A stretch of 64,000 bases of DNA from Algimonas ampicilliniresistens (GTDB taxonomy: Bacteria; Pseudomonadota; Alphaproteobacteria; Caulobacterales; Maricaulaceae), in the NCBI RefSeq assembly GCF_030159955.1, contig NZ_BSNK01000002.1, forward strand, positions 682,001-746,000. The letters are read 5' to 3'. Positions 1-64,000 of this stretch are shown piece after piece. Made by a program: the position numbers and the translations under genes. The notes beneath the pieces are model-generated. The model did no database searches. It saw only the letters and a list, made by a program, of their open reading frames with translations, and was not told the DNA's origin. How positions within the stretch are numbered: position 1 is the first letter of the stretch; each line of letters opens with the position of its first letter.

Positions 1-218
1 TCATGCTGTCCGAGATTAAGACCGCGTTTCAGATTGGTTTCGCTATCTTTCTTCCTTTCCTCGCGATCGATCTTGCTGTTGCCTCTGTGCTGATGGCTAT
101 GGGTATGATGATGGTTCCGCCTGCCGTGGTCTCGTTGCCCTTTAAGCTCGGCTTTTTCGTCCTAGCGGATGGATGGCTCAAAATTACCGAAGCGTTGCTA
201 CAGGGGTATGCCCTATGA
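1..218 (+). CDS. fliP: Flagellar export gate protein FliP (3' end only)
   Basis: This is the C-terminal ~71 residues of FliP, an inner-membrane component of the flagellar type III export gate (FliPQR). The gene begins outside the window; the first two bases complete an upstream codon. The visible sequence has the family's conserved tail: a '[13 protein letters not shown]' stretch, a hydrophobic segment containing 'MGMMMVPP', and a final membrane segment ending 'FVLADGW'. The stop codon overlaps the ATG of fliG as ATGA, so the two are translationally coupled. FliQ, FliR, FlhA and FlhB are encoded further right, so the export gate is split over the cluster. Identity is secure despite truncation. 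Confidence 0.93.
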
Positions 219-1231
219 CTGCCGTCTCAAGATTGACGCCTGAACAACGCGCCGCCGTTGTGCTGGTCTCGCTTGGCCCAGACCATGCGAAGCCCCTGGC
301 TGAACAACTGGGCGTACCCGCCATGCGCCGCGTCCAAGCCGCCTTGTCTGATCTGCCTTACGTGTCTCAAGAAGAGATGCTCGGGGCTTTTGCCGAATTT
401 ATCACTCAGCTGACCGCTTGGAGCAATGGTATTCGAGGCGGTGATCGCGAGGCGATCGAGCTACTAACAAAAGCCCTTGGCGATGCCCTTGTGGAGCAAA
501 TCAAAGGCCCTGTCGTCTATGTTGAACCGCCGTCCGATATCTGGGCCGAATTTGGCGGCTTGGCCTCAGACGCGATCGCCGATTTCGTCGGTGAACAACA
601 TGGGGCTGTGGCCGCGCTGATGTTGCACCGCCTTCCGTCTGATCGAATTCCCGAAGTACTTGGCTTGATGCCAAAGGACAGCGCTGTTGAAGCGATTGGT
701 CTGCTCTCGCGACCTAATGACCCGTCGCCGGCCGCGCTGGCAGTGGCCGAACGAATGATCGAGGAAAACCTCCTCGGCTCAATGACCGATCCGATGAATG
801 ACCCGAAGATTATCATGATCGGGGAGACGCTTGGCACTTTGCCGCGTGATCTACGCGAAGCGGCGCTAGCGCGTTTGGAGCAAGAAGACGAAGTCCGGGC
901 GGCCGCCATCCGTGCAACATTGTTGCGGATCGAAGATATTCCAGCTCGGCTCCCAACCCGCTCGGTACAAACTGTATTTCGCGAAATGGAACGCGATATT
1001 CTTATCAAGGGCTTGGCTGCGGTTGCCGATACGACACCGGAAGTCTCAGAGTTCTTGTTGGGCAATATCGCACAGCGCATGGCCGATGGATTTCGCGAGG
1101 AGATTGCAGCGCTGCCAGAGATGGAAACCGCCGCCAAGGACCGAGCCATCGGCGCTTTGGTTCGCGAAATTCTGGGTCTCTCTCGTCGGGGCAGCTTAAC
1201 GCTGTCGACCGTGACGGCCGAAGACGCTTAA
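215..1231 (+). CDS. fliG: Divergent flagellar motor switch protein FliG
   Basis: FliG is the C-ring protein that links the MS-ring to FliM and meets the stator. The ATG at 215 overlaps the fliP stop and gives 338 residues, a normal FliG length; an in-frame start at 173 would lie inside fliP. The N-terminal '[15 protein letters not shown]' matches FliG N. The middle domain keeps 'AALMLHRLP' and 'IGLLSR'. The C-terminal domain keeps a '[16 protein letters not shown]' helix carrying the charges expected of the torque helix. The usual EHPQ motif of the middle domain reads 'EQHG' here. Its position next to fliP rather than fliF is unusual, so a second, more typical FliG may exist elsewhere. Confidence 0.87.
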
Positions 1232-1235
1232 ACGT

Positions 1236-2360
1236 TTATTGCAAAACCAGTTCAGCGTGGAGCGCGCCCGCGCTTTTAATCGCTTTTAGAATGTCGATCA
1301 TTTCGCGCGGTGATACGCCCAGCGCATTTAGCCCTGCGACCAGATCCGGCAAAGTCACCGCCTCATCGACAATCGCAACCTGACCCGGTTCGCCGTCTGT
1401 CACTTGAACCTGTGTGCGCGGCAGAACGACCGTATCGCCAAAGCCGAACGGGTTGGGTTGCGACGCGACCGGGGTTTCCGCAATTTTTATTGTGAGGTTA
1501 CCTTGAGCGACTGCGACCGATGAAACCTTCACAGCTTCGCCAAGGACAATCGTGCCAGAGCGTTGATCAATAACGACACGCGCAATTTCGGCAGAGCGGA
1601 GTGTCAGGTTTTCAAGACGACCCATGGCGTGGGCCGGGTTGCCGGGCATGCCGCGCAGATCGACTTCGATCGTGCCGGAGTCGAGCAGCGTTGCGACAGG
1701 GCGACCGACAGCTTTATTGATGCTTTCTTCGACACGTCCAGCGGTCGTGAAGTCTGGCATACGCAAGGCAAGACGAACAGTTGTCTGCGCCCGGAAATCA
1801 TACGGGATTTCGCGCTCGACACGGGCACCATTCGGGATTGCGCCTGCCGTGGGAACGCCTTGTGTTACGCTCGCGCCATCGCCTTCGGCCTCGAACCCGC
1901 TGATTAGAAGATTACCCTGCGCGATGGCGTAAATGTCGCCGTTCGGCGCGGAGAGGGGCGTCATGACGAGTGTGCCTCCGGCGAGGCTGGACGCGTCGCC
2001 GATTGAAGCGACATTGACGTCAATGCGCGAGCCTTCTCGCGCGAAGGGTGGCAAAGTGGCTGTAATGAGTACGGCGGCAATATTGTCGGGCCGGAAATTG
2101 CTATCCTGAACATTCACGCCGAGTCGTTCGAGAATATTGGTCAGCGCCTCTTCTGTATAAGGTGAGTTGCGAATGGTATCGCCGGTACCGTTCAAACCGA
2201 TGACCAAGCCGTAGCCGACCAAATCGTTACCGCGCACGCCTTGGACGTCGGCGATATCTTTGATCCGTACCTCTGCGGCTAGGGTCGTGACTGGAGCCAA
2301 AGCAAGAAGGCTGAGCACGAGAGCAGAGAAGGTGCGAGATAAGAAGGAACGGGGCATCAT
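1236..2360 (-). CDS. flgI: Flagellar P-ring protein FlgI
   Basis: FlgI forms the periplasmic P-ring bushing around the distal rod. The 374-residue product starts with a Sec signal peptide (hydrophobic core 'ALVLSLLALAPVTTLAA'). The typical FlgI N-terminus follows ('VRIKDIADVQGVRGNDLVGYGLVIGLNGTGD' region, residues ~31-60), and the family's C-terminal 'LVAGLNALGVSPREMIDILKAIK' region is present. The start ATG overlaps the flgL stop (TAATG), making it the last gene of the leftward flgE-flgK-flgL-flgI run. Its chaperone FlgA is encoded on the other strand at ~11.9 kb. Confidence 0.97.
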   Translation of the reverse strand: MMPRSFLSRTFSALVLSLLALAPVTTLAAEVRIKDIADVQGVRGNDLVGYGLVIGLNGTGDTIRNSPYTEEALTNILERLGVNVQDSNFRPDNIAAVLITATLPPFAREGSRIDVNVASIGDASSLAGGTLVMTPLSAPNGDIYAIAQGNLLISGFEAEGDGASVTQGVPTAGAIPNGARVEREIPYDFRAQTTVRLALRMPDFTTAGRVEESINKAVGRPVATLLDSGTIEVDLRGMPGNPAHAMGRLENLTLRSAEIARVVIDQRSGTIVLGEAVKVSSVAVAQGNLTIKIAETPVASQPNPFGFGDTVVLPRTQVQVTDGEPGQVAIVDEAVTLPDLVAGLNALGVSPREMIDILKAIKSAGALHAELVLQ

Positions 2361-3361
2361 TACCTCAGAAAGTTTGCAAGTGAAAGGGAGCCAAGGCGTC
2401 CCGTGACGGTGTAGCTCGCTTCGAGCTGTCCCTCGAGGGCTTGTAATTCAGCTGCGGCGTCGAACACGTCTCGGCCAAGCATTTTATCCAGTGCAGAACT
2501 GACGAGAGCCGCCTCAGTTTGGAGCGAAGTGTCAATGCGCTCTATACTCTCTTGCGCTGAACCCAATCTGCTTTCCATGGCCAACACACCGCTCAACGCT
2601 GTGTCGAGTACGGCCAGACCTTCTTCCATCAACGCGTCCCGATCAGTCGTTGTTACGGCATTCTCTGCCCCGGCAATCATGGCAAAGCCGCGCATTATAT
2701 CCCGAAAGATGGGGTCATCGCCTTTAGGTAAAGGGTCATAACTTCGTGTGTCGGTGACATGAAGGCGTGGCCCCTCTTCAACACTACCCTGATAAATGTC
2801 AGTTTCGAACCCACCGCCAGCTATATTGAAATAGTCGTTAACCGCTGTGATAGCGTCTGTCGCATTTGGAGCCGCAGCAATCTGCGCATTCACGGCCGTC
2901 ATCAAATCCGCCGGGACGGCAAGGGGGCCGCCAACCGTGTGAGTGCCAGAGAAAAGATGTCGTGTACCTTGACGTCGGCTTAGCGCCCCCATGACCTGTT
3001 GTAAGGTATCGGACGCTTTTTCGCCCAGTAAGGCAATGTCCGACGGTTGACCTTGTGCCAATGTGTTCCGGCTTTCCGGGGCGAAACTAGTCAAAATTGT
3101 ACGGATCGTGCTGACAGAACTCGCGGCACCGTCAAGGCGTGCGCTGGCCAGGTTTGCGGTATCGCGCTGGCGTGTAATATCGAGCGCCGCTTTCTCGAGC
3201 AGAAACGCATCTCCGAGCCGCCCACTTGTGGCTTGAACTTGATCGCTGCGTCGTCCGGTGATGGCTTCTTGGCCGACGGTCTGCAAACGGGCGCGTAGGT
3301 CGGCGTTCAGGCGGGCCTGGCGGGTCTGGAAGAGTGTATCGGGCGTGAGCGAAAAGCGCAT
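2360..3361 (-). CDS. flgL: Hook-filament junction protein FlgL
   Basis: FlgL is the second hook-filament junction protein, between FlgK and flagellin. The 333-residue product is flagellin-like: an N-terminal helix with 'ARLNADLRARLQTVGQEAITGRR', a central region, and a C-terminal helix with 'ASYTVTGRLGSLSLANFLR'. There is no signal peptide, as expected for a type III export substrate. The gene starts 2 bases after the flgK stop and overlaps flgI by one base, so the three are co-transcribed. FlgL is assigned over flagellin by its place after flgK and by its short, variable centre. Confidence 0.9.
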   Translation of the reverse strand: MRFSLTPDTLFQTRQARLNADLRARLQTVGQEAITGRRSDQVQATSGRLGDAFLLEKAALDITRQRDTANLASARLDGAASSVSTIRTILTSFAPESRNTLAQGQPSDIALLGEKASDTLQQVMGALSRRQGTRHLFSGTHTVGGPLAVPADLMTAVNAQIAAAPNATDAITAVNDYFNIAGGGFETDIYQGSVEEGPRLHVTDTRSYDPLPKGDDPIFRDIMRGFAMIAGAENAVTTTDRDALMEEGLAVLDTALSGVLAMESRLGSAQESIERIDTSLQTEAALVSSALDKMLGRDVFDAAAELQALEGQLEASYTVTGRLGSLSLANFLR

Positions 3362-3363
3362 GA

Positions 3364-4746
3364 TCAGATCCTCGCCAATGTATCGAGCATATCGCTGATA
3401 GTTTGGATAACCCGGGCATTGGCATTATAAGCTTGCTCAATTGCCAGCAGGCTCTGGAGTTCATAATCTAAATCAACCGCACTAAGTTCAGCTTCCGCTT
3501 CGCTGAGCGTGATTTCCCGCGCCAAGTTTCCTGAATGGATGCGTTCAGCCCGCAAAGATGTTGTTGAGACGTCGCTGATGACAATGCTGAGCTTATCAGA
3601 GAATGGCGCGAGCGTGTCGGCCAACTGCGTTAAGAGCGTATCATTGCCCGGTGCGCCCGGAATGGCGGCCGCAAGCCCATCACGTAGACGCGACGGAACG
3701 CCACCTCGGCTAGGATCGACCAGCGGGTTGACGGTCAATCGTTGCGACAGACCGAGCACATTAAGAGGATCAACGGGGGCCCCATTGTCGAGCAACAACG
3801 GCTCGCCCAACGCGTCGAAGGCCGAAGCCAGCTCAAGCGCATAGGCGTCAAGCGCTTCTGATTGTTTCGGAAGGGTTGTGTCCCGCAGTTCGAGATAGGC
3901 CGCAATCCGGCCTTCGGTGACGGCATGTGCGCCAGATCCTGGCGCGATCGGTTGACCATCAATGGTCGGGATCGACAAACGGCCACCCAAATCTGTTGTT
4001 GTATCAAGCGGCCCAACCTTGTTGGCGGGCGTAAACTCGATCTGATTGACTGTAGCTCCGACAAGGATAAGTCCGGATCCCGTCCGAACCTGAACGGCGC
4101 CCGTATTTTCGTAGATTACATCAAAGGGCAGTTTTTCGGCAAGTTGATCGAGTAGTTGGTCGCGTTGATCGAGCAAAGCCGTGGTGTCGCGCGCATTGGC
4201 GTCCGCCGTGCGAATATCGCTATTCAGCTCGAAAATGTCACTCGCAAGATCGTTCGCTTGGGAAATATCGGTTGCCAGCCGGGCATCCGCATTGGTGCGT
4301 TCGAGTTGAAGGTCTTGGGACGCGTCCGTCAGTGCTCTCGTTAGATCTTTGAGCGAGTCCACTGTGATCAATTGTGCGGCGTCCGATTCTGGCGTGCTTC
4401 GCAGTGCCTGTAGATCGCTTTCTAACTGGGTGAAGGCCCCAAATACGCCGCCTTCGCTACCGGGTTCGCCAAAGGCGGACAGCGCACGCGATAGAACTGA
4501 ATTGATAACTTCTGACCGAGCACTCTGGGATTGGGCATCGCGGCGCGATTGCACCAAAATACGATCTTGTGAGCGAGATACATCGGTGACGGTAACACCG
4601 GTTGCCCCGCTCTGGGACAACACAGTTTCGCGCCGGACATAGCCCGGCGTCGAGACGTTCGCGATATTGGAGGACGCAGTCTGAGCCCGCGCACCCGTTG
4701 CGGACATTCCAGCCCGAGCAACAGAGAGACTACCAAAGAGTGACAT
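3364..4746 (-). CDS. flgK: Hook-associated protein 1 FlgK
   Basis: FlgK is the first hook-filament junction protein, exported through the flagellar type III system. The 460-residue product has the N-terminal rod/hook family motif ('SSNIANVSTPGYVRRE', residues ~27-42), a coiled D1 region, and the C-terminal motif ending 'LLAIEQAYNANARVIQTISDMLDTL', typical of FlgE/FlgK/FlgG proteins. It lies 23 bases downstream of flgE and directly ahead of flgL. No clear Shine-Dalgarno is seen ahead of its ATG. Confidence 0.96.
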   Translation of the reverse strand: MSLFGSLSVARAGMSATGARAQTASSNIANVSTPGYVRRETVLSQSGATGVTVTDVSRSQDRILVQSRRDAQSQSARSEVINSVLSRALSAFGEPGSEGGVFGAFTQLESDLQALRSTPESDAAQLITVDSLKDLTRALTDASQDLQLERTNADARLATDISQANDLASDIFELNSDIRTADANARDTTALLDQRDQLLDQLAEKLPFDVIYENTGAVQVRTGSGLILVGATVNQIEFTPANKVGPLDTTTDLGGRLSIPTIDGQPIAPGSGAHAVTEGRIAAYLELRDTTLPKQSEALDAYALELASAFDALGEPLLLDNGAPVDPLNVLGLSQRLTVNPLVDPSRGGVPSRLRDGLAAAIPGAPGNDTLLTQLADTLAPFSDKLSIVISDVSTTSLRAERIHSGNLAREITLSEAEAELSAVDLDYELQSLLAIEQAYNANARVIQTISDMLDTLARI

Positions 4747-4769
4747 GGCGCGTGGGTCCCGCCGCTAAC

Positions 4770-6041
4770 TTATCGTTTCAGGTTGGTCGTTTCCTGCAAC
4801 ATCTCATCGACTGTCTGCACAATCTTGGCGTTGGAGGAGTAAGCCCGCTGGGTTTCAATCAGACTCGTGAGTTCCGCAGCGATGTCAGTATTACTTTCCA
4901 TTAGCGAGTATCCGACTAGTTCGCCGGACGGACCATCGCCTGCGTCCCATAAGTACACATCGCCACTTTCACGTGACACGCTGTAAGCCTGATTTCCCCT
5001 TGCTGTCAGACCGTCGGCATTACTGACAGCGGCAACAGGGATTTGGAAGATTACGCGGCGCGCGCCCGTGTTATAGATGGCCTCGAGCGAACCATCAGGA
5101 GCGAATTCCACGCTTTGAAGTTCACCTGCAGGTGATCCGTTAGCCGAGACGTTTTGAGTCTGGAACCCAGACCCGATCTGGCTGAGTCCACCGGACGTGC
5201 CCGACGTCCCAACAAACATCTCAATAGGCCCGCTTGGTAATGTCAGAGACACATTGCCGCTGGTCGTATTGTAGGCAGCGCCTGCGCCGGGCGTAATCGT
5301 GTCGAGTGTTCCGTTCGCATTAAATTGAACGTCGAATGCTGCGACTTGAACGGGCGCACCTGTCGACCGATCATTAATGACAACTGACCAGTCCCCTGCA
5401 TTACGCGTGAAGTTGGCATTGAGTGTTTGCGGCAAACCGAGTTGATCAAAATATTCAATTGGGAGATCGAACGTTTCCCCGACGGGTGCTAGGGATAAAT
5501 CTCCGGGTAAGTTGAGGCTGAGATTGATCCGGTTGGTGACTTCCGCAGCGAATTGACCGGCCGTTGTGTTGACAGGAACCAGGCCAGTGGTGCTGCTGCG
5601 ACTACCCGTGACGGGATCACCGTTAGCATCCATTTCCCAACCTAATAGGTAAAGTCCGCTTTCAGTTCGTAAGTAACCTTCAGCATCGGGTTTGAAGGCA
5701 CCCGTTGGAACCATCATAAAGTCGCGTTCGGCGCCAGGTTGTGTCAGTCCAGACACATTGGTTACGGGTATCATTCCCCCGCCGTTGACGGCGATGTCGG
5801 TGGCGCGGCCCGTTGAGATGAGACTGCCTGCATCAGACACGTTTCGGATGGCTTGTGCTTGGACGCCACCAGCGGAATAGACGCTGGCGCTCTGATTTAC
5901 GACCAGCGATGTGAAGTTCACATCGGCGCGTTTATAGCCATATGTCGCGGAATTCGCAATGTTGTTGGAAATTGCGGCGAGCCGAGTCGCGTTGACGTTC
6001 AGGCCCATAACGCCCGCATTGAGCGAGGAAGTAATTGTCAT
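4770..6041 (-). CDS. flgE: Flagellar hook protein FlgE
   Basis: FlgE polymerises into the hook. The 423-residue product has the N-terminal 'LAAISNNIANSATYGYKRADVNF' motif (residues ~21-43), a large beta-rich middle, and the C-terminal 'SLIETQRAYSSNAKIVQTVDEML' motif. It heads the leftward hook and junction genes. An AAGGA ribosome site lies about a dozen bases before the ATG. The 151-bp gap upstream, before the motB end, should hold a promoter; I could not identify a convincing sigma-54 or sigma-28 element there. Confidence 0.96.
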   Translation of the reverse strand: MTITSSLNAGVMGLNVNATRLAAISNNIANSATYGYKRADVNFTSLVVNQSASVYSAGGVQAQAIRNVSDAGSLISTGRATDIAVNGGGMIPVTNVSGLTQPGAERDFMMVPTGAFKPDAEGYLRTESGLYLLGWEMDANGDPVTGSRSSTTGLVPVNTTAGQFAAEVTNRINLSLNLPGDLSLAPVGETFDLPIEYFDQLGLPQTLNANFTRNAGDWSVVINDRSTGAPVQVAAFDVQFNANGTLDTITPGAGAAYNTTSGNVSLTLPSGPIEMFVGTSGTSGGLSQIGSGFQTQNVSANGSPAGELQSVEFAPDGSLEAIYNTGARRVIFQIPVAAVSNADGLTARGNQAYSVSRESGDVYLWDAGDGPSGELVGYSLMESNTDIAAELTSLIETQRAYSSNAKIVQTVDEMLQETTNLKR

Positions 6042-6192
6042 CGTTTCAATCCTTGAAACCGACCCCGGCCACGTGCCGAGTTCGGGGTTCTCTGGAACCG
6101 ATGATGACGCTAAACGCGCAGCCTTAAGAAAGTGTATAGGATGAATCAGGCCTTACCAAAGCGGTAGGCGCGAGCCTATTTAGGGGACTGAT

Positions 6193-6969
6193 CTAGCCAT
6201 CTGAACGCAACAAAGTGATGGATATCCGTCGATTGCGCGCATCCAGAGGATTATCAACCAGCGGCATGGTGGCTGCGCGGCCAGACACTTCAGTAATACG
6301 GACCTCTGGTAGTCCAGCATCCTTTATAAGGCGGCGCGCGACATTGGCACGGTCACTGGATAGCTCCCAATTACTGTACCCGCGCGGGGTGGAGTAACGG
6401 CTACTATCCGTATGCCCGACAATCTTCACGGAGTTTTCGACATCGTCCAAAGCCTGAGCCACGGCGATCGCCAAACGTCCCAGAACAGGTGACGGGTCCG
6501 CGCTGCCAGAGGCGAATAGCGGACGGCTGTCGCGATCGGTCAATTCGATGACCAAACCTTCAGGGCTCATGCGGATGCTAATATGATCGCTCAGTTCCGC
6601 AGCTTCACCGACGAGCGCCGCTTCCAGGGCTTTGCTCATATCATCTTGGGGACGACCCGCTTCACGGTCGGATGTCTGTTCGGTCCGGCTTAGAACGGAC
6701 AAAGCGGGGGCGTCCTTCATGGATTCGCCATTCAGAGCGTCAGCGCCGCCGCCGGACACCGCTGCGATCGGAATTGCGGGACTAAAATAGTCGGCCAGAC
6801 CGCGCCGTTGATCTTCTGTCGTCGCGTTGAGCAGCCACATCAAAAGAAAGAACGCCATCATCGCTGTGACGAAATCGGCATAAGCCACTTTCCAGGCCCC
6901 ACCATGATGGCCGTCGGCCTTTACGATTTTCGGCCGCTTGATGATGATTATGGGTTGTTCTGCGCTCAT
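6193..6969 (-). CDS. motB: Flagellar stator protein MotB
   Basis: MotB forms the proton-driven stator with MotA and anchors it to peptidoglycan. The 258-residue product has a short cytoplasmic N-terminus and a single TM helix at ~28-48 with the proton-binding aspartate in 'YADFVTAMMAFFLLMWLLN'. Beyond it is a periplasmic OmpA-like domain (~140-255) with 'IVGHTDSSRY', 'NWELSSDRANVARRLI' and 'DARNRRISITLL'. MotB and MotA are usually adjacent in one operon. Here they are on opposite strands, with the C-ring gene between them. Confidence 0.96.
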   Translation of the reverse strand: MSAEQPIIIIKRPKIVKADGHHGGAWKVAYADFVTAMMAFFLLMWLLNATTEDQRRGLADYFSPAIPIAAVSGGGADALNGESMKDAPALSVLSRTEQTSDREAGRPQDDMSKALEAALVGEAAELSDHISIRMSPEGLVIELTDRDSRPLFASGSADPSPVLGRLAIAVAQALDDVENSVKIVGHTDSSRYSTPRGYSNWELSSDRANVARRLIKDAGLPEVRITEVSGRAATMPLVDNPLDARNRRISITLLRSDG

Positions 6970-7157
6970 GATTTTTTGAATTCGCTAACGTCTCGGTGGA
7001 CTGATTTGAACCAGCTATAAACGAGAAGGGTTCTCAAAATCGTTCGGGACATGGTTGATAGATGATGAATTTCGATCAGACGGTTCTTTGATCGGTCAAC
7101 CTTTGCGCAACCTTTTGATGAGAGCAGTGACGAAACGCGCAAGATCCAGGATGGATC

Positions 7158-8087
7158 GTGAACGAAAGAGTCGTCTTGACCGTCATTGCCAGAAAAATCG
7201 CATTCGCTGTAAATTCAGGCCCGTCTCGTCCAGAACCGGAAGCTGTCGCTCAGCCTATGCTGGTCGATATCGGCAACACGCTCGCAAAGTGGCTCTCAGT
7301 CGACGACCTGATCAGACACGACGTGTCAGTCGTTTGGGCGCGAATTGATGCGTCGAAACTTCCTGACATTATAATGACAGCCAAAGGGTCAGCAAAAGAT
7401 AGTCGGATGGCTGTTGCGCTCTCTGGCCCCCTTGCAGCGCTCGCCAGTTGCAGGCTTTTAGGGATAGATCAGCAGAGTGATGCGGCGAGCCGTGAATCCT
7501 TAAAGCCGTTTGTCGAACAGAACATGCTGGATCTCGGGCGTCAGCTTGGCGGGACACCTAGCCTTGCTTGTTTTAGTGATACGGAGACATCGTGGACGTT
7601 TGAGCCAGCCAACAATCTGGCGGATCAGTTTGGCGAAACGGAAGTTCTCCGGATAGAAATTGATTGCAGCGAAGACGGTCAAGACGATCATCGGGCCGTT
7701 TTCCTTCTAACCCCGAATCTATTAAACGCCGCAGGGCCGGAGGGTGATAAGGTCAATGATCTAGATGCCGCTAATGATCGACGCCTGTCACCACGGCTCG
7801 GACCTTGTCAGATTGATGTCAGAGCAGTTGCGGATCGGGTCCGTATGAGTGTGGCCGATTGCTCTCGGTTAGAGATCGGGCATGTCGTCGCCTTGCCTGG
7901 GCTCCGTTTTGACCAGCTCGAATTGACGATTGAGATGGGTGAAGGCCAAGTCCCATTCGTGGATGCCGCGCTCGGCGCCGATAAGGGGCAGAAAGCGGTT
8001 CGGCTCAACCGAGGCCTAGACCCATCCTTCCGAATTCCGCCGTCCGATATGGCGGCCGTGCCACAATCTACGCCCGTGCCAAACTGA
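7158..8087 (+). CDS. FliM/FliN-family (SpoA-domain) C-ring protein
   Basis: This is a predicted flagellar switch (C-ring) component. The 309-residue product has a C-terminal SpoA domain at about residues 215-285 ('CQIDVRAVADRVRMSVADCSRLEIGHVVALPGL...LTIEMGEGQVPFVDAALG'), the fold shared by FliM and FliN. The first ~210 residues are poorly recognisable; I see neither an N-terminal CheY-binding motif nor the central FliM GGxG signature. The start used is GTG at 7158. Length suggests FliM rather than the ~100-residue FliN. It begins the rightward run ending with the FliL-like gene and is divergent from motB. Confidence 0.72.
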   Translation: MNERVVLTVIARKIAFAVNSGPSRPEPEAVAQPMLVDIGNTLAKWLSVDDLIRHDVSVVWARIDASKLPDIIMTAKGSAKDSRMAVALSGPLAALASCRLLGIDQQSDAASRESLKPFVEQNMLDLGRQLGGTPSLACFSDTETSWTFEPANNLADQFGETEVLRIEIDCSEDGQDDHRAVFLLTPNLLNAAGPEGDKVNDLDAANDRRLSPRLGPCQIDVRAVADRVRMSVADCSRLEIGHVVALPGLRFDQLELTIEMGEGQVPFVDAALGADKGQKAVRLNRGLDPSFRIPPSDMAAVPQSTPVPN

Positions 8088-8149
8088 TGCGGCCTGTTCC
8101 CGCGATACGTTTAGCGTTGAATTAACTCCTGTCGGTGTAACGCAAAGTT

Positions 8150-9016
8150 ATGAATTCCATTATCGGCATCGTTCTCACAGTGTTCTGCGTCTTTGGCGGA
8201 TATATGATGGCGGGCGGTAAGCTCGAAATCATTCTACATTCCCTGCCCTATGAGATGATGATCATTGGCGGCGCTGCGATTGGCGCGTTTCTGTGCGCCA
8301 ACGATATGCATACGGTCAAATCGACGCTTTCAGACGTCATCTCCGCATTCAAAGGACCAAAATGGAAACGTCAGGATTATTCTGATCTCCTTTGCTTGAT
8401 GCATGAATTGGTTCGTTTGGCCGAGCAAAGCCCCGTCGAGCTTGAAGCGCATATCGAAGATCCAGAAAACTCCGCTCTGTTTCAGAAATATCCGCGCATT
8501 CTGTCTTCAAAAGATTTCGTCGAGCTGATTTGCGACACGATGCGGTCAATGCTGATGAATTTCGACAATGTTTATCAGGTTGAAGAGCTGCTCGATAAAC
8601 AATTGGAAACGATGAAAGAAGAGCGTCTGCACGGTAGTCACGCGCTGAGTAACATCGCTGATGCATTGCCTGCCCTGGGCATCGTTGCCGCCGTTCTCGG
8701 CGTCATCAAGACGATGGCCTCTATCGATAAGCCGCCGGAAGTCTTGGGCGAGATGATCGGGGGGGCTTTGGTCGGGACCTTCCTCGGTGTTTTTCTCGCC
8801 TATTCATTTGTCGGCCCACTGGCCAACCGGATTAAACAAATTCGCGATCAAGAAGCCTATTTCTACTCGCTAATGCGCGAGGTTCTTGTGAGTAGCCTAC
8901 ATAAGAACGAAACCACGCTTTGCATTGAGGTGGGTCGTCGAAGCGCCCCCCACGGATTTAGGCCGAGTTTTTCTGAAGTCGAGGACGCCCTTAAGGCGCT
9001 CAAACAGGCCGCATGA
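8150..9016 (+). CDS. motA: Flagellar stator protein MotA
   Basis: MotA is the cytoplasmic-loop subunit of the stator. The 288-residue protein has two N-terminal TM helices (~1-22 and ~30-50), a large cytoplasmic loop (~60-165), and two C-terminal TM helices. The conserved proline-containing helix starts are seen as 'DALPALGIVAAVLGVIKTM' and 'GEMIGGALVGTFLGVFLAYSFVGPLA'. The stop overlaps the next gene as ATGA. Its partner motB lies ~1.2 kb away on the opposite strand. Confidence 0.96.
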   Translation: MNSIIGIVLTVFCVFGGYMMAGGKLEIILHSLPYEMMIIGGAAIGAFLCANDMHTVKSTLSDVISAFKGPKWKRQDYSDLLCLMHELVRLAEQSPVELEAHIEDPENSALFQKYPRILSSKDFVELICDTMRSMLMNFDNVYQVEELLDKQLETMKEERLHGSHALSNIADALPALGIVAAVLGVIKTMASIDKPPEVLGEMIGGALVGTFLGVFLAYSFVGPLANRIKQIRDQEAYFYSLMREVLVSSLHKNETTLCIEVGRRSAPHGFRPSFSEVEDALKALKQAA

Positions 9017-10317
9017 TAAGGCGAGCCCTCATACTCACGACCTGCCTGAGCGTTTTCACGCTCGGGCTTTCGTCGTTTGATGACGGGAGCTTTGGCGATG
9101 CCGCTTTTGCGGCTGAAGACCCCGCTGAAATTTCTGGGCAAGCCAAAAACCTCCGAAACCTGTTCGAGGTCGCGGGCCGTAACGGCCTCGTTAATATGCG
9201 CGGTCGTCCGGGTGAGAATGAAGTAACAGCTGCAGACGCAACTGAACCTGCCTCCGTTCCCGAATGGACCGCTGATCCGGCTGATTGTCAGACGCTCACG
9301 CCCTTGTTTGGGGGCGGCCAAGGTGATTTCGCCTTGGGGCTGTTCACTGAGTTGGCGACTGATGGAACGGATAGAGCCGCGCTGGCTAGCGCGCTCGCTG
9401 ACTTGATCGATCTCTCTTACTCTGGACAGCGTTTGCCGGTCGATCTTCGAAATGCCGCTGAATGCGGTCCATCCTTTTTACCCTGGCAGGCTTTGGCGGA
9501 TCCCGGCCGAGCCTTAGGGCCTGCGGATGAAGCGACATTGGCGGTCTGGCTGGGCAGAATGAGTCCGCCGCTGCGTCGTCAGCTTGGTGTTCAGATTGCT
9601 ATTCGAGCCGGCATGGCTGGCAATATTCGATTAGCGCGCCGGATCGCCGACTCGCTGTCTGATTCAGGACTGCATGGACAAAGCCGCCACGATTACGACG
9701 TTGAACATGTCCTCCTTGATGCCATTCTCAAAACGGCGCGCGATCCTATCGGTGCCCGCGCCCGACTGGCTTGGGTCGCCGAACGGGATGGGCCGGAGCA
9801 ATTATACGCCATTGACCTTATGAGTAAGTTAGATGCAGCCCCGGCTGCGAAGACAGCATTGACGCGCTTGTCCAATAGCCCGGATCCGGTGTTACGGTTG
9901 AGTGCACAACAACGCCTCTTGGCCCGAGCCATAGAAGACTCGGATATTGAATTGGTCGCCGAACTTGTGACCACAAGAAATAATCTCACTGACGACGCTG
10001 ACAGTCTCGCTCGCCTAACAACACGGCTGGAAGAGGCGGTCGGGTCTAACGACCCTCTAAAAGTCGTTCAGGCGCTTGATGTGATCGAACGTTTGGATGC
10101 CAATGGCGTTGTTTTTGACTCTGAGTTGAAGTCGAAAGCCGCAGAGCGCTTGAAGGCTTTGGCTGTGGGAACGATACCTGTGCGCGCGACCGACTTCGCG
10201 TCCACACTGGCGAAAACAACCGCTCCTGAACATATGAGCGGACCCGCTCTCACTGACTATCTTGGCGAGTTGTCGTCCGATCTTGAAACCTTTCAGGAGG
10301 TCCTAGGCCGTGGATAA
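9013..10317 (+). CDS. Exported alpha-helical protein next to motA (MotC-like by position)
   Basis: This is a 434-residue product with an N-terminal signal sequence ('ALILTTCLSVFTLGLSSF') and no further membrane segments, so probably periplasmic. The rest is mostly alpha-helical and rich in A, L, R and D, resembling tandem helical repeats. It overlaps motA by ATGA and is overlapped by flgF, so it is made with the stator and rod genes. By position and export it may do the job of rhizobial MotC, a periplasmic stator partner, but I cannot show homology by eye. Function is inferred from context. Confidence 0.6.
   Translation: MIRRALILTTCLSVFTLGLSSFDDGSFGDAAFAAEDPAEISGQAKNLRNLFEVAGRNGLVNMRGRPGENEVTAADATEPASVPEWTADPADCQTLTPLFGGGQGDFALGLFTELATDGTDRAALASALADLIDLSYSGQRLPVDLRNAAECGPSFLPWQALADPGRALGPADEATLAVWLGRMSPPLRRQLGVQIAIRAGMAGNIRLARRIADSLSDSGLHGQSRHDYDVEHVLLDAILKTARDPIGARARLAWVAERDGPEQLYAIDLMSKLDAAPAAKTALTRLSNSPDPVLRLSAQQRLLARAIEDSDIELVAELVTTRNNLTDDADSLARLTTRLEEAVGSNDPLKVVQALDVIERLDANGVVFDSELKSKAAERLKALAVGTIPVRATDFASTLAKTTAPEHMSGPALTDYLGELSSDLETFQEVLGRG
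10295..10300 (+). promoter_or_regulatory. Strong ribosome binding site deciding the flgF GTG start
   Basis: A perfect AGGAGG lies 9 bases before the GTG at 10310, inside the end of the motC-like gene. It supports GTG initiation of flgF and independent loading of ribosomes. Confidence 0.8.
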
Positions 10318-11044
10318 TGCAATCTACACTATGATCACCCGCCAATCCGGGTTGATGCGTGAATTTTCTACAGTGGCGAACAATGTCGCCAATATGGGCA
10401 CGACTGGCTTCAAAGCTGAACACGGCGTGTTCTCAGAATATATCAGTCAACTTGAAGGCGGTGCTGGTGCACCGGACCACGCGACAAGCCTGTCGATGGG
10501 TCGCCTCGGTGCGCATGCGACTGATCTGTCAGATGGTAGTTTGCGCGCGACAGGCGGCGCACTTGATATGGCGATTAACGGTGAAGGGTTCTTTCAAGTT
10601 CAAACAGCTGCAGGCGAACGGCTCACTCGCGCGGGCCACTTTATGCTCAATGCCGAACGGATCTTGGTTGACCCAATGGGGAATTCTGTTCTGGGTGTGG
10701 GCGGCGGCGAGATCGCCATTCCTCTGGAAGCTTCGAATATTCAGGTCGCGCGTGACGGCACAATCTCTTCGGACGGTATCGAATATGGTCGTATCGGTGT
10801 GTTTACCGCACCGATCGGAAACATGTCTCGCGAAGGCAATAACTTGTGGCTCGCCCCCGGGGCGCAACCGCTCGAAAACCCAATGATTGCATCCGGGTTT
10901 TTGGAACAAAGTAATGTCAATCCGGTCTTGGAAATGGCGCGGATGATTGAAGTCCAACGTCATTATGATGCCGGCCAATCGCTGATGGATCTCGAAGACG
11001 AACGTATCCGCAGTGTCGCAAAAGCTGTCCAACAAATGGGTTAA
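10310..11044 (+). CDS. flgF: Flagellar proximal rod protein FlgF
   Basis: FlgF is a rod subunit exported by the flagellar type III system. The 244-residue product begins 'MDNAIYTMITRQSGLMREFSTVANNVANMGTTGFKAE', the rod-family N-terminus. It has the 'GEGFFQVQTAAGERLTRAGHF' core (~88-108) and the C-terminal 'MARMIEVQRHYDAGQSLM' helix. It uses GTG with an ideal ribosome site and overlaps the preceding stop by 8 bases. flgG follows after a 51-base gap. Confidence 0.95.
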   Translation: MDNAIYTMITRQSGLMREFSTVANNVANMGTTGFKAEHGVFSEYISQLEGGAGAPDHATSLSMGRLGAHATDLSDGSLRATGGALDMAINGEGFFQVQTAAGERLTRAGHFMLNAERILVDPMGNSVLGVGGGEIAIPLEASNIQVARDGTISSDGIEYGRIGVFTAPIGNMSREGNNLWLAPGAQPLENPMIASGFLEQSNVNPVLEMARMIEVQRHYDAGQSLMDLEDERIRSVAKAVQQMG

Positions 11045-11095
11045 CCACGAAAATTTCACCCCAGAAAGATTCACCAGGGAAAAGGAGGCTTCAGG

Positions 11096-11881
11096 ATGAA
11101 CGCCTTGAAAATCGCCGCAACCGGCATGGCCGCACAACAAATGCGGGTCGACGTTATTTCGAACAATATCGCGAATATGAGCACGACGGCGTATCAGCCG
11201 CGCGTCGCCGAATTCGCAGACCTCATGTATCAACAATACCAGACTCCCGGTACGTTGAGCTCTCAGACGGGCGCGACTGTTCCTGCAGGTATTCAGATCG
11301 GCATGGGCGTCCGCCCGACAACCGTTTCCATGGAGATTGTCCAAGGCGGCTTGAGCGAAACGGGCGGCGATTTTGACCTCGCTATCGAAGGCCGCGGCTT
11401 TTTCGAAATCATCCAACCGAGCGGTGATTCAGCGTTCACAAGGGACGGCAAATTCTATCGCGACGCAGATGGGCTGATGGTCAACTCAGATGGTTATGCG
11501 CTGGCCGATCAGATCACTATTCCCAATGATGCACGTCGCGTCACGATCTCGCCAGACGGTGAAGTAGTCGCTTACTTCAACAATCAGCCAAACGGACAAA
11601 CGATCGGCAGCATTACCTTGACCGTATTCGCAAACACTAAAGGTTTGGAAGCGATGGGCGGTAATCTCTACCGTGAAACTGAAGCGTCGGGCGCGCCCAT
11701 CAATGGAACGGCAGGCACCGAAGGTATTGGGACGATGCGCCAAGGCTATCTCGAAGATAGCGGTGTCGATGTTGTTGAGGAAATTTCTGAACTGATTGAG
11801 GCTCAGCGGGGTTACGAGTTGAACTCCAAGATCATTACAGCCGCTGACGAGATGCTCGCAGCGACGACACGGATCAGATAG
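11096..11881 (+). CDS. flgG: Flagellar distal rod protein FlgG
   Basis: FlgG builds the distal rod. The 261-residue product, a normal length, has 'MRVDVISNNIANMSTTAYQPRVAEFADLMYQ' near the N-terminus, the core 'LAIEGRGFFEIIQPSGDSAFTRDGKF', and the C-terminal 'LIEAQRGYELNSKIITAADEMLAATTRIR'. An AAGGAGG ribosome site precedes the ATG. Its TAG stop abuts the flgA start region. Confidence 0.97.
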   Translation: MNALKIAATGMAAQQMRVDVISNNIANMSTTAYQPRVAEFADLMYQQYQTPGTLSSQTGATVPAGIQIGMGVRPTTVSMEIVQGGLSETGGDFDLAIEGRGFFEIIQPSGDSAFTRDGKFYRDADGLMVNSDGYALADQITIPNDARRVTISPDGEVVAYFNNQPNGQTIGSITLTVFANTKGLEAMGGNLYRETEASGAPINGTAGTEGIGTMRQGYLEDSGVDVVEEISELIEAQRGYELNSKIITAADEMLAATTRIR

Positions 11882-11883
11882 TG

Positions 11884-12312
11884 ATGAGCCGGTTTTTCTT
11901 TATTATCAGCCTCTTACTCGCAATGGTGTCCGCCCCGACTATGGCTATGGCCGCCACCGTGACGCAAACCGATCAAGTGACGGCAACACGCGCTTTGCAA
12001 CGCGGTGCCGTCATTCGCGAAGGCGATCTGACCGGGCCATTCGCGATGGAAGACTATCTCGGCCAAGAACTCACGCGCCCAGTTCGCGCAGGCGCCGTCA
12101 TGACGCCGCGCCATGTGCGCACGCCCCTACAGGTTAAACGCAATGAGACAGTTTCACTGATCTTTCGGCGCGGATCTTTGACCATGGAAACGACGGGCCG
12201 CGCGCTGGGTGAGGGCTCAACTGGAGACCGGATTTCGGTTATGAATTCGACGTCGCGCAAGCGCGTTATGGGCCGGATTGTCGGCCCGGGACAAGTGGAG
12301 GTCACGCCGTGA
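11884..12312 (+). CDS. flgA: P-ring assembly chaperone FlgA
   Basis: FlgA is a periplasmic chaperone for P-ring (FlgI) assembly. The 142-residue product has a Sec signal peptide ('FFFIISLLLAMVSAPTMAMAA') followed directly by a SAF-type domain ('ATRALQRGAVIREGDLTGP ... AGAVMTPRHVRTP ... MNSTSRKRVMGRIVGPGQVEV'). It is shorter than enterobacterial FlgA (~219) because the extra N-terminal domain is missing, which is common in this group. ATG at 11884 is preferred over GTG at 11881, which sits on the flgG stop. flgH overlaps its stop. Confidence 0.88.
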   Translation: MSRFFFIISLLLAMVSAPTMAMAATVTQTDQVTATRALQRGAVIREGDLTGPFAMEDYLGQELTRPVRAGAVMTPRHVRTPLQVKRNETVSLIFRRGSLTMETTGRALGEGSTGDRISVMNSTSRKRVMGRIVGPGQVEVTP

Positions 12313-13061
12313 GCCGGATGCAAGCGACGACAAATAAAATGAAACCAGAAGCGAGTCGCTTTGTCCGCTTCGCGATCGTTCTGCTGGCAGGGTCAGCCCT
12401 GTGCGCCTGTGCAACAAGCGGTGCACCGAAACGCGCTGCGCCGATACAGACGGCTCCATTGGCCTACGCTCAACCCGCGCCCGTCATACAGGCGACCCAT
12501 CAATCCGCGTCGCTCTGGAGCCACAGTCCCAATTCGCTGTTCGGTGACCGCCGTGCGCGCGGTCCAGGCGACATTTTGACCGTGCAGATCGAGATTGATG
12601 ATCAGGCTGAGATGCGGGGGTCGGTCGCGACGGATCGGTCTTCAGGTCAAAACCTGTCTCTGTCGAACTTTTTTGGGCTGACAAGTTTGATTGAAGATAT
12701 TCTTCCAAACGGATCGACGCTCGATCCGGCTGTCGATATTCAACGCCAAACCAATGTCGATGGTAGTGGTCAACTCCGTCGAGGCGAAACATTGTCACTT
12801 ACGCTTGCGGCCCAAGTCGCCGAAGTGACGCCTAATGGCGACCTTGTGATTATCGGGCGTCAGAATGTCCAAGTCGAAGGCGAAGCCCGGACCCTGTTTG
12901 TATCCGGCATTGTCCGGCGCGAAGATATTAGTCGCCGGAATGTGATCACGCTCGATAAAATTGCTAACGCCCAAGTCGGGTATGATGGCAGCGGTGCAGT
13001 TGCGCGCTCGATCAATGATCGTGTGGGTACACGTGTGCTTGATACTGTGATTCCGTTTTAG
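12309..13061 (+). CDS. flgH: Flagellar L-ring lipoprotein FlgH
   Basis: FlgH forms the outer-membrane L-ring. The 250-residue product has a lipoprotein signal ('FAIVLLAGSALCAC', lipid cysteine at ~34). The FlgH core follows with 'SLWSHSPNSLFGDRRARGPGDILTVQIEID', 'RGETLSLTLAAQVAEVTPNGDLVIIGRQNVQVEGE' and 'GIVRREDISRRNVITLDKIANAQVGYDGSGAV'. The GTG start overlaps the flgA stop; an ATG three codons later (12318) is possible. P- and L-ring genes lie on opposite strands of the cluster. Confidence 0.96.
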   Translation: MSRMQATTNKMKPEASRFVRFAIVLLAGSALCACATSGAPKRAAPIQTAPLAYAQPAPVIQATHQSASLWSHSPNSLFGDRRARGPGDILTVQIEIDDQAEMRGSVATDRSSGQNLSLSNFFGLTSLIEDILPNGSTLDPAVDIQRQTNVDGSGQLRRGETLSLTLAAQVAEVTPNGDLVIIGRQNVQVEGEARTLFVSGIVRREDISRRNVITLDKIANAQVGYDGSGAVARSINDRVGTRVLDTVIPF

Positions 13062-13071
13062 GAGTAGTGCG

Positions 13072-13626
13072 ATGAAAGCCGTTCTCTTTCCGGTTATTTT
13101 GGCCGTGAGCGCCGCAGGCGGTGTGCTCGCGGCTGATTTTGTACGCGGGACGGTGGCCCCTACTTCTGCCGAAGCGGGTTCCCATGCTGCCGACGGCGAC
13201 GCGAAGGGCGCAGCCGATGAAAAGGGCGGTCATAGCGACAAAGGTAAGAAGGCGAAAGCTTCCAAAGGCCATAACGATAAGGGCTATGAAAGTGATGGAG
13301 ACGAGATCGGATTCATCAAATTCAAACGTCAATTCGTTGTGCCGGTGCTCGCCAATGACAACGTTCAAGCCTTAATTTTGCTAAATATCGGTCTGGAAGT
13401 ACCGGGCGACAAACGCGACGACATGTTCCGCCTAGAACCGCGCTTTCGCGATGCCTTTATTCGCGAACTGCTTCAGCTCTCAGATGCGGGTTACTTCGAT
13501 TCAGAATTAACGTCGCCTGACACTTATGAAGTGTTGCGTGAAACGCTGGCCCGGGCTGCCCGTGAAATTAGTGACGATGGGATCAGCGACGTCTTGATCC
13601 TCGATCTATCCCGTCAAGATCGCTGA
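13072..13626 (+). CDS. fliL: FliL-like flagellar basal-body-associated protein
   Basis: FliL proteins are single-span inner-membrane proteins that encircle or support the stator. The 184-residue product has an N-terminal hydrophobic segment ('AVLFPVILAVSAAGGVLA'), a Lys/Gly/Asp/His-rich linker (~35-75), and a globular domain starting 'FIKFKRQFVVPVLANDNVQALILLNIGLEV' and ending in an arginine- and acid-rich helix. This is the divergent FliL form that follows flgH in several alphaproteobacteria. It is last in the rightward stator/rod/ring operon and converges on flgD. Confidence 0.72.
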   Translation: MKAVLFPVILAVSAAGGVLAADFVRGTVAPTSAEAGSHAADGDAKGAADEKGGHSDKGKKAKASKGHNDKGYESDGDEIGFIKFKRQFVVPVLANDNVQALILLNIGLEVPGDKRDDMFRLEPRFRDAFIRELLQLSDAGYFDSELTSPDTYEVLRETLARAAREISDDGISDVLILDLSRQDR

Positions 13627-13632
13627 TTGATC

Positions 13633-13962
13633 TTATACGTCAGGCGTCGTTGGCGTCGCCAATTGTTGCGCCAGCATGGATGCAATGCTCTCCAGAATCT
13701 GATTGTTCTTCGCTTGTAGCTCCAGATTGGAGAAGGTGGCGAGCTGTTCCACAAATTGCGTCGAATCCAGCGGGGCTAGCGGGTCCTGATTACGGATCTG
13801 TGCCGTCAGCAGGTTCAGAAATGTATCAAACTGCTCCGACGTATCTGATTCTGTGCTGGTCGTTGTGTCAGACTCGGTTGTTTCCGTGCCTTCATTCCGG
13901 AGCGTATTTGTGGCTTTGGCCGCATTTACGTTCGATGACTGAGTCAATATCGAAAGGTCCAT
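13633..13962 (-). CDS. flgD: Hook cap/scaffold protein FlgD, N-terminal domain only
   Basis: FlgD caps the growing hook. The 109-residue product contains the diagnostic N-terminal motif 'FLNLLTAQIRNQDPLAPLDSTQFVEQLATFSNLE' (residues ~47-80) and then ends. The beta-sandwich/TUDOR C-terminal region of the ~220-residue enterobacterial protein is missing, as in some rhizobial FlgD. The stretch before the motif is a Thr/Ser/Glu/Asp-rich disordered tail. It is downstream of fliK on the same strand, 9 bases away, so the hook length and hook cap genes are coupled. Confidence 0.9.
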   Translation of the reverse strand: MDLSILTQSSNVNAAKATNTLRNEGTETTESDTTTSTESDTSEQFDTFLNLLTAQIRNQDPLAPLDSTQFVEQLATFSNLELQAKNNQILESIASMLAQQLATPTTPDV

Positions 13963-13971
13963 AAGTCTGTC

Positions 13972-15471
13972 CTAGACAAGGATGTGAAGGCGAGTGCTGT
14001 CGCCATTGGCAGCCGCCTGTGCGAAACGTTGCAGCTCAACAAGGGCGCGATCGTTTGTGGATTGATGGCCTTCGGTCACCCCTCCGGATGTGTCGGCAGA
14101 CTGTTGCCCGCCTTCACCCATATCGGAGTTTGCAGCATCGCCGCGTTCAGCCCCGAAATCCTGTGATGATCCGAGTTTGACGTCAATTTCGCCGCCTGCT
14201 TGTGCTTGCAAGCTGGCCGTGATGGACGACATGCGTTCCGCAAGCGCGGCCCGCGCGGCATCAGTCTCGGGGGTCAAGGTCACCACCGTGCGGCCTTGAA
14301 CGTCGAACTGATAATCGAGTTGGATTCGACCAAGCTCCGGCGGATCGATCTGCAAGGTCGCACTGCGTGCGGTCAAAGCTACCGTAACGACAGCCTGCGG
14401 AATCTTGTCCAATGTAACGGGCACATTCATCTGCGTTGAGTGCAGAATGGTGGCGGCCAATCGGTCACTCATTCCCGCAAGTGGTGTGACTGCGGGTGTG
14501 ATAGGAATGGCGGGAAGGCTCTTTAGCGGGGTTGTGCTGTCGCCAGCCATCGTAGTGGCGGTTGGGAGTGCCGCAAGGTCGGCCGTACGGAACGGATCGC
14601 TGCCAACGATTGGCGTTTTAACGAGCGCAGCCCGATCAGAGGCGTCTACGGCCTGTTCGGCTATGCGTGTTGGAACAGGTTGGTCGGGATCAATTGTCGG
14701 AGCCTGCCGACTCACGAGAGGGGCGACGGGAACGTCATCGGGTGCTGCTGCCGCCGCTGAAATATTCGCTGCTACAGCTAGAGTGCTGGCTGGCGCGCCA
14801 CTGGCTGTGCCCGAATCGCCAATTAAAGGTATCGCCGTGGGTAGAGGGGCATCTGCTGTCACTACTGAAGGGGCCGTAATGTTCGCTGTGGCGACTGCAT
14901 CAGTTGTCACCAGCGCCGCGGCGGGTTCAATTGGAATAGCTATGGCAATTGGGGCGGCGGTCTGGTTTGTTCCAGAGCCATATTGAATTGTCTGTAAATC
15001 TGGCGTTATCGTGGCTGGAGCCGAGCCAAGTCCGGCCGTTGGGACTGTGGCTTGCCGGAAATCCGAATTGGTAAGTGTCAGAACGGCCTCGGCTTCGGGG
15101 GTATTCATTTCGACATCGAGCTGTTCAGCTGCGCTCATGTCAGGCGCAACATCGACATGCAGACGGTGTTGCGAAATAGGAAAGACCTCAGGGTCGACGT
15201 CAGTCGGCGGGCGTTGCGATCCGATATCATCGGTCTCTGCAATCGGGATAAGTTCAGATTTTTCGCCTTTCGCATCAATCGTAACGTCGTCGGATTGCGG
15301 TCTGTCTTGTTCCGGTTCAGATTGCTGCTGCACGGCGTCTTCAAAACTCTGAGTCGGCGCATCGCCAGACGCATTGCGAGGCGCGTCACGGGATTCTACA
15401 GATCCACTCGCAGGGGCTAGAGCCGTAAGCGGCGAAGACTGAGGCGCAAGCGCATGAGGTAGGGCAGGCAT
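13972..15471 (-). CDS. fliK: Flagellar hook-length control protein FliK
   Basis: FliK is the exported ruler that sets hook length and switches export specificity through FlhB. The 499-residue product is mostly low-complexity and Ala/Thr/Pro/Asp-rich (residues ~1-340). A compact C-terminal domain at ~345-440 carries the family signature 'ATLQIDPPELGRIQLDYQF...VVTLTPETDAARAALAERMSSITASLQAQAG'. The long disordered N-half is normal for FliK. It is transcribed leftward with flgD and is divergent from flgJ across only 44 bp. Confidence 0.9.
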   Translation of the reverse strand: MPALPHALAPQSSPLTALAPASGSVESRDAPRNASGDAPTQSFEDAVQQQSEPEQDRPQSDDVTIDAKGEKSELIPIAETDDIGSQRPPTDVDPEVFPISQHRLHVDVAPDMSAAEQLDVEMNTPEAEAVLTLTNSDFRQATVPTAGLGSAPATITPDLQTIQYGSGTNQTAAPIAIAIPIEPAAALVTTDAVATANITAPSVVTADAPLPTAIPLIGDSGTASGAPASTLAVAANISAAAAAPDDVPVAPLVSRQAPTIDPDQPVPTRIAEQAVDASDRAALVKTPIVGSDPFRTADLAALPTATTMAGDSTTPLKSLPAIPITPAVTPLAGMSDRLAATILHSTQMNVPVTLDKIPQAVVTVALTARSATLQIDPPELGRIQLDYQFDVQGRTVVTLTPETDAARAALAERMSSITASLQAQAGGEIDVKLGSSQDFGAERGDAANSDMGEGGQQSADTSGGVTEGHQSTNDRALVELQRFAQAAANGDSTRLHILV

Positions 15472-15515
15472 ACCCTCTCACTAAAGCGAATATGGTTTAC
15501 CTATAGTTTACGGCC

Positions 15516-15854
15516 ATGCGTCATCGAGACTTTATGATGGTCCCTATTTCGCCAACCCAGTCTCTGGTTTCACCACAACGACCCGTCGCACAGACAGCGT
15601 CGTCCGCCACCGAACCTCAAAACCAAGACGCGCTGAAAGCGGTCGCTGCCGATTTTGAAGCGGCTTTTATCGCGCAAATGCTGACCCATTCTGGTTTGGC
15701 GGATGCGTTGACATCGGGTGAAGGAAAGATGGCCTCAGCCTTTGGCAGTTTCTTCGTCGAACAGTTGGCGGAGCAAATGTCGGAAATGGGCGGGATCGGT
15801 ATGGCAGACTCTATATATAAACAGCTGAGCCGCTACGAGCAGGGAGAGACGTGA
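15516..15854 (+). CDS. flgJ: Rod-binding protein FlgJ (rod-cap domain only)
   Basis: FlgJ caps the growing rod. The 112-residue product matches only the N-terminal rod-binding domain of FlgJ ('VAADFEAAFIAQMLTHSGLADALTSGEGKMASAFGSFFVEQLAEQMSEMGGIGMADSIYKQL'). The peptidoglycan hydrolase domain found in gammaproteobacteria is absent, as is usual in alphaproteobacteria, so a separate enzyme must open the wall. Alternative ATGs lie at 15534 and 15537. The stop overlaps the next start. Confidence 0.88.
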   Translation: MRHRDFMMVPISPTQSLVSPQRPVAQTASSATEPQNQDALKAVAADFEAAFIAQMLTHSGLADALTSGEGKMASAFGSFFVEQLAEQMSEMGGIGMADSIYKQLSRYEQGET

Positions 15855-16240
15855 TGAACGATACTCGCATTTTAGACATGCTGGCGCGGATTGATCGGGC
15901 TTTGTTAGCCGAGGTCGAAGTGTTGCAGGACGGTCGCTTTCAGGATCTCCGCGATCTCCAAATTGAAACCGCGAATGCGATGAAAGGTTTGGACACGCTT
16001 GGAAACGCTATCCGTCTGCCAGGTGTCGATCGGACAAAAGTCGAAACGGCGATGACGATTATTAACCGACGCGCAGAACAGGCGCGTGGACTCGTTGCTG
16101 CCGCATTGAATGGCGCGCGGGACGCGCGGGTCAGGCTTGAGGGTTTGGGCCGCTCAGATGGCCAAGTGGGGGCCTATGACCGGCAGGGGGGACAGCTTGT
16201 GATGAAGTCTCTGGCTTCGCCCTATAATAAAACGATTTAA
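15854..16240 (+). CDS. FlgN-like flagellar export chaperone (tentative)
   Basis: A 128-residue, mostly helical protein without signal or TM segments. The N-terminal helix 'ILDMLARIDRALLAEVEVLQDGRFQDLRDLQIETANAMKGLD' has the length and heptad character of FlgN-type chaperones for the hook-junction proteins. It overlaps the flgJ stop (TGATG) and lies just before flagellin, fitting an export chaperone. Assignment rests on fold character and position, not on a diagnostic motif. Confidence 0.55.
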   Translation: MNDTRILDMLARIDRALLAEVEVLQDGRFQDLRDLQIETANAMKGLDTLGNAIRLPGVDRTKVETAMTIINRRAEQARGLVAAALNGARDARVRLEGLGRSDGQVGAYDRQGGQLVMKSLASPYNKTI

Positions 16241-16413
16241 GTTCACCACTTGTTAGAAACTTCTTGATTATAAAAATCATAGCTCAGGAGAGCGCGGTCG
16301 GAATTCCGGCCACATTGTCAGGACGACTTGGTCACCTTCGCCCGCAGATCTGAATGGATCGGGCCGAAGTCATTTCAACGCGGCAAGTAAGCCCGCTCAT
16401 TAGGTGAAATCCA
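16241..16413 (+). promoter_or_regulatory. Flagellin leader region with inverted repeats
   Basis: This 173-bp gap precedes flagellin. It contains two inverted repeats: TGATT-ATAAA-AATCA at 16265-16279, and a longer one around CGGAATTCCG at 16296-16311. No clear TGGCAC-N5-TTGC sigma-54 element was found by eye. In Caulobacter, FlbT binds the fljK leader mRNA; flbT lies ~1.7 kb downstream here, so this leader is a plausible target. Confidence 0.4.
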
Positions 16414-17610
16414 ATGTCCAGTATTAATACAAACATCGGAGCGATGGTCGCTCTAGACACCCTTAAGGGTATCAACAAGAACCTCGGTCAGGTTCAAAAT
16501 GAAATCTCGACAGGTAAGTCGATCAACTCAGCTAAAGATAATGCTGCGATCTGGTCGATCGCAACTGTCATGGAAACTGATGTTGCCGGTTTCGAGCAGA
16601 TCAGCAACTCGCTGAACCTCGGTTCTGCAACTGTTGGTGTGGCCCGCGTTTCATCAGAAGCGGTGGTTGGCGAGCTGCAAAGCATTCGCGACAATATTAT
16701 CGCCGCTCAGGAAAGCAACGTCGATCAGGCCAAGATCCAGACCGACATCAACGAGTCTATTGCGCAAATCACGTCCACTGTCGCTGCTGCACAATTCAAT
16801 GGCTTGAACCTGCTTGATAACGGCGGTTCCATTAACATCTTGTCTTCTTTGAACCGGGCCAGCGACGGATCTGTCACAACGGGTCAGATTTCGGTCACGG
16901 GTGCTAACCTCACAACCAACGCAACTGGCGTGACTGCTGGCGGTGCAGTGACTGGCGCCGCAACGTTTACAGCGGCACAGGATGCTTCGGGTGGTTCTGC
17001 ATTGACGAACAGTACGGCGATCCAAGTTGATGCCGCTGGTGGCAATCAGACCTACGCCTTTACAATCGACGGTGAAGCTCTGACTTACGAGACTTCCGCA
17101 GGTCAGGATGCTCAAGCGATCGCAACGGGTATTGCAGGTGTTATCAATGCTGCTGTGACAGCAGGCGACATCACGGCTGGTCTAACAGCAACCGCGACCG
17201 CTGGTGGGGCCGTACAGTTTAGTGCAGCTTCAGGCACCGCGGACTATTCATTGACCGGGACAGGTGTCACATCGACTGAAACGCAGGCTGTTGGTGCCTT
17301 GGCGGGTCTGGATACGATTGATGTTACGACAGACGCTGCTGGCGCTCTGACCGCAATCAACACGATCCTCGACAGCGCTATCGACGCCGCCGCTCAGTTC
17401 GGTTCCAAGCAGGGACGCATCGACAACCAGATCGATTTCGTGTCCTCGCTCGGTGATAGCCTGAAAGCAGGTGTCTCAACACTGACGGATGCCAACCTCG
17501 AAGAAGCATCCGCGCGTCTGCAGGCTCTGCAGGTTCAGCAGCAGCTTGGTGTTCAGGCTCTCTCGATCGCCAACCAAGCGCCACAGGCTCTGTTGGGTCT
17601 GTTCCGATAG
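16414..17610 (+). CDS. Flagellin
   Basis: Filament subunit, exported by the flagellar type III system. The 398-residue product has the flagellin N-terminal D0/D1 helices (residues ~1-165, 'SINTNIGAMVALDTLKGINKNLGQVQNEISTGKSINSAKDNAA') and the C-terminal helices (~300-398, 'QGRIDNQIDFVSSLGDSLKAGVSTLTDANLEEASARLQALQVQQQLGVQALSIANQAPQALLGLFR'). Between them is an Ala/Gly/Thr-rich variable domain of ~130 residues. Many caulobacterial flagellins are ~275 residues and lack such a domain, so this filament probably carries an extra surface-exposed domain. It is the only flagellin gene in the window. Confidence 0.97.
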   Translation: MSSINTNIGAMVALDTLKGINKNLGQVQNEISTGKSINSAKDNAAIWSIATVMETDVAGFEQISNSLNLGSATVGVARVSSEAVVGELQSIRDNIIAAQESNVDQAKIQTDINESIAQITSTVAAAQFNGLNLLDNGGSINILSSLNRASDGSVTTGQISVTGANLTTNATGVTAGGAVTGAATFTAAQDASGGSALTNSTAIQVDAAGGNQTYAFTIDGEALTYETSAGQDAQAIATGIAGVINAAVTAGDITAGLTATATAGGAVQFSAASGTADYSLTGTGVTSTETQAVGALAGLDTIDVTTDAAGALTAINTILDSAIDAAAQFGSKQGRIDNQIDFVSSLGDSLKAGVSTLTDANLEEASARLQALQVQQQLGVQALSIANQAPQALLGLFR

Positions 17611-17635
17611 GACCAGCTCTAAGCCTATAAGATTT

Positions 17636-17659
17636 CCCCTCGGCCTTCCGGGCCGGGGG
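17636..17659 (+). terminator. Stem-loop after flagellin, weak terminator
   Basis: A GC-rich hairpin of about nine pairs (CCCTCGGCC against GGCCGGGGG, one U-G pair) lies 26 bases past the flagellin stop, followed by 'acctttaaatt' with only a short U stretch. It may stabilise the abundant flagellin mRNA and partly terminate transcription ahead of flaF. Confidence 0.5.
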
Positions 17660-17729
17660 ACCTTTAAATTCCCGGTAAACCATCCAAGGCGATGCCGGAC
17701 CGATAGCCTCGGTAGCACAGGATTTCGCT

Positions 17730-18140
17730 ATGGCTCTGATGACCGCTCACGCCTTCAATGCGCACAGCGCATACCACAAAACGGGCCGCGCAACTGGATC
17801 AGATCGCGAAGTCGAAGTTCAGGTTTTTCAGAAATCCATAGCCAGCCTTCGCCCTTTTACCGGCCTCGACTTCAAACTCACGCCCGACGCCGCCACCGTC
17901 CTGTCCGAAAATCTAAAACTATGGGATATGCTGATCGTTGATTTGGTTCATGCCGACAATCAGCTTGATGATGCATTGGCCGCGCAATTGCTCAGCCTGG
18001 GTCGCTTCGTTCGCTTCCACACACATGGTTTATATAGCGGGACAGGCACAGTGGACGTTCTCGTCGAAATCAACACCGCCATTCTTCAAGGACTGCTTGG
18101 GCGTCCGAGCGAGACTGTCGACAATTCTGAAGCCGCATAG
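17730..18140 (+). CDS. flaF: Flagellin biosynthesis regulator FlaF
   Basis: FlaF promotes flagellin synthesis and secretion in alphaproteobacteria and acts opposite to FlbT. The 136-residue product matches the family: 'AHSAYHKTGRATGSDREVEVQVFQKSIASLRPF', then 'ENLKLWDMLIVDLVHADNQLDDALAAQLLSLGRFVRFHTHGLYSGTGTVDVLVEINTAILQGL'. It sits between flagellin and flbT, the classical order. Confidence 0.95.
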   Translation: MALMTAHAFNAHSAYHKTGRATGSDREVEVQVFQKSIASLRPFTGLDFKLTPDAATVLSENLKLWDMLIVDLVHADNQLDDALAAQLLSLGRFVRFHTHGLYSGTGTVDVLVEINTAILQGLLGRPSETVDNSEAA

Positions 18141-18149
18141 GGACGTTTC

Positions 18150-18593
18150 ATGGCCGGTCTGCTTATCAGTCTAAAACCGAACGAGAAATTTCTCGTCAAT
18201 GGTGCGCTTCTATCTAATGGCCCTAAACGCGGCCAGATTTGCGTTGAAGGCGAAGGCATCAATGTACTTCGCTTATCTGATGTGATCCATCCGGATGATG
18301 TTCGCACGCCTGTCACCCGGCTTTACTATGCCGTCCAAACTTTGCTGTCCGGGGACGCGGCGGGTGATGAAGCTTGCGATTTGGTCGAACAACAATTCCG
18401 AACCTTGACTAGTGTCTTTGAGAACACACCGCTCTCGGACATGTTGTTGAAATCCTACAAAGCTTGGGTGGATGGCCGCACCTATTCGTCGCTGTGCCGT
18501 CTAAAACCGCTGGTTCCGATTGAAGCCGAATTGCTGGGCCTGACCTCCGTATCAGACAGTAATGTGCAGGCTGACATGGCCGTCGCGAGTTAA
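18150..18593 (+). CDS. flbT: Flagellin mRNA repressor FlbT
   Basis: FlbT is a post-transcriptional regulator that in Caulobacter destabilises flagellin mRNA until the hook is complete. The 147-residue product has 'LLISLKPNEKFLVNGALLSNGPKRGQICVEG' at the N-terminus and the 'TPVTRLYYAVQTLLSG' and 'YKAWVDGRTYSSLCRLKPLVPIEAELLG' blocks. It lies 9 bases after flaF and 3 bases before the DUF1217 gene. Confidence 0.95.
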   Translation: MAGLLISLKPNEKFLVNGALLSNGPKRGQICVEGEGINVLRLSDVIHPDDVRTPVTRLYYAVQTLLSGDAAGDEACDLVEQQFRTLTSVFENTPLSDMLLKSYKAWVDGRTYSSLCRLKPLVPIEAELLGLTSVSDSNVQADMAVAS

Positions 18594-18596
18594 ACC

Positions 18597-19439
18597 ATGC
18601 CGATTGCGCCCAGTCTTATCGGGGGTTCCCTGCCGGGTTGGGCCTTCTTGCAATCGACGCAAGAGAGCCAACAAGCGACGTTTGAAACCTCAAGCGACAT
18701 TCAGCGAAATGTCGCCGGCATGCGCGAAAAACTCTCTGAGCCCTTTTCCCTAGATGACCTCATGGGCGATCGGCAGCTCTTGCGGCCGGTCTTGCAGAGC
18801 TTCGGCCTTGAAGGGGAGATCGATAAGGGCGCCTTTGTTCGTCGTATCATCTCCGATGGTCCAGACGATCCAAGCGGGTTCGCCCGCCGTCTAAACAATA
18901 CAGATTTTATTGAATTGGCTCGTGTTTTCGAAGCTGACAGTGACGGCCTGATCCGCCTCACCAGCAGTAAAGTCGATGAGCTTGTCCAAAATTATCAGGA
19001 TGAAGCGTTCCAAGTTGCCGTGGGTGAACAAGAGCCCGATCTGCGTTTGGCTCTTAATTTTGAGCAGGATATTGGCGCGCTCGCTCGTGATAGCGCATCG
19101 GATCGCTCTTTCTGGTTTAAGGTCATCGGCAGCGCGCCTCTGATGGAAGTGTTTAGTGCGGCCTTCATTCTGCCAGACGGTTTCTCCAATTTGGATGTCG
19201 ATAAGCAGGCTGACTATCTTCAGAAACGTGGCGAGCAGCGATTGGGATCTAACCCCCGCGCAGCCCTGGCCACTGACGATGGTATTCAGTCGACGATCCG
19301 TGATTTTATTTTGCAGCGGCAACTTGAGAACGGGCCTGATGCATTGACCCCAGGGGCGAGTGCTTTGACCCTATTGAGTGGGAATAGTGGATTAGGGTCT
19401 GCGGGCCTGTTCAGCTTGCTAATCTCGAACGCCACTTAG
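18597..19439 (+). CDS. DUF1217 flagellar-cluster protein
   Basis: A 280-residue cytosolic, acidic, helical protein of the DUF1217 type found in alphaproteobacterial flagellar clusters. Segments such as 'FSLDDLMGDRQLLRPVLQSFGLEGEID', 'RVFEADSDGLIRLTSSKVDELVQNYQDEAFQVAVGEQEPDLRLALNFE' and 'SDRSFWFKVIGSAPLMEVFSAAF' fit that family, which has no settled function. It follows flbT closely and its stop overlaps the fliI stop on the other strand by 3 bases. Confidence 0.75.
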   Translation: MPIAPSLIGGSLPGWAFLQSTQESQQATFETSSDIQRNVAGMREKLSEPFSLDDLMGDRQLLRPVLQSFGLEGEIDKGAFVRRIISDGPDDPSGFARRLNNTDFIELARVFEADSDGLIRLTSSKVDELVQNYQDEAFQVAVGEQEPDLRLALNFEQDIGALARDSASDRSFWFKVIGSAPLMEVFSAAFILPDGFSNLDVDKQADYLQKRGEQRLGSNPRAALATDDGIQSTIRDFILQRQLENGPDALTPGASALTLLSGNSGLGSAGLFSLLISNAT

Positions 19440-20740
19440 GCGACCACGGCTTTTAGAGCGTCAAAGCTCTCCTCAATTGTTGCCTCTGATCGTGTCTGCA
19501 GAAATGTATCCAGTTTAGGCTGACACATGACGGCTTGATCCAGCAATGGATCTGTTCCCGCCGCATAGAGCCCCGACTGTACCATCAATCGACCATCCTC
19601 ATAGCGACGGATTAAACTTCGCGCGCGTGATAGAACCGCATTCTGCTCATCACTAGCAGCAGCCGGCAGAGACCGCGAAATACTCCGACCAATATCGATG
19701 GCGGGATAACGCCCGCCTTCCGCAATCGCCCGGTCAAGAATAACATGACCGTCGAGGATACCGCGCACCGTATCTGAGATGGGCTCTTCCATATCTGAGC
19801 CTTGAACCAGAACAGAGAAGACAGCGGTAATATCGCCGTGTGTGCCTTCTGTACCCGGTCCCGCCCGTTCGCAAAGCTGGGCCAACGCAGGGAAGGTTGA
19901 GGGTGGAAAGGCGCGCAGGGCTGGGGTTTCACCGACCGATAAGGCCACTTCACGGTGGGCTTGAGCAAAGCGAGTGAGGGAGTCGAACAGAAACAGGACG
20001 TGTTTTCCCTGATCACGAAAGCTTTCTGCCGTCGCCATGGCCAATCGCGCCGCCCGGAGTTTGGCGGCCGGGGGTTGATCGGATGTAGCCGCAAAAACGA
20101 CGGTGTTTCGCATCGCTTCTGAGCCGACGATTTCATCGACAAAGGCGCGGACTTCGCGGCCGCGTTCACCGATCAAGGCAATGACCGTAATGTCGGCATT
20201 ACTGCCCTTTGCTAGCCCACCAAGGAGCGAAGTTTTGCCGACCCCGGACCCAGCGAACAGGCCGACACGCTGACCGCGACAAATCGGCAAGAACGTGTCG
20301 ATGGCTGAGTAACCCGTGCAAAGGCGTTGGCCGAGCGTACGGCGATGGCCAGCAGGCGGCGGGGATGCGTTTATATTGGCGGGAATGTTGCCGGGGCGCG
20401 GACGGTTACCAGATGCATCGCGACCATCAAAGTCGAGGACTTTGCCAAGCCAATCCGGACCGGGGCTCAACGGTTTTTCAGGGACAAGCTTCGCATGCAT
20501 CCCAGAGGTGAGGCCCTGAGTTGAGCCGTAAAGAGCCACCGTAATGCTTTGTCCGTCATCCGCGATAACATCACCGCGCTGTCGACCATTGATCAGAACG
20601 CTCGTGCCGATACCAGCCTTCCCGCACAGCCCTTCAACTTGAACAGTCTGTCCCGCGCAGGACAAAACTCGACCTGAATAGGTGACCAGGCTGGGCAGCG
20701 GGTCATCAAAAGCGGCTGTGAGTTGTGAGAAGGTGGACAT
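19436..20740 (-). CDS. fliI: Flagellum-specific export ATPase FliI
   Basis: FliI is the F1-beta-like ATPase that energises unfolding and export of flagellar substrates. The 434-residue product has the Walker A 'GSGVGKTS' at ~164-171. It also has the catalytic region 'IALIGERGREVRAFVDE', Walker B 'HVLFLFDSLTRFAQAHREVALSVGE', and 'FPPSTFPALAQLCERAG', all typical of the FliI/SctN family. Its usual partners fliH and fliJ are not adjacent. It is alone on the minus strand between DUF1217 and flgB. Confidence 0.97.
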   Translation of the reverse strand: MSTFSQLTAAFDDPLPSLVTYSGRVLSCAGQTVQVEGLCGKAGIGTSVLINGRQRGDVIADDGQSITVALYGSTQGLTSGMHAKLVPEKPLSPGPDWLGKVLDFDGRDASGNRPRPGNIPANINASPPPAGHRRTLGQRLCTGYSAIDTFLPICRGQRVGLFAGSGVGKTSLLGGLAKGSNADITVIALIGERGREVRAFVDEIVGSEAMRNTVVFAATSDQPPAAKLRAARLAMATAESFRDQGKHVLFLFDSLTRFAQAHREVALSVGETPALRAFPPSTFPALAQLCERAGPGTEGTHGDITAVFSVLVQGSDMEEPISDTVRGILDGHVILDRAIAEGGRYPAIDIGRSISRSLPAAASDEQNAVLSRARSLIRRYEDGRLMVQSGLYAAGTDPLLDQAVMCQPKLDTFLQTRSEATIEESFDALKAVVA

Positions 20741-20796
20741 GTAAGCGCCCTTCCAGGGCTCAGGAGTATTTGGGGCTTTAAATCGTTACAGGCTTG

Positions 20797-20816
20797 TTAA
20801 CCATTGGTTTAACCAT
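20797..20816 (+). promoter_or_regulatory. Repeated TTAACCAT motif upstream of flgB (CtrA-like)
   Basis: Two TTAACCAT copies start at 20797 and 20809, 12 bp apart, and together form a near-palindrome. CtrA of Caulobacter binds TTAA-N7-TTAA, starts 11 bp apart, and controls early flagellar operons; the spacing here is one base longer. The site is ~50-70 bp before the flgB start. CtrA binding is inferred. Confidence 0.4.
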
Positions 20817-20867
20817 CTGTCCTAAATCTCAACACAGCATTAACGTCTCTTGCAAGGATTGCAGATC

Positions 20868-21236
20868 ATGGCGCCCCCGGTTTCACAGCCTGTTTCGATG
20901 TTGGCCTTGTCGTCCTCTATGGCCCGACATGCGGCCACACGACACGCTCTTATCTCTCAAAATATCGCGAATGCGGACACGCCGGGCTATAAAGCCAAGG
21001 ATATTGCCGACTTTTCCGCTGTGCTGAAAGCGCAAGCGATGGGTCAAGGCGAAGCGAGCTTGGATCCAATGGCCGTCATTGAACGTCCGACTGTCGGCTC
21101 GCCAAATGGCAATTCCGTCAGTCTAGAGGAAGAGCTGATGCGTGGCGCTGCCGCCAAACAAGATCATCAATTGGCGATCTCCATGTACCGCTCCACTCTT
21201 GGCCTCATGAAAACGGCGGTCGGAAAGAACCTCTGA
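20868..21236 (+). CDS. flgB: Flagellar rod protein FlgB
   Basis: FlgB is the first proximal rod protein. The ATG at 20868 follows an AAGGA site at the right distance and gives 122 residues; a TTG at 20850 is less likely. The signature 'ATRHALISQNIANADTPGYKAKDIADFSAVLKA' is present, and the C-terminus 'KQDHQLAISMYRSTLGLMKTAVGK' is typical. It heads the flgB-flgC-fliE-fliQ-flhA-fliR-flhB run. Confidence 0.94.
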   Translation: MAPPVSQPVSMLALSSSMARHAATRHALISQNIANADTPGYKAKDIADFSAVLKAQAMGQGEASLDPMAVIERPTVGSPNGNSVSLEEELMRGAAAKQDHQLAISMYRSTLGLMKTAVGKNL

Positions 21237-21279
21237 TCCCCCCTAATATCACCGCCTGCGTAGAAAGGATTTCTCGCTG

Positions 21280-21675
21280 ATGATCGACCCACTCTCCCAA
21301 ACAATGAGCGCCGCCTCTTCCGGCATGCGCGCTCAGTCCCAGCGTCTTTCCGTGGCGTCCGAAAACCTCTCCAATGCCGATACGCATGGATATAAACGCA
21401 AGATGATGAGCTTTGCTCAGCGCGTTGACCTTGAAACTGGCGCGTCGACCGTGAGCGCTTCGCGGCCCTCGCTCGATCAGTCTCAGGGAGAACTGATGCA
21501 TGACCCCAACCACCCGTTGGCAAATGCAGAGGGCTTTGTTGAACTCTCTAATGTCGACATGATTATTGAAATGGCGGATGCCCGTGAGGCCGGCCGTAGT
21601 TTTGAAGCCAATCTAACAACCTTCCGACAAGCGGGCGAAATGTATCGTGGCCTGCTCGGTCTGCTGAGCCGCTGA
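21280..21675 (+). CDS. flgC: Flagellar rod protein FlgC
   Basis: Proximal rod protein of 131 residues. 'SSGMRAQSQRLSVASENLSNADTHGYKRK' is the N-terminal rod motif, and 'NVDMIIEMADAREAGRSFEANLTTFRQAGEMYRGLLGLL' is the C-terminal helix of FlgC. It is placed between flgB and fliE, the standard order, with fliE 2 bases downstream. Confidence 0.95.
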   Translation: MIDPLSQTMSAASSGMRAQSQRLSVASENLSNADTHGYKRKMMSFAQRVDLETGASTVSASRPSLDQSQGELMHDPNHPLANAEGFVELSNVDMIIEMADAREAGRSFEANLTTFRQAGEMYRGLLGLLSR

Positions 21676-21677
21676 TT

Positions 21678-21992
21678 ATGGATATTTCCTCAAGTTCCGC
21701 CGCGCTTTCAGGTGCGGCTCGCCATTACGGAACGGCCAAGCGCGTCACCGCCCCGACGGCTCTCGATGCGCCGAAGCCCAATGATGGCGGGATGCTCGCC
21801 AAAGGGGTGGAGAGCTTTTCTGAAGTCATGCAATCTGTCGAGACCACGGCTACACAATATGCGGCAGGCACGACGGACGCCCAATCTGTTGTCGAGGCAC
21901 TCGCCAATGCAGAAATGGCCTTGGAAACAGCCGTGACCGTCCGAAACCGTGTGGTTGAAGCCTATCAAGAGCTACTGCGGATGCCGATCTGA
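21678..21992 (+). CDS. fliE: MS-ring/rod junction protein FliE
   Basis: FliE joins the MS-ring and the export gate to the rod. The 104-residue product has the typical C-terminal half 'SVVEALANAEMALETAVTVRNRVVEAYQELLRMPI' and a low-complexity N-terminus. Its stop overlaps the fliQ start by one base (TGATG). Confidence 0.93.
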   Translation: MDISSSSAALSGAARHYGTAKRVTAPTALDAPKPNDGGMLAKGVESFSEVMQSVETTATQYAAGTTDAQSVVEALANAEMALETAVTVRNRVVEAYQELLRMPI

Positions 21993-22258
21993 TGGATCAA
22001 GTCGAGGTTCTCAACCTGTTGCGTGAAGCCCTTTGGGCGACCGCTTTGATGGCGATGCCACTCCTGATCTCAGCGCTTGTCGTGGGTCTGGTCGTGGGCC
22101 TAGTTCAGGCGTTGACCTCGATCCAAGAAATGACATTGACCTTTGTGCCGAAACTCGCGGCCATGCTGGTTGTGATGTTTCTGACCTTGGGCTTTATGAC
22201 GAATATTTGCCTGTCTCTATTCGATAATCAGGTTCTGCCTGCCATTGTCGGCGCATAG
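21992..22258 (+). CDS. fliQ: Flagellar export gate protein FliQ
   Basis: An 88-residue protein with two TM hairpins and the family motif 'ALTSIQEMTLTFVPKLAAM' between them. It is a component of the FliPQR gate complex. It is translationally coupled to fliE. Confidence 0.96.
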   Translation: MDQVEVLNLLREALWATALMAMPLLISALVVGLVVGLVQALTSIQEMTLTFVPKLAAMLVVMFLTLGFMTNICLSLFDNQVLPAIVGA

Positions 22259-22273
22259 GGGCCGGATCGGGGA

Positions 22274-24337
22274 ATGAGTTCACGCCGCGCCACTGTCGGG
22301 CTTGCCGTCGGCCTTATGGCGGTCATCGTCATGATGATCTTGCCTATGCCAGCGTGGGTGCTGGATATGGGCGTGGCGATTTCCTTTGCCTTTGCCATCC
22401 TGATTTTCACCATGACGCTGTTTGTCGAGAAGCCTCTCGACTTCTCGGCCTTTGCCTCGGTTCTGCTGGCCTCACTCCTGCTACGCCTGTCGCTCAACGT
22501 CTCATCGACCAAATTGATCATTGGCGAAGGCCATACGGGCACAGACGCCGCCGGGTCGATCATTGAAGGCTTTGCCATGTTTGTCATGGGCGGCAATATT
22601 GCGATTGGTCTGATCGTCTTCGCGGTACTCGTTATCGTGAACTTCATGGTCATCACCAAAGGGGCAGGCCGGATGGCCGAAGTTGGCGCCCGCTTCGCCC
22701 TTGATGCGATGCCGGGCAAACAGATGGCGATCGATTCCGATCTCGCCGCCGGGGCGATCAGTCACGAAGAAGCTAGCCGTCGCCGCGAACGTGAGCAGGA
22801 AGAAACGGCCTTCCTCGGCTCACTCGACGGCGTGTCGAAATTTATGAAGGGCGACGCGATCGCCGGTATTCTGATCACCTTGCTCAATCTCTTTGCCGGC
22901 ATGGCAATTGGTGTGGGCGTTCACGGATTGTCATTTGGCCAAGCGGTGTCCAACTATGCGATCCTGACTGTCGGCGATGGCTTGGTCAGTCAGATCCCTG
23001 CTGTGATCATTTCCATTGCTGCGGGTCTGTTATTGTCACGCGGACGCGGTGACGGCGCGGTCGACTTGGCCCTGCTGGATCAGTTCGGTCGCCATCCGGC
23101 CGCCTTGGCCGCCGTTGCCGGCATCATGATTGTCTTCGCGGCCTTCCCCGGCCTGCCAATGATTCCGTTTCTGATCGGTGCGGCCGGTCTGGGTACGATG
23201 GCCTTCGTCAGCTGGCAGAAGCAATCCACTGAGGCCAAGCAAGTCGAAGAAGATGCCGCCGTGCCGGAAGCTGTGCCTGAACCGACGATTGGCGACATGC
23301 TCGACCTGGATGAACTGTCCGTCGAATTATCGCGCGATCTTGTTGGCACGGTTATGGGCACGGAGTTTGGCGTCGATAAAAGGGTGCAGAAGATTCGCAA
23401 ATATATTGCGACGCAATATGGGTTCATCCTACCGCCGATCCGCCTGTCGGATGACGCCTCCTTGCCGCGTCATAGCTACCGCATCCGCTTGCACGGTGCG
23501 GATATGGCAACGCAGACTTTAATGGCTGACCGCCGTCTGGCCCTGATTGAGGCGACTGAACACGCCCACATTCCAGGCGACACGACGCAAGAACCGGTCT
23601 TCAAAGCGCCTGCGCGATGGGTCGATCCAGAGAGCGAGAATGAACTCACTCTATTGGGTGTCACCACAGTTGCGCCGGTTGAAGTGCTGGCAACACATCT
23701 GCTTGAAGTCATTCAAGATAATTTGCCCGCTTTGCTAACGCGCCGTTCCCTGCGCGAAACGCTGGACGCGTTTAAAGGGGTTACCGCGTCTGATCGCGCC
23801 GATGGTAATAAACGGCTGATGGACGAATTCTTCCCAGACAAAGCGCCGATTGAATTACTGCACTCCGTAATGCGCCTGCTGCTGGAAGAGCGGATTTCTG
23901 TTCGTAATCTGCCTTTGCTGCTGGAAACGGTCGCTGACGGAAAATCGGCGAACCTCAATGCTGAAGCGATTACTGATGTGGCGCGCCAGCGCTTGTCGCG
24001 CCAGTTTGTCGGTCAATATAGGAACGAAACCGGGCAATTACCGATCATCCGGATCGGGGATACGTGGACGACTAAAATTGGCGAACGCGAAACGCGAGAC
24101 GAGGCCGGGCGGTCTGACATCGCTTTGTCACCGGATGAGTTTAATCAGTTCGCCCACGATGTCCGCGCCCAGCTTGATACGGCAGCGCGGAGCGGTAGCT
24201 ATGCTGTGATTGCTGCGCCCGGTCACTGGCGACGGTTTGTTCGATCTGTTCTCAAGACAAAAGGCGTAAAAAATCCAGTCCTCTCCTATGCAGAGATTGC
24301 CGCGAACGAAAAACCGCTTATCCTTGGCACGGCTTAG
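22274..24337 (+). CDS. flhA: Flagellar export gate protein FlhA
   Basis: FlhA forms the nonameric export gate and docks export chaperones. The 687-residue product has about eight TM helices in residues 1-320. These enclose the conserved FHIPEP-type loop ('VITKGAGRMAEVGARFALDAMPGKQMAIDSDLAAGAISHEEASRRREREQEETAFLGSLDGVSKFMKGDAIAG'), in which the proton-related aspartate is visible. A cytoplasmic domain (~340-687) follows. Length and motifs are normal. A 15-base gap separates it from fliQ and 3 bases from fliR. Confidence 0.97.
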   Translation: MSSRRATVGLAVGLMAVIVMMILPMPAWVLDMGVAISFAFAILIFTMTLFVEKPLDFSAFASVLLASLLLRLSLNVSSTKLIIGEGHTGTDAAGSIIEGFAMFVMGGNIAIGLIVFAVLVIVNFMVITKGAGRMAEVGARFALDAMPGKQMAIDSDLAAGAISHEEASRRREREQEETAFLGSLDGVSKFMKGDAIAGILITLLNLFAGMAIGVGVHGLSFGQAVSNYAILTVGDGLVSQIPAVIISIAAGLLLSRGRGDGAVDLALLDQFGRHPAALAAVAGIMIVFAAFPGLPMIPFLIGAAGLGTMAFVSWQKQSTEAKQVEEDAAVPEAVPEPTIGDMLDLDELSVELSRDLVGTVMGTEFGVDKRVQKIRKYIATQYGFILPPIRLSDDASLPRHSYRIRLHGADMATQTLMADRRLALIEATEHAHIPGDTTQEPVFKAPARWVDPESENELTLLGVTTVAPVEVLATHLLEVIQDNLPALLTRRSLRETLDAFKGVTASDRADGNKRLMDEFFPDKAPIELLHSVMRLLLEERISVRNLPLLLETVADGKSANLNAEAITDVARQRLSRQFVGQYRNETGQLPIIRIGDTWTTKIGERETRDEAGRSDIALSPDEFNQFAHDVRAQLDTAARSGSYAVIAAPGHWRRFVRSVLKTKGVKNPVLSYAEIAANEKPLILGTA

Positions 24338-24340
24338 CCC

Positions 24341-25123
24341 GTGGGCGGGTCAGCAGAATTGCTGGCAGGACTGGCGGAGGCTTTCGGTCCGTTAGTTGAA
24401 ATGATCTGGCCAATTTTCGGTCTGTTCGCGCGTCTGTCGCTCTTTTTCATGCTGGTGCCTGTATTCGGAGAACGCGCAGTTCCGGCCCGGTTTCGTCTTG
24501 GCATTGCCGCGATGACGGCCTTTCTTCTTTATCCGGTTTTGCAGGACGATCTGGCGGCCCTGCGCGACGCTGGCGTCGTCACCCTTCTGGTCTCCGAAGC
24601 CATGACCGGGTTCGTGCTGGGGTTTGCCTTACGGATGGCGATCCACGCGCTGCAAATTCTCGGCATGATTGTGTCCCAGTCCTTGTCTCTGTCGCAGGTC
24701 CTGGGTGAGGGGATCGCAACTGAACCAAACACGACGATCAGCACCCTGCTTATGCTCGCAGGCGTGACGCTGCTTGTCTCCATGAACATCCATATTGCCC
24801 TAATCGGTGTGTTGGCCGACAGTTTCAACGATATGCCGGTGGGAACGATGCTGGACCTTGAGGCCTCAGCCAATTGGGTGACGCAAATTATGGTCGGATT
24901 GTTGCGGCTGTGCCTGTCGCTGGCGCTACCCTTCGTCATTCTGAACTTTACCTACAATCTCATTCTCGGTTTTTTGAACCGTGCCATGCCGCAACTACTC
25001 GTCTCTTTTGTTGGTCTTCCGGGCATGACAATGGCGGGCCTGCTTCTGCTCGTGATCTGCGCGGGCGCGATGATGACGGCGTGGGTCGACTCCTTCATGG
25101 CCCTGATGGTGGAGGCGGGATAG
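24341..25123 (+). CDS. fliR: Flagellar export gate protein FliR
   Basis: A 260-residue integral membrane protein with about six TM helices, including 'LSLFFMLVPVFGERAVPARFRLGIAAMTAF', 'SQVLGEGIATEPNTTISTLLMLAGVTLLV' and 'ALPFVILNFTYNLILGFLNRAMPQLLVSFVGLPGMTMAGLLLL', which match FliR. It uses a GTG start, 3 bases after flhA. Together with FliP and FliQ it forms the export channel. Confidence 0.95.
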   Translation: MGGSAELLAGLAEAFGPLVEMIWPIFGLFARLSLFFMLVPVFGERAVPARFRLGIAAMTAFLLYPVLQDDLAALRDAGVVTLLVSEAMTGFVLGFALRMAIHALQILGMIVSQSLSLSQVLGEGIATEPNTTISTLLMLAGVTLLVSMNIHIALIGVLADSFNDMPVGTMLDLEASANWVTQIMVGLLRLCLSLALPFVILNFTYNLILGFLNRAMPQLLVSFVGLPGMTMAGLLLLVICAGAMMTAWVDSFMALMVEAG

Positions 25124-25127
25124 CGCG

Positions 25128-26201
25128 ATGTCAGAGGGTAACGATACAGGCCAAGAAAAGAGTTTTGAGGCGACCCAGGGCAAGATCGACGATGCCCGTA
25201 AGAAGGGCGATATTGCCAAATCCTCCGAAGTGGCGTCTGTCGCGCTCTATATCGGGGTCGCGATCGCAATCATGACGCTGGGCGGGACGCTCGGCATGAA
25301 TATGCTGTCCCAGCTCTCAGGGTTGCTCGAATATCCGGAACGGGCTGGCGAACTAGTTCTGAAGGGCGGCGCGGCAACGGATCTACTCGGAACGGTCGTG
25401 TTTGCGTTTGTACCCCTTTTGCTTGTGATGATGGCGGCGGTGCTTGCCGCTCTGGTCGTGCAGCGCAGCATCATCTTCGCACCTGAAAAAATACAACCCA
25501 AACTCTCCAAAATCAGTCTCATTTCCAATGCGAAGCAGAAATATGGTCGGGACGGAATGGCGGAATTCGCGAAACGGGCCGCTAAGCTGATCATCGTTTG
25601 TATTGCGTCCGGCGCCTATCTTTACCGCCTCGTCAGTGAAGTCAGTCATGAGATCGGCCGCCCCGAAGGCTATCTCTTCGCCAAGATGGCGCAAGAAAGC
25701 CTTTTGCTGCTGGGCTGGATGATCGCTGCGACCTGCTTGATTGCGGCAATCGATCTACCCTTCGCTAAATGGTCTCATCTTCTGAAACTTCGCATGACCT
25801 TTGAAGAGGTAAAGGACGAGAATAAGAAGAATGAAGGCGACCCGTTCATGAAGGGTCAGCGCCGCGCGCGCGCGCGTGAAATTGCGAACTCGACCATGTT
25901 AGCCGATGTTGCAAAAGCCAATGTTATCATCGTCAACCCGACCCACTATTCTGTCGCGCTGCAGTGGGACCGGGCGGCGGGCGGTGCGCCGATTTGTGTT
26001 GCAAAGGGTGTCGATGGTCTCGCCTTCGCCATTCGCGAACAGGCCAAAAAGCATAACATTCTGATCCATTCCGATCCGCCTTGCGCGCGGGCGCTCCATG
26101 CGACGGTGCCGGTCGGTGATCAAATTCGGCCCGAACATTATGCCGCCGTCGCTTCGGCAATTCATCTGGCCGAGACACTCTCACGCAAGGGCGTCTATTA
26201 A
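25128..26201 (+). CDS. flhB: Export specificity switch protein FlhB
   Basis: FlhB has four TM helices (~30-210) and a cytoplasmic autocleaving domain that switches export from hook to filament substrates in response to FliK. The 357-residue product begins with the family N-terminus 'EKSFEATQGKIDDARKKGDIAKSSEV'. The autocleavage motif NPTH is present at ~270-273 in 'VIIVNPTHYSVALQWD'. The C-terminus is the usual 'IAEHYAAVA..IH' type. It lies 4 bases after fliR. Confidence 0.97.
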   Translation: MSEGNDTGQEKSFEATQGKIDDARKKGDIAKSSEVASVALYIGVAIAIMTLGGTLGMNMLSQLSGLLEYPERAGELVLKGGAATDLLGTVVFAFVPLLLVMMAAVLAALVVQRSIIFAPEKIQPKLSKISLISNAKQKYGRDGMAEFAKRAAKLIIVCIASGAYLYRLVSEVSHEIGRPEGYLFAKMAQESLLLLGWMIAATCLIAAIDLPFAKWSHLLKLRMTFEEVKDENKKNEGDPFMKGQRRARAREIANSTMLADVAKANVIIVNPTHYSVALQWDRAAGGAPICVAKGVDGLAFAIREQAKKHNILIHSDPPCARALHATVPVGDQIRPEHYAAVASAIHLAETLSRKGVY

Positions 26202-26234
26202 TGGCAAAGACGACAAGGATCAGGAGGTTAGACC

Positions 26235-26582
26235 ATGTCGGTTCGTAAAATACTGGCCCTCAAACGGGCGGCTATCCAGTCGCGCATCGACGCGGTTGGC
26301 ATGCGGGAAACCAAACTGACGCACCGAATCGATGCGCTGCACGCGCAGGGCGATGGGCTTGAGGCTGATTCGGAGATTGGACGGTTTCAGGTTGCGGCCA
26401 TCGCTGGGACCACTACCCGATCTATCAGCCTTCACCTCGAACGTGAACGCGATGGGTTGCGCGAACAAAGGCAGTTATTGGCGCGGGAACGCCTCTCGCT
26501 CGATATTGCCGATACGCGTCTGGAAACGGCAGAGACCGCCGAGGCTCGACTGACGGCTAGCCGCGCCGAAGACAAAGTCTAA
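26235..26582 (+). CDS. Small coiled-coil protein, FliJ-like by position
   Basis: A 115-residue, highly charged, all-helical protein with long heptad stretches (Ala/Arg/Leu/Glu-rich) and no membrane segment. It is the last gene of the flgB-flhB run. FliJ, the coiled-coil stalk of the FliI ATPase, has this size and character and is otherwise missing from the window. No sequence signature decides the matter, so FliJ function is an inference. Confidence 0.5.
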   Translation: MSVRKILALKRAAIQSRIDAVGMRETKLTHRIDALHAQGDGLEADSEIGRFQVAAIAGTTTRSISLHLERERDGLREQRQLLARERLSLDIADTRLETAETAEARLTASRAEDKV

Positions 26583-26635
26583 TAGATCTCAATCAACCAC
26601 GCTTGCGCATCAGTGCCGGCGGCCTATCAAGCTCT

Positions 26636-27364
26636 ATGTCCGGTTCGCCTCCTACACCCTCACCATCCGTTCCGCCGCGTCTTCCGGCGATGCAGTTTTG
26701 GGGTCTATGCTTCATTGTTTATATGGTGATGCAGTTTCCGCTGGTGCGTCTTCCCGTGCTGTTTCTATCGACCTGGGCGCATGAATTCGGGCATGGGCTC
26801 GGCGCGATTATTACGGGCGGAGAGTTTATCGAACTGACCGTTTTCCCAGACTTTTCCGGCGTCGCTCTAACGGCAACAAGTAGCGGTTTTTCGCGCGCTA
26901 TGGTCGTAGTGTTCGGCCTACTCGGCCCCAGCCTGTTCGGTGTTTTGATGATCGTGATGACACGGGCCTTCAGCTTTTACCGATCTGCAATTCTAGTCCT
27001 TGCCGGATTACTCGCTTTGTCGCTGATCTGGGCCGCAGACGGATTTACGATGACGACGTTAGGCGCGGGCGCGGTCATTATGGGATTAATCGGTTGGAAG
27101 CTGCCGCGCCGCGCCCTCCAATATATCGCCTATATTGTGGCGATCGCCATGTGCCTGACGGCGCTAAGCGGATTTAGTTATTTCTTTATCGGCAATGCCG
27201 AAGTGGCAGGCGATTATTACCGGTCCGATACCGGTATATTGGCCGATATTTGGGGTGGCCCCCACTGGTTGTGGGGCGGATTACTGACCCTGCTCTCTAT
27301 CATCATCCTGTTCGCTGGTGTCTTTCTATCAGACCGCTGGGCGCGAGGGCGCTCAACTCAATAG
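26636..27364 (+). CDS. M50B-like membrane metallopeptidase family protein
   Basis: A 242-residue integral membrane protein with about six or seven hydrophobic segments. The first cytosol-proximal helix carries a zinc-binding HExxH: 'STWAHEFGHGLGAIITGGEF' (residues ~50-69). This matches the M50B-like family of putative intramembrane metallopeptidases, whose substrates are mostly unknown. The ATG at 26636 is preferred over a TTG at 26603, which lacks a ribosome site. It sits between the flagellar cluster and the convergent DUF1523 operon, and its link to either is unclear. Confidence 0.72.
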   Translation: MSGSPPTPSPSVPPRLPAMQFWGLCFIVYMVMQFPLVRLPVLFLSTWAHEFGHGLGAIITGGEFIELTVFPDFSGVALTATSSGFSRAMVVVFGLLGPSLFGVLMIVMTRAFSFYRSAILVLAGLLALSLIWAADGFTMTTLGAGAVIMGLIGWKLPRRALQYIAYIVAIAMCLTALSGFSYFFIGNAEVAGDYYRSDTGILADIWGGPHWLWGGLLTLLSIIILFAGVFLSDRWARGRSTQ

Positions 27365-27368
27365 CGCG

Positions 27369-28040
27369 TTACTTTTTTGGTGGTTTTGGCGCCGGGGACC
27401 CAAACAGTTTCCGCCAGAACCCTTGGACTTGTGTGCGCCCTTCGCCGACTGTTTCGCCGACTTCGCGCGCGGCGTCACCGACACTATCGCCGACCTTGTC
27501 CAGTGTCGGATCGATCCGCGCGGCCTTGAAGCGCCGAATAGTGCGCCAGATCCAGAACCACAGACCGAGCAGAAGGCCGATGAAGACGATATTGAACCAA
27601 GGGATCAGCAGGGCGTCAGGTCCTGACACGCGCTTGATCGAGGTTGCATTGGGGAAGATTGAGAAGAGTTTGATCCGCCAGCCATAGTGGCGCACCGCAA
27701 CCCAATCACCATCACCTTTGGCGAGGCTTTGGGCCAGCGCTGTGACGTCACCACTGTCAAATTTGAAATAGGGCGGAAACCCCCAGCCTGTATCCTCATT
27801 GCGATAGACCCGCGTTCGGCCATTTTTGTCTTGCGCATTGATGAAGCGAACGTCGCGTGTCGCGCCTTCGACCGTTCCGATATCGGCGCGGTCCCAAAAG
27901 GGTGCGCCCGTTTCAACGTCGATCCGTTTGACTTCTGTCCCGACGATCTGAACGACATCGCGGTCAGGCAAATAATAATTGAGCAGAACAGCGCCAACAA
28001 CGAACAGGATGAAGGCTGGAATATGTCGCAGATATTTCAT
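27369..28040 (-). CDS. DUF1523 membrane protein
   Basis: A 223-residue protein with an N-terminal TM segment ('IPAFILFVVGAVLLNYYLP'). A ~120-residue extracytoplasmic domain follows, with 'DRDVVQIVGTEVKRIDVET' and 'RDVRFINAQDKNGRTRVYRNEDTGWGFPPYFKFDSGDVTALAQSL'. A second TM segment ('LIPWFNIVFIGLLLGLWFWIWRTI') and a basic cytoplasmic tail close it. This is the DUF1523 pattern of alphaproteobacteria, function unknown. It is last in the seven-gene leftward operon starting at 34634 and converges on the M50B gene. Confidence 0.75.
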   Translation of the reverse strand: MKYLRHIPAFILFVVGAVLLNYYLPDRDVVQIVGTEVKRIDVETGAPFWDRADIGTVEGATRDVRFINAQDKNGRTRVYRNEDTGWGFPPYFKFDSGDVTALAQSLAKGDGDWVAVRHYGWRIKLFSIFPNATSIKRVSGPDALLIPWFNIVFIGLLLGLWFWIWRTIRRFKAARIDPTLDKVGDSVGDAAREVGETVGEGRTQVQGFWRKLFGSPAPKPPKK

Positions 28041-28064
28041 GACGTGTCCTCTTAGCGGTCGGGT

Positions 28065-28343
28065 CTAACCATATTGGGCGAGCCAGATCAGGCCAAAGCC
28101 GATCAGGGATGGGATGATGAAAACGCCGAGCAAAAGTTTGGGGCGGTAAGAGCGCGTATAGGCTTTCATGCCGCGCGCGACGAAATCATCTTCACTTTCC
28201 GCCATTTTGTCGAAGTCTGATAGCGTTTCATATTCAGCTTCAAGAAGCCTTCGATGTTTGAACCGCGCGGTGAAACTCAACACAGCATAAACGACACTGA
28301 GCAGTAGAAAAATAATCACGATATTGCGGATAAGGCCGAACAT
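28065..28343 (-). CDS. Small two-TM membrane protein
   Basis: A 92-residue protein with TM helices at ~1-25 and ~68-90 joined by a charged cytoplasmic loop. I do not recognise a family. Its ATG abuts the stop of the 497-residue gene with no spacer, and DUF1523 follows after 24 bases, so it is an integral part of this operon. Confidence 0.6.
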   Translation of the reverse strand: MFGLIRNIVIIFLLLSVVYAVLSFTARFKHRRLLEAEYETLSDFDKMAESEDDFVARGMKAYTRSYRPKLLLGVFIIPSLIGFGLIWLAQYG

Positions 28344-29837
28344 CTATTTCCTCCGTTTCCTGCCTTTGGTCTGGCTCTTGGATTTTTCAGCTTCCCGCTT
28401 GCGTTTATCATAGGCGCGGCGTTCGGCGGAGCGGTGACGCCAGTCGTCATCATAATCTATATCATCGTCGTCATCTTGGTCTCGGCGGTTTGATGATTTA
28501 TCTGGGTCCCACGGATTGCGTTTTGAAGATCGTCGCTTGGGTTTCCCGCGCGAGATCGGCTCCCTCATGCTCGGTTCTTTGCCAAACAGAGTTTCGCGTG
28601 CGCCCGCCTTGTCGATCGCATATTCTTCTTCGAGGAAGCGGACGACAAAGTCTTTTTTGGTATCTGACCAGTCGCGATAGGCGTCGTAGAATAGGGATTT
28701 GTGGCAGATAAAGAGCTGGCGGAAATCCAGCCGCGACAGGTCGGATAGCAACATATTGACCAGATCGCGGTCGCGATGTTGCGACCCCCGCAGGGCGTAG
28801 AAAAAGGCCGGATGCTTGGGGCCAACTTTTGGCACACGACCGCCCATCGATGCCCAGCGCCAGACGTCCATCAGCCCAGTAAATTCAGGGGGTAAATCAT
28901 TGGCATAGTGGCGTTCAAGCTGACGCATGTTCTGGCGCGACATATCGGATAGATCGTGGCCCTTATCGCCTGCGGTTGAGGCGACGATGAAGTCCATTTT
29001 CTGGCGGATCACGAGCGCGCTATCTTGATTTGGGCGCTGCACAATCAATTCGGTCAGCCCTTCTTGGTAGAGCCAATCGGAAATCGCTTCGCGATCATCA
29101 AGGGTCAGGGTTTGCGGAATATCCAGCGAGTCCAATCCGGGAATTTTGGTTCGCGCAATCACGGTGGGCGTATCCGCATCGCGGAACACATAGACGCCCC
29201 CGAAATGGGAGGTGTAATAATTGCCTTGTTGGAAGACCTTGCCGTCGAGCTTGACCGGGTTGCGCTGAATATTGCCCGTGCGTTTGGCCAGCTCAATCAT
29301 TTCCGCAATCAATACATCGTCCCACCACGCATCCTCTTCCGTCATGAAGCGGTCGATTTGCTTGCCGAGCGTTTCGGCCTCTTTGACATGGGCTTGGGCG
29401 GTGTCTGCCGTGACTTCGATCTGGTTGATGTCGAGTAGGTCAGCCGGTTCACTGATCTTAAACACGGAATCAAGCAGCTCGCCCGCCACCGCTTCGCGCG
29501 CGGTCAGGGCAAACAGCTGATCTTCGTTCTCATCAATATAGCGGCGCAGGATAGACCGTGAGGTCGAAAATTGTGAGCCGAGCAACGGCGCTGTCTTCTG
29601 GTCCGTCGAGAGCAGAATGAACATTTGGTTCGCCCCGTGCGGGTTCAGATAAAGCTCGTCATCAAACTCATGCGCGATTTCTGGCGAATACCCAGCAATG
29701 TCGATATGAAATTCGGTCAGCTCAGATTTTTTACCAATCAAATAATCCAGCGCCCGATTATACCGCTCGACCATAGCGGGCGAGGACACCTCATAAAGGT
29801 TCCCAAACATGAGCCCGGCTTTGACGAGGCGCATCAT
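28344..29837 (-). CDS. Conserved hypothetical protein with highly charged C-terminus
   Basis: A 497-residue soluble protein of unknown function. Residues ~1-415 look like a globular, mixed alpha/beta region without a catalytic motif I can name. Residues ~420-497 form a disordered basic tail (many Lys/Arg) interrupted by a run of Asp (around 'DQDDDDDIDYDDDW'). I recall similar proteins sitting beside AAA ATPases and DUF1523 genes in Rhodobacterales, but I cannot verify a family name. The ATG overlaps the stop of the gene upstream as ATGA. Confidence 0.6.
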   Translation of the reverse strand: MMRLVKAGLMFGNLYEVSSPAMVERYNRALDYLIGKKSELTEFHIDIAGYSPEIAHEFDDELYLNPHGANQMFILLSTDQKTAPLLGSQFSTSRSILRRYIDENEDQLFALTAREAVAGELLDSVFKISEPADLLDINQIEVTADTAQAHVKEAETLGKQIDRFMTEEDAWWDDVLIAEMIELAKRTGNIQRNPVKLDGKVFQQGNYYTSHFGGVYVFRDADTPTVIARTKIPGLDSLDIPQTLTLDDREAISDWLYQEGLTELIVQRPNQDSALVIRQKMDFIVASTAGDKGHDLSDMSRQNMRQLERHYANDLPPEFTGLMDVWRWASMGGRVPKVGPKHPAFFYALRGSQHRDRDLVNMLLSDLSRLDFRQLFICHKSLFYDAYRDWSDTKKDFVVRFLEEEYAIDKAGARETLFGKEPSMREPISRGKPKRRSSKRNPWDPDKSSNRRDQDDDDDIDYDDDWRHRSAERRAYDKRKREAEKSKSQTKGRKRRK

Positions 29838-30451
29838 GAGGAACGGCCTAACTTCTCTTGGAGATATTTTTCTGCGCTAGACTTTTTCTCTTTATATACT
29901 TGAAATAAACCACCGTTCTCAAAGTAGTTACCTTGGAAGGACTTTTTATACTCATCAGTAAATAATGGGTCTCGGTTGCTGTGTAGATGGTCTTCAATCT
30001 GATCTTGGTTTTCATACAAGACGGTTTTGATTTCGCTTATAATGCGTTCAACGGATCGAACGCGATTAAGTAAGTCACGACCCCAAAGTATCTCCGCATG
30101 AATGCTTAAAGCAGATATTTCATCGAGCACAGTATCTACTTTTCTCAAGTTTTGAAAACGGGCCCATGTCTCTGCAAGCATAGGGTGTTTATGCTTAAGG
30201 TCGCTGGTGCCCTCATTCTCAAAAAACGGATTCCAAACAATCACGTCTACAACTGCAGAGTCTAGCTCGGCAAATTTAAGAAGAAGCTCTTTTGCAAGTT
30301 TCGTATTTTCTTCCCAAACCTTCTGATGTTTCCAAGACGTTAGACCTTGCCAAGCAACCCACGATGTAAAAACCGCTGCTCCAGAAAGAACGTAATTCCG
30401 GATTATTTCGGCCCAATCTTTAGCGGATATTTTAAAAAATATATCCTCCAC
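29834..30451 (-). CDS. Membrane-anchored hypothetical protein, AT-rich insertion in operon
   Basis: A 205-residue protein with one N-terminal membrane segment ('NYVLSGAAVFTSWVAWQGLTSW', ~19-40). A cytoplasmic or periplasmic helical domain rich in Glu, Lys and Asn follows. Its composition is unlike its neighbours: hand counts of three 60-base lines gave 33, 38 and 42 % G+C, against 55 % for a line in the adjacent ATPase gene. It is nonetheless perfectly fitted, with a GTG start overlapping the ATPase stop by one base, a GGAGGGGAAGGGA ribosome site, and a stop overlapping the next start. A recent acquisition into a pre-existing operon is likely. No family recognised. Confidence 0.6.
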   Translation of the reverse strand: MEDIFFKISAKDWAEIIRNYVLSGAAVFTSWVAWQGLTSWKHQKVWEENTKLAKELLLKFAELDSAVVDVIVWNPFFENEGTSDLKHKHPMLAETWARFQNLRKVDTVLDEISALSIHAEILWGRDLLNRVRSVERIISEIKTVLYENQDQIEDHLHSNRDPLFTDEYKKSFQGNYFENGGLFQVYKEKKSSAEKYLQEKLGRSS

Positions 30452-32394
30452 TATCCCTTCCCCTCCAAATAACGCCGCTTCGCCTCTTCCTGCCGTCCGA
30501 AATCGCGGACCATATTGTCAATCGCGACTTCATCGCTCTTATCGGCGTAGCGGAACTCGCTATCGGCGTAGCGATTGATTTCTTGGATCACCATATCGAC
30601 TGTGATTTCGGTGGCGAGGTCGGCGATCATGGCGCGTTTGGTGTCATAGTCTTTGTCGAGGAACAGGGATGTGTCTTCCATCCATTCATCTGGGAGTTCG
30701 AAGTCCATGGCGCGGACTTTGACGGCATCGGTGATATTCTTGACCGCGCGTCCGGTGAAGCGCGGATCGGCGGCCTGAATGGCTTTCAGATAAGTGCCGA
30801 GCTTGGCGATGGTGTCGAGCTTGCCTGTGCTCTTTTTGACGGCATCAAAGACGGCTTCGAGCGCTTCTTCCTTGGGCCGAGCATAGGACTCATAGCTGGC
30901 TTTGACCGCCTTCTTAATGGCCTGCGCTTCGAACAGATCATGGTCGCCCACAGGGATGTCGTGGTTCTTACCCATCAGTAGGTGCAGAATATCAATATAG
31001 TCGTCGCGCGTTTGTGGCCCATCGACGAGGAAACGAGCGGACGCCCGTTGGCGCAGCGCGTCGTCCACTTTTTCTGGATAGTTGGAAAACATCCCGAAGG
31101 TGCAATTGCCGCGCACGACCGTATTGGCCCCGGCGAAACTTTCCATGAGGACCGCCGTGATCTCTAACTGCCCGGCAGAACTTTGCCGGTCTCCACGTAT
31201 ACCGGCCAGCTGGTCGATATCATCGATCGTCCCGAAGCCGATCACGTTCGGATCAATAATCTCACGAATGAAGGCCTTGGCATTCTGCGCCGACTTGCCC
31301 TGATAGCTATCGATGCTTTCCGTGGACAGATTGGCGTAGCGGAACGGATAGCCCGCATTTTGGCAGTAATCATTGATGAGACCCGCCATCATCTGGATCA
31401 GGATCGTCTTACCCGTGCCCGGCAGGCCGTCGCCCATAAAGGTGAAGATGAACCCGCCCAAATCTGCAAACGGATTGAGCTTGCGCTCAAAATCATAGGC
31501 CATCAGCATTTTGGACAGTTTCATAGACTGATATTTGGCGATGTGATTACCAACGACCTCGTTCGGTTTTTTGAACGTCATGGTCAGGGTGGTGGAGCGG
31601 GCGCGCGATGCCGCCTCAAAACCCCGGATCTCAAAATCATCTTCCTCGACGCGGTAGGCGACAGACGTGAACGCGTCGAGCCGGGGGAGGTTGGCGGCGC
31701 GCGTTGCGGCCTTGTCCATCAGCTGCTCAAGAAACGCCGTGACGGTCGGGATCAGCTTGGTGTCATCATCGGCGAACAGAGCTAACGTCTGGTCGAGTTC
31801 CCACAGCGCCCCGGTCAGGGCGAGCTGCGGATTATCAGTCAGCACTTCCTCGACATCACCAACATCAACGGACAGTTCGCCCGCTTCATGCAGGGTTGAG
31901 AGCCGGAAGCTCGCCATATTGGCGAAGACATGCAGGGCGATGACGGAGGCGGCGGCAAGGCCTTCAGAGAAGGCGGTCGATTGGCTGCTCGCCAACTTGC
32001 CTTCTAGATTATCTTTCATCAACGCGGACAAGCCCGTCGCATCGGCATATTGATCGACAACGGTGAGGGCCGTGGCTAGCGCGCGGCGTAAGCCGTGCAG
32101 CACGCCCGCCTGAACCGGGCTCATCAAATCATCATCGTCGCTGGTCGCTTCGACGCGTGCGATCAGGTTGACGCCTTCGGCGCGGGCCGTGCTTTGGGTG
32201 ACGAGGCCGGGCGTCGTGGAACGGAAACGGCGACGCCCCGGAATACCCGGCGATCGCCCGGATGAGGGCGCAACGTCGCGCGCTTTGGCCAGACGCGGCG
32301 TATGGTCGAACCCATCTAGCATGGATTGTGCGCTCGCGATCTTTTCGCGGATCGCGCTCTCTTTGATTTCCATGAGGTCAGATGGGTTGGACAT
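30451..32394 (-). CDS. AAA+ ATPase with helical N-terminal region
   Basis: A 647-residue protein. Residues ~1-100 are low-complexity and basic, and ~90-310 are mostly helical. A AAA+ core then follows: Walker A 'GLPGTGKT' at ~322-329, a Walker B-like stretch 'VIGFGTIDDIDQLAG' (~380-394), and a sensor-type 'GNCTFGMFSNYPEKVDDALRQRASARFLV' with the arginine-rich region expected for sensor 1 and the arginine finger. The residue after the Walker B aspartate is Asp rather than Glu. The C-terminal ~150 residues are helical. It is probably a remodelling ATPase that acts on partners encoded in the operon; the role is unknown. Confidence 0.8.
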   Translation of the reverse strand: MSNPSDLMEIKESAIREKIASAQSMLDGFDHTPRLAKARDVAPSSGRSPGIPGRRRFRSTTPGLVTQSTARAEGVNLIARVEATSDDDDLMSPVQAGVLHGLRRALATALTVVDQYADATGLSALMKDNLEGKLASSQSTAFSEGLAAASVIALHVFANMASFRLSTLHEAGELSVDVGDVEEVLTDNPQLALTGALWELDQTLALFADDDTKLIPTVTAFLEQLMDKAATRAANLPRLDAFTSVAYRVEEDDFEIRGFEAASRARSTTLTMTFKKPNEVVGNHIAKYQSMKLSKMLMAYDFERKLNPFADLGGFIFTFMGDGLPGTGKTILIQMMAGLINDYCQNAGYPFRYANLSTESIDSYQGKSAQNAKAFIREIIDPNVIGFGTIDDIDQLAGIRGDRQSSAGQLEITAVLMESFAGANTVVRGNCTFGMFSNYPEKVDDALRQRASARFLVDGPQTRDDYIDILHLLMGKNHDIPVGDHDLFEAQAIKKAVKASYESYARPKEEALEAVFDAVKKSTGKLDTIAKLGTYLKAIQAADPRFTGRAVKNITDAVKVRAMDFELPDEWMEDTSLFLDKDYDTKRAMIADLATEITVDMVIQEINRYADSEFRYADKSDEVAIDNMVRDFGRQEEAKRRYLEGKG

Positions 32395-32400
32395 GAGGCC

Positions 32401-33525
32401 TTACGTATAGCTGAGGATGTTGTCGTTATGACCGACGACATATTTGCGGATGCCGTCGAAACTGCCCGAATGTTTTTCTTCCATCACCTGATAGGCGCGG
32501 TGCGGCAGGATGAGCGAGCGGTTGATGTCGGTATAGCCATCGGTCTTGCCGTCGAGGCCGTAAGCATCGAGCTTATAGACCTGTCGCCAGGCCGCGTTGA
32601 ACACGCCAGTTTTGACCCATTTCTGACCTTCAGATAGCAGTGTTTCCACAGTCCAAGCCAAAGCCCAATCTAGCCCCGGTTGTCCGCTTGCCTCTGCCAA
32701 TACGTCGCGGATTGGGCCGTGTTGTTCGGTGAAGGCGTGGCTATGCATCGGGCCGAGATGGAAGCGGCGTAGCGATTTGGGATGAATGTTGGAAAAGTCT
32801 TCATCGAAGCCTTTGGCAATAGTGAGGAGTTTCAGCTCCGACACAGCTTGCGCCATCAGCGCGTCTTGTAAACGCGGCCAGCGGCGCTCATCATTGGGTA
32901 GGGCACGCGATCCTGTATCATCCAGCTCCATCAGGTAGACGACCGGAATATTAGTCTTTGAATCATAGACCGCCCAATGGACGATATAGCGACGTTTGCG
33001 CTTTTTCAGATCCTTGCCGACCCAGACGGCTTGCGGATGGTTCTGGGACAAAAAGAGCGGTTGGCTGTCTAACGTTTCGTAATAAATACGTTGAGCCAGC
33101 GCATATTGCAGCGCTGTCGGCGCGGACTGTTCGGTCAAGATATGGCTGACCATATCCTTCTTCATACGCTCCTGATCAGGCAGGGATTTTAGGTGTTTTT
33201 TGGCCTGTGTGGCGTCAGATGCCAGTTGGATAATTTCCGAAAATATCGGGAATCCAGACTCCGTTTTATCGATGCTGATTTTGCCGGAATTTTTGGCCCG
33301 GTTAGTCATCAGATATTTGTAGGATAGAGCGGTGAAGCTGTTGTTCAAATCGACCAAATACTGACCAAGAATATCGCCTTCTCCCTTACTGAGCTGTCGT
33401 TCTTCCACGGAGAGTTGTGCGACCGAGCGCAGATGGCCGATGATGCGCTCGAATTTGGCGAAATAACGCCGTGCCGCGCGCGCATTGTCGAGCACGCGGT
33501 GCGTATAGGTGAGGTCGAGATCCAT
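32401..33525 (-). CDS. Hypothetical protein of the AAA+ operon
   Basis: A 374-residue soluble protein (378 if a TTG at 33537 is used; neither start has a good ribosome site). The N-terminal ~130 residues are helical and basic. The middle has 'PQAVWVGKDLKKRKRRYIVHWAVYDSKTNIPVVYLMELDD', which looks like an antiparallel beta sheet. I recognise no catalytic motif or family. It is between the coiled-coil gene (~26 bases upstream) and the ATPase gene (6 bases downstream). Confidence 0.6.
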   Translation of the reverse strand: MDLDLTYTHRVLDNARAARRYFAKFERIIGHLRSVAQLSVEERQLSKGEGDILGQYLVDLNNSFTALSYKYLMTNRAKNSGKISIDKTESGFPIFSEIIQLASDATQAKKHLKSLPDQERMKKDMVSHILTEQSAPTALQYALAQRIYYETLDSQPLFLSQNHPQAVWVGKDLKKRKRRYIVHWAVYDSKTNIPVVYLMELDDTGSRALPNDERRWPRLQDALMAQAVSELKLLTIAKGFDEDFSNIHPKSLRRFHLGPMHSHAFTEQHGPIRDVLAEASGQPGLDWALAWTVETLLSEGQKWVKTGVFNAAWRQVYKLDAYGLDGKTDGYTDINRSLILPHRAYQVMEEKHSGSFDGIRKYVVGHNDNILSYT

Positions 33526-33551
33526 GGAGGTGCTCAAATCTGAGACAGTCC

Positions 33552-34634
33552 CTAAGAGCTTTCGCCATAAGCATTGGCATCATGCTTCTCGACGATCTTC
33601 TCAAACCGTCGGGCGAACCGTTCGTCTGCTTTGGCCTTTTCTTCCAGAACTTTGCGCGCAAAGACGATATGCTCTTCGTGGCTTTCCATCATTTCGGCCA
33701 TTTTATTGTTTGTGGCGGCCCCGATTGCAGCCATCGCGACCTGCGCTTCCTTATCCGTCGCCACGCCGATTTCGTTGATCTTATGTGCGACATCCTGCTG
33801 CTGCGCGGTCTTCAGTGATTTCGATAGCGCATCATAAAGCACGACCCGTTGTTTGGTGTCGGTTGTCAGCTTGTTGAGCAGAACCATCTGGGTTGCGATC
33901 TGGTTCTGAAGGCTGTCCATCCAGGTCTTACCCTTCTCGATGTAGCGTTCCAACGTCTGGCTTTCGGACAGTTTGACCTGCTCGAGCTGCGCCAACTCAT
34001 TATGACGTGAATTGACGGTCGCGAGTTCGGACTCCAACTGCGCGCGTTCTTTAGGTTCTGTGGAGACAGAGAGTTTGTTCTCCAGCTCGATAATCTGCGG
34101 ATCGAGCGCCTTAATTTCGCTTTTGATTTGTTCAAGTGTCGTGACCGCCGCTTCGCGGTCAGCCAGCGTGACCTGCAAATTGGCTTCGACCTGGCCCTTA
34201 TGGCGACCCAGCTCATTGAGCTGTTCCTGCAACATCGCTTGGATCGTATTGGACTTGGCAATCAGGTCTTGCAGCTTATCCTCGATCGTGGCGGCGCGAA
34301 TGCGCTCTTGCCGCAGGCTTTCCGAGCGCTGTTTGGAAAAGACGCCCACAAACTTTTCCCACCCGGTCTTGGACCGCATGGCATCAAAATCTTTGGAAAA
34401 TCCAGCCGTGACGTCGTCCAGACCCATAATGAGTTCGGCAATATTGGCGTTCATCAGGTCGGTGTGAGCGTGGACATCGTCGAGCGAGGCCGTCTCAATA
34501 TCAAGGCTGATATCCGTGCCTTCACTCATCTTGGACCGGGCCGTGTCGATCTGCGACGACAGCTCAGAAATCTTGCTCTGTGCCTCGGCGACTTCTTTTT
34601 TGGATTGCTCAATCTGGGCTTCAAAAGTTGGCAT
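33552..34634 (-). CDS. Long coiled-coil protein heading the AAA+ operon
   Basis: A 360-residue protein, nearly all alpha-helix with extended heptads (~1-50 and ~100-260), no signal peptide and no TM segment. A shorter helical C-terminal domain has 'NKMAEMMESHEEHIVFARKVLEEKAKADERFARRFEKI'. It resembles the general build of TelA/KlaA and of PspA/IM30 proteins, but I see no decisive signature. A strong GAGGAGAGGGA ribosome site precedes the ATG. As the first gene it is probably the most abundant product, consistent with a structural scaffold. Confidence 0.65.
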   Translation of the reverse strand: MPTFEAQIEQSKKEVAEAQSKISELSSQIDTARSKMSEGTDISLDIETASLDDVHAHTDLMNANIAELIMGLDDVTAGFSKDFDAMRSKTGWEKFVGVFSKQRSESLRQERIRAATIEDKLQDLIAKSNTIQAMLQEQLNELGRHKGQVEANLQVTLADREAAVTTLEQIKSEIKALDPQIIELENKLSVSTEPKERAQLESELATVNSRHNELAQLEQVKLSESQTLERYIEKGKTWMDSLQNQIATQMVLLNKLTTDTKQRVVLYDALSKSLKTAQQQDVAHKINEIGVATDKEAQVAMAAIGAATNNKMAEMMESHEEHIVFARKVLEEKAKADERFARRFEKIVEKHDANAYGESS

Positions 34635-34684
34635 CTACGTCCCTCTCCTCAATGTCTACGTCAGTGTCCTATACTAATGAGGTA

Positions 34685-34720
34685 GGAACGCTCTTATTGT
34701 TATTCAATAAAAATCGTTCC
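34685..34720. repeat. 36-bp imperfect palindrome upstream of the AAA+ operon
   Basis: The arms begin and end with GGAACG and CGTTCC, and inside them TTATTG and CAATAA pair after a one-base bulge. It lies 51-86 bp upstream of the coiled-coil gene and about 80 bp before ygfZ on the other strand, in the only intergenic space available for both promoters. It is a candidate operator. No poly-T run follows in either direction, so a terminator is unlikely. Confidence 0.5.
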
Positions 34721-34801
34721 AGATTATCGGAAAATCGACAGAGTCTGGTTTGAGGCGGTCTGCGTCTTGTTTGAAGCTGTCTGCCCGCCTATGTCCTCGC
34801 T

Positions 34802-35584
34802 ATGCTGATCCAACGCCGCGACCGGACCGTTCTAAAACTGTCAGGTGAAGGCGTGCGGGACTGGCTGTCCGGTCTGGTGACCAACTCGCTTAGTGCGCCC
34901 GTGACCTTCGCGGCTCTGCTGACACCGCAGGGCAAGATTATCGCAGATATGTTTATCACGGATCGCGGCGATTACTTGCTGCTTGATGCTCCTCAGACCA
35001 TGGGTGAGGCGCTGCATAAGCGATTGAAGATGTACCGACTTCGCGCTCTAATTGAGATTGAGGATGTGTCGGACACTTTCAATGTCCACTGCCTCTGGAA
35101 TTGCGATGATGACTGCGAGGTCGGTGATACGGACCCGCGCTTGCCTGCCCTTGGGCGTCGGTTAATCTCGAACAACAAAAAGGCCAGCACGGGCGATTGG
35201 GACGCGCACCGCCTGTCCCTCGGTGTGCCTGACAGTGAATGGGATTTCGGCACGGCCAGCACATTTCCGGCCGATGCCTGTATGGATCAGCTGAACGGCG
35301 TGGACTTCCACGGCGGCTGTTTCGTCGGTCAGGAAGTGGTCTCGCGCATGCGGCGGATGACAACCGTGCGCAAACGGATGCGCGGCCTTGTTTTGAACGG
35401 GCCTGCGGAGGCTGGCGACAAGATCAAAGCTGGTGAACGCAGTGTGGGACAGGTGCTCCATGTAAGCGGTACGCAAGCGATGGCGCTAGTCCGCCTGGAC
35501 CGACTACGCGAAGCCAGCGTCTCGCCAGAGGTTCGCGGTGAACGTGTCGCTGTGATGGATAGCGTATTAGGCACGGATGATTAG
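34802..35584 (+). CDS. ygfZ: YgfZ/GcvT-like folate-binding Fe-S maintenance protein
   Basis: YgfZ is a tetrahydrofolate-binding protein needed for some Fe-S enzymes. The 260-residue product has the GcvT-like N-terminal domain ('LSGEGVRDWLSGLVTNSL...AALLTPQGKIIADMFI') and the diagnostic cysteine motif near residues 176-188 'GGCFVGQEVVSRM' (consensus K-G-C-Y-x-G-Q-E). The C-terminal beta-barrel follows. It is divergent from the AAA+ operon. A 43-bp gap separates it from the GNAT gene. Confidence 0.9.
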   Translation: MLIQRRDRTVLKLSGEGVRDWLSGLVTNSLSAPVTFAALLTPQGKIIADMFITDRGDYLLLDAPQTMGEALHKRLKMYRLRALIEIEDVSDTFNVHCLWNCDDDCEVGDTDPRLPALGRRLISNNKKASTGDWDAHRLSLGVPDSEWDFGTASTFPADACMDQLNGVDFHGGCFVGQEVVSRMRRMTTVRKRMRGLVLNGPAEAGDKIKAGERSVGQVLHVSGTQAMALVRLDRLREASVSPEVRGERVAVMDSVLGTDD

Positions 35585-35626
35585 GTAGTCGTTGACCGAC
35601 TTCTAACCGGAGGACATTATCGACTT

Positions 35627-36094
35627 ATGACCCGTCCTGTCGAAATCCACCGCAATGACCGTTCCGCTCTGCCGCGCTTTGCTGCGCTAAACGCGGAATG
35701 GATCGAAGACCTGCATGTGTTGGAAGAGTCCGACAAGGCGATGGTGGCCACACCGGAGATCTATCTCGACAATGGCGGTCAGGTTTTTTCCGCTCACATA
35801 GACGGCGAAGTTGCCGGCGCGGTTGCGCTGAAACCCCACCCGGACGGGCGGTGGGAGTTGACAAAGATGGCCGTCGATCAGCGCTTTCGCGGTCACGGCA
35901 TTGGTCAAAAACTGATGGATGCTGTGCAAGATTATGCGCGGGATATTTTAAAGTTGGACTCGATATTCTTGCTGTCGAATACAAAGAATGAAGCGGCTTT
36001 GCGGCTCTATGAACGCAATGGTTGGACGGTGAATCATGAGGGCACACATCCGATTTATGCGCGATGCAATATCGGAATGGAGAAGCGGCTGTGA
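35627..36094 (+). CDS. GNAT-family N-acetyltransferase
   Basis: A 155-residue acetyltransferase with the acetyl-CoA-binding motif A ('LTKMAVDQRFRGHGIGQKLMDAVQDYAR', residues ~81-108, containing R-G-H-G-I-G) and motif B 'LLSNTKNEAALRLYERNGWTV'. The substrate cannot be told from the sequence. Its stop overlaps the GTG of the following gene. Confidence 0.88.
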   Translation: MTRPVEIHRNDRSALPRFAALNAEWIEDLHVLEESDKAMVATPEIYLDNGGQVFSAHIDGEVAGAVALKPHPDGRWELTKMAVDQRFRGHGIGQKLMDAVQDYARDILKLDSIFLLSNTKNEAALRLYERNGWTVNHEGTHPIYARCNIGMEKRL

Positions 36095-36447
36095 GCCACG
36101 ACTTTGTTCTGAACGGGAAACGGTTCCGGCCCGTGTCTAATTCGAAAAGCGGTCGGGTTGCCAGCGACGCCCTATTCACATTTTCACAATTGGGCGAGGC
36201 GTTCAGCGCTACATATTCAGGTGCAGGCTTTACTGACGGACATCTGATCGGCCAGATGACGGGTACTGATCAGGCCGTCCTGATCTATCATTCTCGGGCC
36301 GAAGATGGCTCGCTTGAAGCCGGAGAGGCCACGGCGGTCTTCTCAGAAGTGAAAAACGGATCAATCCTGATCGATATGGACTGGCGTTGGCTCAATGGCT
36401 CTAAGGCGTTCGGCACATCCCAATATCAAGAGATCGTGAATGAGTGA
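36091..36447 (+). CDS. Small beta-rich hypothetical protein
   Basis: A 118-residue protein starting with GTG at 36091 over the GNAT stop (an ATG at 36064 would sit deep in that gene). The pattern 'FRPVSNSKSGRVASDALFTFSQ...FSATYSGAGFTDGHLIGQM...LIYHSRAEDGSLEAGEATAVFSE...DMDWRWLNGSKAFGTSQYQEI' matches a small family often labelled 'N-acetylglutamate synthase' in automatic annotation. It has no GNAT or other catalytic motif, so I do not accept that function. It is likely a lipocalin-like or beta-barrel fold. Confidence 0.65.
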   Translation: MSHDFVLNGKRFRPVSNSKSGRVASDALFTFSQLGEAFSATYSGAGFTDGHLIGQMTGTDQAVLIYHSRAEDGSLEAGEATAVFSEVKNGSILIDMDWRWLNGSKAFGTSQYQEIVNE

Positions 36448-37048
36448 GTTTCCTAATCACGACCCGGATCTGCCGCGTTGCGGTTGGGTGTCGCCGACCG
36501 ATGCACTTTATTGCCACTATCATGATGCGGAGTGGGGGCGTCCGATCCGTGATCCGAAGGCCTTGTTTTCAAAACTTATCCAGGACGGGCAGCAAGCCGG
36601 ATTGGCTTGGATTACAATCCTGCGCAAGCGCGACAATCTATTGGCCGCCTATGACGGGTTCGATCCGGATGTTGTCGCGCACTATACGGATGCGGATCGC
36701 GCCCGTCTTCTTAGTGACCCCGGCATTATCCGCTCAAAGTCTAAGATTGACGCCACTATTGGCAATGCCAAAGTCTATCTCGACATGCGCGATGACGGGA
36801 TCGATTTCTCTGATTATCTCTGGGATTTCGTAGGGGGGAAACCTATCGTCAATGAATGGGCGCAGTTTTCTGACGCGCCTGTGAAAACCTCTGAGTCTGA
36901 AGCGATGAGCAAGGATCTCAAAAAACGCGGCTTCAAGTTTGTCGGCCCTGTCATTGCCTATGCTTTCATGCAGGCGGTTGGAATGGTGAATGATCACAGC
37001 CTAGACTGCCATGCGCGCTTAGCCTGTAAGGAGACCCGGGCGATATGA
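36440..37048 (+). CDS. tag: DNA-3-methyladenine glycosylase I
   Basis: Tag excises 3-methyladenine from alkylated DNA. The 202-residue product has the family N-terminus 'RCGWVSPTDALYCHYHDAEWGRPIRDPKALFSKLIQDGQQAGLAWITILRKRDN', with the zinc-ligand Cys and His. The C-terminal 'GFKFVGPVIAYAFMQAVGMVNDHSLDCHAR' supplies the other zinc ligands. It overlaps the upstream gene by 8 bases. Confidence 0.95.
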   Translation: MSEFPNHDPDLPRCGWVSPTDALYCHYHDAEWGRPIRDPKALFSKLIQDGQQAGLAWITILRKRDNLLAAYDGFDPDVVAHYTDADRARLLSDPGIIRSKSKIDATIGNAKVYLDMRDDGIDFSDYLWDFVGGKPIVNEWAQFSDAPVKTSESEAMSKDLKKRGFKFVGPVIAYAFMQAVGMVNDHSLDCHARLACKETRAI

Positions 37049-37108
37049 AACGCTTTGTCCTTTGACGCGCGTGTCAGCATCGCTAAACGGGCCGCTTAGC
37101 TGCGCAGG

Positions 37109-38263
37109 ATGTTACTCGTGAAAGCCGTTATCTCCTCCACTGGCTTGTGGACTCCGGACCAGTCGATTTCCAATGAGGAACTGGTCGAAAGCTTCAATGC
37201 TTATGTCGACAAGTGGAATCGTGAGAATGCTGACGCAATAGCGGCAGGAGAGCGTGATGCGCTGGCCCATTCCTCGGCTGAGTTCATCGAGAAAGCCTCC
37301 GGAATTAAGAGCCGTTTTGTGCTCAGCAAAGATCCGATTTTAGATCCTGACACGATGGCGCCGCGTATTCCAGCGCGTCCAAATGACGAACCGTCCGTGC
37401 TGGCAGAAATGGCAGTCAAGGCCGCCGAGAATGCGCTGGAACGCGCGGGTAAAACGGCGGCTGACGTGGACGCCGTGATTGTCGCCTGTTCCAATCTTCA
37501 ACGCGGCTACCCCGCTATCGCGGTGGAAGTGCAGGACTTGCTCGGTGTTCAAGGCTTTGGCTTTGATATGAACGTGGCCTGTAGTTCCGCGACCTTCGGT
37601 CTCGAAGCCGCGCGCGGCCTCATTTATGGCGGCCAAGCGAAAAGCGTACTCGTCCTCAATCCGGAAATTTGCACGGCCCATCTGAACTTTAAAGATCGGG
37701 ACAGTCACTTCATCTTTGGTGATGTGGCAACCGCAATCTTAGTGGAGCGTGAGGATGTGGCCCCGGCAAGCCATTGGGAAATCATTGGTGCAAAACTGGT
37801 GACCCAATTCTCCAATAACATTCGCAACAATTTCGGCTTCCTCAATCACACCGCGCCCGAGGATAACGGGATGCAAGGCGACCGTGGTCGCAAGGGGCTG
37901 ACAGATAAGCTGTTTGTTCAAAATGGTCGCAGCGTCTTTAAAGAGGTCGTGCCCTTGGTCGCGCGCTTGATCACGGATGAAGCCGAAGGCCTAGGCATCG
38001 ACCCCAATGACCTCAAGCGTCTGTGGCTGCATCAGGCTAACCTCAGCATGAATGTTTTAATTGCGAAGAAGGTGCTCGGCAAAGACGTGAACATTGAGAA
38101 AGCGCCCGTCGTGCTGGACGAATATGCTAATACGTCGAGCGCGGGCTCAATCATCGCCTTCCATAAACATAGCGATGATTTTCAAGATGGAGACACAGGG
38201 CTGATCTGCTCATTTGGGGCGGGCTATTCAGCGGGTGCAGTCTTTGTCCGCAAAGTTGGGTAG
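37109..38263 (+). CDS. Beta-ketoacyl-ACP synthase III family enzyme
   Basis: A thiolase-fold ketosynthase with the KAS III catalytic triad: Cys in 'NVACSSATFG' (~157), His in 'LWLHQANLS' (~306) and Asn in 'EYANTSSAGS' (~340). At 384 residues it is longer than typical FabH (~317), with an N-terminal insertion at ~25-80. It probably condenses an acyl-CoA with malonyl-ACP; which acyl-CoA is not evident. GTG at 37118 is an alternative start, about 8 bases after AGGA. A perfect terminator follows. Confidence 0.88.
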   Translation: MLLVKAVISSTGLWTPDQSISNEELVESFNAYVDKWNRENADAIAAGERDALAHSSAEFIEKASGIKSRFVLSKDPILDPDTMAPRIPARPNDEPSVLAEMAVKAAENALERAGKTAADVDAVIVACSNLQRGYPAIAVEVQDLLGVQGFGFDMNVACSSATFGLEAARGLIYGGQAKSVLVLNPEICTAHLNFKDRDSHFIFGDVATAILVEREDVAPASHWEIIGAKLVTQFSNNIRNNFGFLNHTAPEDNGMQGDRGRKGLTDKLFVQNGRSVFKEVVPLVARLITDEAEGLGIDPNDLKRLWLHQANLSMNVLIAKKVLGKDVNIEKAPVVLDEYANTSSAGSIIAFHKHSDDFQDGDTGLICSFGAGYSAGAVFVRKVG

Positions 38264-38284
38264 AGCGGACGATCTTAGCCCATA

Positions 38285-38310
38285 AAAAACCCGGCTTGAG
38301 CCGGGTTTTT
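38285..38310. terminator. Bidirectional intrinsic terminator
   Basis: A perfect 12-bp inverted repeat (AAAAACCCGGCT / AGCCGGGTTTTT, 2-base loop) gives a GC stem with a T-run on both strands. It ends the ketosynthase gene on the plus strand and the DUF6481 gene on the minus strand. Confidence 0.92.
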
Positions 38311-38331
38311 AAATTCGTTTTTTATTCGAGA

Positions 38332-38676
38332 CTAGCGTTTCGTCCGGGCCTTACGCGCCGCATATTTAGCGTCACGACGAGCTTTCTGCGCGCGGACCAT
38401 TTCTTCTTTCGCTTTCTTTTTAGCGACTTCGGCCAGCTTCTTCTTACGTTCGCGTTCAGCTTTTTCGGCTTTCTCGTTTTCGATATTAGCGGCCTTCTCT
38501 GCGGCACGCTGTTTTTCGCGTTCTTCACGGGCGGCGTTTCGGGCCGCGCGTTCTTCCATCAGCCGTTCTTTTTCGGCTGGATCGAGTTGCTTTTCCTGCG
38601 CACGTTTCAACATGGCCAATTTGGCCTCTTTTTGCGCCTGAAGGCGGTCGTTAAATGTCTGACCGGGTATGCTCAT
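38332..38676 (-). CDS. DUF6481-type Lys/Arg/Glu/Ala-rich small protein
   Basis: A 114-residue protein with a short N-terminus 'MSIPGQTFNDRLQAQKEAKLAMLKRAQEK', then an almost uninterrupted highly charged helix of Ala, Glu, Lys and Arg. This matches the DUF6481 pattern common in alphaproteobacteria. Function unknown; RNA or ribosome association is sometimes suspected for such proteins but cannot be read here. The stand-alone gene ends at the bidirectional terminator. Confidence 0.72.
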   Translation of the reverse strand: MSIPGQTFNDRLQAQKEAKLAMLKRAQEKQLDPAEKERLMEERAARNAAREEREKQRAAEKAANIENEKAEKAERERKKKLAEVAKKKAKEEMVRAQKARRDAKYAARKARTKR

Positions 38677-38803
38677 AAATTAGGGTGCTCTTAGACTTGT
38701 TCGTGAGAAGCGCGCTATATCGCGACACTTCCACCATAAATCAAGCCAAAGGCGCTGTATTTACCGTGAAAGGCCGACTTAGGAGGCGACCCTCATACGC
38801 ATC

Positions 38804-41074
38804 CTAGAAATCGACACTGACCCCGGCGAAGAGTTCGCGCGGTTTTCCGGGGCGCAGACCATAAGGTCGACGGGCCGCAATGTAGGTCTCGTCAAACAAG
38901 TTCTCCGCTTTCACCCGCAGCCGGACAGTCTCACTCAGCTGATAATAGGCTGACAGGTCCACGATCGTGCGCGCGTCGATCCGCTCATCTGCTGCAACGG
39001 ATCCCTGACCCGCAATATTGCGGGTTTCTGAAACAGTATTCAGCAGCGCGTCCAACCCCCAGCTGTCGCCTTCCAGGCCAACGGTCAGGGTAAATTGATG
39101 GGTTGGAACGTAAGGTAGGCTGTCGCCTGCTGAAACGTTGCCGAAGAAACTATCCGCGAATGTACTTTTGATCTCGGTTTCAGTCCATGTGTAGGTGGCG
39201 GATACGGGGATCCGTATGTGACCCGCTGTAAAAGCGTAATCGAGCGTGGCTTCCAGTCCGTAAACATCGACTTCGCCGGCATTGAAGGCATCGCCGATCT
39301 CACATTCCGAGCCGCCCGCACTATTCGTGCACTCGCCGAGCAAGTTGGAATAATCATTAAAGAAGCCGATCGCTTCCAACCGTAAATTCCCGGGCCGCGA
39401 ATTCCCCTGCGGCGCATATCGGAAACCGGCTTCCCATACCGTGCTTTGTTCGGCGTCCGTGCTTTGACGCGAAGAGACGGACGGGGCGGAGAAGCCGCGG
39501 TGTACGCCGCCCAGAACCGACAGGCCGTGGTCGAAATCATAAATCGCTGACAGAGCCGGTAGCCACTCCGTATAGTCATTGTCGCGCTCAGAATCTGGCG
39601 TGAGGCTGCGATCTGGCGTGTTCCAGCGACGTTGCTCGGTGCTGACATCTTCCACGCGCAGGCCGGCTGTGACCGATAAGGCCCCGATTTCGGTTCGGTT
39701 CTCTAGATAGGCGGATAGGGCTTTGGAGGATGACAAACGGTTGGCCTGTGTGCCGGGCGCGTTGTCGGTGGTTAGAATTAGTGCAGTATTATCGATCCGG
39801 TATCCGTCCTGATCTTGAAAGCGGTCGACCTCATCCTCGTGATAGCGCAGTGACGCGGTCAGATTATGTGTCAGGGTTCCTGTCTGGACGGTCCCTGCAA
39901 CCGCGGACTGGATGCCTTGCGTGTAATAGGTACGGTTGTTGGCCCGTAGCTGTAGGGCGTCATCCGGAGAGACATAGCCGGGTGCGCCTTCTAGCACTTG
40001 GAATTCTTGCGAACAGGTCAATGGATCGCGCAGGATTTCATCAAGGCTGTTGCAGGCGCCGTTGCCGGAGAGTTGTGAATTGTCGAACCGGTCGAGCTTG
40101 ACCCAATTGCGCGAAAAATCGGTCCGGTAGGCAATGGTCGTCATGTCCCAGTCATTGCCGAGACCAATGGTGTGGGTCAGTTGGTAAGTCTGGCGGTCAT
40201 TATCCATTCGGTCCAGCGCGGACGCATTGTAGCGGCGCAGGGGGTTGGCATCGAAGTCAGCTTGGCTGAGACCAAGATAAGTCTCGTCGCCGTCCTCATC
40301 CTTGCTTTGCAGCTTCAACTCGAAGGATTGATTGGGAAGATAGGCACCAAGTTTGACGACATAATCCTGCAGCACAAACCCAGTGTCGCCCGTATCTAAC
40401 TCCTTGAATCCATCGGTGCGGTCTTGAAAGGTTTCGACCAAGGCGCCTAGGTCAAACCCGTTGAAGGCTTTGCGGCCGCCAACCCAGGCATGGGTAATAA
40501 GGCGATTATGATCGGATAAGAGTAGATCGATATGTCCTGATGGTTCTTGCGGAATGGGGGTTGAGAAAAATTGGATCGCACCAGCCGTCGTGTTGGGGCC
40601 ATATTTAATTGTCGCAGGGCCCTTAGAAATCTCGACCGCGTTCATCCGGCCCGTGACCGGGAAATAATAGGCGGCGGGCGCAGAATAAGCGGCCGGTGCA
40701 GCCAAAACACCATCTTCCAAGATGACAATTTTGGATGATCGATCCGCCCCGGATCCACGTAATCCGATGTTGGGACGAAGGCCGTACCCATCTTCTTCTT
40801 GAAGATTGACGCCGGGTACCCGACGCAGCACGCGGTTGATGTCGGCGTAAGTTTGCTCAGCGAGGGCATCAGCGCCAATGAAGGTGACCGCGCCCGGAAT
40901 ATCATTGGCGTTTCCAACCGTGCCGACGACAGTGATGATGTCGAGATTGTTCAGATCAGGATTGGTCTGCTGAGCAAAACTAGGGGCGGCGAGAAGGCTT
41001 GAACCGATTAGCAGTGTCGCGGCAAGAACAGGTCTGCGTGCGGCTTGATGGCCGAGGAATAGGGATGGGGTCAT
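38804..41074 (-). CDS. TonB-dependent receptor, FecA-like
   Basis: An outer-membrane receptor of 756 residues with a signal peptide ('LAATLLIGSSLLAAPSFAQ'). The plug domain (~45-170) has 'ITVVGTVGNANDIPGAVTFIGADALAEQ' and 'GLRPNIGLRGSGADRSSKIVILEDGVLAAPAAYSAPAAYYFPVTGRMNAVEISKGPATIKYGPNTTAGAIQFFS', the last part typical of FecA-type ferric-citrate receptors. The C-terminus ends in Phe ('RELFAGVSVDF'), as outer-membrane beta-barrels do. Two Fur-like boxes flank its predicted promoter, supporting iron regulation. The substrate (ferric dicitrate or another siderophore) is inferred; no fecIR genes are adjacent. Confidence 0.9.
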   Translation of the reverse strand: MTPSLFLGHQAARRPVLAATLLIGSSLLAAPSFAQQTNPDLNNLDIITVVGTVGNANDIPGAVTFIGADALAEQTYADINRVLRRVPGVNLQEEDGYGLRPNIGLRGSGADRSSKIVILEDGVLAAPAAYSAPAAYYFPVTGRMNAVEISKGPATIKYGPNTTAGAIQFFSTPIPQEPSGHIDLLLSDHNRLITHAWVGGRKAFNGFDLGALVETFQDRTDGFKELDTGDTGFVLQDYVVKLGAYLPNQSFELKLQSKDEDGDETYLGLSQADFDANPLRRYNASALDRMDNDRQTYQLTHTIGLGNDWDMTTIAYRTDFSRNWVKLDRFDNSQLSGNGACNSLDEILRDPLTCSQEFQVLEGAPGYVSPDDALQLRANNRTYYTQGIQSAVAGTVQTGTLTHNLTASLRYHEDEVDRFQDQDGYRIDNTALILTTDNAPGTQANRLSSSKALSAYLENRTEIGALSVTAGLRVEDVSTEQRRWNTPDRSLTPDSERDNDYTEWLPALSAIYDFDHGLSVLGGVHRGFSAPSVSSRQSTDAEQSTVWEAGFRYAPQGNSRPGNLRLEAIGFFNDYSNLLGECTNSAGGSECEIGDAFNAGEVDVYGLEATLDYAFTAGHIRIPVSATYTWTETEIKSTFADSFFGNVSAGDSLPYVPTHQFTLTVGLEGDSWGLDALLNTVSETRNIAGQGSVAADERIDARTIVDLSAYYQLSETVRLRVKAENLFDETYIAARRPYGLRPGKPRELFAGVSVDF

Positions 41075-41214
41075 GACTTAGACGTATTTCTGTGTCTGCA
41101 CGGTCATCCTGCAATGGCGCGTGCCTCATCATATGTGCGTCCGCTGCTTGGGCCAGCAGCCGGGCAAGATGGGGTCCGGGCAATTGCAGGATCATTCCCG
41201 CGCTCTCCTGCACC

Positions 41215-41286
41215 TGCGAACCATTCGCAAGTTCTATGGCGGCTATAGGAGGCGCATATAATTTTGGCAACTGCAAATCATTCGCA
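41215..41286 (-). promoter_or_regulatory. Iron-responsive promoter of the FecA-like receptor with two Fur-like boxes
   Basis: Two 15-bp 7-1-7 palindromes, TGCGAACCATTCGCA (41215-41229) and TGCAAATCATTCGCA (41272-41286), match each other at 13 of 15 positions. Between them, on the minus strand, are TTGCCA (41265-41270) and TATAGC (41242-41247) with a 17-bp spacer, a good -35/-10 pair. One box abuts the -35 and the other sits just past the expected start point, an ideal layout for repression. Fur or a related regulator is inferred. Confidence 0.72.
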
Positions 41287-41336
41287 AAATGCAGTTAATT
41301 TTGAAACTGTCTCTTAATGACTCTTTTCAGGCTCAA

Positions 41337-41807
41337 CTAAGCCGGATCGATCTCGGCAATGCAGTCGATTTCGACAGCGACATCCAGCGGCAGGCTGGGT
41401 GCGGAGACGGCGAAACGAGCATGTCGACCAGCGTCGCCGAACAGGGCGACCATGAGGTCGGAGCAACCATTGATAATTTGAGGAATGGCGGCGCCAGTGG
41501 CCTCCGGAGTGGCCTGAACAAACCCACCTAGCTTTACGATGCGCCGGACCCGGGACAGGTCGCCTCCGCAAGCGGCTTTCAGTTGAGCGACAATGTTGAG
41601 GCCACATAAGCGCGCCGCGTGCTGACCGTCTTCAACTTTTAGGTCTTTCCCCAGTCGGCCTTGGATCATGATCTCGCCAATCTTACTAATTTGACCGGAG
41701 ATAAATACCTGATTGCCGCTGATCACATAGGGCACATAATTGGCCACTGGAGCCATCGGCTCAGGCAAGCTCAGGCCCATCTCAGTCAGTTTGGACTCAA
41801 TTGACAT
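41337..41807 (-). CDS. RidA (YjgF/YER057c) family protein
   Basis: A 156-residue member of the longer RidA subgroup. Recognisable features are 'NYVPYVISGNQVFISGQISK', 'AARLCGLNIVAQLKAACGGDLSRVRRIVKLGGFVQATPEATGAAIPQIINGCSDLMVALFG', and the C-terminal 'HARFAVSAPSLPLDVAVEIDCIAEI' with the conserved Arg. The best-known RidA proteins hydrolyse reactive enamine/imine intermediates. The exact role of this subgroup is not established. The gene is transcribed alone. Confidence 0.88.
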   Translation of the reverse strand: MSIESKLTEMGLSLPEPMAPVANYVPYVISGNQVFISGQISKIGEIMIQGRLGKDLKVEDGQHAARLCGLNIVAQLKAACGGDLSRVRRIVKLGGFVQATPEATGAAIPQIINGCSDLMVALFGDAGRHARFAVSAPSLPLDVAVEIDCIAEIDPA

Positions 41808-41878
41808 TTTTACGGCTCCATTTCTGTGCGATTTGCGTATGAAGTTCGCGACCCGCCGTCCAGCCCGAGGAGTTTTTC

Positions 41879-42475
41879 ATGCCTGATTCTTTTCCCCTTC
41901 CTGCTTGGAATGAGGGGGTTCTGGATTTTCTTGCTAGCCGACGAAGCAATCTGGCAAAGTCGATGAGTGAGCCAGGGCCGGATGCAGAGACTCTTGAGAC
42001 GATTCTCGAAATCGGGACTCGGGTTCCAGATCACCGCAAGCTAACGCCGTGGCGATTGGTTGTCTTTCAGGGCGAGGCCCGCGCAGCCTTCGGGGAGGTG
42101 CTTAAAGCGGTCCACCGGGACGATTACCCGAACTATCCAGAGGATCGGCATCAATTTGAAGCTGACCGTTTCTTGCGGGCTCCAATCATTATCGCTGTTA
42201 TTAGTGCGCCGAAACTCTGCCCGCGCGGGACGCCAACTTGGGAACAGCAACTGTCGGCAGGTGCTGTTAGTTTCAATCTTTGTCTCGCTGCGCAAGCGTC
42301 TGGGTTTGGCGCGCAATGGTTGACGGAATGGTACGCCTTTGATGCGAGAATCAACGCCGCACTTGGTATGAGTGAGGGAGAACAAGTAGCCGGGTTTATT
42401 TATATTGGAACGCCAACACAGCCGGCAACGCCAAGAATGCGTCCGGACCTCAGCGACGTCGTGCGGTTCGCTTAA
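41879..42475 (+). CDS. Nitroreductase family protein (YdjA-like)
   Basis: A 198-residue FMN-dependent nitroreductase fold. 'FLASRRSNLAKSMSEPGPDAETLETILEIGTRVPDHRKLTPWRLVVFQGEAR' has the N-terminal FMN-phosphate-binding Arg/Ser pattern. 'SAGAVSFNLCLAAQASGFGAQWLTEWYAFD' is the central helix region of the short YdjA type, and 'AGFIYIGTPTQPATPRMRP' is the C-terminal strand. The substrate is unknown. It is divergent from the RidA gene across 71 bp. Confidence 0.88.
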   Translation: MPDSFPLPAWNEGVLDFLASRRSNLAKSMSEPGPDAETLETILEIGTRVPDHRKLTPWRLVVFQGEARAAFGEVLKAVHRDDYPNYPEDRHQFEADRFLRAPIIIAVISAPKLCPRGTPTWEQQLSAGAVSFNLCLAAQASGFGAQWLTEWYAFDARINAALGMSEGEQVAGFIYIGTPTQPATPRMRPDLSDVVRFA

Positions 42476-42549
42476 CATAGGTTATATGAGTGTGCTCAAC
42501 TCCGGTCATTCACAGTCAATCACACCAATATGAGGTGACAGAGACTGAC

Positions 42550-42720
42550 TGCGATATTATCTAGATTTCATGGAAGGGCCTTGTGCCCGGCCTATCGTCC
42601 CTGGTCTCCATTGCGCCCCGTGAGACCGGGGACCTTCTGGCCCAGTACGCCTCTCTGCGACATTGCGACATGAAACGGATCGTCCCTGCGGGGCGTATCA
42701 ATTGTTCATTCCTGTTTTAG
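42550..42720 (+). ncRNA. Candidate structured RNA between nitroreductase and CIA30 genes
   Basis: The 259-bp gap 42476-42734 is unusually rich in hairpins. These are GGGC/GCCC near 42577, GGTCTCC pairing with GGGGACC around 42600-42642 with an inner CCCCG/CGGGG, and a nine-pair stem GATCGTCCC/GGGGCGTATC near 42680-42701 followed by 'aattgttcattcctgtttt'. ATCGTCCCTG occurs twice. A possible promoter (GTGACA, 16-base spacer, TTATCT) lies near 42536-42563. I could not match it to tmRNA, SRP RNA or 6S RNA. It may be an independent RNA or a long leader of the CIA30 gene. Confidence 0.3.
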
Positions 42721-42734
42721 AAATACCTTATCGC

Positions 42735-43358
42735 ATGCTCTATCGATCCATCACAGTCTTGCTGCCACTCCTGACCTTTCTGGCCTTAGGCGTGGTGGGA
42801 TGCGCGGCGTCTGCACAGGGGACGTCAGGGGATCGCATCACCCAGAAAGACTGTATCATGAAAATGGATCTCTCCGACTCCGACACGCTCAACGCTTGGC
42901 AAGTCGTCAATGATGGGGTCATGGGCGGCCTGTCCCAAGGCGCAAGGTTCGCCGAAGAGAATTACATGGTTTTTCGCGGTATTATCAACACAAACGGCGG
43001 TGGTTTTTCGTCAATCCGAACAGCGATGCGGCCCGGACAGTTGAGCGACGCAGAGGGGATCCGGTTGCGGATCCGGTCAGACGGCCGTGACTATAAAATG
43101 ACATTCCGCACATCAGAACGCTGGCGGGGGCGTTCTGTCTCTTACCAGGCTGCCATCCCAATCACGCCTGCGGGTGAGTGGGCCCATGTCCTCGTGCCGT
43201 TTGATGCACTCGACACAACCGTCTTTGGACGCCGCGTAAGAGTCGACCCGTTCGACAAATCCGACGTGCGTGAACTGGGTATCATCCTCGCCGACGGCCG
43301 CGACGGCCCGTTCCGATTGGAGATCCGAAGCTTGGGGTGCGCGACCAAAGAAACGTAG
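42735..43358 (+). CDS. CIA30-family lipoprotein
   Basis: A 207-residue protein related to complex I intermediate-associated protein 30 (NADH:ubiquinone oxidoreductase assembly factor domain). ATG 42735 gives a clean lipoprotein signal ('LLPLLTFLALGVVGC', lipid Cys ~23); the longer TTG frame from 42663 does not. The CIA30 domain is seen in 'WQVVNDGVMGGLSQGARFAEENYMVFRGIINTNGGGFSSIRTAM', 'RDYKMTFRTS' and 'DVRELGIILADGRDGPFRLEIRSL'. The extracytoplasmic location makes a complex I role doubtful; it is probably a carbohydrate-binding-like jelly-roll. It converges on the DUF6768 gene. Confidence 0.82.
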   Translation: MLYRSITVLLPLLTFLALGVVGCAASAQGTSGDRITQKDCIMKMDLSDSDTLNAWQVVNDGVMGGLSQGARFAEENYMVFRGIINTNGGGFSSIRTAMRPGQLSDAEGIRLRIRSDGRDYKMTFRTSERWRGRSVSYQAAIPITPAGEWAHVLVPFDALDTTVFGRRVRVDPFDKSDVRELGIILADGRDGPFRLEIRSLGCATKET

Positions 43359-43369
43359 CCGCACGACCC

Positions 43370-43720
43370 TTACCGAGACGTGTCCATCAACAGTCCCAAG
43401 CGGCGCACTTCGGATGTGATCGCTCGGCGATTTAACTGCATGTTGAACCAGAGTTTCAAGGCGATCTGCGCCTGTCCGAAGAGTAGGGCAAAGACGCCTA
43501 GCCGGATCAATTCGGCCAAATCATTTGTGCCAAACATTTTGAACAAGCAGATGATAAGCCCTGCCGAAAAAAAGATAGCGCCAATGATCGCGCCAATACG
43601 CAAGACGCTGCCCGGTCCTTTGAAACTCTCGAACGCTTCTTTGTAATACCCAGTCTGGTCGATCGGATCACCGTCCAATTGACGGAAGGCTTGGTCTATC
43701 TGTGTGTCTATATCGGTCAT
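43370..43720 (-). CDS. DUF6768-type membrane protein linked to ECF sigma factor
   Basis: A 116-residue protein with a ~40-residue acidic N-terminus and two TM helices ('VLRIGAIIGAIFFSAGLIICLF' and 'LIRLGVFALLFGQAQIALKLWF'). A basic C-terminal tail 'NMQLNRRAITSEVRRLGLLM' follows. This is the DUF6768 pattern. It begins 3 bases after the ECF sigma gene, so it may control that factor. It lacks the HxxxCxxC zinc motif of classical anti-sigma factors. Confidence 0.72.
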   Translation of the reverse strand: MTDIDTQIDQAFRQLDGDPIDQTGYYKEAFESFKGPGSVLRIGAIIGAIFFSAGLIICLFKMFGTNDLAELIRLGVFALLFGQAQIALKLWFNMQLNRRAITSEVRRLGLLMDTSR

Positions 43721-43723
43721 GGT

Positions 43724-44284
43724 CTACTCCTTCAGATGTGTGGGTGGGTCGAGTTGGTCTCGCAGGCGTGCCCGCGCCGTGTGTAGTCGCGACTTTATGG
43801 TGCCAGTTGGCACGTCAAGCATGGCGGAGAGATCCACCAGCGACAGTCCTTGAACATGAAACAGGGTCAGCAAGCGCCGATCTGCCTCTGACAGTGCATA
43901 GAGCGCTTGTTTCAAATCGATGATGGTCTCGCTTGGTGCCGAGTTGCTATCGTCGACTTTGATCTGATCTTGCAGATTTCGTCGTCGAATTGCGGCGCGC
44001 TGGCCATCAGCTGCACGGCGGGCGACTATCGTGAAGGCCCAAGACCCGAAACGTTCCGGAGTCCGCAACCGCCCAATATTGCGGGCCATGGTCAGGACAG
44101 CGTCTTGGACCACATCTTCTGCTATATCAGGTACGCGAGACTGTGCGAACCGCATCATGCGGGGATGCCAGAGCCGTATCAGCCGGGCAAAAGCGTCGCG
44201 GGCTTCCGGACTAGTCTTGTCGGATGCGATCACGGCCAGATAGGCCGTTTGTCGTTCCAGTGCTGTTCTTTTCGCCTGCTTCAT
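43724..44284 (-). CDS. ECF-type RNA polymerase sigma factor
   Basis: A 186-residue sigma-70-family protein with region 2 ('ARLIRLWHPRMMRFAQSRVPDIAEDVVQDAVLTMARNIGRLRTPERFGSWAFTIVARRAADGQR') and region 4 ('ALYALSEADRRLLTLFHVQGLSLVDLSAMLDVPTGTIKSRLHTARARLRDQL'). Regions 1 and 3 are absent, as in ECF factors. No GGAAC-type autoregulatory promoter stood out upstream. It is co-transcribed with the DUF6768 gene. Confidence 0.9.
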   Translation of the reverse strand: MKQAKRTALERQTAYLAVIASDKTSPEARDAFARLIRLWHPRMMRFAQSRVPDIAEDVVQDAVLTMARNIGRLRTPERFGSWAFTIVARRAADGQRAAIRRRNLQDQIKVDDSNSAPSETIIDLKQALYALSEADRRLLTLFHVQGLSLVDLSAMLDVPTGTIKSRLHTARARLRDQLDPPTHLKE

Positions 44285-44365
44285 GATCGTTAGTCGTTAG
44301 GGGCGAGAGAAAGGTTCAATCTATCGTCCCAAATTCTTATGTCGCATATCGGGATGATGGGCGGA

Positions 44366-45349
44366 TCAGTTATCGCGCCACCAGGCGGGAGAGCGTCCAG
44401 GTTGAAATTGGCCTACATCTCTATCTGTATTGACGTCAGGGTGGGGCATGAGAGGCCGTCGCTGCCGGGCGGATCTCATCGCATCGTTGCTCACCGGACC
44501 GACCACCGTGTAACATTGTGGGGGGGCATAGGCGACACAGTCCTTTTCCGTTGAGCCGGAAACAATGACTCCGACAACAGATATTTGCGCGCCATCGACG
44601 GTAATCACCGGACTGCCTGACAGGCCGGGATAGGCGTCGAGATCGGACGTGACCGCTGAGACAAGTCCCAACCAGCGCGCCTCGAGTTGCGTGAAGGATT
44701 GTGCGAAACACGTCATTGGATGGGCTTCGGACAGAAAATCACAACTTACTGCCGCAAGTGTAGACTGGCTATCGGTGAGCGCTTCAGCATCGAGATCAAG
44801 CGGCCTCAACGCAGAGATGGGAAGCGGCCGAACGCCCGGATCAACCGTGATAGGGATAAGAATGATGTCATCGATATGTGTAACGAAAGGGAGGCCGTTA
44901 CCGAACCTACGCTCAAGATTTTTACCAGACAGGGCCAAAGGTTTTGCGTTGGGGTCCGTGCCAAATACGATCAAGTCAGGGGCTCTTAACCGGCCTGATG
45001 GGGGTCGGTACAAAGTGTGAGCTGCCGTCAAAATATAGGTCGTGCCATCTTCACTTAGCAGGGCAAGGCCGACCCCCTTGCCGTATGAGAGTCGGTTTTC
45101 GATGTCATAGGGGATAAGCTGGACCACCGCTTCCGCGACCCGGTGTTCGGCGGCGTCGAGGGAGAAGCGTAAACTGTCATCCCCGATGAACAGGACCTTG
45201 TCCCGAACATCCTCCAGCCGCTTGTCTAGCGCGGCGCGCAACTCGCCCGTGCTGTCCTGCATCGGAATTAATGAGGATTTGTTACTTGTCGCGCAACTCA
45301 GCAGACACACCGCCAGGACGGTGGCACCGACAGAGTGAGCGGATTTCAC
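44366..45349 (-). CDS. Trypsin-like serine protease lipoprotein
   Basis: A 327-residue exported protein. GTG at 45349 gives a compact lipoprotein signal ('GATVLAVCLLSC'); the longer TTG frame (45376) would overlap the dehydrogenase gene by 17 bases. The chymotrypsin fold triad is visible: His in 'YILTAAHTLYRPP', Asp in 'HIDDIILIPI' and Ser in 'AYPGLSGSPVITVDG'. The target is unknown. It follows the isovaleryl-CoA dehydrogenase gene on the same strand but is unrelated to it, and it precedes the ECF gene by 81 bp. Confidence 0.78.
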   Translation of the reverse strand: MKSAHSVGATVLAVCLLSCATSNKSSLIPMQDSTGELRAALDKRLEDVRDKVLFIGDDSLRFSLDAAEHRVAEAVVQLIPYDIENRLSYGKGVGLALLSEDGTTYILTAAHTLYRPPSGRLRAPDLIVFGTDPNAKPLALSGKNLERRFGNGLPFVTHIDDIILIPITVDPGVRPLPISALRPLDLDAEALTDSQSTLAAVSCDFLSEAHPMTCFAQSFTQLEARWLGLVSAVTSDLDAYPGLSGSPVITVDGAQISVVGVIVSGSTEKDCVAYAPPQCYTVVGPVSNDAMRSARQRRPLMPHPDVNTDRDVGQFQPGRSPAWWRDN

Positions 45350-45359
45350 AAAGAGTGAT

Positions 45360-46532
45360 TTACGCCGTTTCGGCAAACAATTCTCTTCCGATCAGCCAGC
45401 GGCGAATTTCACTCGTGCCTGCGCCGATTTCCATCAACTTAGCGTCGCGTAACAGGCGGCCCGTGGGATAGTCATTGATATAACCATTCCCGCCCAAAAG
45501 TTGGATCGCATCGAGCGCCATTTGCGTGGCTTTCTCGGCGGCGTAGAGGATGCAGCCGGCGGAGTCCTTGCGGGTCGTCTCGCCGCGATCACAGGCTGCC
45601 GCGACGGCATAGCTATAGGCGCGAGCTGTCGAGAGACTGACATACATATCCGCCAGCTTGCCTTGGATGAGCTGAAACTCGCCGATGGATTTTCCGAACT
45701 GTTTGCGCTCGTGAATATAGGGCAGGACCACATCGAGACAGGCCTGCATGATGCCGATCGACACGGCAGACAGCACAACGCGTTCATAGTCGAGGCCGCT
45801 CATCAGGATTGCTGCGCCTTGGCCCAGTTCGCCGACAACATTCTCTTCCGGTACGAAACAGTCTTCGAAAACCAGCTCGCATGTGTCTGAGCCACGCATA
45901 CCAAGTTTGTCGAGTTTCTGCGCCGTGGAAAAGCCATCGAAGCCCGGCTCGATCAGAAAGGCGGAGACGGATTTGCTGCCCGCGCTAGGGTCGGTCTTGG
46001 CGTAGACCAGCAATGTGTCAGCCGTCGGCGCATTGGTGATCCACATTTTATTGCCATTAAGCAGATAGCCGCCCTGCGCACTCTCTGCCTTGAGCTTCAT
46101 GCTCATCACGTCTGAACCCGCGCCGGGCTCACTCATGGCAAGGCTGCCGAGATGTTCGCCAGTGACCAGCTTGGGCAAATATTTCGCTTTCTGCTCGGCG
46201 TTGCCCCAGCGCTCGATCTGATTAATGCAAAGGTTGGAATGCGCCCCATAAGACAGACCGATTGAGGCTGAGGCGCGGCTCACTTCTTCGATAGCGATCA
46301 TATGTTCTAGATAGCCGAGCCCAAGTCCGCCCTGTTCTTCTGAGACGGTAATCCCGTGCAGGCCCAACTCACCCATTTCGGGCCAGAGATGGCGCGGAAA
46401 GACGTTGGTTGTATCGATCTCTGCCGCGATGGGCGCGATCTTGTCCTGCGCGAATTGATAGACCGTCTCGCGAATGGCCTCTGTCGTTTCAGAATGACCG
46501 AATTGCAGTGTCGGGTAGGGGGTGGTGGACAT
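45360..46532 (-). CDS. liuA: Isovaleryl-CoA dehydrogenase
   Basis: An FAD enzyme that oxidises isovaleryl-CoA to 3-methylcrotonyl-CoA in leucine degradation. The 390-residue product has the acyl-CoA dehydrogenase motifs '[19 protein letters not shown]' and '[19 protein letters not shown]', and '[41 protein letters not shown]' at the C-terminus. The catalytic base is in '[11 protein letters not shown]' (~248), the position specific to isovaleryl-CoA dehydrogenases. Two bases separate it from the carboxylase alpha gene, whose product acts next. Confidence 0.94.
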
Positions 46533-46534
46533 AG

Positions 46535-48358
46535 TTATTTATCTTCCTCAAGACTGACGAGCGCATCGCCGTCCGTGACCAGTTCGCCGGTCGTTGCATT
46601 GACCTCTGCCACTACACCGTTGCGAGGAGATTTTAGCGTCATTTCCATTTTCATCGCTTCGAGAATGATCAGCGGTTGGTCGGCTGTGACCGTGTCGCCC
46701 ACTTTCACAAGAAGGGAAATCACCTTGCCCGGCATGGGCGCAATGACTGTGTCCGCGCCGAGCGCCGCCGCAAGTAAATCAGCCGGCGCGCCGACAATGG
46801 CTCCCCGATTTCCAGTGCGTAGATGGCCGCGGTTGACTCCATGACCCCGGCGCAAGGGCAGTTCCACCACCTCACCATCAACATAGGCATGATGCACGGT
46901 TCGCGGCGGTAAGTTAAGCCGCCAACCATCTATCTGACCGAAAGGCCCGATACCGGGCTTAGGCCCAAGAGACTTCGCCAGAGTGTCGACACGGTCGGAT
47001 AGGACGGTGAGATCATGGGTCGCAATAAAGGACGTATCAATCTTGCCGACGCGGAAGTCTTGATGATCTAGACAGGCTTGCAGGAACGCCGCGTTGGTCT
47101 TGACGGGCAGCGTCGCCGTCTGAGCGCAGGCCGTAGAGAGGGCCCTAATCGCGGACTTTCGATTCTTTGCATGAATGATGAGTTTGGCGATCATCGGGTC
47201 GTAATGGCGAGAGACAAGGTCCCCGCGCTCAAACCCTGTATCAACCCGCGCTGATGTTGGAAGGCTGAACAGGTGCAAGCGCCCCACGCTTGGTGTGAAA
47301 TCGGCGTCCGGGTCTTCGGCGTAAAGGCGACCTTCAATCGCATGGCCGCTCATCGTAATATCATTCTGGTCGGGCAGAGCTTCACCTTGCGCGACGCGAA
47401 TCTGCCATTCGACTAGATCCAGACCCGTGATCTCTTCCGTTACTGGATGTTCGACTTGTAGTCGCGTGTTCATTTCCATGAACCAGAACCCATCTGTGCG
47501 CAGCGCGCCAGACCCATCGACAATGAACTCGACCGTGCCTGCGCCTTGATAATTCACGGCTTGCGCGGCGCGGACGGCAGCGCCAGTCATCGCGTCTCGG
47601 ACCGCGTCGGTCATGCCGGGGGCCGGGGCTTCTTCGATGACTTTCTGGTGGCGGCGTTGCAGCGAGCAGTCGCGTTCGAACATATGGACCACATTACCAA
47701 GCGCGTCGCCGAAGACTTGGACTTCGATGTGGCGCGGCGACTGGATAAATTTCTCGATCAGAACGACATCATTACCAAAACTGCTCGCCGCTTCGCGCTG
47801 GGCGGAGGCTAGGGCGGCTTTAAATTCGGCGGGCGCTTCGACCTTACGCATCCCTTTTCCGCCGCCCCCAGCGACGGCCTTGATCAGAACCGGATAACCG
47901 ATCTCTTGCGCTTGTTGCGCCAGATGATCCGTATCCTGATTGTCGCCTTGATAGCCGGGTGTGACCGGCACGCCGGCTTTCGTCATCAGATCTTTGGCGG
48001 CATCCTTCAGACCCATCGCTTCCATCGCCTCCGCCGACGGGCCAATGAAGATAATATTCGCGGCCTGACAGGCGCGAACAAAAGCGGGGTTTTCAGAGAG
48101 GAAGCCATAGCCCGGATGGACGGCGTCAGCGCCGGTTTCTTTTGCTGCGGCAATGATTTTGTCGATCACCAGATAGCTTTCCCCAGCCGGAGCCGGGCCG
48201 ATATGAACAGCCTCATCAGCCATACGCACATGCAGCGCATCGCGGTCGGCGTCGGAATAGACCGCTACCGTATTGATGCCCATCGCGTTTGCTGTTCGCA
48301 TCACGCGACAGGCGATTTCGCCGCGATTGGCAATCAGGATTTTTGTAATCTTGGTCAT
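46535..48358 (-). CDS. liuD: Methylcrotonyl-CoA carboxylase biotin-containing alpha subunit
   Basis: Carboxylates 3-methylcrotonyl-CoA together with the beta subunit. The 607-residue product has an ATP-grasp biotin carboxylase domain (~1-450: '[17 protein letters not shown]', '[13 protein letters not shown]', '[28 protein letters not shown]'). A linker domain follows. The C-terminal biotinyl domain has the biotin lysine in '[14 protein letters not shown]' (~569). Assignment to methylcrotonyl-CoA rather than propionyl- or acetyl-CoA rests on the adjacent liuA and beta subunit genes. Confidence 0.93.
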
Positions 48359-48374
48359 TGAAAAACTCTCTCGA

Positions 48375-49967
48375 TCACATCCGGAAAACGCCGAAATCCA
48401 TCTCTGGAATCTCTGCGTTCGCGCTCATGGCAAGCCCAAGACCGAGGACCATGCGTGTGTCTTCGGGTGCGATGATGCCATCGTCCCAGATACGGGCTGA
48501 GGCGTAATAAGGGTGACCTTCTTCTTCATATTTGTCGCGGATCGGCTTCATGAAGGCTTCGCGCTGCTCTGCGCTCCAACTGTCACTGTCGCGGGCCACA
48601 TCGGCGAGCACATTGGCTGCTTGCTCTCCGCCCATGACGGAGATGCGCGAATTGGGCCACATGAACATTAAGCGCGGCTCATAGGCGCGACCGCACATGC
48701 CATAATTCCCGGCGCCGTAAGAGCCGCCGACGACAACCGTGAATTTCGGCACTTGGGCGTTGGCGACAGCATGGACCATTTTCGCGCCATGTTTAGCGAT
48801 GCCGCCCGCTTCGGCTTTGGAGCCAACCATGAAGCCTGTGATATTCTGTAGGAAGAGTAGCGGAATTTTGCGCTGGCAGCATAGCTCAATGAAATGCGCG
48901 CCCTTCATGGCGCTCTCAGAGAACAGCACACCATTATTGCCGAGGATGCCGACGGGATAGCCGTGGATTTCAGCAAAGCCTGTGACCAAGGTCGGGCTGT
49001 AAAGCGACTTGAATTCGGTGAACCGTGATCCATCCACAATACGCGCGATGATTTCCCGGCAGTCATAGGGCTTGCGAATATCAGCAGGCACGACGCCGCC
49101 CAATTCGTGCGCCGGATAGAGCGGATCATCGCCTGTGCCCGTTGGCAGAAAGTGCGGGTCCTTCGGTTCCAAAGTTGAAACGATGTCGCGCACAATCGAC
49201 AAAGCATGATCGTCATTGGCGGCCAGATGATCGACCACGCCGGACTGGCTTGCATGCAGCATGCCGCCGCCCAGCGTTTCCGCGTCAACATCTTCGCCCG
49301 TCGCGGCCTTCACTAAAGGCGGACCGCCGAGGAAAATCGTACCTTGATTGGCGACGATAACGGCTTCGTCGGCCATGGCGGGCACATAGGCACCGCCCGC
49401 TGTGCAGCTGCCCATAACGCAGGCGATCTGAGCGATGCCGAGTCGCGACATTTGCGCCTGATTGAAAAAGCTCCGCCCGAAATGGGTCTTGTCGGCAAAC
49501 ATTTCGGCCTGACGTGGTAGGTAGCCGCCGCCACTATCGACGAGATAAATAACCGGTAGATGGTTCTCCAGCGCGATGTCTTGCGCGCGCTGCTGCTTTT
49601 TCCCGGTCATCGAAAAATAGGTGCCGCCCTTCACTGTCGGGTCGTTGCAGATGATAATGCATTCGCGGCCTGACACGCGACCAATGCCGGTGATGATACC
49701 CGCGCCCGGCACTTCGAACTCATACATATTGTGTCCCGCAAGCTGGGACAATTCCAGAAAGGGTGAGCCGGGATCCAGCAAGCGCTCAACCCGTTCACGC
49801 GGCAGAAGCTTACCGCGGGCGACATGTTTATCCTTTGCGCGCTTTGATCCGCCTTGCGCATAGTGAGTGACCAATTTTTGCAAGTCTTCCGTCAGCGCAG
49901 CCATTGCGGCGCGGTTTTCGGCAAACTCCGTCGAGGTCGTATCGATTTTTGTGGGCAGGATAGGCAT
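48375..49967 (-). CDS. liuB: Methylcrotonyl-CoA carboxylase carboxyltransferase beta subunit
   Basis: The carboxyltransferase half of methylcrotonyl-CoA carboxylase. The 530-residue product matches the beta subunit from '[26 protein letters not shown]' through '[29 protein letters not shown]', the acyl-CoA-binding '[18 protein letters not shown]', and '[64 protein letters not shown]'. ATG 49967 is preferred over GTG 49988. It is the first gene of the leftward liuB-liuD-liuA operon. liuC, liuE and the LiuR regulator are not nearby. Confidence 0.94.
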
Positions 49968-50113
49968 AAGCGCGTGGTTACGGCGCACTTAAGGGCAAGG
50001 CAATGCGTGAATCCGTATGGTCTTGATCCGAAATAGCCGGAATCACGCTGCAGAGTACGCAAGTCGCCTAAAGCTATGGCTGAAGCGCATACTCCAGACG
50101 TCTCGTCGGGAGC

Positions 50114-50608
50114 CTATTCACCCATCGCATCGACATGCGCCGCGGTGTCGGTATATTGCTGAAACGTTGTGAGTTTCCCGTTCTGAACGGTCCAGACGTG
50201 GACAAACGGAGCATCCATCTCTTTGCCTGTCGTTTTGTGCTGAGCCTTATAGTGTCCAAGTGCGACAACACGCTCTCCGTCGACAATGAACTCTTCGGGG
50301 GTCGCGTGGAAATAGTCCCACTCCCCGCCGAGGCGAGAGAATAATCCGCTGAGAATTTTGTCGGGGCCGATATACGGATTCAGATCGGCGTAGGGATTGC
50401 CTTGGGCTTCGTTCCAAACAATGTCATCCGCCATGACGCTCGTGACCTTGGCCATGTCGCCCTCAGCAAAGCCATCATAGATCGTCTGAATAAGCGTTTT
50501 TGTTGCGGGTTTCGCCGTCATGGTGATCGTTTCGGTTGGTGTATGTGTGCATGCGACTACCGCAGACCCGCAGGTAGAGATCATCAGGATTGACAGAAGG
50601 GTTTTCAT
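50114..50608 (-). CDS. SnoaL/NTF2-like lipoprotein
   Basis: A 164-residue protein. ATG 50608 gives a lipoprotein signal ('LLSILMISTCGSAVVAC', lipid Cys ~20). The remainder has the SnoaL-like fold pattern: 'IYDGFAEGDMAKVTSVMADDIVWNEAQGNPYADLNPYIGPDKILSGLFSRL', '...EEFIVDGERVVALGHYKAQHKTTGKEMDAPFVHVWTVQNGKLTTFQQYTDTA'. Such proteins include isomerases and binding proteins, and function cannot be assigned here. It is transcribed alone, divergent from the DUF2959 gene. Confidence 0.82.
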   Translation of the reverse strand: MKTLLSILMISTCGSAVVACTHTPTETITMTAKPATKTLIQTIYDGFAEGDMAKVTSVMADDIVWNEAQGNPYADLNPYIGPDKILSGLFSRLGGEWDYFHATPEEFIVDGERVVALGHYKAQHKTTGKEMDAPFVHVWTVQNGKLTTFQQYTDTAAHVDAMGE

Positions 50609-50783
50609 GGTTGCGCTCCGGTTGGTCTTTTTGACGTCAAATGATGACGCACGTCTCAACCGAATGGAGGCAGGGCCTAGGAATCGCAAGGGACTAGATA
50701 GAGGATCGATGCGCCCTCCATGGACATTGAAAGGAACCAACCTAAGACTTCAGGGTTAGTGATAAGGTTACGGGACAATTAGG

Positions 50784-51461
50784 ATGACAAAAATGAACGG
50801 AATGATGCGCGCGGGACGGCCACTAATCGGGATTATGGCGGCCTTGGTTGCACCGACAATATTGTCCGGCTGCGCGACCGCTGCGTATGAAATCCAGGAA
50901 CGGTTCGGGATCGAGAAGCGCGATATTCTTGTCGACCGTGTTGAAGATGTCGCAAAGTCCCAAGGTGAGGCCAAAGAGGAATTTGAGAACGCACTAGAAG
51001 CGTTTCGTGCGGTTGTCGATGTAAACGGTGGTGAGCTTGAAGCGACCTATGACAGGTTGAACCGGGCCTATGAACGCGCTGACAATCAAGCGGATGAAAC
51101 GCGGTCACGCGTCGCCTCTGTGAAACGAGTTTCGCGCGATCTATTCAAGGAATGGGAAGGTGAACTGTCGCAATATTCGGATGCGGGGCTACGCCGGACG
51201 TCCGAACGCCAACTGCGTGAGACGCGGCAGCGATACGATGTCCTAGCTGACAAGATGGATGCCGCGACTGCGTCTATGGATCCGGTATTGTCCGTCTTCA
51301 GCGACCGCGTTCTCTATCTCAAACATAATCTCAATGCGCGGTCGATTGCGGCGCTGAGTGCGGAAGCGGCTGACCTTGAAGGGGATGTTGCGCGCCTGAT
51401 CGCTGAAATGGAGCAATCCATCTCTGCCGCTGATGCCTTCATCCAGACCATGCGGGGCTAA
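50784..51461 (+). CDS. DUF2959 lipoprotein
   Basis: A 225-residue exported lipoprotein ('LIGIMAALVAPTILSGC', Cys ~30). A long helical, coiled-coil-prone domain follows with 'GIEKRDILVDRVEDVAKSQGEAKEEFENALEAFRAVVDVNGGELEATYDRLNRAYERA' and 'VFSDRVLYLKHNLNARSIAAL', the DUF2959 pattern. Function unknown. A second ATG at 50793 is an alternative start and has AGGA ahead of it. Confidence 0.82.
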   Translation: MTKMNGMMRAGRPLIGIMAALVAPTILSGCATAAYEIQERFGIEKRDILVDRVEDVAKSQGEAKEEFENALEAFRAVVDVNGGELEATYDRLNRAYERADNQADETRSRVASVKRVSRDLFKEWEGELSQYSDAGLRRTSERQLRETRQRYDVLADKMDAATASMDPVLSVFSDRVLYLKHNLNARSIAALSAEAADLEGDVARLIAEMEQSISAADAFIQTMRG

Positions 51462-51595
51462 AAACTTCTGAGCCCAGGCTCATCTATGGCTGACGCCGCG
51501 CCCTGTGCTGGTCGCATCTGATGTAGAATACATTGCATGGTCGATAAGCGTGGAGTGCCGTGGACGGCTCCGCACCGTGCCGCTATGCAAGCCGC

Positions 51596-52729
51596 ATGAA
51601 AAAACCCGCCATCTTAAAGTCCAAACGGCCCTCCACTCCGCATGACGCCTCGCTGCTCCCCGAAGGCCAGGGGCGAGACCGAAGCTCGAAGATGCTGGAA
51701 TTTATCACGGACGAAAAACCACAACCGGGTGAAGTGCGCGAAATCGCGGACGGCGTGTTCTGGCTACGCTTTTCCCTGCCCATGACAGGACTCAATCACA
51801 TCAATCTCTATGCGATCCGCGACGGGGATGGCTGGGTGGTAGTCGATACGGGCATCGCCATGGCGGAGAGCAAGCGGCAGTGGGAGGGCCATTTCCGTAA
51901 GCTGATGGGCGGCCGGCCCGTCAATCGCGTGATTTGCACTCACCTTCATCCTGATCATACGGGTCTGGCGGGGTGGATCTGCCGAAAATTTGGCGCGCCG
52001 CTGTTAATGACGCGCGGCGAGTATTTTCTCTGTCGTCTGCTGGTTGCCGACACGGGCCATCCCGCCCCGCAAGCGGGCATTAATTTCTATCGCAAGGTCG
52101 GTTTCACGACGGATCAGATCGAGCTCTACAAGAAACGCTTTGGCGGCTTTGGCAAGGCTGTCAGCGAACTGCCTCATGCCTATGATCGGTTGACCGATGG
52201 AGAGTGGGGCAAAATTGGCGGGCGGACCTGGCGCATTATTATTGGTTCCGGTCACAGTCCGGAACATGCGTGTCTCTATTGTGAGGAATTGGGCCTGTGT
52301 TTGACGGGGGATCAGTTGTTGCCGAATATCAGCTCTAACGTTTCCGTCTGGCCCACGGAACCGGAAGGCAACCCGCTCGATGACTGGATCTCATCCTGCC
52401 ATAAGCTGATCGCTGAGCTGCCTGAAGATACGTTGATTGGTCCCGCGCATGGCATCCCGTTTCGCGGTGCGCATCGCCGCCTGAACAAGCTGATCGAACA
52501 TCACGAAAAGGCGCTCGACCGTCTCTATGAATTTTGTCGCGAGCCGAAAATGGCGACCGAAGTTTATTCCGTTCTCTTCCGCCGTCCAATTGATGACGGA
52601 AACCGGATCATGGCGGTGGGTGAAGCCGTCGCGCATTTGAACTGTTTGAAGGGGCGTGGGCTGGTGTCGCGACGTCTGAATGACGCCGGGCAGTTTACCT
52701 ATAAATCTCGCGTGCCTAGGGTGGCTTAG
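51596..52729 (+). CDS. MBL-fold metallo-hydrolase
   Basis: A 377-residue metallo-beta-lactamase-fold enzyme. Metal ligands are seen in 'ICTHLHPDHTGLAG' (HxHxDH), 'GSGHSPEHACLY' (His), 'CLTGDQLLPNIS' (Asp) and 'GPAHGIPF' (His). The C-terminal ~90 residues form a helical domain with 'LDRLYEFCREPKMATEVYSVLFRRPI'. This is the glyoxalase II-like/lactonase-type arrangement with an added winged-helix-like tail, as in MBL hydrolases near acyl-CoA catabolism genes. The N-terminal ~30 residues are disordered, and ATG 51692 is a possible shorter start. Confidence 0.85.
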   Translation: MKKPAILKSKRPSTPHDASLLPEGQGRDRSSKMLEFITDEKPQPGEVREIADGVFWLRFSLPMTGLNHINLYAIRDGDGWVVVDTGIAMAESKRQWEGHFRKLMGGRPVNRVICTHLHPDHTGLAGWICRKFGAPLLMTRGEYFLCRLLVADTGHPAPQAGINFYRKVGFTTDQIELYKKRFGGFGKAVSELPHAYDRLTDGEWGKIGGRTWRIIIGSGHSPEHACLYCEELGLCLTGDQLLPNISSNVSVWPTEPEGNPLDDWISSCHKLIAELPEDTLIGPAHGIPFRGAHRRLNKLIEHHEKALDRLYEFCREPKMATEVYSVLFRRPIDDGNRIMAVGEAVAHLNCLKGRGLVSRRLNDAGQFTYKSRVPRVA

Positions 52730-52735
52730 CTCGTT

Positions 52736-54298
52736 TTAAAGATGGAAATGATAAGCTTTCAGGTCTGAGACTAGGGTATTTTCAATGATCAGAATGTCAT
52801 TTCCCGGAAGCGTAATCCTAACATGTGCAGCGTCTTGAGCCATCAGACTCTGCAAGACACTGAAGCTTGCGATTTGAAAAGTCGATAGATCAACTTTGTC
52901 AGATGAGGCGACTTCAAAGTCCATGATTTTGTCGATGCCGTCACCTGGACGCATTTCGAATAGGTCGTCCCCCGCGCCGCCCCACATCTTGTCATTATCA
53001 ATCCCGCCATGGAGCGTGTCTGCGCCAGCATCGCCGTAGAGACGATCCGCGCCTGCGTCGCCCTGAAGATTGTCGGCGCCGTCTCCGCCGCCCAGGGCGT
53101 CATTGCCGTCTCGGCCAACAATTGTATCCGCGCCGGCTTGTCCACGTAGAAGATTATTGCCGCTGGATCCGTAGATTTGATCGTCAAAGAGCGATCCGTC
53201 GATGGATTCGATGGATATCAAAGTATCGAAATCCGCATCACCGCCTGATGCGACAGGTGTCTGTGCGCTAATATCTATCGTGACGCCCGCGAAAGAGTGG
53301 AAATAGTTGACGGTGTCAATGCCAGCCATTCCGTAGAATGTATCCGATCCTGGCCCACCAAACATGCGGTCATTCCCGTCTCCGCCATCGAGAATGTCGT
53401 CTCCAGCTCCGCCGAGCAGCGTATCATTGCCGCCAGCACCCGTCAGTTTATCGTTCCCCGCATTTCCTTCCAAACGGTCGATCCCATCAGCCCCTCGAAT
53501 GGAGTCGTCGCCGGAGCCAGAAATGATTCTGAAGGTTTCAAAAAGGTTTGCCGCGACAATAGCGGCGGCAAAAGGAGATTGGCCGTCTGGATAAACAATA
53601 AAAAGTTGCGTCCCGACAGCGGTCTTAAGGTCGTCGGTAATGTGGTTCAGGGTCACATTAAGATGATCTGTGCCATTTCCGCCATGCGTCTGATGTCTGT
53701 CATCGATCGATTTAGGAACAAATTTGACCTTATCATCACCGTCCCCAAGCTGAAGATTACTGATCCGTTCAATATTGGATACAACAGTGCCATCCGTCAG
53801 AGTAAAGTTTGCCCCATTTGCCAAAAGGAAATTCAGGGTGATGTCCTGCACGTCTGACAGGCCAGAGCGCGGCAGCTTGAGCAGATGGTCAAATCCATCA
53901 CCCCCATCGATTGTGTCCGGTCCAGTATCTCCAGCGAAACCTCCGACAAAGAGCCTGTCATCCCCAGGTCCACCTAGGAGCGTGTCTTCGCCAGAATCGC
54001 CATCAAGTTCATCGTCTCCAAGGCCACCATCTAACTCGTCATCAGATGTGTATCCGGTCAATGTGTCATTTCCAGACCCACCGAGAATCTTGAATTTCGT
54101 GAAACCCTCACCTTTGACCAGAACTACGGGCGGATCCGAATGCGTCATTTCGTAAGTTGAGTTGCCCGATGTGGTCAGATCAGCTGTGAGTGCGGGGGCT
54201 TCGATTACGAGCGTATTTATCCCTGGGCCGCAATCAACATGATGGTAATCTCCAAGGCTGGTTAGAACGACGATGATCATATCGTTGACGCAAGACAT
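52736..54298 (-). CDS. RTX-type calcium-binding repeat protein
   Basis: A 520-residue protein. Residues ~1-70 have no recognised domain or Sec signal. Blocks of glycine/aspartate-rich nonapeptides (GGxGxDxLx) lie at ~72-115, ~268-320 and ~385-460 ('GGSGNDTLTGYTSDDELDGGLGDDELDGD', 'GNAGNDKLTGAGGNDTLLGGAGDDILDGGDGNDRMFGG'), and a C-terminal domain follows. These repeats bind calcium in parallel beta-rolls of type I secreted proteins. No catalytic domain and no type I secretion genes are visible nearby, so secretion by a distant TolC/ABC system is inferred. Confidence 0.88.
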   Translation of the reverse strand: MSCVNDMIIVVLTSLGDYHHVDCGPGINTLVIEAPALTADLTTSGNSTYEMTHSDPPVVLVKGEGFTKFKILGGSGNDTLTGYTSDDELDGGLGDDELDGDSGEDTLLGGPGDDRLFVGGFAGDTGPDTIDGGDGFDHLLKLPRSGLSDVQDITLNFLLANGANFTLTDGTVVSNIERISNLQLGDGDDKVKFVPKSIDDRHQTHGGNGTDHLNVTLNHITDDLKTAVGTQLFIVYPDGQSPFAAAIVAANLFETFRIISGSGDDSIRGADGIDRLEGNAGNDKLTGAGGNDTLLGGAGDDILDGGDGNDRMFGGPGSDTFYGMAGIDTVNYFHSFAGVTIDISAQTPVASGGDADFDTLISIESIDGSLFDDQIYGSSGNNLLRGQAGADTIVGRDGNDALGGGDGADNLQGDAGADRLYGDAGADTLHGGIDNDKMWGGAGDDLFEMRPGDGIDKIMDFEVASSDKVDLSTFQIASFSVLQSLMAQDAAHVRITLPGNDILIIENTLVSDLKAYHFHL

Positions 54299-54427
54299 AG
54301 GGATCTCTTTAAATCTTATGGTTGTATGTTTGTGTATTACATATCATATAACCGTCCCGATTTCACCCCGCAATACTAACCGATTTGCCTTTGAGTTTTT
54401 CGCTCTTCATGGCTTCCGGCTCCAACC

Positions 54428-54463
54428 AAAAAAGCCGCGCCACCAAGGGAGGGGTGACGCGGC
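54428..54463 (-). terminator. Intrinsic terminator of katG
   Basis: Read on the minus strand, GCCGCGTCACC and GGTGGCGCGGC form a strong stem with an 8-base loop, followed by TTTTTT. It lies about 40 bases past the katG stop. Confidence 0.88.
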
Positions 54464-54503
54464 GTCTTGACCCGCCGGGGACAGCGGGCTGGGGGTTTAT
54501 TGT

Positions 54504-56732
<2,229 letters not shown>

Positions 56733-56942
56733 TTAGTCTTACCCTATGGCGTGGCTTTTCATTCGTCCAATCGTTCATTCCAAAGCCTACCATCGGCAGT
56801 GCCTATGGAAAAAGTGATGTGTTCACCTTGCATTCACGCAAAGCTCGTCAGTCGAACTCAGGCAGTTTGGGTGACGCATGTGGGCTTGCCCGGTCATCGT
56901 GCTGGTCATGGGGGTGATTGGTGCGGCGGTTATAATCTGCCG

Positions 56943-56976
56943 AACCCGGCTTTCCGTTTTTACGGGAAGCCGGGTT
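56943..56976 (+). terminator. Strong hairpin between katG and pspF
   Basis: AACCCGGCTTTCCG and CGGGAAGCCGGGTT form a near-perfect 14-bp stem with a loop of about six bases. A short T-run (TTTTCT) follows on the plus strand. On the minus strand it directly follows the pspF stop but has only TT after it, so it could end either transcript. No convincing plus-strand gene precedes it. Confidence 0.65.
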
Positions 56977-56978
56977 TT

Positions 56979-58022
56979 CTACTTCTTAAGGCCGTGCTTT
57001 CTCAGCAGCCCTCTGAATTGATGATAGGATAGGTCCAGTCGCTCAGCAGCCTTGCCCTGATGATCATTCGTCGCCCGAAGCGCCTCGTCGATGAGGCGAC
57101 GTTCGAAAGCTATCACGCGGTCAGAAAAGCTCTCCGGTATTGGACCGCTCTCTATAGATTGCGGCGCTTGTGGCTGAACCTGTGCTGAGCTGGGCATAGC
57201 ATTGGTGTTTTGCGTCATGGGCGCGATGATTCGGTCCTGCACTCGATAGGGACTGTCGAACGGATCAATATCAAGCGTGTCGATCGGCTGAGATAGACTT
57301 TCATCTTGGAGGAAGGCCTGCACCGCGCTGCGTTCGACGATCAGTTTCAGTTCTCTTACATTGCCGGGGAAAGGATGGGCGCGCATCGCCTCCTGGGCTT
57401 CTGCGGTGAAGCCAGGAAACTGTTCAGCCTCAAGTGAGCGCGCCACTTGTCGGCCGAAATGATCGACAAGAGCTGGAATGTCTTCAACTCGCTCGCGCAG
57501 TGGCGGCAAAGTAATGACGTGAAAGGCGATACGATCGAGTAGGTCACCGCGAAACGCACCCCGCGCGACGGCGGACGGTAGATCTACGGACGTGGCGGCA
57601 ACGACGCGAACATCAACATCTTCCTCATATAGCTCGCCCGTAGCCTGAACTTGACCATGCTCGATCGTATGCATGAGCTTTTCCTGCAAATGCAGTGGCA
57701 TCTCTTCAATACTATCCAAGAATAATGTGCCCTCATTGGCCCCGAAGACCCGACCATTTGTGTCTGAACGCCCATCCATGAAGGTTTGCCCAAACAGTTC
57801 GCGGTCCAAAGCCACATCATCAAAAGCTGCGCAATTGACCCGGACATTGACCTTTTCCCAGCGCGGCGAGAGGAAATGCAAGCGCGAGGCGATCAGTTCT
57901 TTGCCAGTTCCGCGTTCCCCCACGATCAGAACGGGGCGTTCTGTCGATGCCACATCGGACACGCGGTCCATAAGACCCATGAAGGATTCGCCTGAGCCAA
58001 CGGGTTGAGTACGCATGGGCAT
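56979..58022 (-). CDS. pspF: PspF-type AAA+ transcription factor with degenerate sigma-54 motifs
   Basis: Orthologous to PspF, the activator of the phage-shock operon, by position and sequence. Walker A 'GERGTGKELIASRLHFLSPRW', the arginine-finger segment 'FRGDLLDRIAFHVITLPPLRER', 'FPGNVRELKLIVERSAVQ', and the C-terminal helix-turn-helix 'AAERLDLSYHQFRGLLRKHGLK' match closely. Two key motifs are lost. The GAFTGA sigma-54 contact loop is replaced by 'QTFMDGRSDTNGRVF', and Walker B reads 'TLFLDSIEEMP' with Ser in place of Glu. It may regulate sigma-70-type transcription or bind without hydrolysis. It is 347 residues, divergent from the psp genes. Confidence 0.88.
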   Translation of the reverse strand: MPMRTQPVGSGESFMGLMDRVSDVASTERPVLIVGERGTGKELIASRLHFLSPRWEKVNVRVNCAAFDDVALDRELFGQTFMDGRSDTNGRVFGANEGTLFLDSIEEMPLHLQEKLMHTIEHGQVQATGELYEEDVDVRVVAATSVDLPSAVARGAFRGDLLDRIAFHVITLPPLRERVEDIPALVDHFGRQVARSLEAEQFPGFTAEAQEAMRAHPFPGNVRELKLIVERSAVQAFLQDESLSQPIDTLDIDPFDSPYRVQDRIIAPMTQNTNAMPSSAQVQPQAPQSIESGPIPESFSDRVIAFERRLIDEALRATNDHQGKAAERLDLSYHQFRGLLRKHGLKK

Positions 58023-58035
58023 GATTTAGCGTTTA

Positions 58036-58065
58036 TAGCCAATTCAATTTAGTAAATCTAGCCAA
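58036..58065. promoter_or_regulatory. Direct repeats upstream of pspF/psp operon (candidate PspF sites)
   Basis: TAGCCAA occurs at 58036-58042 and 58059-58065, starts 23 bp apart (about two helical turns). The perfect palindrome ATTTAGTAAAT (58047-58057) lies between them. They lie just before the pspF start, where PspF-bound enhancer sites occur in enterobacteria. I found no GG-N10-GC (-24/-12) element in the 238-bp divergent gap. Confidence 0.4.
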
Positions 58066-58260
58066 AATTATCGTGTAATTCGCCACTCAATTTACCGATC
58101 AACGATATGAAAATCATAAACATCAATAAAATCAATGGTTTAGTTTTCCGTGACAGGAGACCCCCTTTCAGCCAATTTGATCTCACAGAAGCGGAGCACA
58201 AAGCTTCGCCCCAAACAGCCCGATATCCGGGCCGAGACTAGAGAGAGATGAAAGGAGACG

Positions 58261-58443
58261 ATGATGACATATCGCACCATCGATAATGACTTGAACGCTG
58301 TGAACGGAAATTCTGCTCCGTCGCGCTCTGTTCGTCGGGCCCGCCGCCGCCGCGGTTTCGCTGCGATGAGCGTCCGCACAGGCAATACTTACGGCTTCAT
58401 GCCAATGCATGGTTCTGTGAATACCTACGAAGAGATTCTATAA
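58261..58443 (+). CDS. Small arginine-rich protein, first gene of the psp operon
   Basis: A 60-residue protein with a polar N-terminus, a basic block 'SVRRARRRRGFAAM' (~23-36) and a Gly/Tyr/Met-containing tail. An AAGGAG ribosome site precedes the ATG, and its stop overlaps the next ATG (TAATG). I recognise no family. Tight coupling to the next small gene and to pspA points to a role in the envelope-stress response; the basic patch could bind membrane or nucleic acid. Confidence 0.6.
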   Translation: MMTYRTIDNDLNAVNGNSAPSRSVRRARRRRGFAAMSVRTGNTYGFMPMHGSVNTYEEIL

Positions 58444-58577
58444 TGGATCACTTCGACCGCAACGAAGATAGCTGGCGCACTAAAGGCGCCCGCTTTGTTC
58501 AATACCTCACCACGCGTGACAAGGAATGCTGGGGCTTCTTCGCCGCAGGCTTTCTAATCGCAGCTATCCTGACCTAG
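58443..58577 (+). CDS. 44-residue single-TM protein of the psp operon
   Basis: A very short gene: ATG at 58443 overlapping the previous stop, TAG at 58575. The product has a charged N-terminus ('MDHFDRNEDSWRTKGARFV') and one hydrophobic C-terminal segment ('CWGFFAAGFLIAAIL'), so it is probably an inner-membrane miniprotein. It resembles PspD in size and topology only. The coupling and codon pattern support a real gene. Confidence 0.6.
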   Translation: MDHFDRNEDSWRTKGARFVQYLTTRDKECWGFFAAGFLIAAILT

Positions 58578-58640
58578 CGGTCAGATTTAATCGCCGGCCT
58601 CAGCCAAGAGGCCACACCATTGTCAAAGGAGACGAGAAAC

Positions 58641-59345
58641 ATGGGTATTTTTTCCCGCATGGGCGACATCATCAATTCCAACCTAAATGCTATGATTGAG
58701 GCCGCCGAAGATCCGGAAAAGATCGCCCGGCTAATCATCCAGGAAATGGAAGATACGCTGGTCGATGTCCGCACTGACGCTGCCCGTCATATTGCTGAGC
58801 GCAAAGAGATGGTGCGTCGCGAAGAAGATTATCGCAAACGGGCCGACGATTGGGCTGCAAAAGCTGAGCTGGCAATCACGAAAGATCGTGAAGACCTGGC
58901 CCGCGGCGCCCTAACCGCTAAACGCCAAGCTGAAGACATGGCCGACGTTGTCGGTAAGGAAATCGCGGTTCTGGACGAAGCCATCGGGAAAGCCGATATG
59001 GATTTGTCAAAATTGCAGACCAAGCTCGACGAAGCTAAGGCCAAGCATAAGTCGCTGACAATGCGCAGCACGGTCGCCAAGAGCCAAGTCAAGATGCGGA
59101 CCAAGCTTGTTGACACACGTGTCGATGACGCGCTGTCTAGATATGAGCGCATGGAACGCAAAGTCGATGAATTGGAAGCCCATGTCGAAGCTTTCGACCT
59201 TGGTGAAGGCGAGAGCCTAGAAAGCCAGTTTGCCGCCTTAGAGTCCGATGAAGAACTCGAAGACGAACTTGCTGCACTGAAAGCTCGCATGAGCAAGCCG
59301 AAAGCAGCGAACAAATCTGACAAGCCTGCCAAAAAGGCGAGTTGA
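58641..59345 (+). CDS. pspA: Phage shock protein A
   Basis: PspA (IM30/Vipp1 family) binds stressed inner membrane as ESCRT-III-like assemblies and inhibits PspF. ATG 58641 follows AAGGAG and gives 234 residues. The N-terminal amphipathic helix 'MGIFSRMGDIINSNLNAMIEAAEDPEKIARLIIQEMEDTLVDVRTDAARHIAERKEM' is typical, and long coiled-coil helices fill ~25-190. A Lys/Ala-rich tail ends it. It is the main structural product of the operon. Confidence 0.96.
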   Translation: MGIFSRMGDIINSNLNAMIEAAEDPEKIARLIIQEMEDTLVDVRTDAARHIAERKEMVRREEDYRKRADDWAAKAELAITKDREDLARGALTAKRQAEDMADVVGKEIAVLDEAIGKADMDLSKLQTKLDEAKAKHKSLTMRSTVAKSQVKMRTKLVDTRVDDALSRYERMERKVDELEAHVEAFDLGEGESLESQFAALESDEELEDELAALKARMSKPKAANKSDKPAKKAS

Positions 59346-59370
59346 TCTAACTGCCGAAAGGCTAAAGAAC

Positions 59371-59437
59371 GCGCCCGGGGGAGACCTCCCCGGTTGACCG
59401 GATATACCCTTCTCCGTTCGCCACACCTCCCGGGCGC
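59371..59437 (+). promoter_or_regulatory. Long-range hairpin between pspA and pspB
   Basis: GCGCCCGGGGGAG (59371-59383) pairs with CTCCCGGGCGC (59427-59437), eleven pairs with a two-base bulge, enclosing an inner GGGGAGACCTCCCC hairpin. It fills most of the 130-bp pspA-pspB gap. No T-run follows, so it is more likely an mRNA-stabilising or attenuating structure that keeps PspA in excess of PspB and PspC. Confidence 0.5.
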
Positions 59438-59475
59438 ACTCAAACCGATCAACGTAACAAAAAGAGAGACCTATA

Positions 59476-59724
59476 ATGCTCAGGCCCGAAATTCTGGTCT
59501 TCATGATTCCCATCGTAGCCATCGTCATGGGCGTGGCCTCCTCGATGCTGAAGACACACTATGAGCACAAGGAACGCATGGGCGGCGGCGGGACACCGGA
59601 AAACGGAACCCACCGCGCCGAACTCGAGCAGATGTCGCGAATCGCTGACATTCTCGACCAGCGCGTGAAAGTGCTGGAACGCATCCTTGACGATGAAATC
59701 CCGAACTGGAGAGACAAATCATGA
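59476..59724 (+). CDS. pspB: Phage shock protein B
   Basis: PspB is a small inner-membrane protein that relays envelope stress to PspA with PspC. The 82-residue product has an N-terminal TM helix ('ILVFMIPIVAIVMGVASSML') and a cytoplasmic leucine-zipper-like helix ending 'MSRIADILDQRVKVLERILDDEIPNWRDK', the PspB signature. It overlaps pspC by ATGA. Confidence 0.92.
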   Translation: MLRPEILVFMIPIVAIVMGVASSMLKTHYEHKERMGGGGTPENGTHRAELEQMSRIADILDQRVKVLERILDDEIPNWRDKS

Positions 59725-60215
59725 CCCGCCGGAAACGTACAGAACGCTGGGAAGATGAATACGGCACCTGGGAAGAAACGGTAGAGACTGGATATGATCA
59801 CGGTCGCCGTCCAAAGCTCCGTCGCAACAAGATTGACGGTATCCTAGGCGGCGTCTGCGCCGGCCTCGGTGACTGGCTCGGTATTGACCACGGCCCGATG
59901 CGTATCTTCTTCGTGCTGGCGGTTATCTTCACCGGCTTACCGATCTTGGTCTATTTCCTGATGTGGCTGTTTATCCCGTCAGACAAGCGAGCGCCTTATG
60001 TTCGTGAACGGACCGAACGGAATAGAGCCCAGCGCAAAGCGCGTCGTCGCGACCGCCATCACGGCTACAGTGAAGCTGCACCGATCGATACGGTCAACTA
60101 TTCGGACGTCCGGTCAAAATTCCGCTCAGTCGAAGAGCGCATGCAAGACCTAGAACGCTCCGTCACCTCGCGCGAATGGAAACTGCGCCGCGATTTCCGC
60201 GACCTAGAGAGCTAG
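59721..60215 (+). CDS. pspC: Phage shock protein C
   Basis: A PspC-domain inner-membrane stress sensor. The 164-residue product has a basic N-terminus and the PspC domain 'LRRNKIDGILGGVCAGLGDWLGIDHGPMRIFFVLAVIFTGLPILVYFLMWLFIPSDK' (~33-89). A charged coiled-coil tail ends 'RSVEERMQDLERSVTSREWKLRRDFRDLES', a sequence also seen at the end of alphaproteobacterial PspC. Coupled to pspB. Confidence 0.95.
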   Translation: MTRRKRTERWEDEYGTWEETVETGYDHGRRPKLRRNKIDGILGGVCAGLGDWLGIDHGPMRIFFVLAVIFTGLPILVYFLMWLFIPSDKRAPYVRERTERNRAQRKARRRDRHHGYSEAAPIDTVNYSDVRSKFRSVEERMQDLERSVTSREWKLRRDFRDLES

Positions 60216-60280
60216 GCCGGACCTAACTTAAATCTGCCGGAGACCAACGCCTCCGGTTCACACAAAAGGGAGAGACGAAA

Positions 60281-60496
60281 ATGAATATCATTGCCACCGC
60301 ATTCATCGCCGGCACCTTTGCCGCCATGCCATTACCCTCATTGCCCTCCAACCCGATTGATGGTTTATCCATCTGCGCCGCCGGGATTGCCTTGGAGCTA
60401 TCCGAAGACGGAATGGAAACGCACGCAGCCGAGACAACGGATTTCGAAATCGAACTTCGTCTGAAATCTGGCTCACCTATCCGAGTGAGACTCTAA
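60281..60496 (+). CDS. Small exported protein of the psp region
   Basis: A 71-residue protein with a hydrophobic N-terminus ('IIATAFIAGTFAAMPLPSLP') that could be a signal peptide or anchor. A short acidic domain ('LSEDGMETHAAETTDFEIELRLKSGSPIRVRL') follows. A GGGAGAG ribosome site precedes the ATG. Its stop overlaps the next gene (TAATG), so the two are coupled. No family recognised. Confidence 0.55.
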   Translation: MNIIATAFIAGTFAAMPLPSLPSNPIDGLSICAAGIALELSEDGMETHAAETTDFEIELRLKSGSPIRVRL

Positions 60497-61389
60497 TGAA
60501 ATATTCGATCCTGACTGGCGCGCTGCTTTCAGCCACGCTGATGACCCCAGCTTTTGCCACCGATATTACGGTGGAAGATTTTGTTGGAAAAATTACGATC
60601 ATCGATGGGAATGACGGTGTTGAGGTTGTGCGAAATGGTAAGCAGTCGGCCGACTATCGCGAAAATGGTGACACAATCATCATTGATGGTGGTTTGTCGC
60701 GCAAACAGCGGGATAAAGCCTGCAAGGGTGGGGGCCTCTCATGGGACCTCGATTTCAATGGGCGCGAGTCTAAAGGCAACACCAAGCTGCAAGACTATCC
60801 AGAAATCCGGATCAGCGTGCCGCGCGGATCGGACTTGACGATCCGAGACAGTTTTGTGCGACTGGATAGTCAGCTTGCTCTGGGAGTTGCAGACCTTCAT
60901 CTAAGCGGTTGCTTTGATGCAAACCTAGCCGATGCCGACGAGATCATTCTGGAAAAGTCCGGTTCCGGCGAAATTACCATTGGCACCGTTGGGTCCCTGA
61001 AGATTGAAAAATCGGGGGCTGGTGATCTGGAGATTGAAAAAGCGGATCGATTTAGTCTGGATCAATCCGGTTCAGGCGAAGTGGAAATCGATCGTGTCGA
61101 TGGACCGGTCGAAATTGAGAAGTCGGGCTCTGGTGATATTGAGATCGGATATATCGATGGGATACTCAGAATCGATAAGTCTGGTTCCGGTGATGTCGAA
61201 GTGGACGGTGGAACAATTCCAGAGCTATCCGTCCATATTTCGGGTTCAGGCGATGTCCAGGTCCATGCCGCTGTTGGCGATGCCTATATCAGGGCGTCAG
61301 GATCTAGCGACATCTATGTTAAATCGATTTCGGGTTCCGTCGACTCATCCGTCTCAGGATCTGCCGATTTTAATCGGGGCGACGACTGA
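60496..61389 (+). CDS. DUF2807-like exported beta-repeat protein
   Basis: A 297-residue protein with a signal peptide ('YSILTGALLSATLMTPAFA') and a body of short beta-strand repeats centred on 'KSGSGDIEI' (for example 'EKSGSGEITI', 'EKSGAGDLEI', 'DQSGSGEVEI', 'EKSGSGDIEI', 'DKSGSGDVEV', 'SGSGDVQV'; ~155-260), with a ~17-19 residue period. This is the DUF2807/GIN-type parallel beta-solenoid, often found with PspC-like proteins in stress loci. Probably periplasmic or surface-bound. It overlaps the convergent mnmC end by 20 bases. Confidence 0.82.
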   Translation: MKYSILTGALLSATLMTPAFATDITVEDFVGKITIIDGNDGVEVVRNGKQSADYRENGDTIIIDGGLSRKQRDKACKGGGLSWDLDFNGRESKGNTKLQDYPEIRISVPRGSDLTIRDSFVRLDSQLALGVADLHLSGCFDANLADADEIILEKSGSGEITIGTVGSLKIEKSGAGDLEIEKADRFSLDQSGSGEVEIDRVDGPVEIEKSGSGDIEIGYIDGILRIDKSGSGDVEVDGGTIPELSVHISGSGDVQVHAAVGDAYIRASGSSDIYVKSISGSVDSSVSGSADFNRGDD

Positions 61390-63052
61390 GTTTATCCGAG
61401 AGCGAGTCTGCTAAAGGCGATGGCTCTCCGAGATAGGCGCTGACCAGCGCTTCGCCTAGAAGGGGCGCAAAGACAAACCCCCGTGACCCGAGGCCGGACA
61501 GGATCCACAAATCCTGCTCGGCCTTTGTCGTTTGGGTCCGGACCAATCGCGGCAGAGTGTCGGCTGTCGTGACACGGACACTGGCGCGAAAGGATTGTAC
61601 GTCAGGGTCCAAATCTAAACCTTGGCTTATGGCTTGTGCCAGATTGGCGGCATCGTCTTCTGCTCGCAGTTCAAATGCTGTGTCATGATTCTCAATGCGG
61701 TCATGGGTTGCGCCCAATAGAATCTGACCTCTGATAGGAATCGCATAGCCGCCATAGGTCACGGGTCGCTCTATCCCGCCACTGCCCCAGCTCAACTGCC
61801 CGCGTGAAAATCGAAAGGCGGCGTCTGGCAGTAGGGTGCGAACGCCATACCCTCCGGCAAAAATAATCGGTCCTTTCAGGGAGTCCAGACTATCCACGCG
61901 TCGCGCTTGCACGTCTGCCCCTGCCAATAGGGATGTGCGTGCCGCTTCTGTGTCGATCACCAGAGAACTGTCCATCTCCAACGTTTCATCCGTCCAACGC
62001 AGATGGTTAGCCCCCAAAGGCATTTGCGCGGCGATCCGAGCTAAGCGAACGGCTTCCGAGTCCGTTTTCGGGCAGTGGACCAGCCCTTCATAGCGTGTGG
62101 CACCGCGATAGATCTCGCGTGCATAGAGGAAACTCGACAGGAAAAAACGCGACTCCGGTCGATCCTGCAGATCAAGGCGGGGCTTAATCAGCGCTGCGCC
62201 ATTCTCGGACGCAGCAATGTGATCCGGATCGAACAGGACGGTGGGGTTAATGCCACGACGCAGAAAAGCTGCCGCTATCGATGCTCCGGCGATGCCCGCC
62301 CCGATGATCGTCGGAGCCTGAGGTCTCGTAGGCGCGGTGGCTTGCTCCGGAAGTCGCGCTTCCAGTCTCTGGCGTTTGCGTCCGAATCCTTCCTTTTTCT
62401 CAACCTCGAAGCCAGCATCGCTTAATGCGCGGCGAACGGCGCCAGCGACTGTAAAGGTGGCCACTCGCGCGCCGGGGGCGGACAGCCGGGCAACGTCCGA
62501 GATAATTGCGGGGCTCCACATGTCCGGGTTTTTGGCGGGCGAAAACCCATCGAGAAACCAAGCGTCGGCCTGAAAGGACTGATCTGCGAGAGCAGGCGCA
62601 ACGGCGTCATGTATCAAGGTCAGCGTGATAGAGCCAAAATGGCGTCGATGCACACCGCGTACAGGGCCAGGCCAGCTCTCGATCAGAGGTGTCGCCAGCT
62701 CTGCCAATTCTGGAAAATGAGCTAAAGCGCGGCTCAGGTCGCGATGCTCGAACGGGAAGGCCTCGACTGAGATGAAATGCAAGCGGCCCGTCGCTCCACT
62801 GTCGCGCCAAGCCTGCCAAGCGGCTAAGAAATTCAGGCCAGACCCAAAGCCTAGCTCGGCAATGGTGAAGACCTCTCGGCCCATCCAATTGTTCGGTAAG
62901 CCACACCCTTCTAGGAAAACGGCTCGGCTTTCTGCCAGACCGCCATCGATAGAAAAATAGATATCGCCAAAATCTTCAGCCGCCGGCGTGCCGGGCTGAG
63001 AAAAATCGAGCGATGGGGCAGGGGTGCGGGTGAGCGGCACCGGGGGCGGCAT
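61370..63052 (-). CDS. mnmC: Bifunctional tRNA-modification enzyme MnmC
   Basis: MnmC completes the mnm5s2U34 wobble modification of tRNA. The 560-residue product has two domains. The N-terminal SAM-dependent methyltransferase (MnmD; ~1-230) carries 'ELGFGSGLNFLAAW' and 'DAWFLDGFSPAKNPDMW'. The C-terminal FAD-dependent oxidoreductase (~245-560) carries the dinucleotide motif 'IIGAGIAGASIAAAFLRRG' and 'LWILSGLGSRGFVFAPLLGEALVSAYLGEPSPL'. It is a stand-alone gene that converges on the DUF2807 gene. Confidence 0.95.
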   Translation of the reverse strand: MPPPVPLTRTPAPSLDFSQPGTPAAEDFGDIYFSIDGGLAESRAVFLEGCGLPNNWMGREVFTIAELGFGSGLNFLAAWQAWRDSGATGRLHFISVEAFPFEHRDLSRALAHFPELAELATPLIESWPGPVRGVHRRHFGSITLTLIHDAVAPALADQSFQADAWFLDGFSPAKNPDMWSPAIISDVARLSAPGARVATFTVAGAVRRALSDAGFEVEKKEGFGRKRQRLEARLPEQATAPTRPQAPTIIGAGIAGASIAAAFLRRGINPTVLFDPDHIAASENGAALIKPRLDLQDRPESRFFLSSFLYAREIYRGATRYEGLVHCPKTDSEAVRLARIAAQMPLGANHLRWTDETLEMDSSLVIDTEAARTSLLAGADVQARRVDSLDSLKGPIIFAGGYGVRTLLPDAAFRFSRGQLSWGSGGIERPVTYGGYAIPIRGQILLGATHDRIENHDTAFELRAEDDAANLAQAISQGLDLDPDVQSFRASVRVTTADTLPRLVRTQTTKAEQDLWILSGLGSRGFVFAPLLGEALVSAYLGEPSPLADSLSDKLSRRPD

Positions 63053-63090
63053 CAGAGTATCCTATCGCTCAATCATCTTGCGCACTGCGT

Positions 63091-64000
63091 CTATCGACCC
63101 GGCGCCATGATCCGCGCCAGCAAGCGCTGTTCGACATAGCCATCGGCCGGAAGACCATTTGCGCTTTGCCAAGCCCGGATGGCGCGGCGTGTGGCGGGGC
63201 CGACTTGGCCGTCAACACCGCCCGTATCAAAGCCCTTGGCTGTGAGGGCCTTTTGCATATTTTCTTTGTCCTTAAAGGTTAGCGGCTGGTCGTCTTCGGG
63301 CCAAGGGTTACGGATGGAGGTTTGACCGCCCAATGCCTCGCCAAGGCTCGCAATGCCCATCACATAGCTGGTCGAATTATTATACTTTTTGATGACGTCG
63401 AAATTCTTGAAGACGAGCAGCTTTGGTCCACGCTGCCCGGCTGGGGCCAGTAATTTGGCTTCTAGCTGGTTGGCCGCAGGACTGAATTGCAGACCGTTCG
63501 CGGGACGCGCGCCAAGCGCGGTCCAAGCTGCGACAGTCTTTTTCGTGCTCTCAGATTGTGAGTAGTCAAAATCGACGGGCACGACGACCTCCGCCATAAC
63601 GGGCTCATTCGGTCGCCATCCAGACCGGGTTAGATAGTTTGCGGCGCTGGCGAGGGCATCCGCTTCTGAGGTCCAAAGATCAGTGTTACCATTGCGATCA
63701 AAATCGACCGCATAGTCACGGAAGGTCGTGGGAATAAACTGGGTCATGCCCATCGCCCCGGCCCAAGATCCTGTCAGCTGTTCCACCCGTACGGCACCGG
63801 ACTGGATCAGATCAAGCGATGCAAAGAGTTGCGCTTCCCCAAATTTGGTGCGCCGTCCCTCAAAGGCGAAGGTGGCCAGACTATTGATGATGTCATGATT
63901 GCCAAGAATGCGCCCATAAGAGGATTCCAGACCCCAGATCGCTGCCAAGATTTGTCGCGGCACGCCATAGGTTTGTTCCAATTCATCGAAGATGGCGGTG
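63091..64000 (-). CDS. MltB-type lytic murein transglycosylase with peptidoglycan-binding domain (5' end missing)
   Basis: A peptidoglycan-cleaving enzyme of glycoside hydrolase family 103 (MltB-like). The frame runs through the window edge: codons before the TTG at 63981 read 'TAIFDE', so the start lies outside. The visible ~303 residues have the catalytic Glu in 'AAIWGLESSYGRILGNHDIINSLATFAFEGRR', the substrate-site 'SWAGAMGMTQFIPTTFRDYAVDFDRNGNTDLW', and a C-terminal PG_binding_1 domain ('KALTAKGFDTGGVDGQVGPATRRAIRAWQSANGLPADGYV'). It is a periplasmic or outer-membrane enzyme; the signal peptide is not in view. Confidence 0.93.
   Translation of the reverse strand, partial: TAIFDELEQTYGVPRQILAAIWGLESSYGRILGNHDIINSLATFAFEGRRTKFGEAQLFASLDLIQSGAVRVEQLTGSWAGAMGMTQFIPTTFRDYAVDFDRNGNTDLWTSEADALASAANYLTRSGWRPNEPVMAEVVVPVDFDYSQSESTKKTVAAWTALGARPANGLQFSPAANQLEAKLLAPAGQRGPKLLVFKNFDVIKKYNNSTSYVMGIASLGEALGGQTSIRNPWPEDDQPLTFKDKENMQKALTAKGFDTGGVDGQVGPATRRAIRAWQSANGLPADGYVEQRLLARIMAPGR

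Follow-up and report, generated by a model that had tools for sequence, protein, structure and literature searches.

Among the described systems closest to the locus studied here are neighbourhoods of PspA/Snf7 proteins with AAA ATPases, reported in part of a PSP survey (PMC11237479), in which a coiled-coil protein likewise stands beside a AAA+ ATPase and membrane proteins. Vps4/ESCRT-III offers a possible analogy, in that a AAA ring there works on a coiled-coil oligomer at a membrane. Classical AAA remodelling ATPases (p97-like, AFG2, proteasome Rpt subunits and katanin) share both Walker motifs (A and B) and the aromatic pore loop with the ATPase described below over an alignment of about 130 residues, and TRIP13/Pch2, a HORMA remodeller that is also part of CBASS, shows a weak AAA similarity to it. 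RavA-ViaA and MoxR-vWA, which we take to combine a MoxR-type AAA protein with a vWA-domain partner, can be set apart, as neither family was found in a Pfam scan of the operon. Here we describe a seven-gene operon in a window of 64,000 nucleotides (the whole stretch of DNA analysed) from Algimonas ampicilliniresistens and compare it with these systems.

Results and Discussion

Organization of the operon

The initial annotation had reported seven leftward, tightly packed genes belonging to no named system, and both statements hold. All seven minus-strand ORFs were confirmed (positions 27369 to 34634, Table 1), with junctions of 26 (or 14), 6, −1, −4, 0 and 24 bases in 5′ to 3′ direction along the operon, thus between an overlap of 4 bases and a gap of 26, and scans against Pfam, NCBIfam, PADLOC and PHROGs led to no known system. 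The ATG start of u374 gives 374 residues and an alternative upstream TTG at 33537 would give 378. The proposed identities of the AAA+ ATPase and the DUF1523 protein were likewise borne out by Pfam (E 2.3e-11 and 2.2e-61), and no match at the curated cut-off was obtained for cc360, u374, the 205-residue protein and tm92. Membership in DUF6638, DUF1523 and, for a partner found in relatives, DUF2333 is direct, all three being families without known function. LexA, CtrA, EcfG and RpoH patterns upstream of the coiled-coil gene gave one match among 44 sequences, and promoter and terminator scans scored at the level of shuffled sequence. Among open PubMed Central papers we found none on this gene set, and a full-text search of the same collection found no mention of DUF6638.

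Table 1: Genes of the operon in transcriptional order (positions within the window).
Gene	Position	Strand	Description
cc360, 360 aa, core gene 1	33552..34634	-	all-helical coiled-coil protein
u374, 374 aa, core gene 2	32401..33525	-	no family; helical N-domain and beta C-domain
AAA+ ATPase, 647 aa, core gene 3	30451..32394	-	PF00004; N-terminal region of ~270 aa, then single classical AAA module
slot gene, 205 aa, GTG start	29834..30451	-	not conserved
DUF6638 protein, 497 aa, core gene 4	28344..29837	-	PF20343, E 4e-176; lineage-specific charged tail
tm92, 92 aa, accessory membrane partner	28065..28343	-	two TM segments
DUF1523 protein, 223 aa, accessory membrane partner	27369..28040	-	PF07509, E 2.2e-61; two TM segments

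A conserved four-gene core

To the heart of the operon belong four genes that keep a fixed order, coiled-coil protein, u374, AAA+ ATPase and DUF6638, in Rhodobacteraceae, Algimonas-like bacteria, rhizobia (S. meliloti, Shinella) and Vibrio, in two further alphaproteobacterial families, in one genome of another class and on one viral contig of 359 kb. An identical six-gene order was found in all 42 loci with both ends present, which are 42 of the 52 loci with DUF6638; nine of the remaining ten are cut by contig ends. As this order is complete in 42 of 42 loci and that of the core is met again in distant lineages, the gene set is far beyond chance. In the phylum samples an identical set of 19 genomes carries the ATPase and DUF6638, which are always adjacent, within about 1.1 kb, and u374 and DUF6638 are common to the same five of 289 genomes. 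Distances in the trees of the core genes correlate at 0.91–0.99 (53 loci), a range that vertical inheritance alone would also give. The apparent fusion of the ATPase with DUF6638 in locus L046 is explained by the lack of a stop codon, the slot gene lying in another frame, and was rejected. The assumption of one machine is supported by the four-gene core, whose order is kept across distant lineages. The opposite outcome of independently scattered genes or separate known pathways does not apply to the core wherever it was seen, nor to tm92 and DUF1523 in Rhodobacterales and Algimonas; it still applies to part of the seven, as DUF1523 also occurs without the core and the 205-residue gene has no relative in the loci compared (see below).

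The ATPase matches PF00004 with 44.7 bits (curated cut-off 21.2). Invariant in 12 diverse sequences are PGTGKT, D391/D392/D394, N438, R448/R450/R454 and Y364-Q365-G366-K367, which we take, in name and role, to be Walker A, Walker B, the sensor-1 Asn, the Arg-finger region and pore loop 1. The aromatic YQGK pore loop and Walker B align to p97-like and AFG2 ATPases, and katanin, CDC48 and AFG2 are among the best 60 of 111 PDB matches, with TRIP13/Pch2 also matching at E 0.0047. Judged from these motifs, the protein is a classical AAA ATPase with an aromatic pore loop. It differs from the classical remodellers in its weak similarity to them (best E 3.5e-6), its own N-terminal region of about 270 residues, its other partners and its Walker B, which is Asp-Asp in all 12 sequences. 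Because a catalytic Glu is usual at this position, ATP hydrolysis may be slow or different.

The coiled-coil protein is present in 43 of the 52 DUF6638 loci, with eight of the other nine cut by a contig end, and shows a mean column identity of 85% (44 rows). Its predicted model is helical, of low confidence (pLDDT 64), and resembles generic coiled coils, SMC-type among others; matches to LmuB and SMC/SbcC were taken as generic coiled coil. For u374 neither the PDB nor the viral libraries gave a match at E 0.001; its predicted structure gives weak PhoU/BAR-like matches for the N-domain and weak T-fold-like ones for the C-domain, the T-fold superfamily being marked by a beta-beta-alpha-alpha-beta-beta fold. 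Two weak PADLOC matches to BrxA (E 0.026 and 1.5e-4) concern different regions and models and were taken as noise. The Asp/Lys-rich tail ascribed to the 497-residue protein does exist as a charged tail; from about residue 425, however, it is absent in distant relatives, although a short Pro-Trp motif inside it (P442-W443) is invariant in the 45 rows of one alignment.

Variable slot, membrane partners and viral copies

The position between the ATPase and DUF6638 is variable. Most loci of Rhodobacterales hold a different protein here, the multi-TM tm114 of about 114 residues (37 of 42 loci), and the 205-residue gene of Algimonas has no homologue in the 52 loci, nor in 119 loci outside the window's own genome, and is an unconserved occupant of this slot. 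It had been called membrane-anchored, a claim that is unproven as a hydropathy scan gives no TM segment. The same scan agrees with the annotation of tm92 as a two-TM protein (residues 8–26 and 70–88). This gene was found in 51 of the 52 DUF6638 loci, the remaining one being cut by a contig end, and its profile has no match in the loci of family f107 (E 0.1) or in those of family f168, genus g366, Sinorhizobium, Shinella, Vibrio and the viral contig (E 0.01). DUF1523, with TM segments at 3–21 and 144–162 and about 120 residues between them, also accompanies 51 of 52 loci, and it occurs without the core as well, since four of nine carriers in the class sample have no DUF6638. In S. meliloti, Shinella and genus g366, DUF6638 is immediately followed by DUF2333, which is again also found without the core; among the open papers that name DUF1523 or DUF2333 is PMC5256989, passages of which concern a Pseudomonas type VI locus. 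The membrane proteins that adjoin the core in most lineages seen are lineage-specific, being the two-TM protein with DUF1523, DUF1523 alone or DUF2333. The membrane link could be secondary, because the Vibrio record has the four-gene core without a recognised membrane partner beside it and because DUF1523 and DUF2333 are both found in places where the core is absent.

The scans of viral contigs comprised at least four distinct records. The 359-kb contig (L101, found again as L106–L108) carries the core with DUF2333 directly before the coiled-coil gene. The terminase PF03237 was not found in it; its phage nature is derived from a weak match to an Rz-like spanin, an ATP-dependent protease of phage type, SmpB, peptide deformylase and the dense packing of small ORFs. 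In another record (L105), read by eye, the coiled-coil gene lies at the extreme end and probably belongs to the host, at the edge of a provirus. Two further records (L103 and L104) gave weak AAA matches only.

A proposed machine and its alternatives

The gene set probably encodes one undescribed cell machine at the inner membrane. We tentatively propose, as a reading that has a good though less than even prospect of being correct, a membrane-tied AAA+ machine that would act by threading and remodel a coiled-coil partner of its own via two adaptors. By analogy to the AAA family the ATPase would form a ring and pull a polypeptide through its central pore by means of the aromatic pore loop. From the anatomy of the operon, the client would be the long cc360, probably an oligomer, which would be disassembled or re-modelled, with u374 and DUF6638 as dedicated adaptors, and the membrane proteins would anchor this cycle at the inner membrane and relay a signal into or out of the periplasm. 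The least certain step is the likely cellular role, which may be upkeep or remodelling of the inner membrane or envelope; the earlier suggestion of envelope or vesicle remodelling or stress defence is plausible.

A somewhat doubtful, yet serious alternative is a cytosolic client-specific unfoldase or assembly chaperone, in which the ATPase, u374 and DUF6638 would remodel a soluble or nucleic-acid-bound target with cc360 as scaffold and the membrane genes merely co-transcribed. The Vibrio core, the alignment of the ATPase to general unfoldases including proteasome ATPases and the fact that the coiled coil matches SMC-type proteins as well as others agree with this, but tm92 and DUF1523 adjoin DUF6638 at 51 of 52 loci, and a different membrane protein, DUF2333, takes this place in rhizobia, in genus g366 and on the viral contig. 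We regard as improbable that the operon is an anti-phage defence system, the viral copy then serving in counter-defence or inter-phage exclusion. Its patchy presence in family f25 (50 of 120 genera), which is taken to be Rhodobacteraceae, the core on the viral contig, the variable slot and the matches of the ATPase to the PADLOC model for TRIP13 (E 8.5e-5 in the window and 1.2e-7 on the viral contig) could be read in this way. However, PADLOC gave no other clear match to a core protein, weak hits to BrxA and LmuB being judged noise, the core has no recognised effector enzyme, and unlike a mobile defence island the site is stable in Rhodobacterales, with an L,D-transpeptidase upstream in 36 and an aldehyde dehydrogenase downstream in 35 of 42 loci. 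In the PADLOC scan none of the seven proteins matches HORMA or CD-NTase, the partners expected of TRIP13/CBASS.

Very unlikely, in our opinion, is that the operon is related by descent to ESCRT-III/Vps4 or PspA as a bacterial system of this type, with cc360 as a distant family member and the ATPase as its Vps4. The pairing of a helical protein with a classical AAA ATPase and the printed PspA/Snf7-AAA neighbourhoods (PMC11237479) would fit, but u374 and DUF6638 have no counterpart in the part of that survey considered here. The echo of PspA-type systems seen in the initial annotation is not supported, as cc360 reached an hhalign probability of 2.6% and a BLASTP E of 5.4 against the window's own PspA, the one PspA sequence compared, and neither PspA_IM30 nor Snf7 matched in Pfam scans of the operon and of the relatives' loci. 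No Vps4 was found among the best 60 of the 111 PDB matches of the ATPase, Pfam gave no MIT-domain match, no sequence relation to Vps4/ESCRT-III is shown, and ESCRT-III chains are absent among the 50 matches listed for the cc360 model, which does not exclude the fold. The window carries a separate Psp-type locus. Even more remote would be a stress system of the tellurite/Ter type in which cc360 is a divergent TelA, a protein that we presume it to resemble in length and helical nature: compared by hhalign with five TelA proteins of four alphaproteobacterial genomes, it gave probabilities of 0.1% and 6.5%, and PF05816 (TelA) had no match in the Pfam scan of the operon. The window's genome gave no TelA match, and genome G022 has a TelA on another contig in addition to the operon.

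Conclusion

In summary, four families, three of them without known function, are shown as one unit across distant bacteria. What were isolated "unknown" families can now be approached as a testable, motor-driven machine, and DUF6638, DUF1523 and some of DUF2333 acquire a shared context. The core copy on a large phage-like contig suggests a function that is useful during infection. It is conceivable, if rather speculative, that proteobacteria possess an undescribed class of AAA+ machine in its own right, coupled to the membrane, with a Vps4-like action on an unrelated coiled coil and an exchangeable membrane partner (DUF1523 or DUF2333), and that a huge phage has recruited this machine for its own infection cycle. 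If the motor indeed acts at the membrane with the coiled coil as its client, this would be a second bacterial route to AAA-driven coiled-coil remodelling besides PspA/ESCRT-III.

Operon layout and conserved gene order

All seven ORFs of the initial annotation were found as described, leftward and tightly spaced, and the junctions computed from their coordinates (4 bases of overlap at one extreme, a gap of 26 bases at the other) are compatible with a single transcription unit. The core consists of the coiled-coil protein cc360, u374 (374 residues), the AAA+ ATPase and the DUF6638 protein (497 residues); a slot between the latter two holds a gene for 205 residues, and the 92-residue tm92 and a DUF1523 protein follow. 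A convergent peptidase gene and a divergent gene with a CAF17-type domain bound the operon at both sides (see table). About 50 bases upstream of cc360 lies a 36-base nested inverted repeat, possibly an operator. A pair similar to its inner half-sites, TTATTG-N5 followed by approximately CAATAA or CGATAA, stands upstream of the coiled-coil gene in the two Algimonas loci L008 and L053. The left part of the window is rich in flagellar genes.

Features in and around the operon and at the Psp-type locus (window positions)
Feature	Position	Strand or orientation	Basis
Region rich in flagellar genes	173-26582		ORF list, by reading
FlhB-like gene	25128-26201		ORF list, by reading
M50B-type peptidase gene	26603-27364	convergent with DUF1523, 4 bases from DUF1523 end	Pfam
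Seven-gene operon	27369-34634	leftward	ORF list
Nested inverted repeat, possible operator	34685-34720
Gene with CAF17-type C-terminal domain	34802-35584	divergent from cc360	ORF list and Pfam
Psp-type locus	56979-61389		ORF list, by reading
PspF-like	56979-58022	-	ORF list, by reading
PspA-like	58620-59345	+	ORF list, by reading
PspC-like	59721-60215	+	ORF list, by reading
Repeat-rich secreted protein	60496-61389	+	ORF list, by reading

A scan of genome contigs yielded 52 loci with a DUF6638 protein, belonging to Algimonas, Robiginitomaculum and many Rhodobacteraceae. These contained cc360 in 43, u374 in 46, the ATPase in 48 and both tm92 and DUF1523 in 51 cases (43, 44, 46, 51 and 51 after start assignment, which drops truncated ends), and apart from L055 all missing partners fall at contig ends. 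Conservation of the neighbourhood in relatives was borne out, as the six-gene order cc-u374-AAA-(slot)-DUF6638-tm92-DUF1523 is the same in 42/42 loci holding both cc360 and DUF1523. In 37 of these 42 the slot is occupied by tm114, a small multi-TM protein of about 114 residues, while L008, L053 and L009 (Algimonas, Robiginitomaculum) carry other ORFs, for which no relationship to the 205-residue gene was detected, and G432, a genome of the window's genus, has only about 300 bases between ATPase and DUF6638. Since none of the 52 loci holds a homologue of the window's 205-residue protein and the slot contents differ, this gene is a lineage-specific occupant. It had been taken for membrane-anchored, which was not upheld by a hydropathy scan finding no TM segments in it. 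The Asp/Lys-rich tail ascribed to the 497-residue protein was not found in distant relatives; a short Pro-Trp motif inside it is invariant in an alignment of DUF6638 proteins (45 rows).

Two loci deviate. In L055 (Sulfitobacter MAG, 9133-11930) the L,D-transpeptidase gene of the usual flank directly precedes a DUF6638 gene lacking about its first 127 residues, and cc, u374 and ATPase are missing, reflecting either a deletion or an assembly error. In L046 (Rubellimicrobium mesophilum, 7718-11428) the ATPase frame has no stop and is open into DUF6638, with the slot gene in another frame; this is probably an error or a stop loss and not a fusion.

Co-occurrence, spread and descent

Co-occurrence across genomes was seen for DUF6638 with u374 and with the ATPase. 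In the class sample 5/289 genomes have DUF6638 above its cut-off, and the identical five have u374; one more genome, G249, has a DUF6638 match that falls short of the cut-off. In the phylum samples the ATPase was present in 20/299 genomes, 19 besides the window's own, and DUF6638 in 19/299; these are the same 19 genomes, and in every one of them the two matches are no more than about 1.1 kb apart. The phylum sample for DUF6638 was centred on G504, a genome of another class, and the agreement of both samples is one of carrier lists. From likeness to named loci, family f25 appears to be Rhodobacteraceae and genus g1 Algimonas-like; u374 occurs in 50 of 120 genomes of f25 (one genome per genus) and in 4 of 61 of the window's order, all of a single genus. 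Between the four core proteins, correlations of pairwise tree distances (53 loci) lie at 0.911-0.986, a result that shared descent alone could produce.

Of eight more stretches, the six picked for ATPase or u374 all contain the four core genes, and the two picked for DUF1523 alone (G028, G247) contain DUF1523 and no core. G211 (family f107) has a contiguous core with DUF1523, without slot gene or tm92 match. G504 possesses the six conserved genes in full. Each of the four core trees places it closest to one Rhodobacteraceae locus, L049, which would be expected had the set travelled as one. The core is also present on S. meliloti pSymB, in Shinella and in Vibrio parahaemolyticus (identity 39% for cc, 28% for u374, 25% for DUF6638). 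A tblastn search of the plasmid collection with the ATPase gave 10 records (4 Sinorhizobium, 4 Vibrio, 1 Shinella, 1 Rhizobium), three of which were inspected. In S. meliloti Ak57 (L098, 9941-11686) ATPase and DUF6638 are separated by two genes, one for a DUF559 endonuclease-like protein and one for an IS4-family transposase.

The IMG/VR contig L101 (359,044 bases), probably a huge phage, has the core in the order cc-u374-AAA-DUF6638, and a DUF2333 gene (E 7.7e-91) immediately precedes cc. Among the neighbours are SmpB, peptide deformylase, an ATP-dependent protease of phage type, a protein weakly matching an Rz-like spanin (E 1.2e-4) and one read as DnaJ-like; short ORFs are densely packed in a stretch more than 90 kb away. 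The terminase model PF03237 had no match in this record, and its ATPase had no relative in 50,697 named phage records (tblastn, E 1e-15). Further neighbours, FliG- and FliM-like genes at 494-1410 (Pfam E 5.7e-17 and 2.8e-22), are unusual phage cargo.

With gene names assigned by reading, an L,D-transpeptidase gene lies within 1.5 kb upstream in 36/42 loci, an aldehyde dehydrogenase gene within 1.5 kb downstream in 35/42, and both in 33/42; the operon thus mostly occupies a fixed site. With such flanks it resembles a chromosomal unit passed on by descent, sometimes lost and now and then transferred, and not a defence island.

Membrane partners

Two TM segments each are predicted for tm92 and DUF1523. 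A DUF2333 gene, whose product has N-terminal TM segments, comes directly after DUF6638 in S. meliloti (L098), Shinella (L100) and genus g366 (L091, L094). DUF1523 was found without DUF6638 in 4 of 9 carriers in the class sample, and among the 65/289 DUF2333 carriers of a phylum sample 8, all g366, are also in the ATPase carrier list and 57 are outside it. The Vibrio record shows no recognised membrane gene immediately next to the core. The membrane link is thus recurrent, not universal.

Known families and proposed mechanism

Pfam matches above cut-off were obtained for AAA, DUF6638 and DUF1523, while no match of the remaining four proteins reached the cut-off; NCBIfam had no match close to a cut-off, and PADLOC and PHROGs gave weak or generic matches, the strongest to the AAA module. 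None of the four names the set. PDB sequence searches matched the AAA module alone at E 0.001, and fold searches and searches of open PubMed Central papers revealed neither a named system nor a paper naming the set, in agreement with the earlier view that no named system fits. The nearest theme found in print is PspA/Snf7 with AAA+ ATPases (PMC11237479), from which the operon differs in coiled coil and in partners.

Among 12 diverse ATPase sequences the Walker A PGTGKT, D391-D392-x-D394 in the Walker B region, the pore-loop motif Y364-Q365-G366-K367, N438, R448/R450/R454 and R549 are invariant. The roles of these AAA motifs are well established, and the Glu in this Walker B place is catalytic. 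In HMMER alignments p97-like and AFG2 ATPases show their own motifs DEID and (Y/W)-x-G at the corresponding places, whereas the operon ATPase has Asp where DEID has Glu; the module motifs are otherwise intact. Because the Vibrio and viral copies keep this invariant Asp too, the change is a family trait, and ATP hydrolysis is putative. The motor as such belongs to a known kind.

For this unit, with its conserved gene order, co-occurring genes and recurrent membrane neighbours, we propose that the ATPase would act as a ring-shaped motor threading a polypeptide, with cc360 as its client and u374 and DUF6638 as adaptors. The machine would be tethered to the inner membrane and may serve envelope upkeep in the cell.
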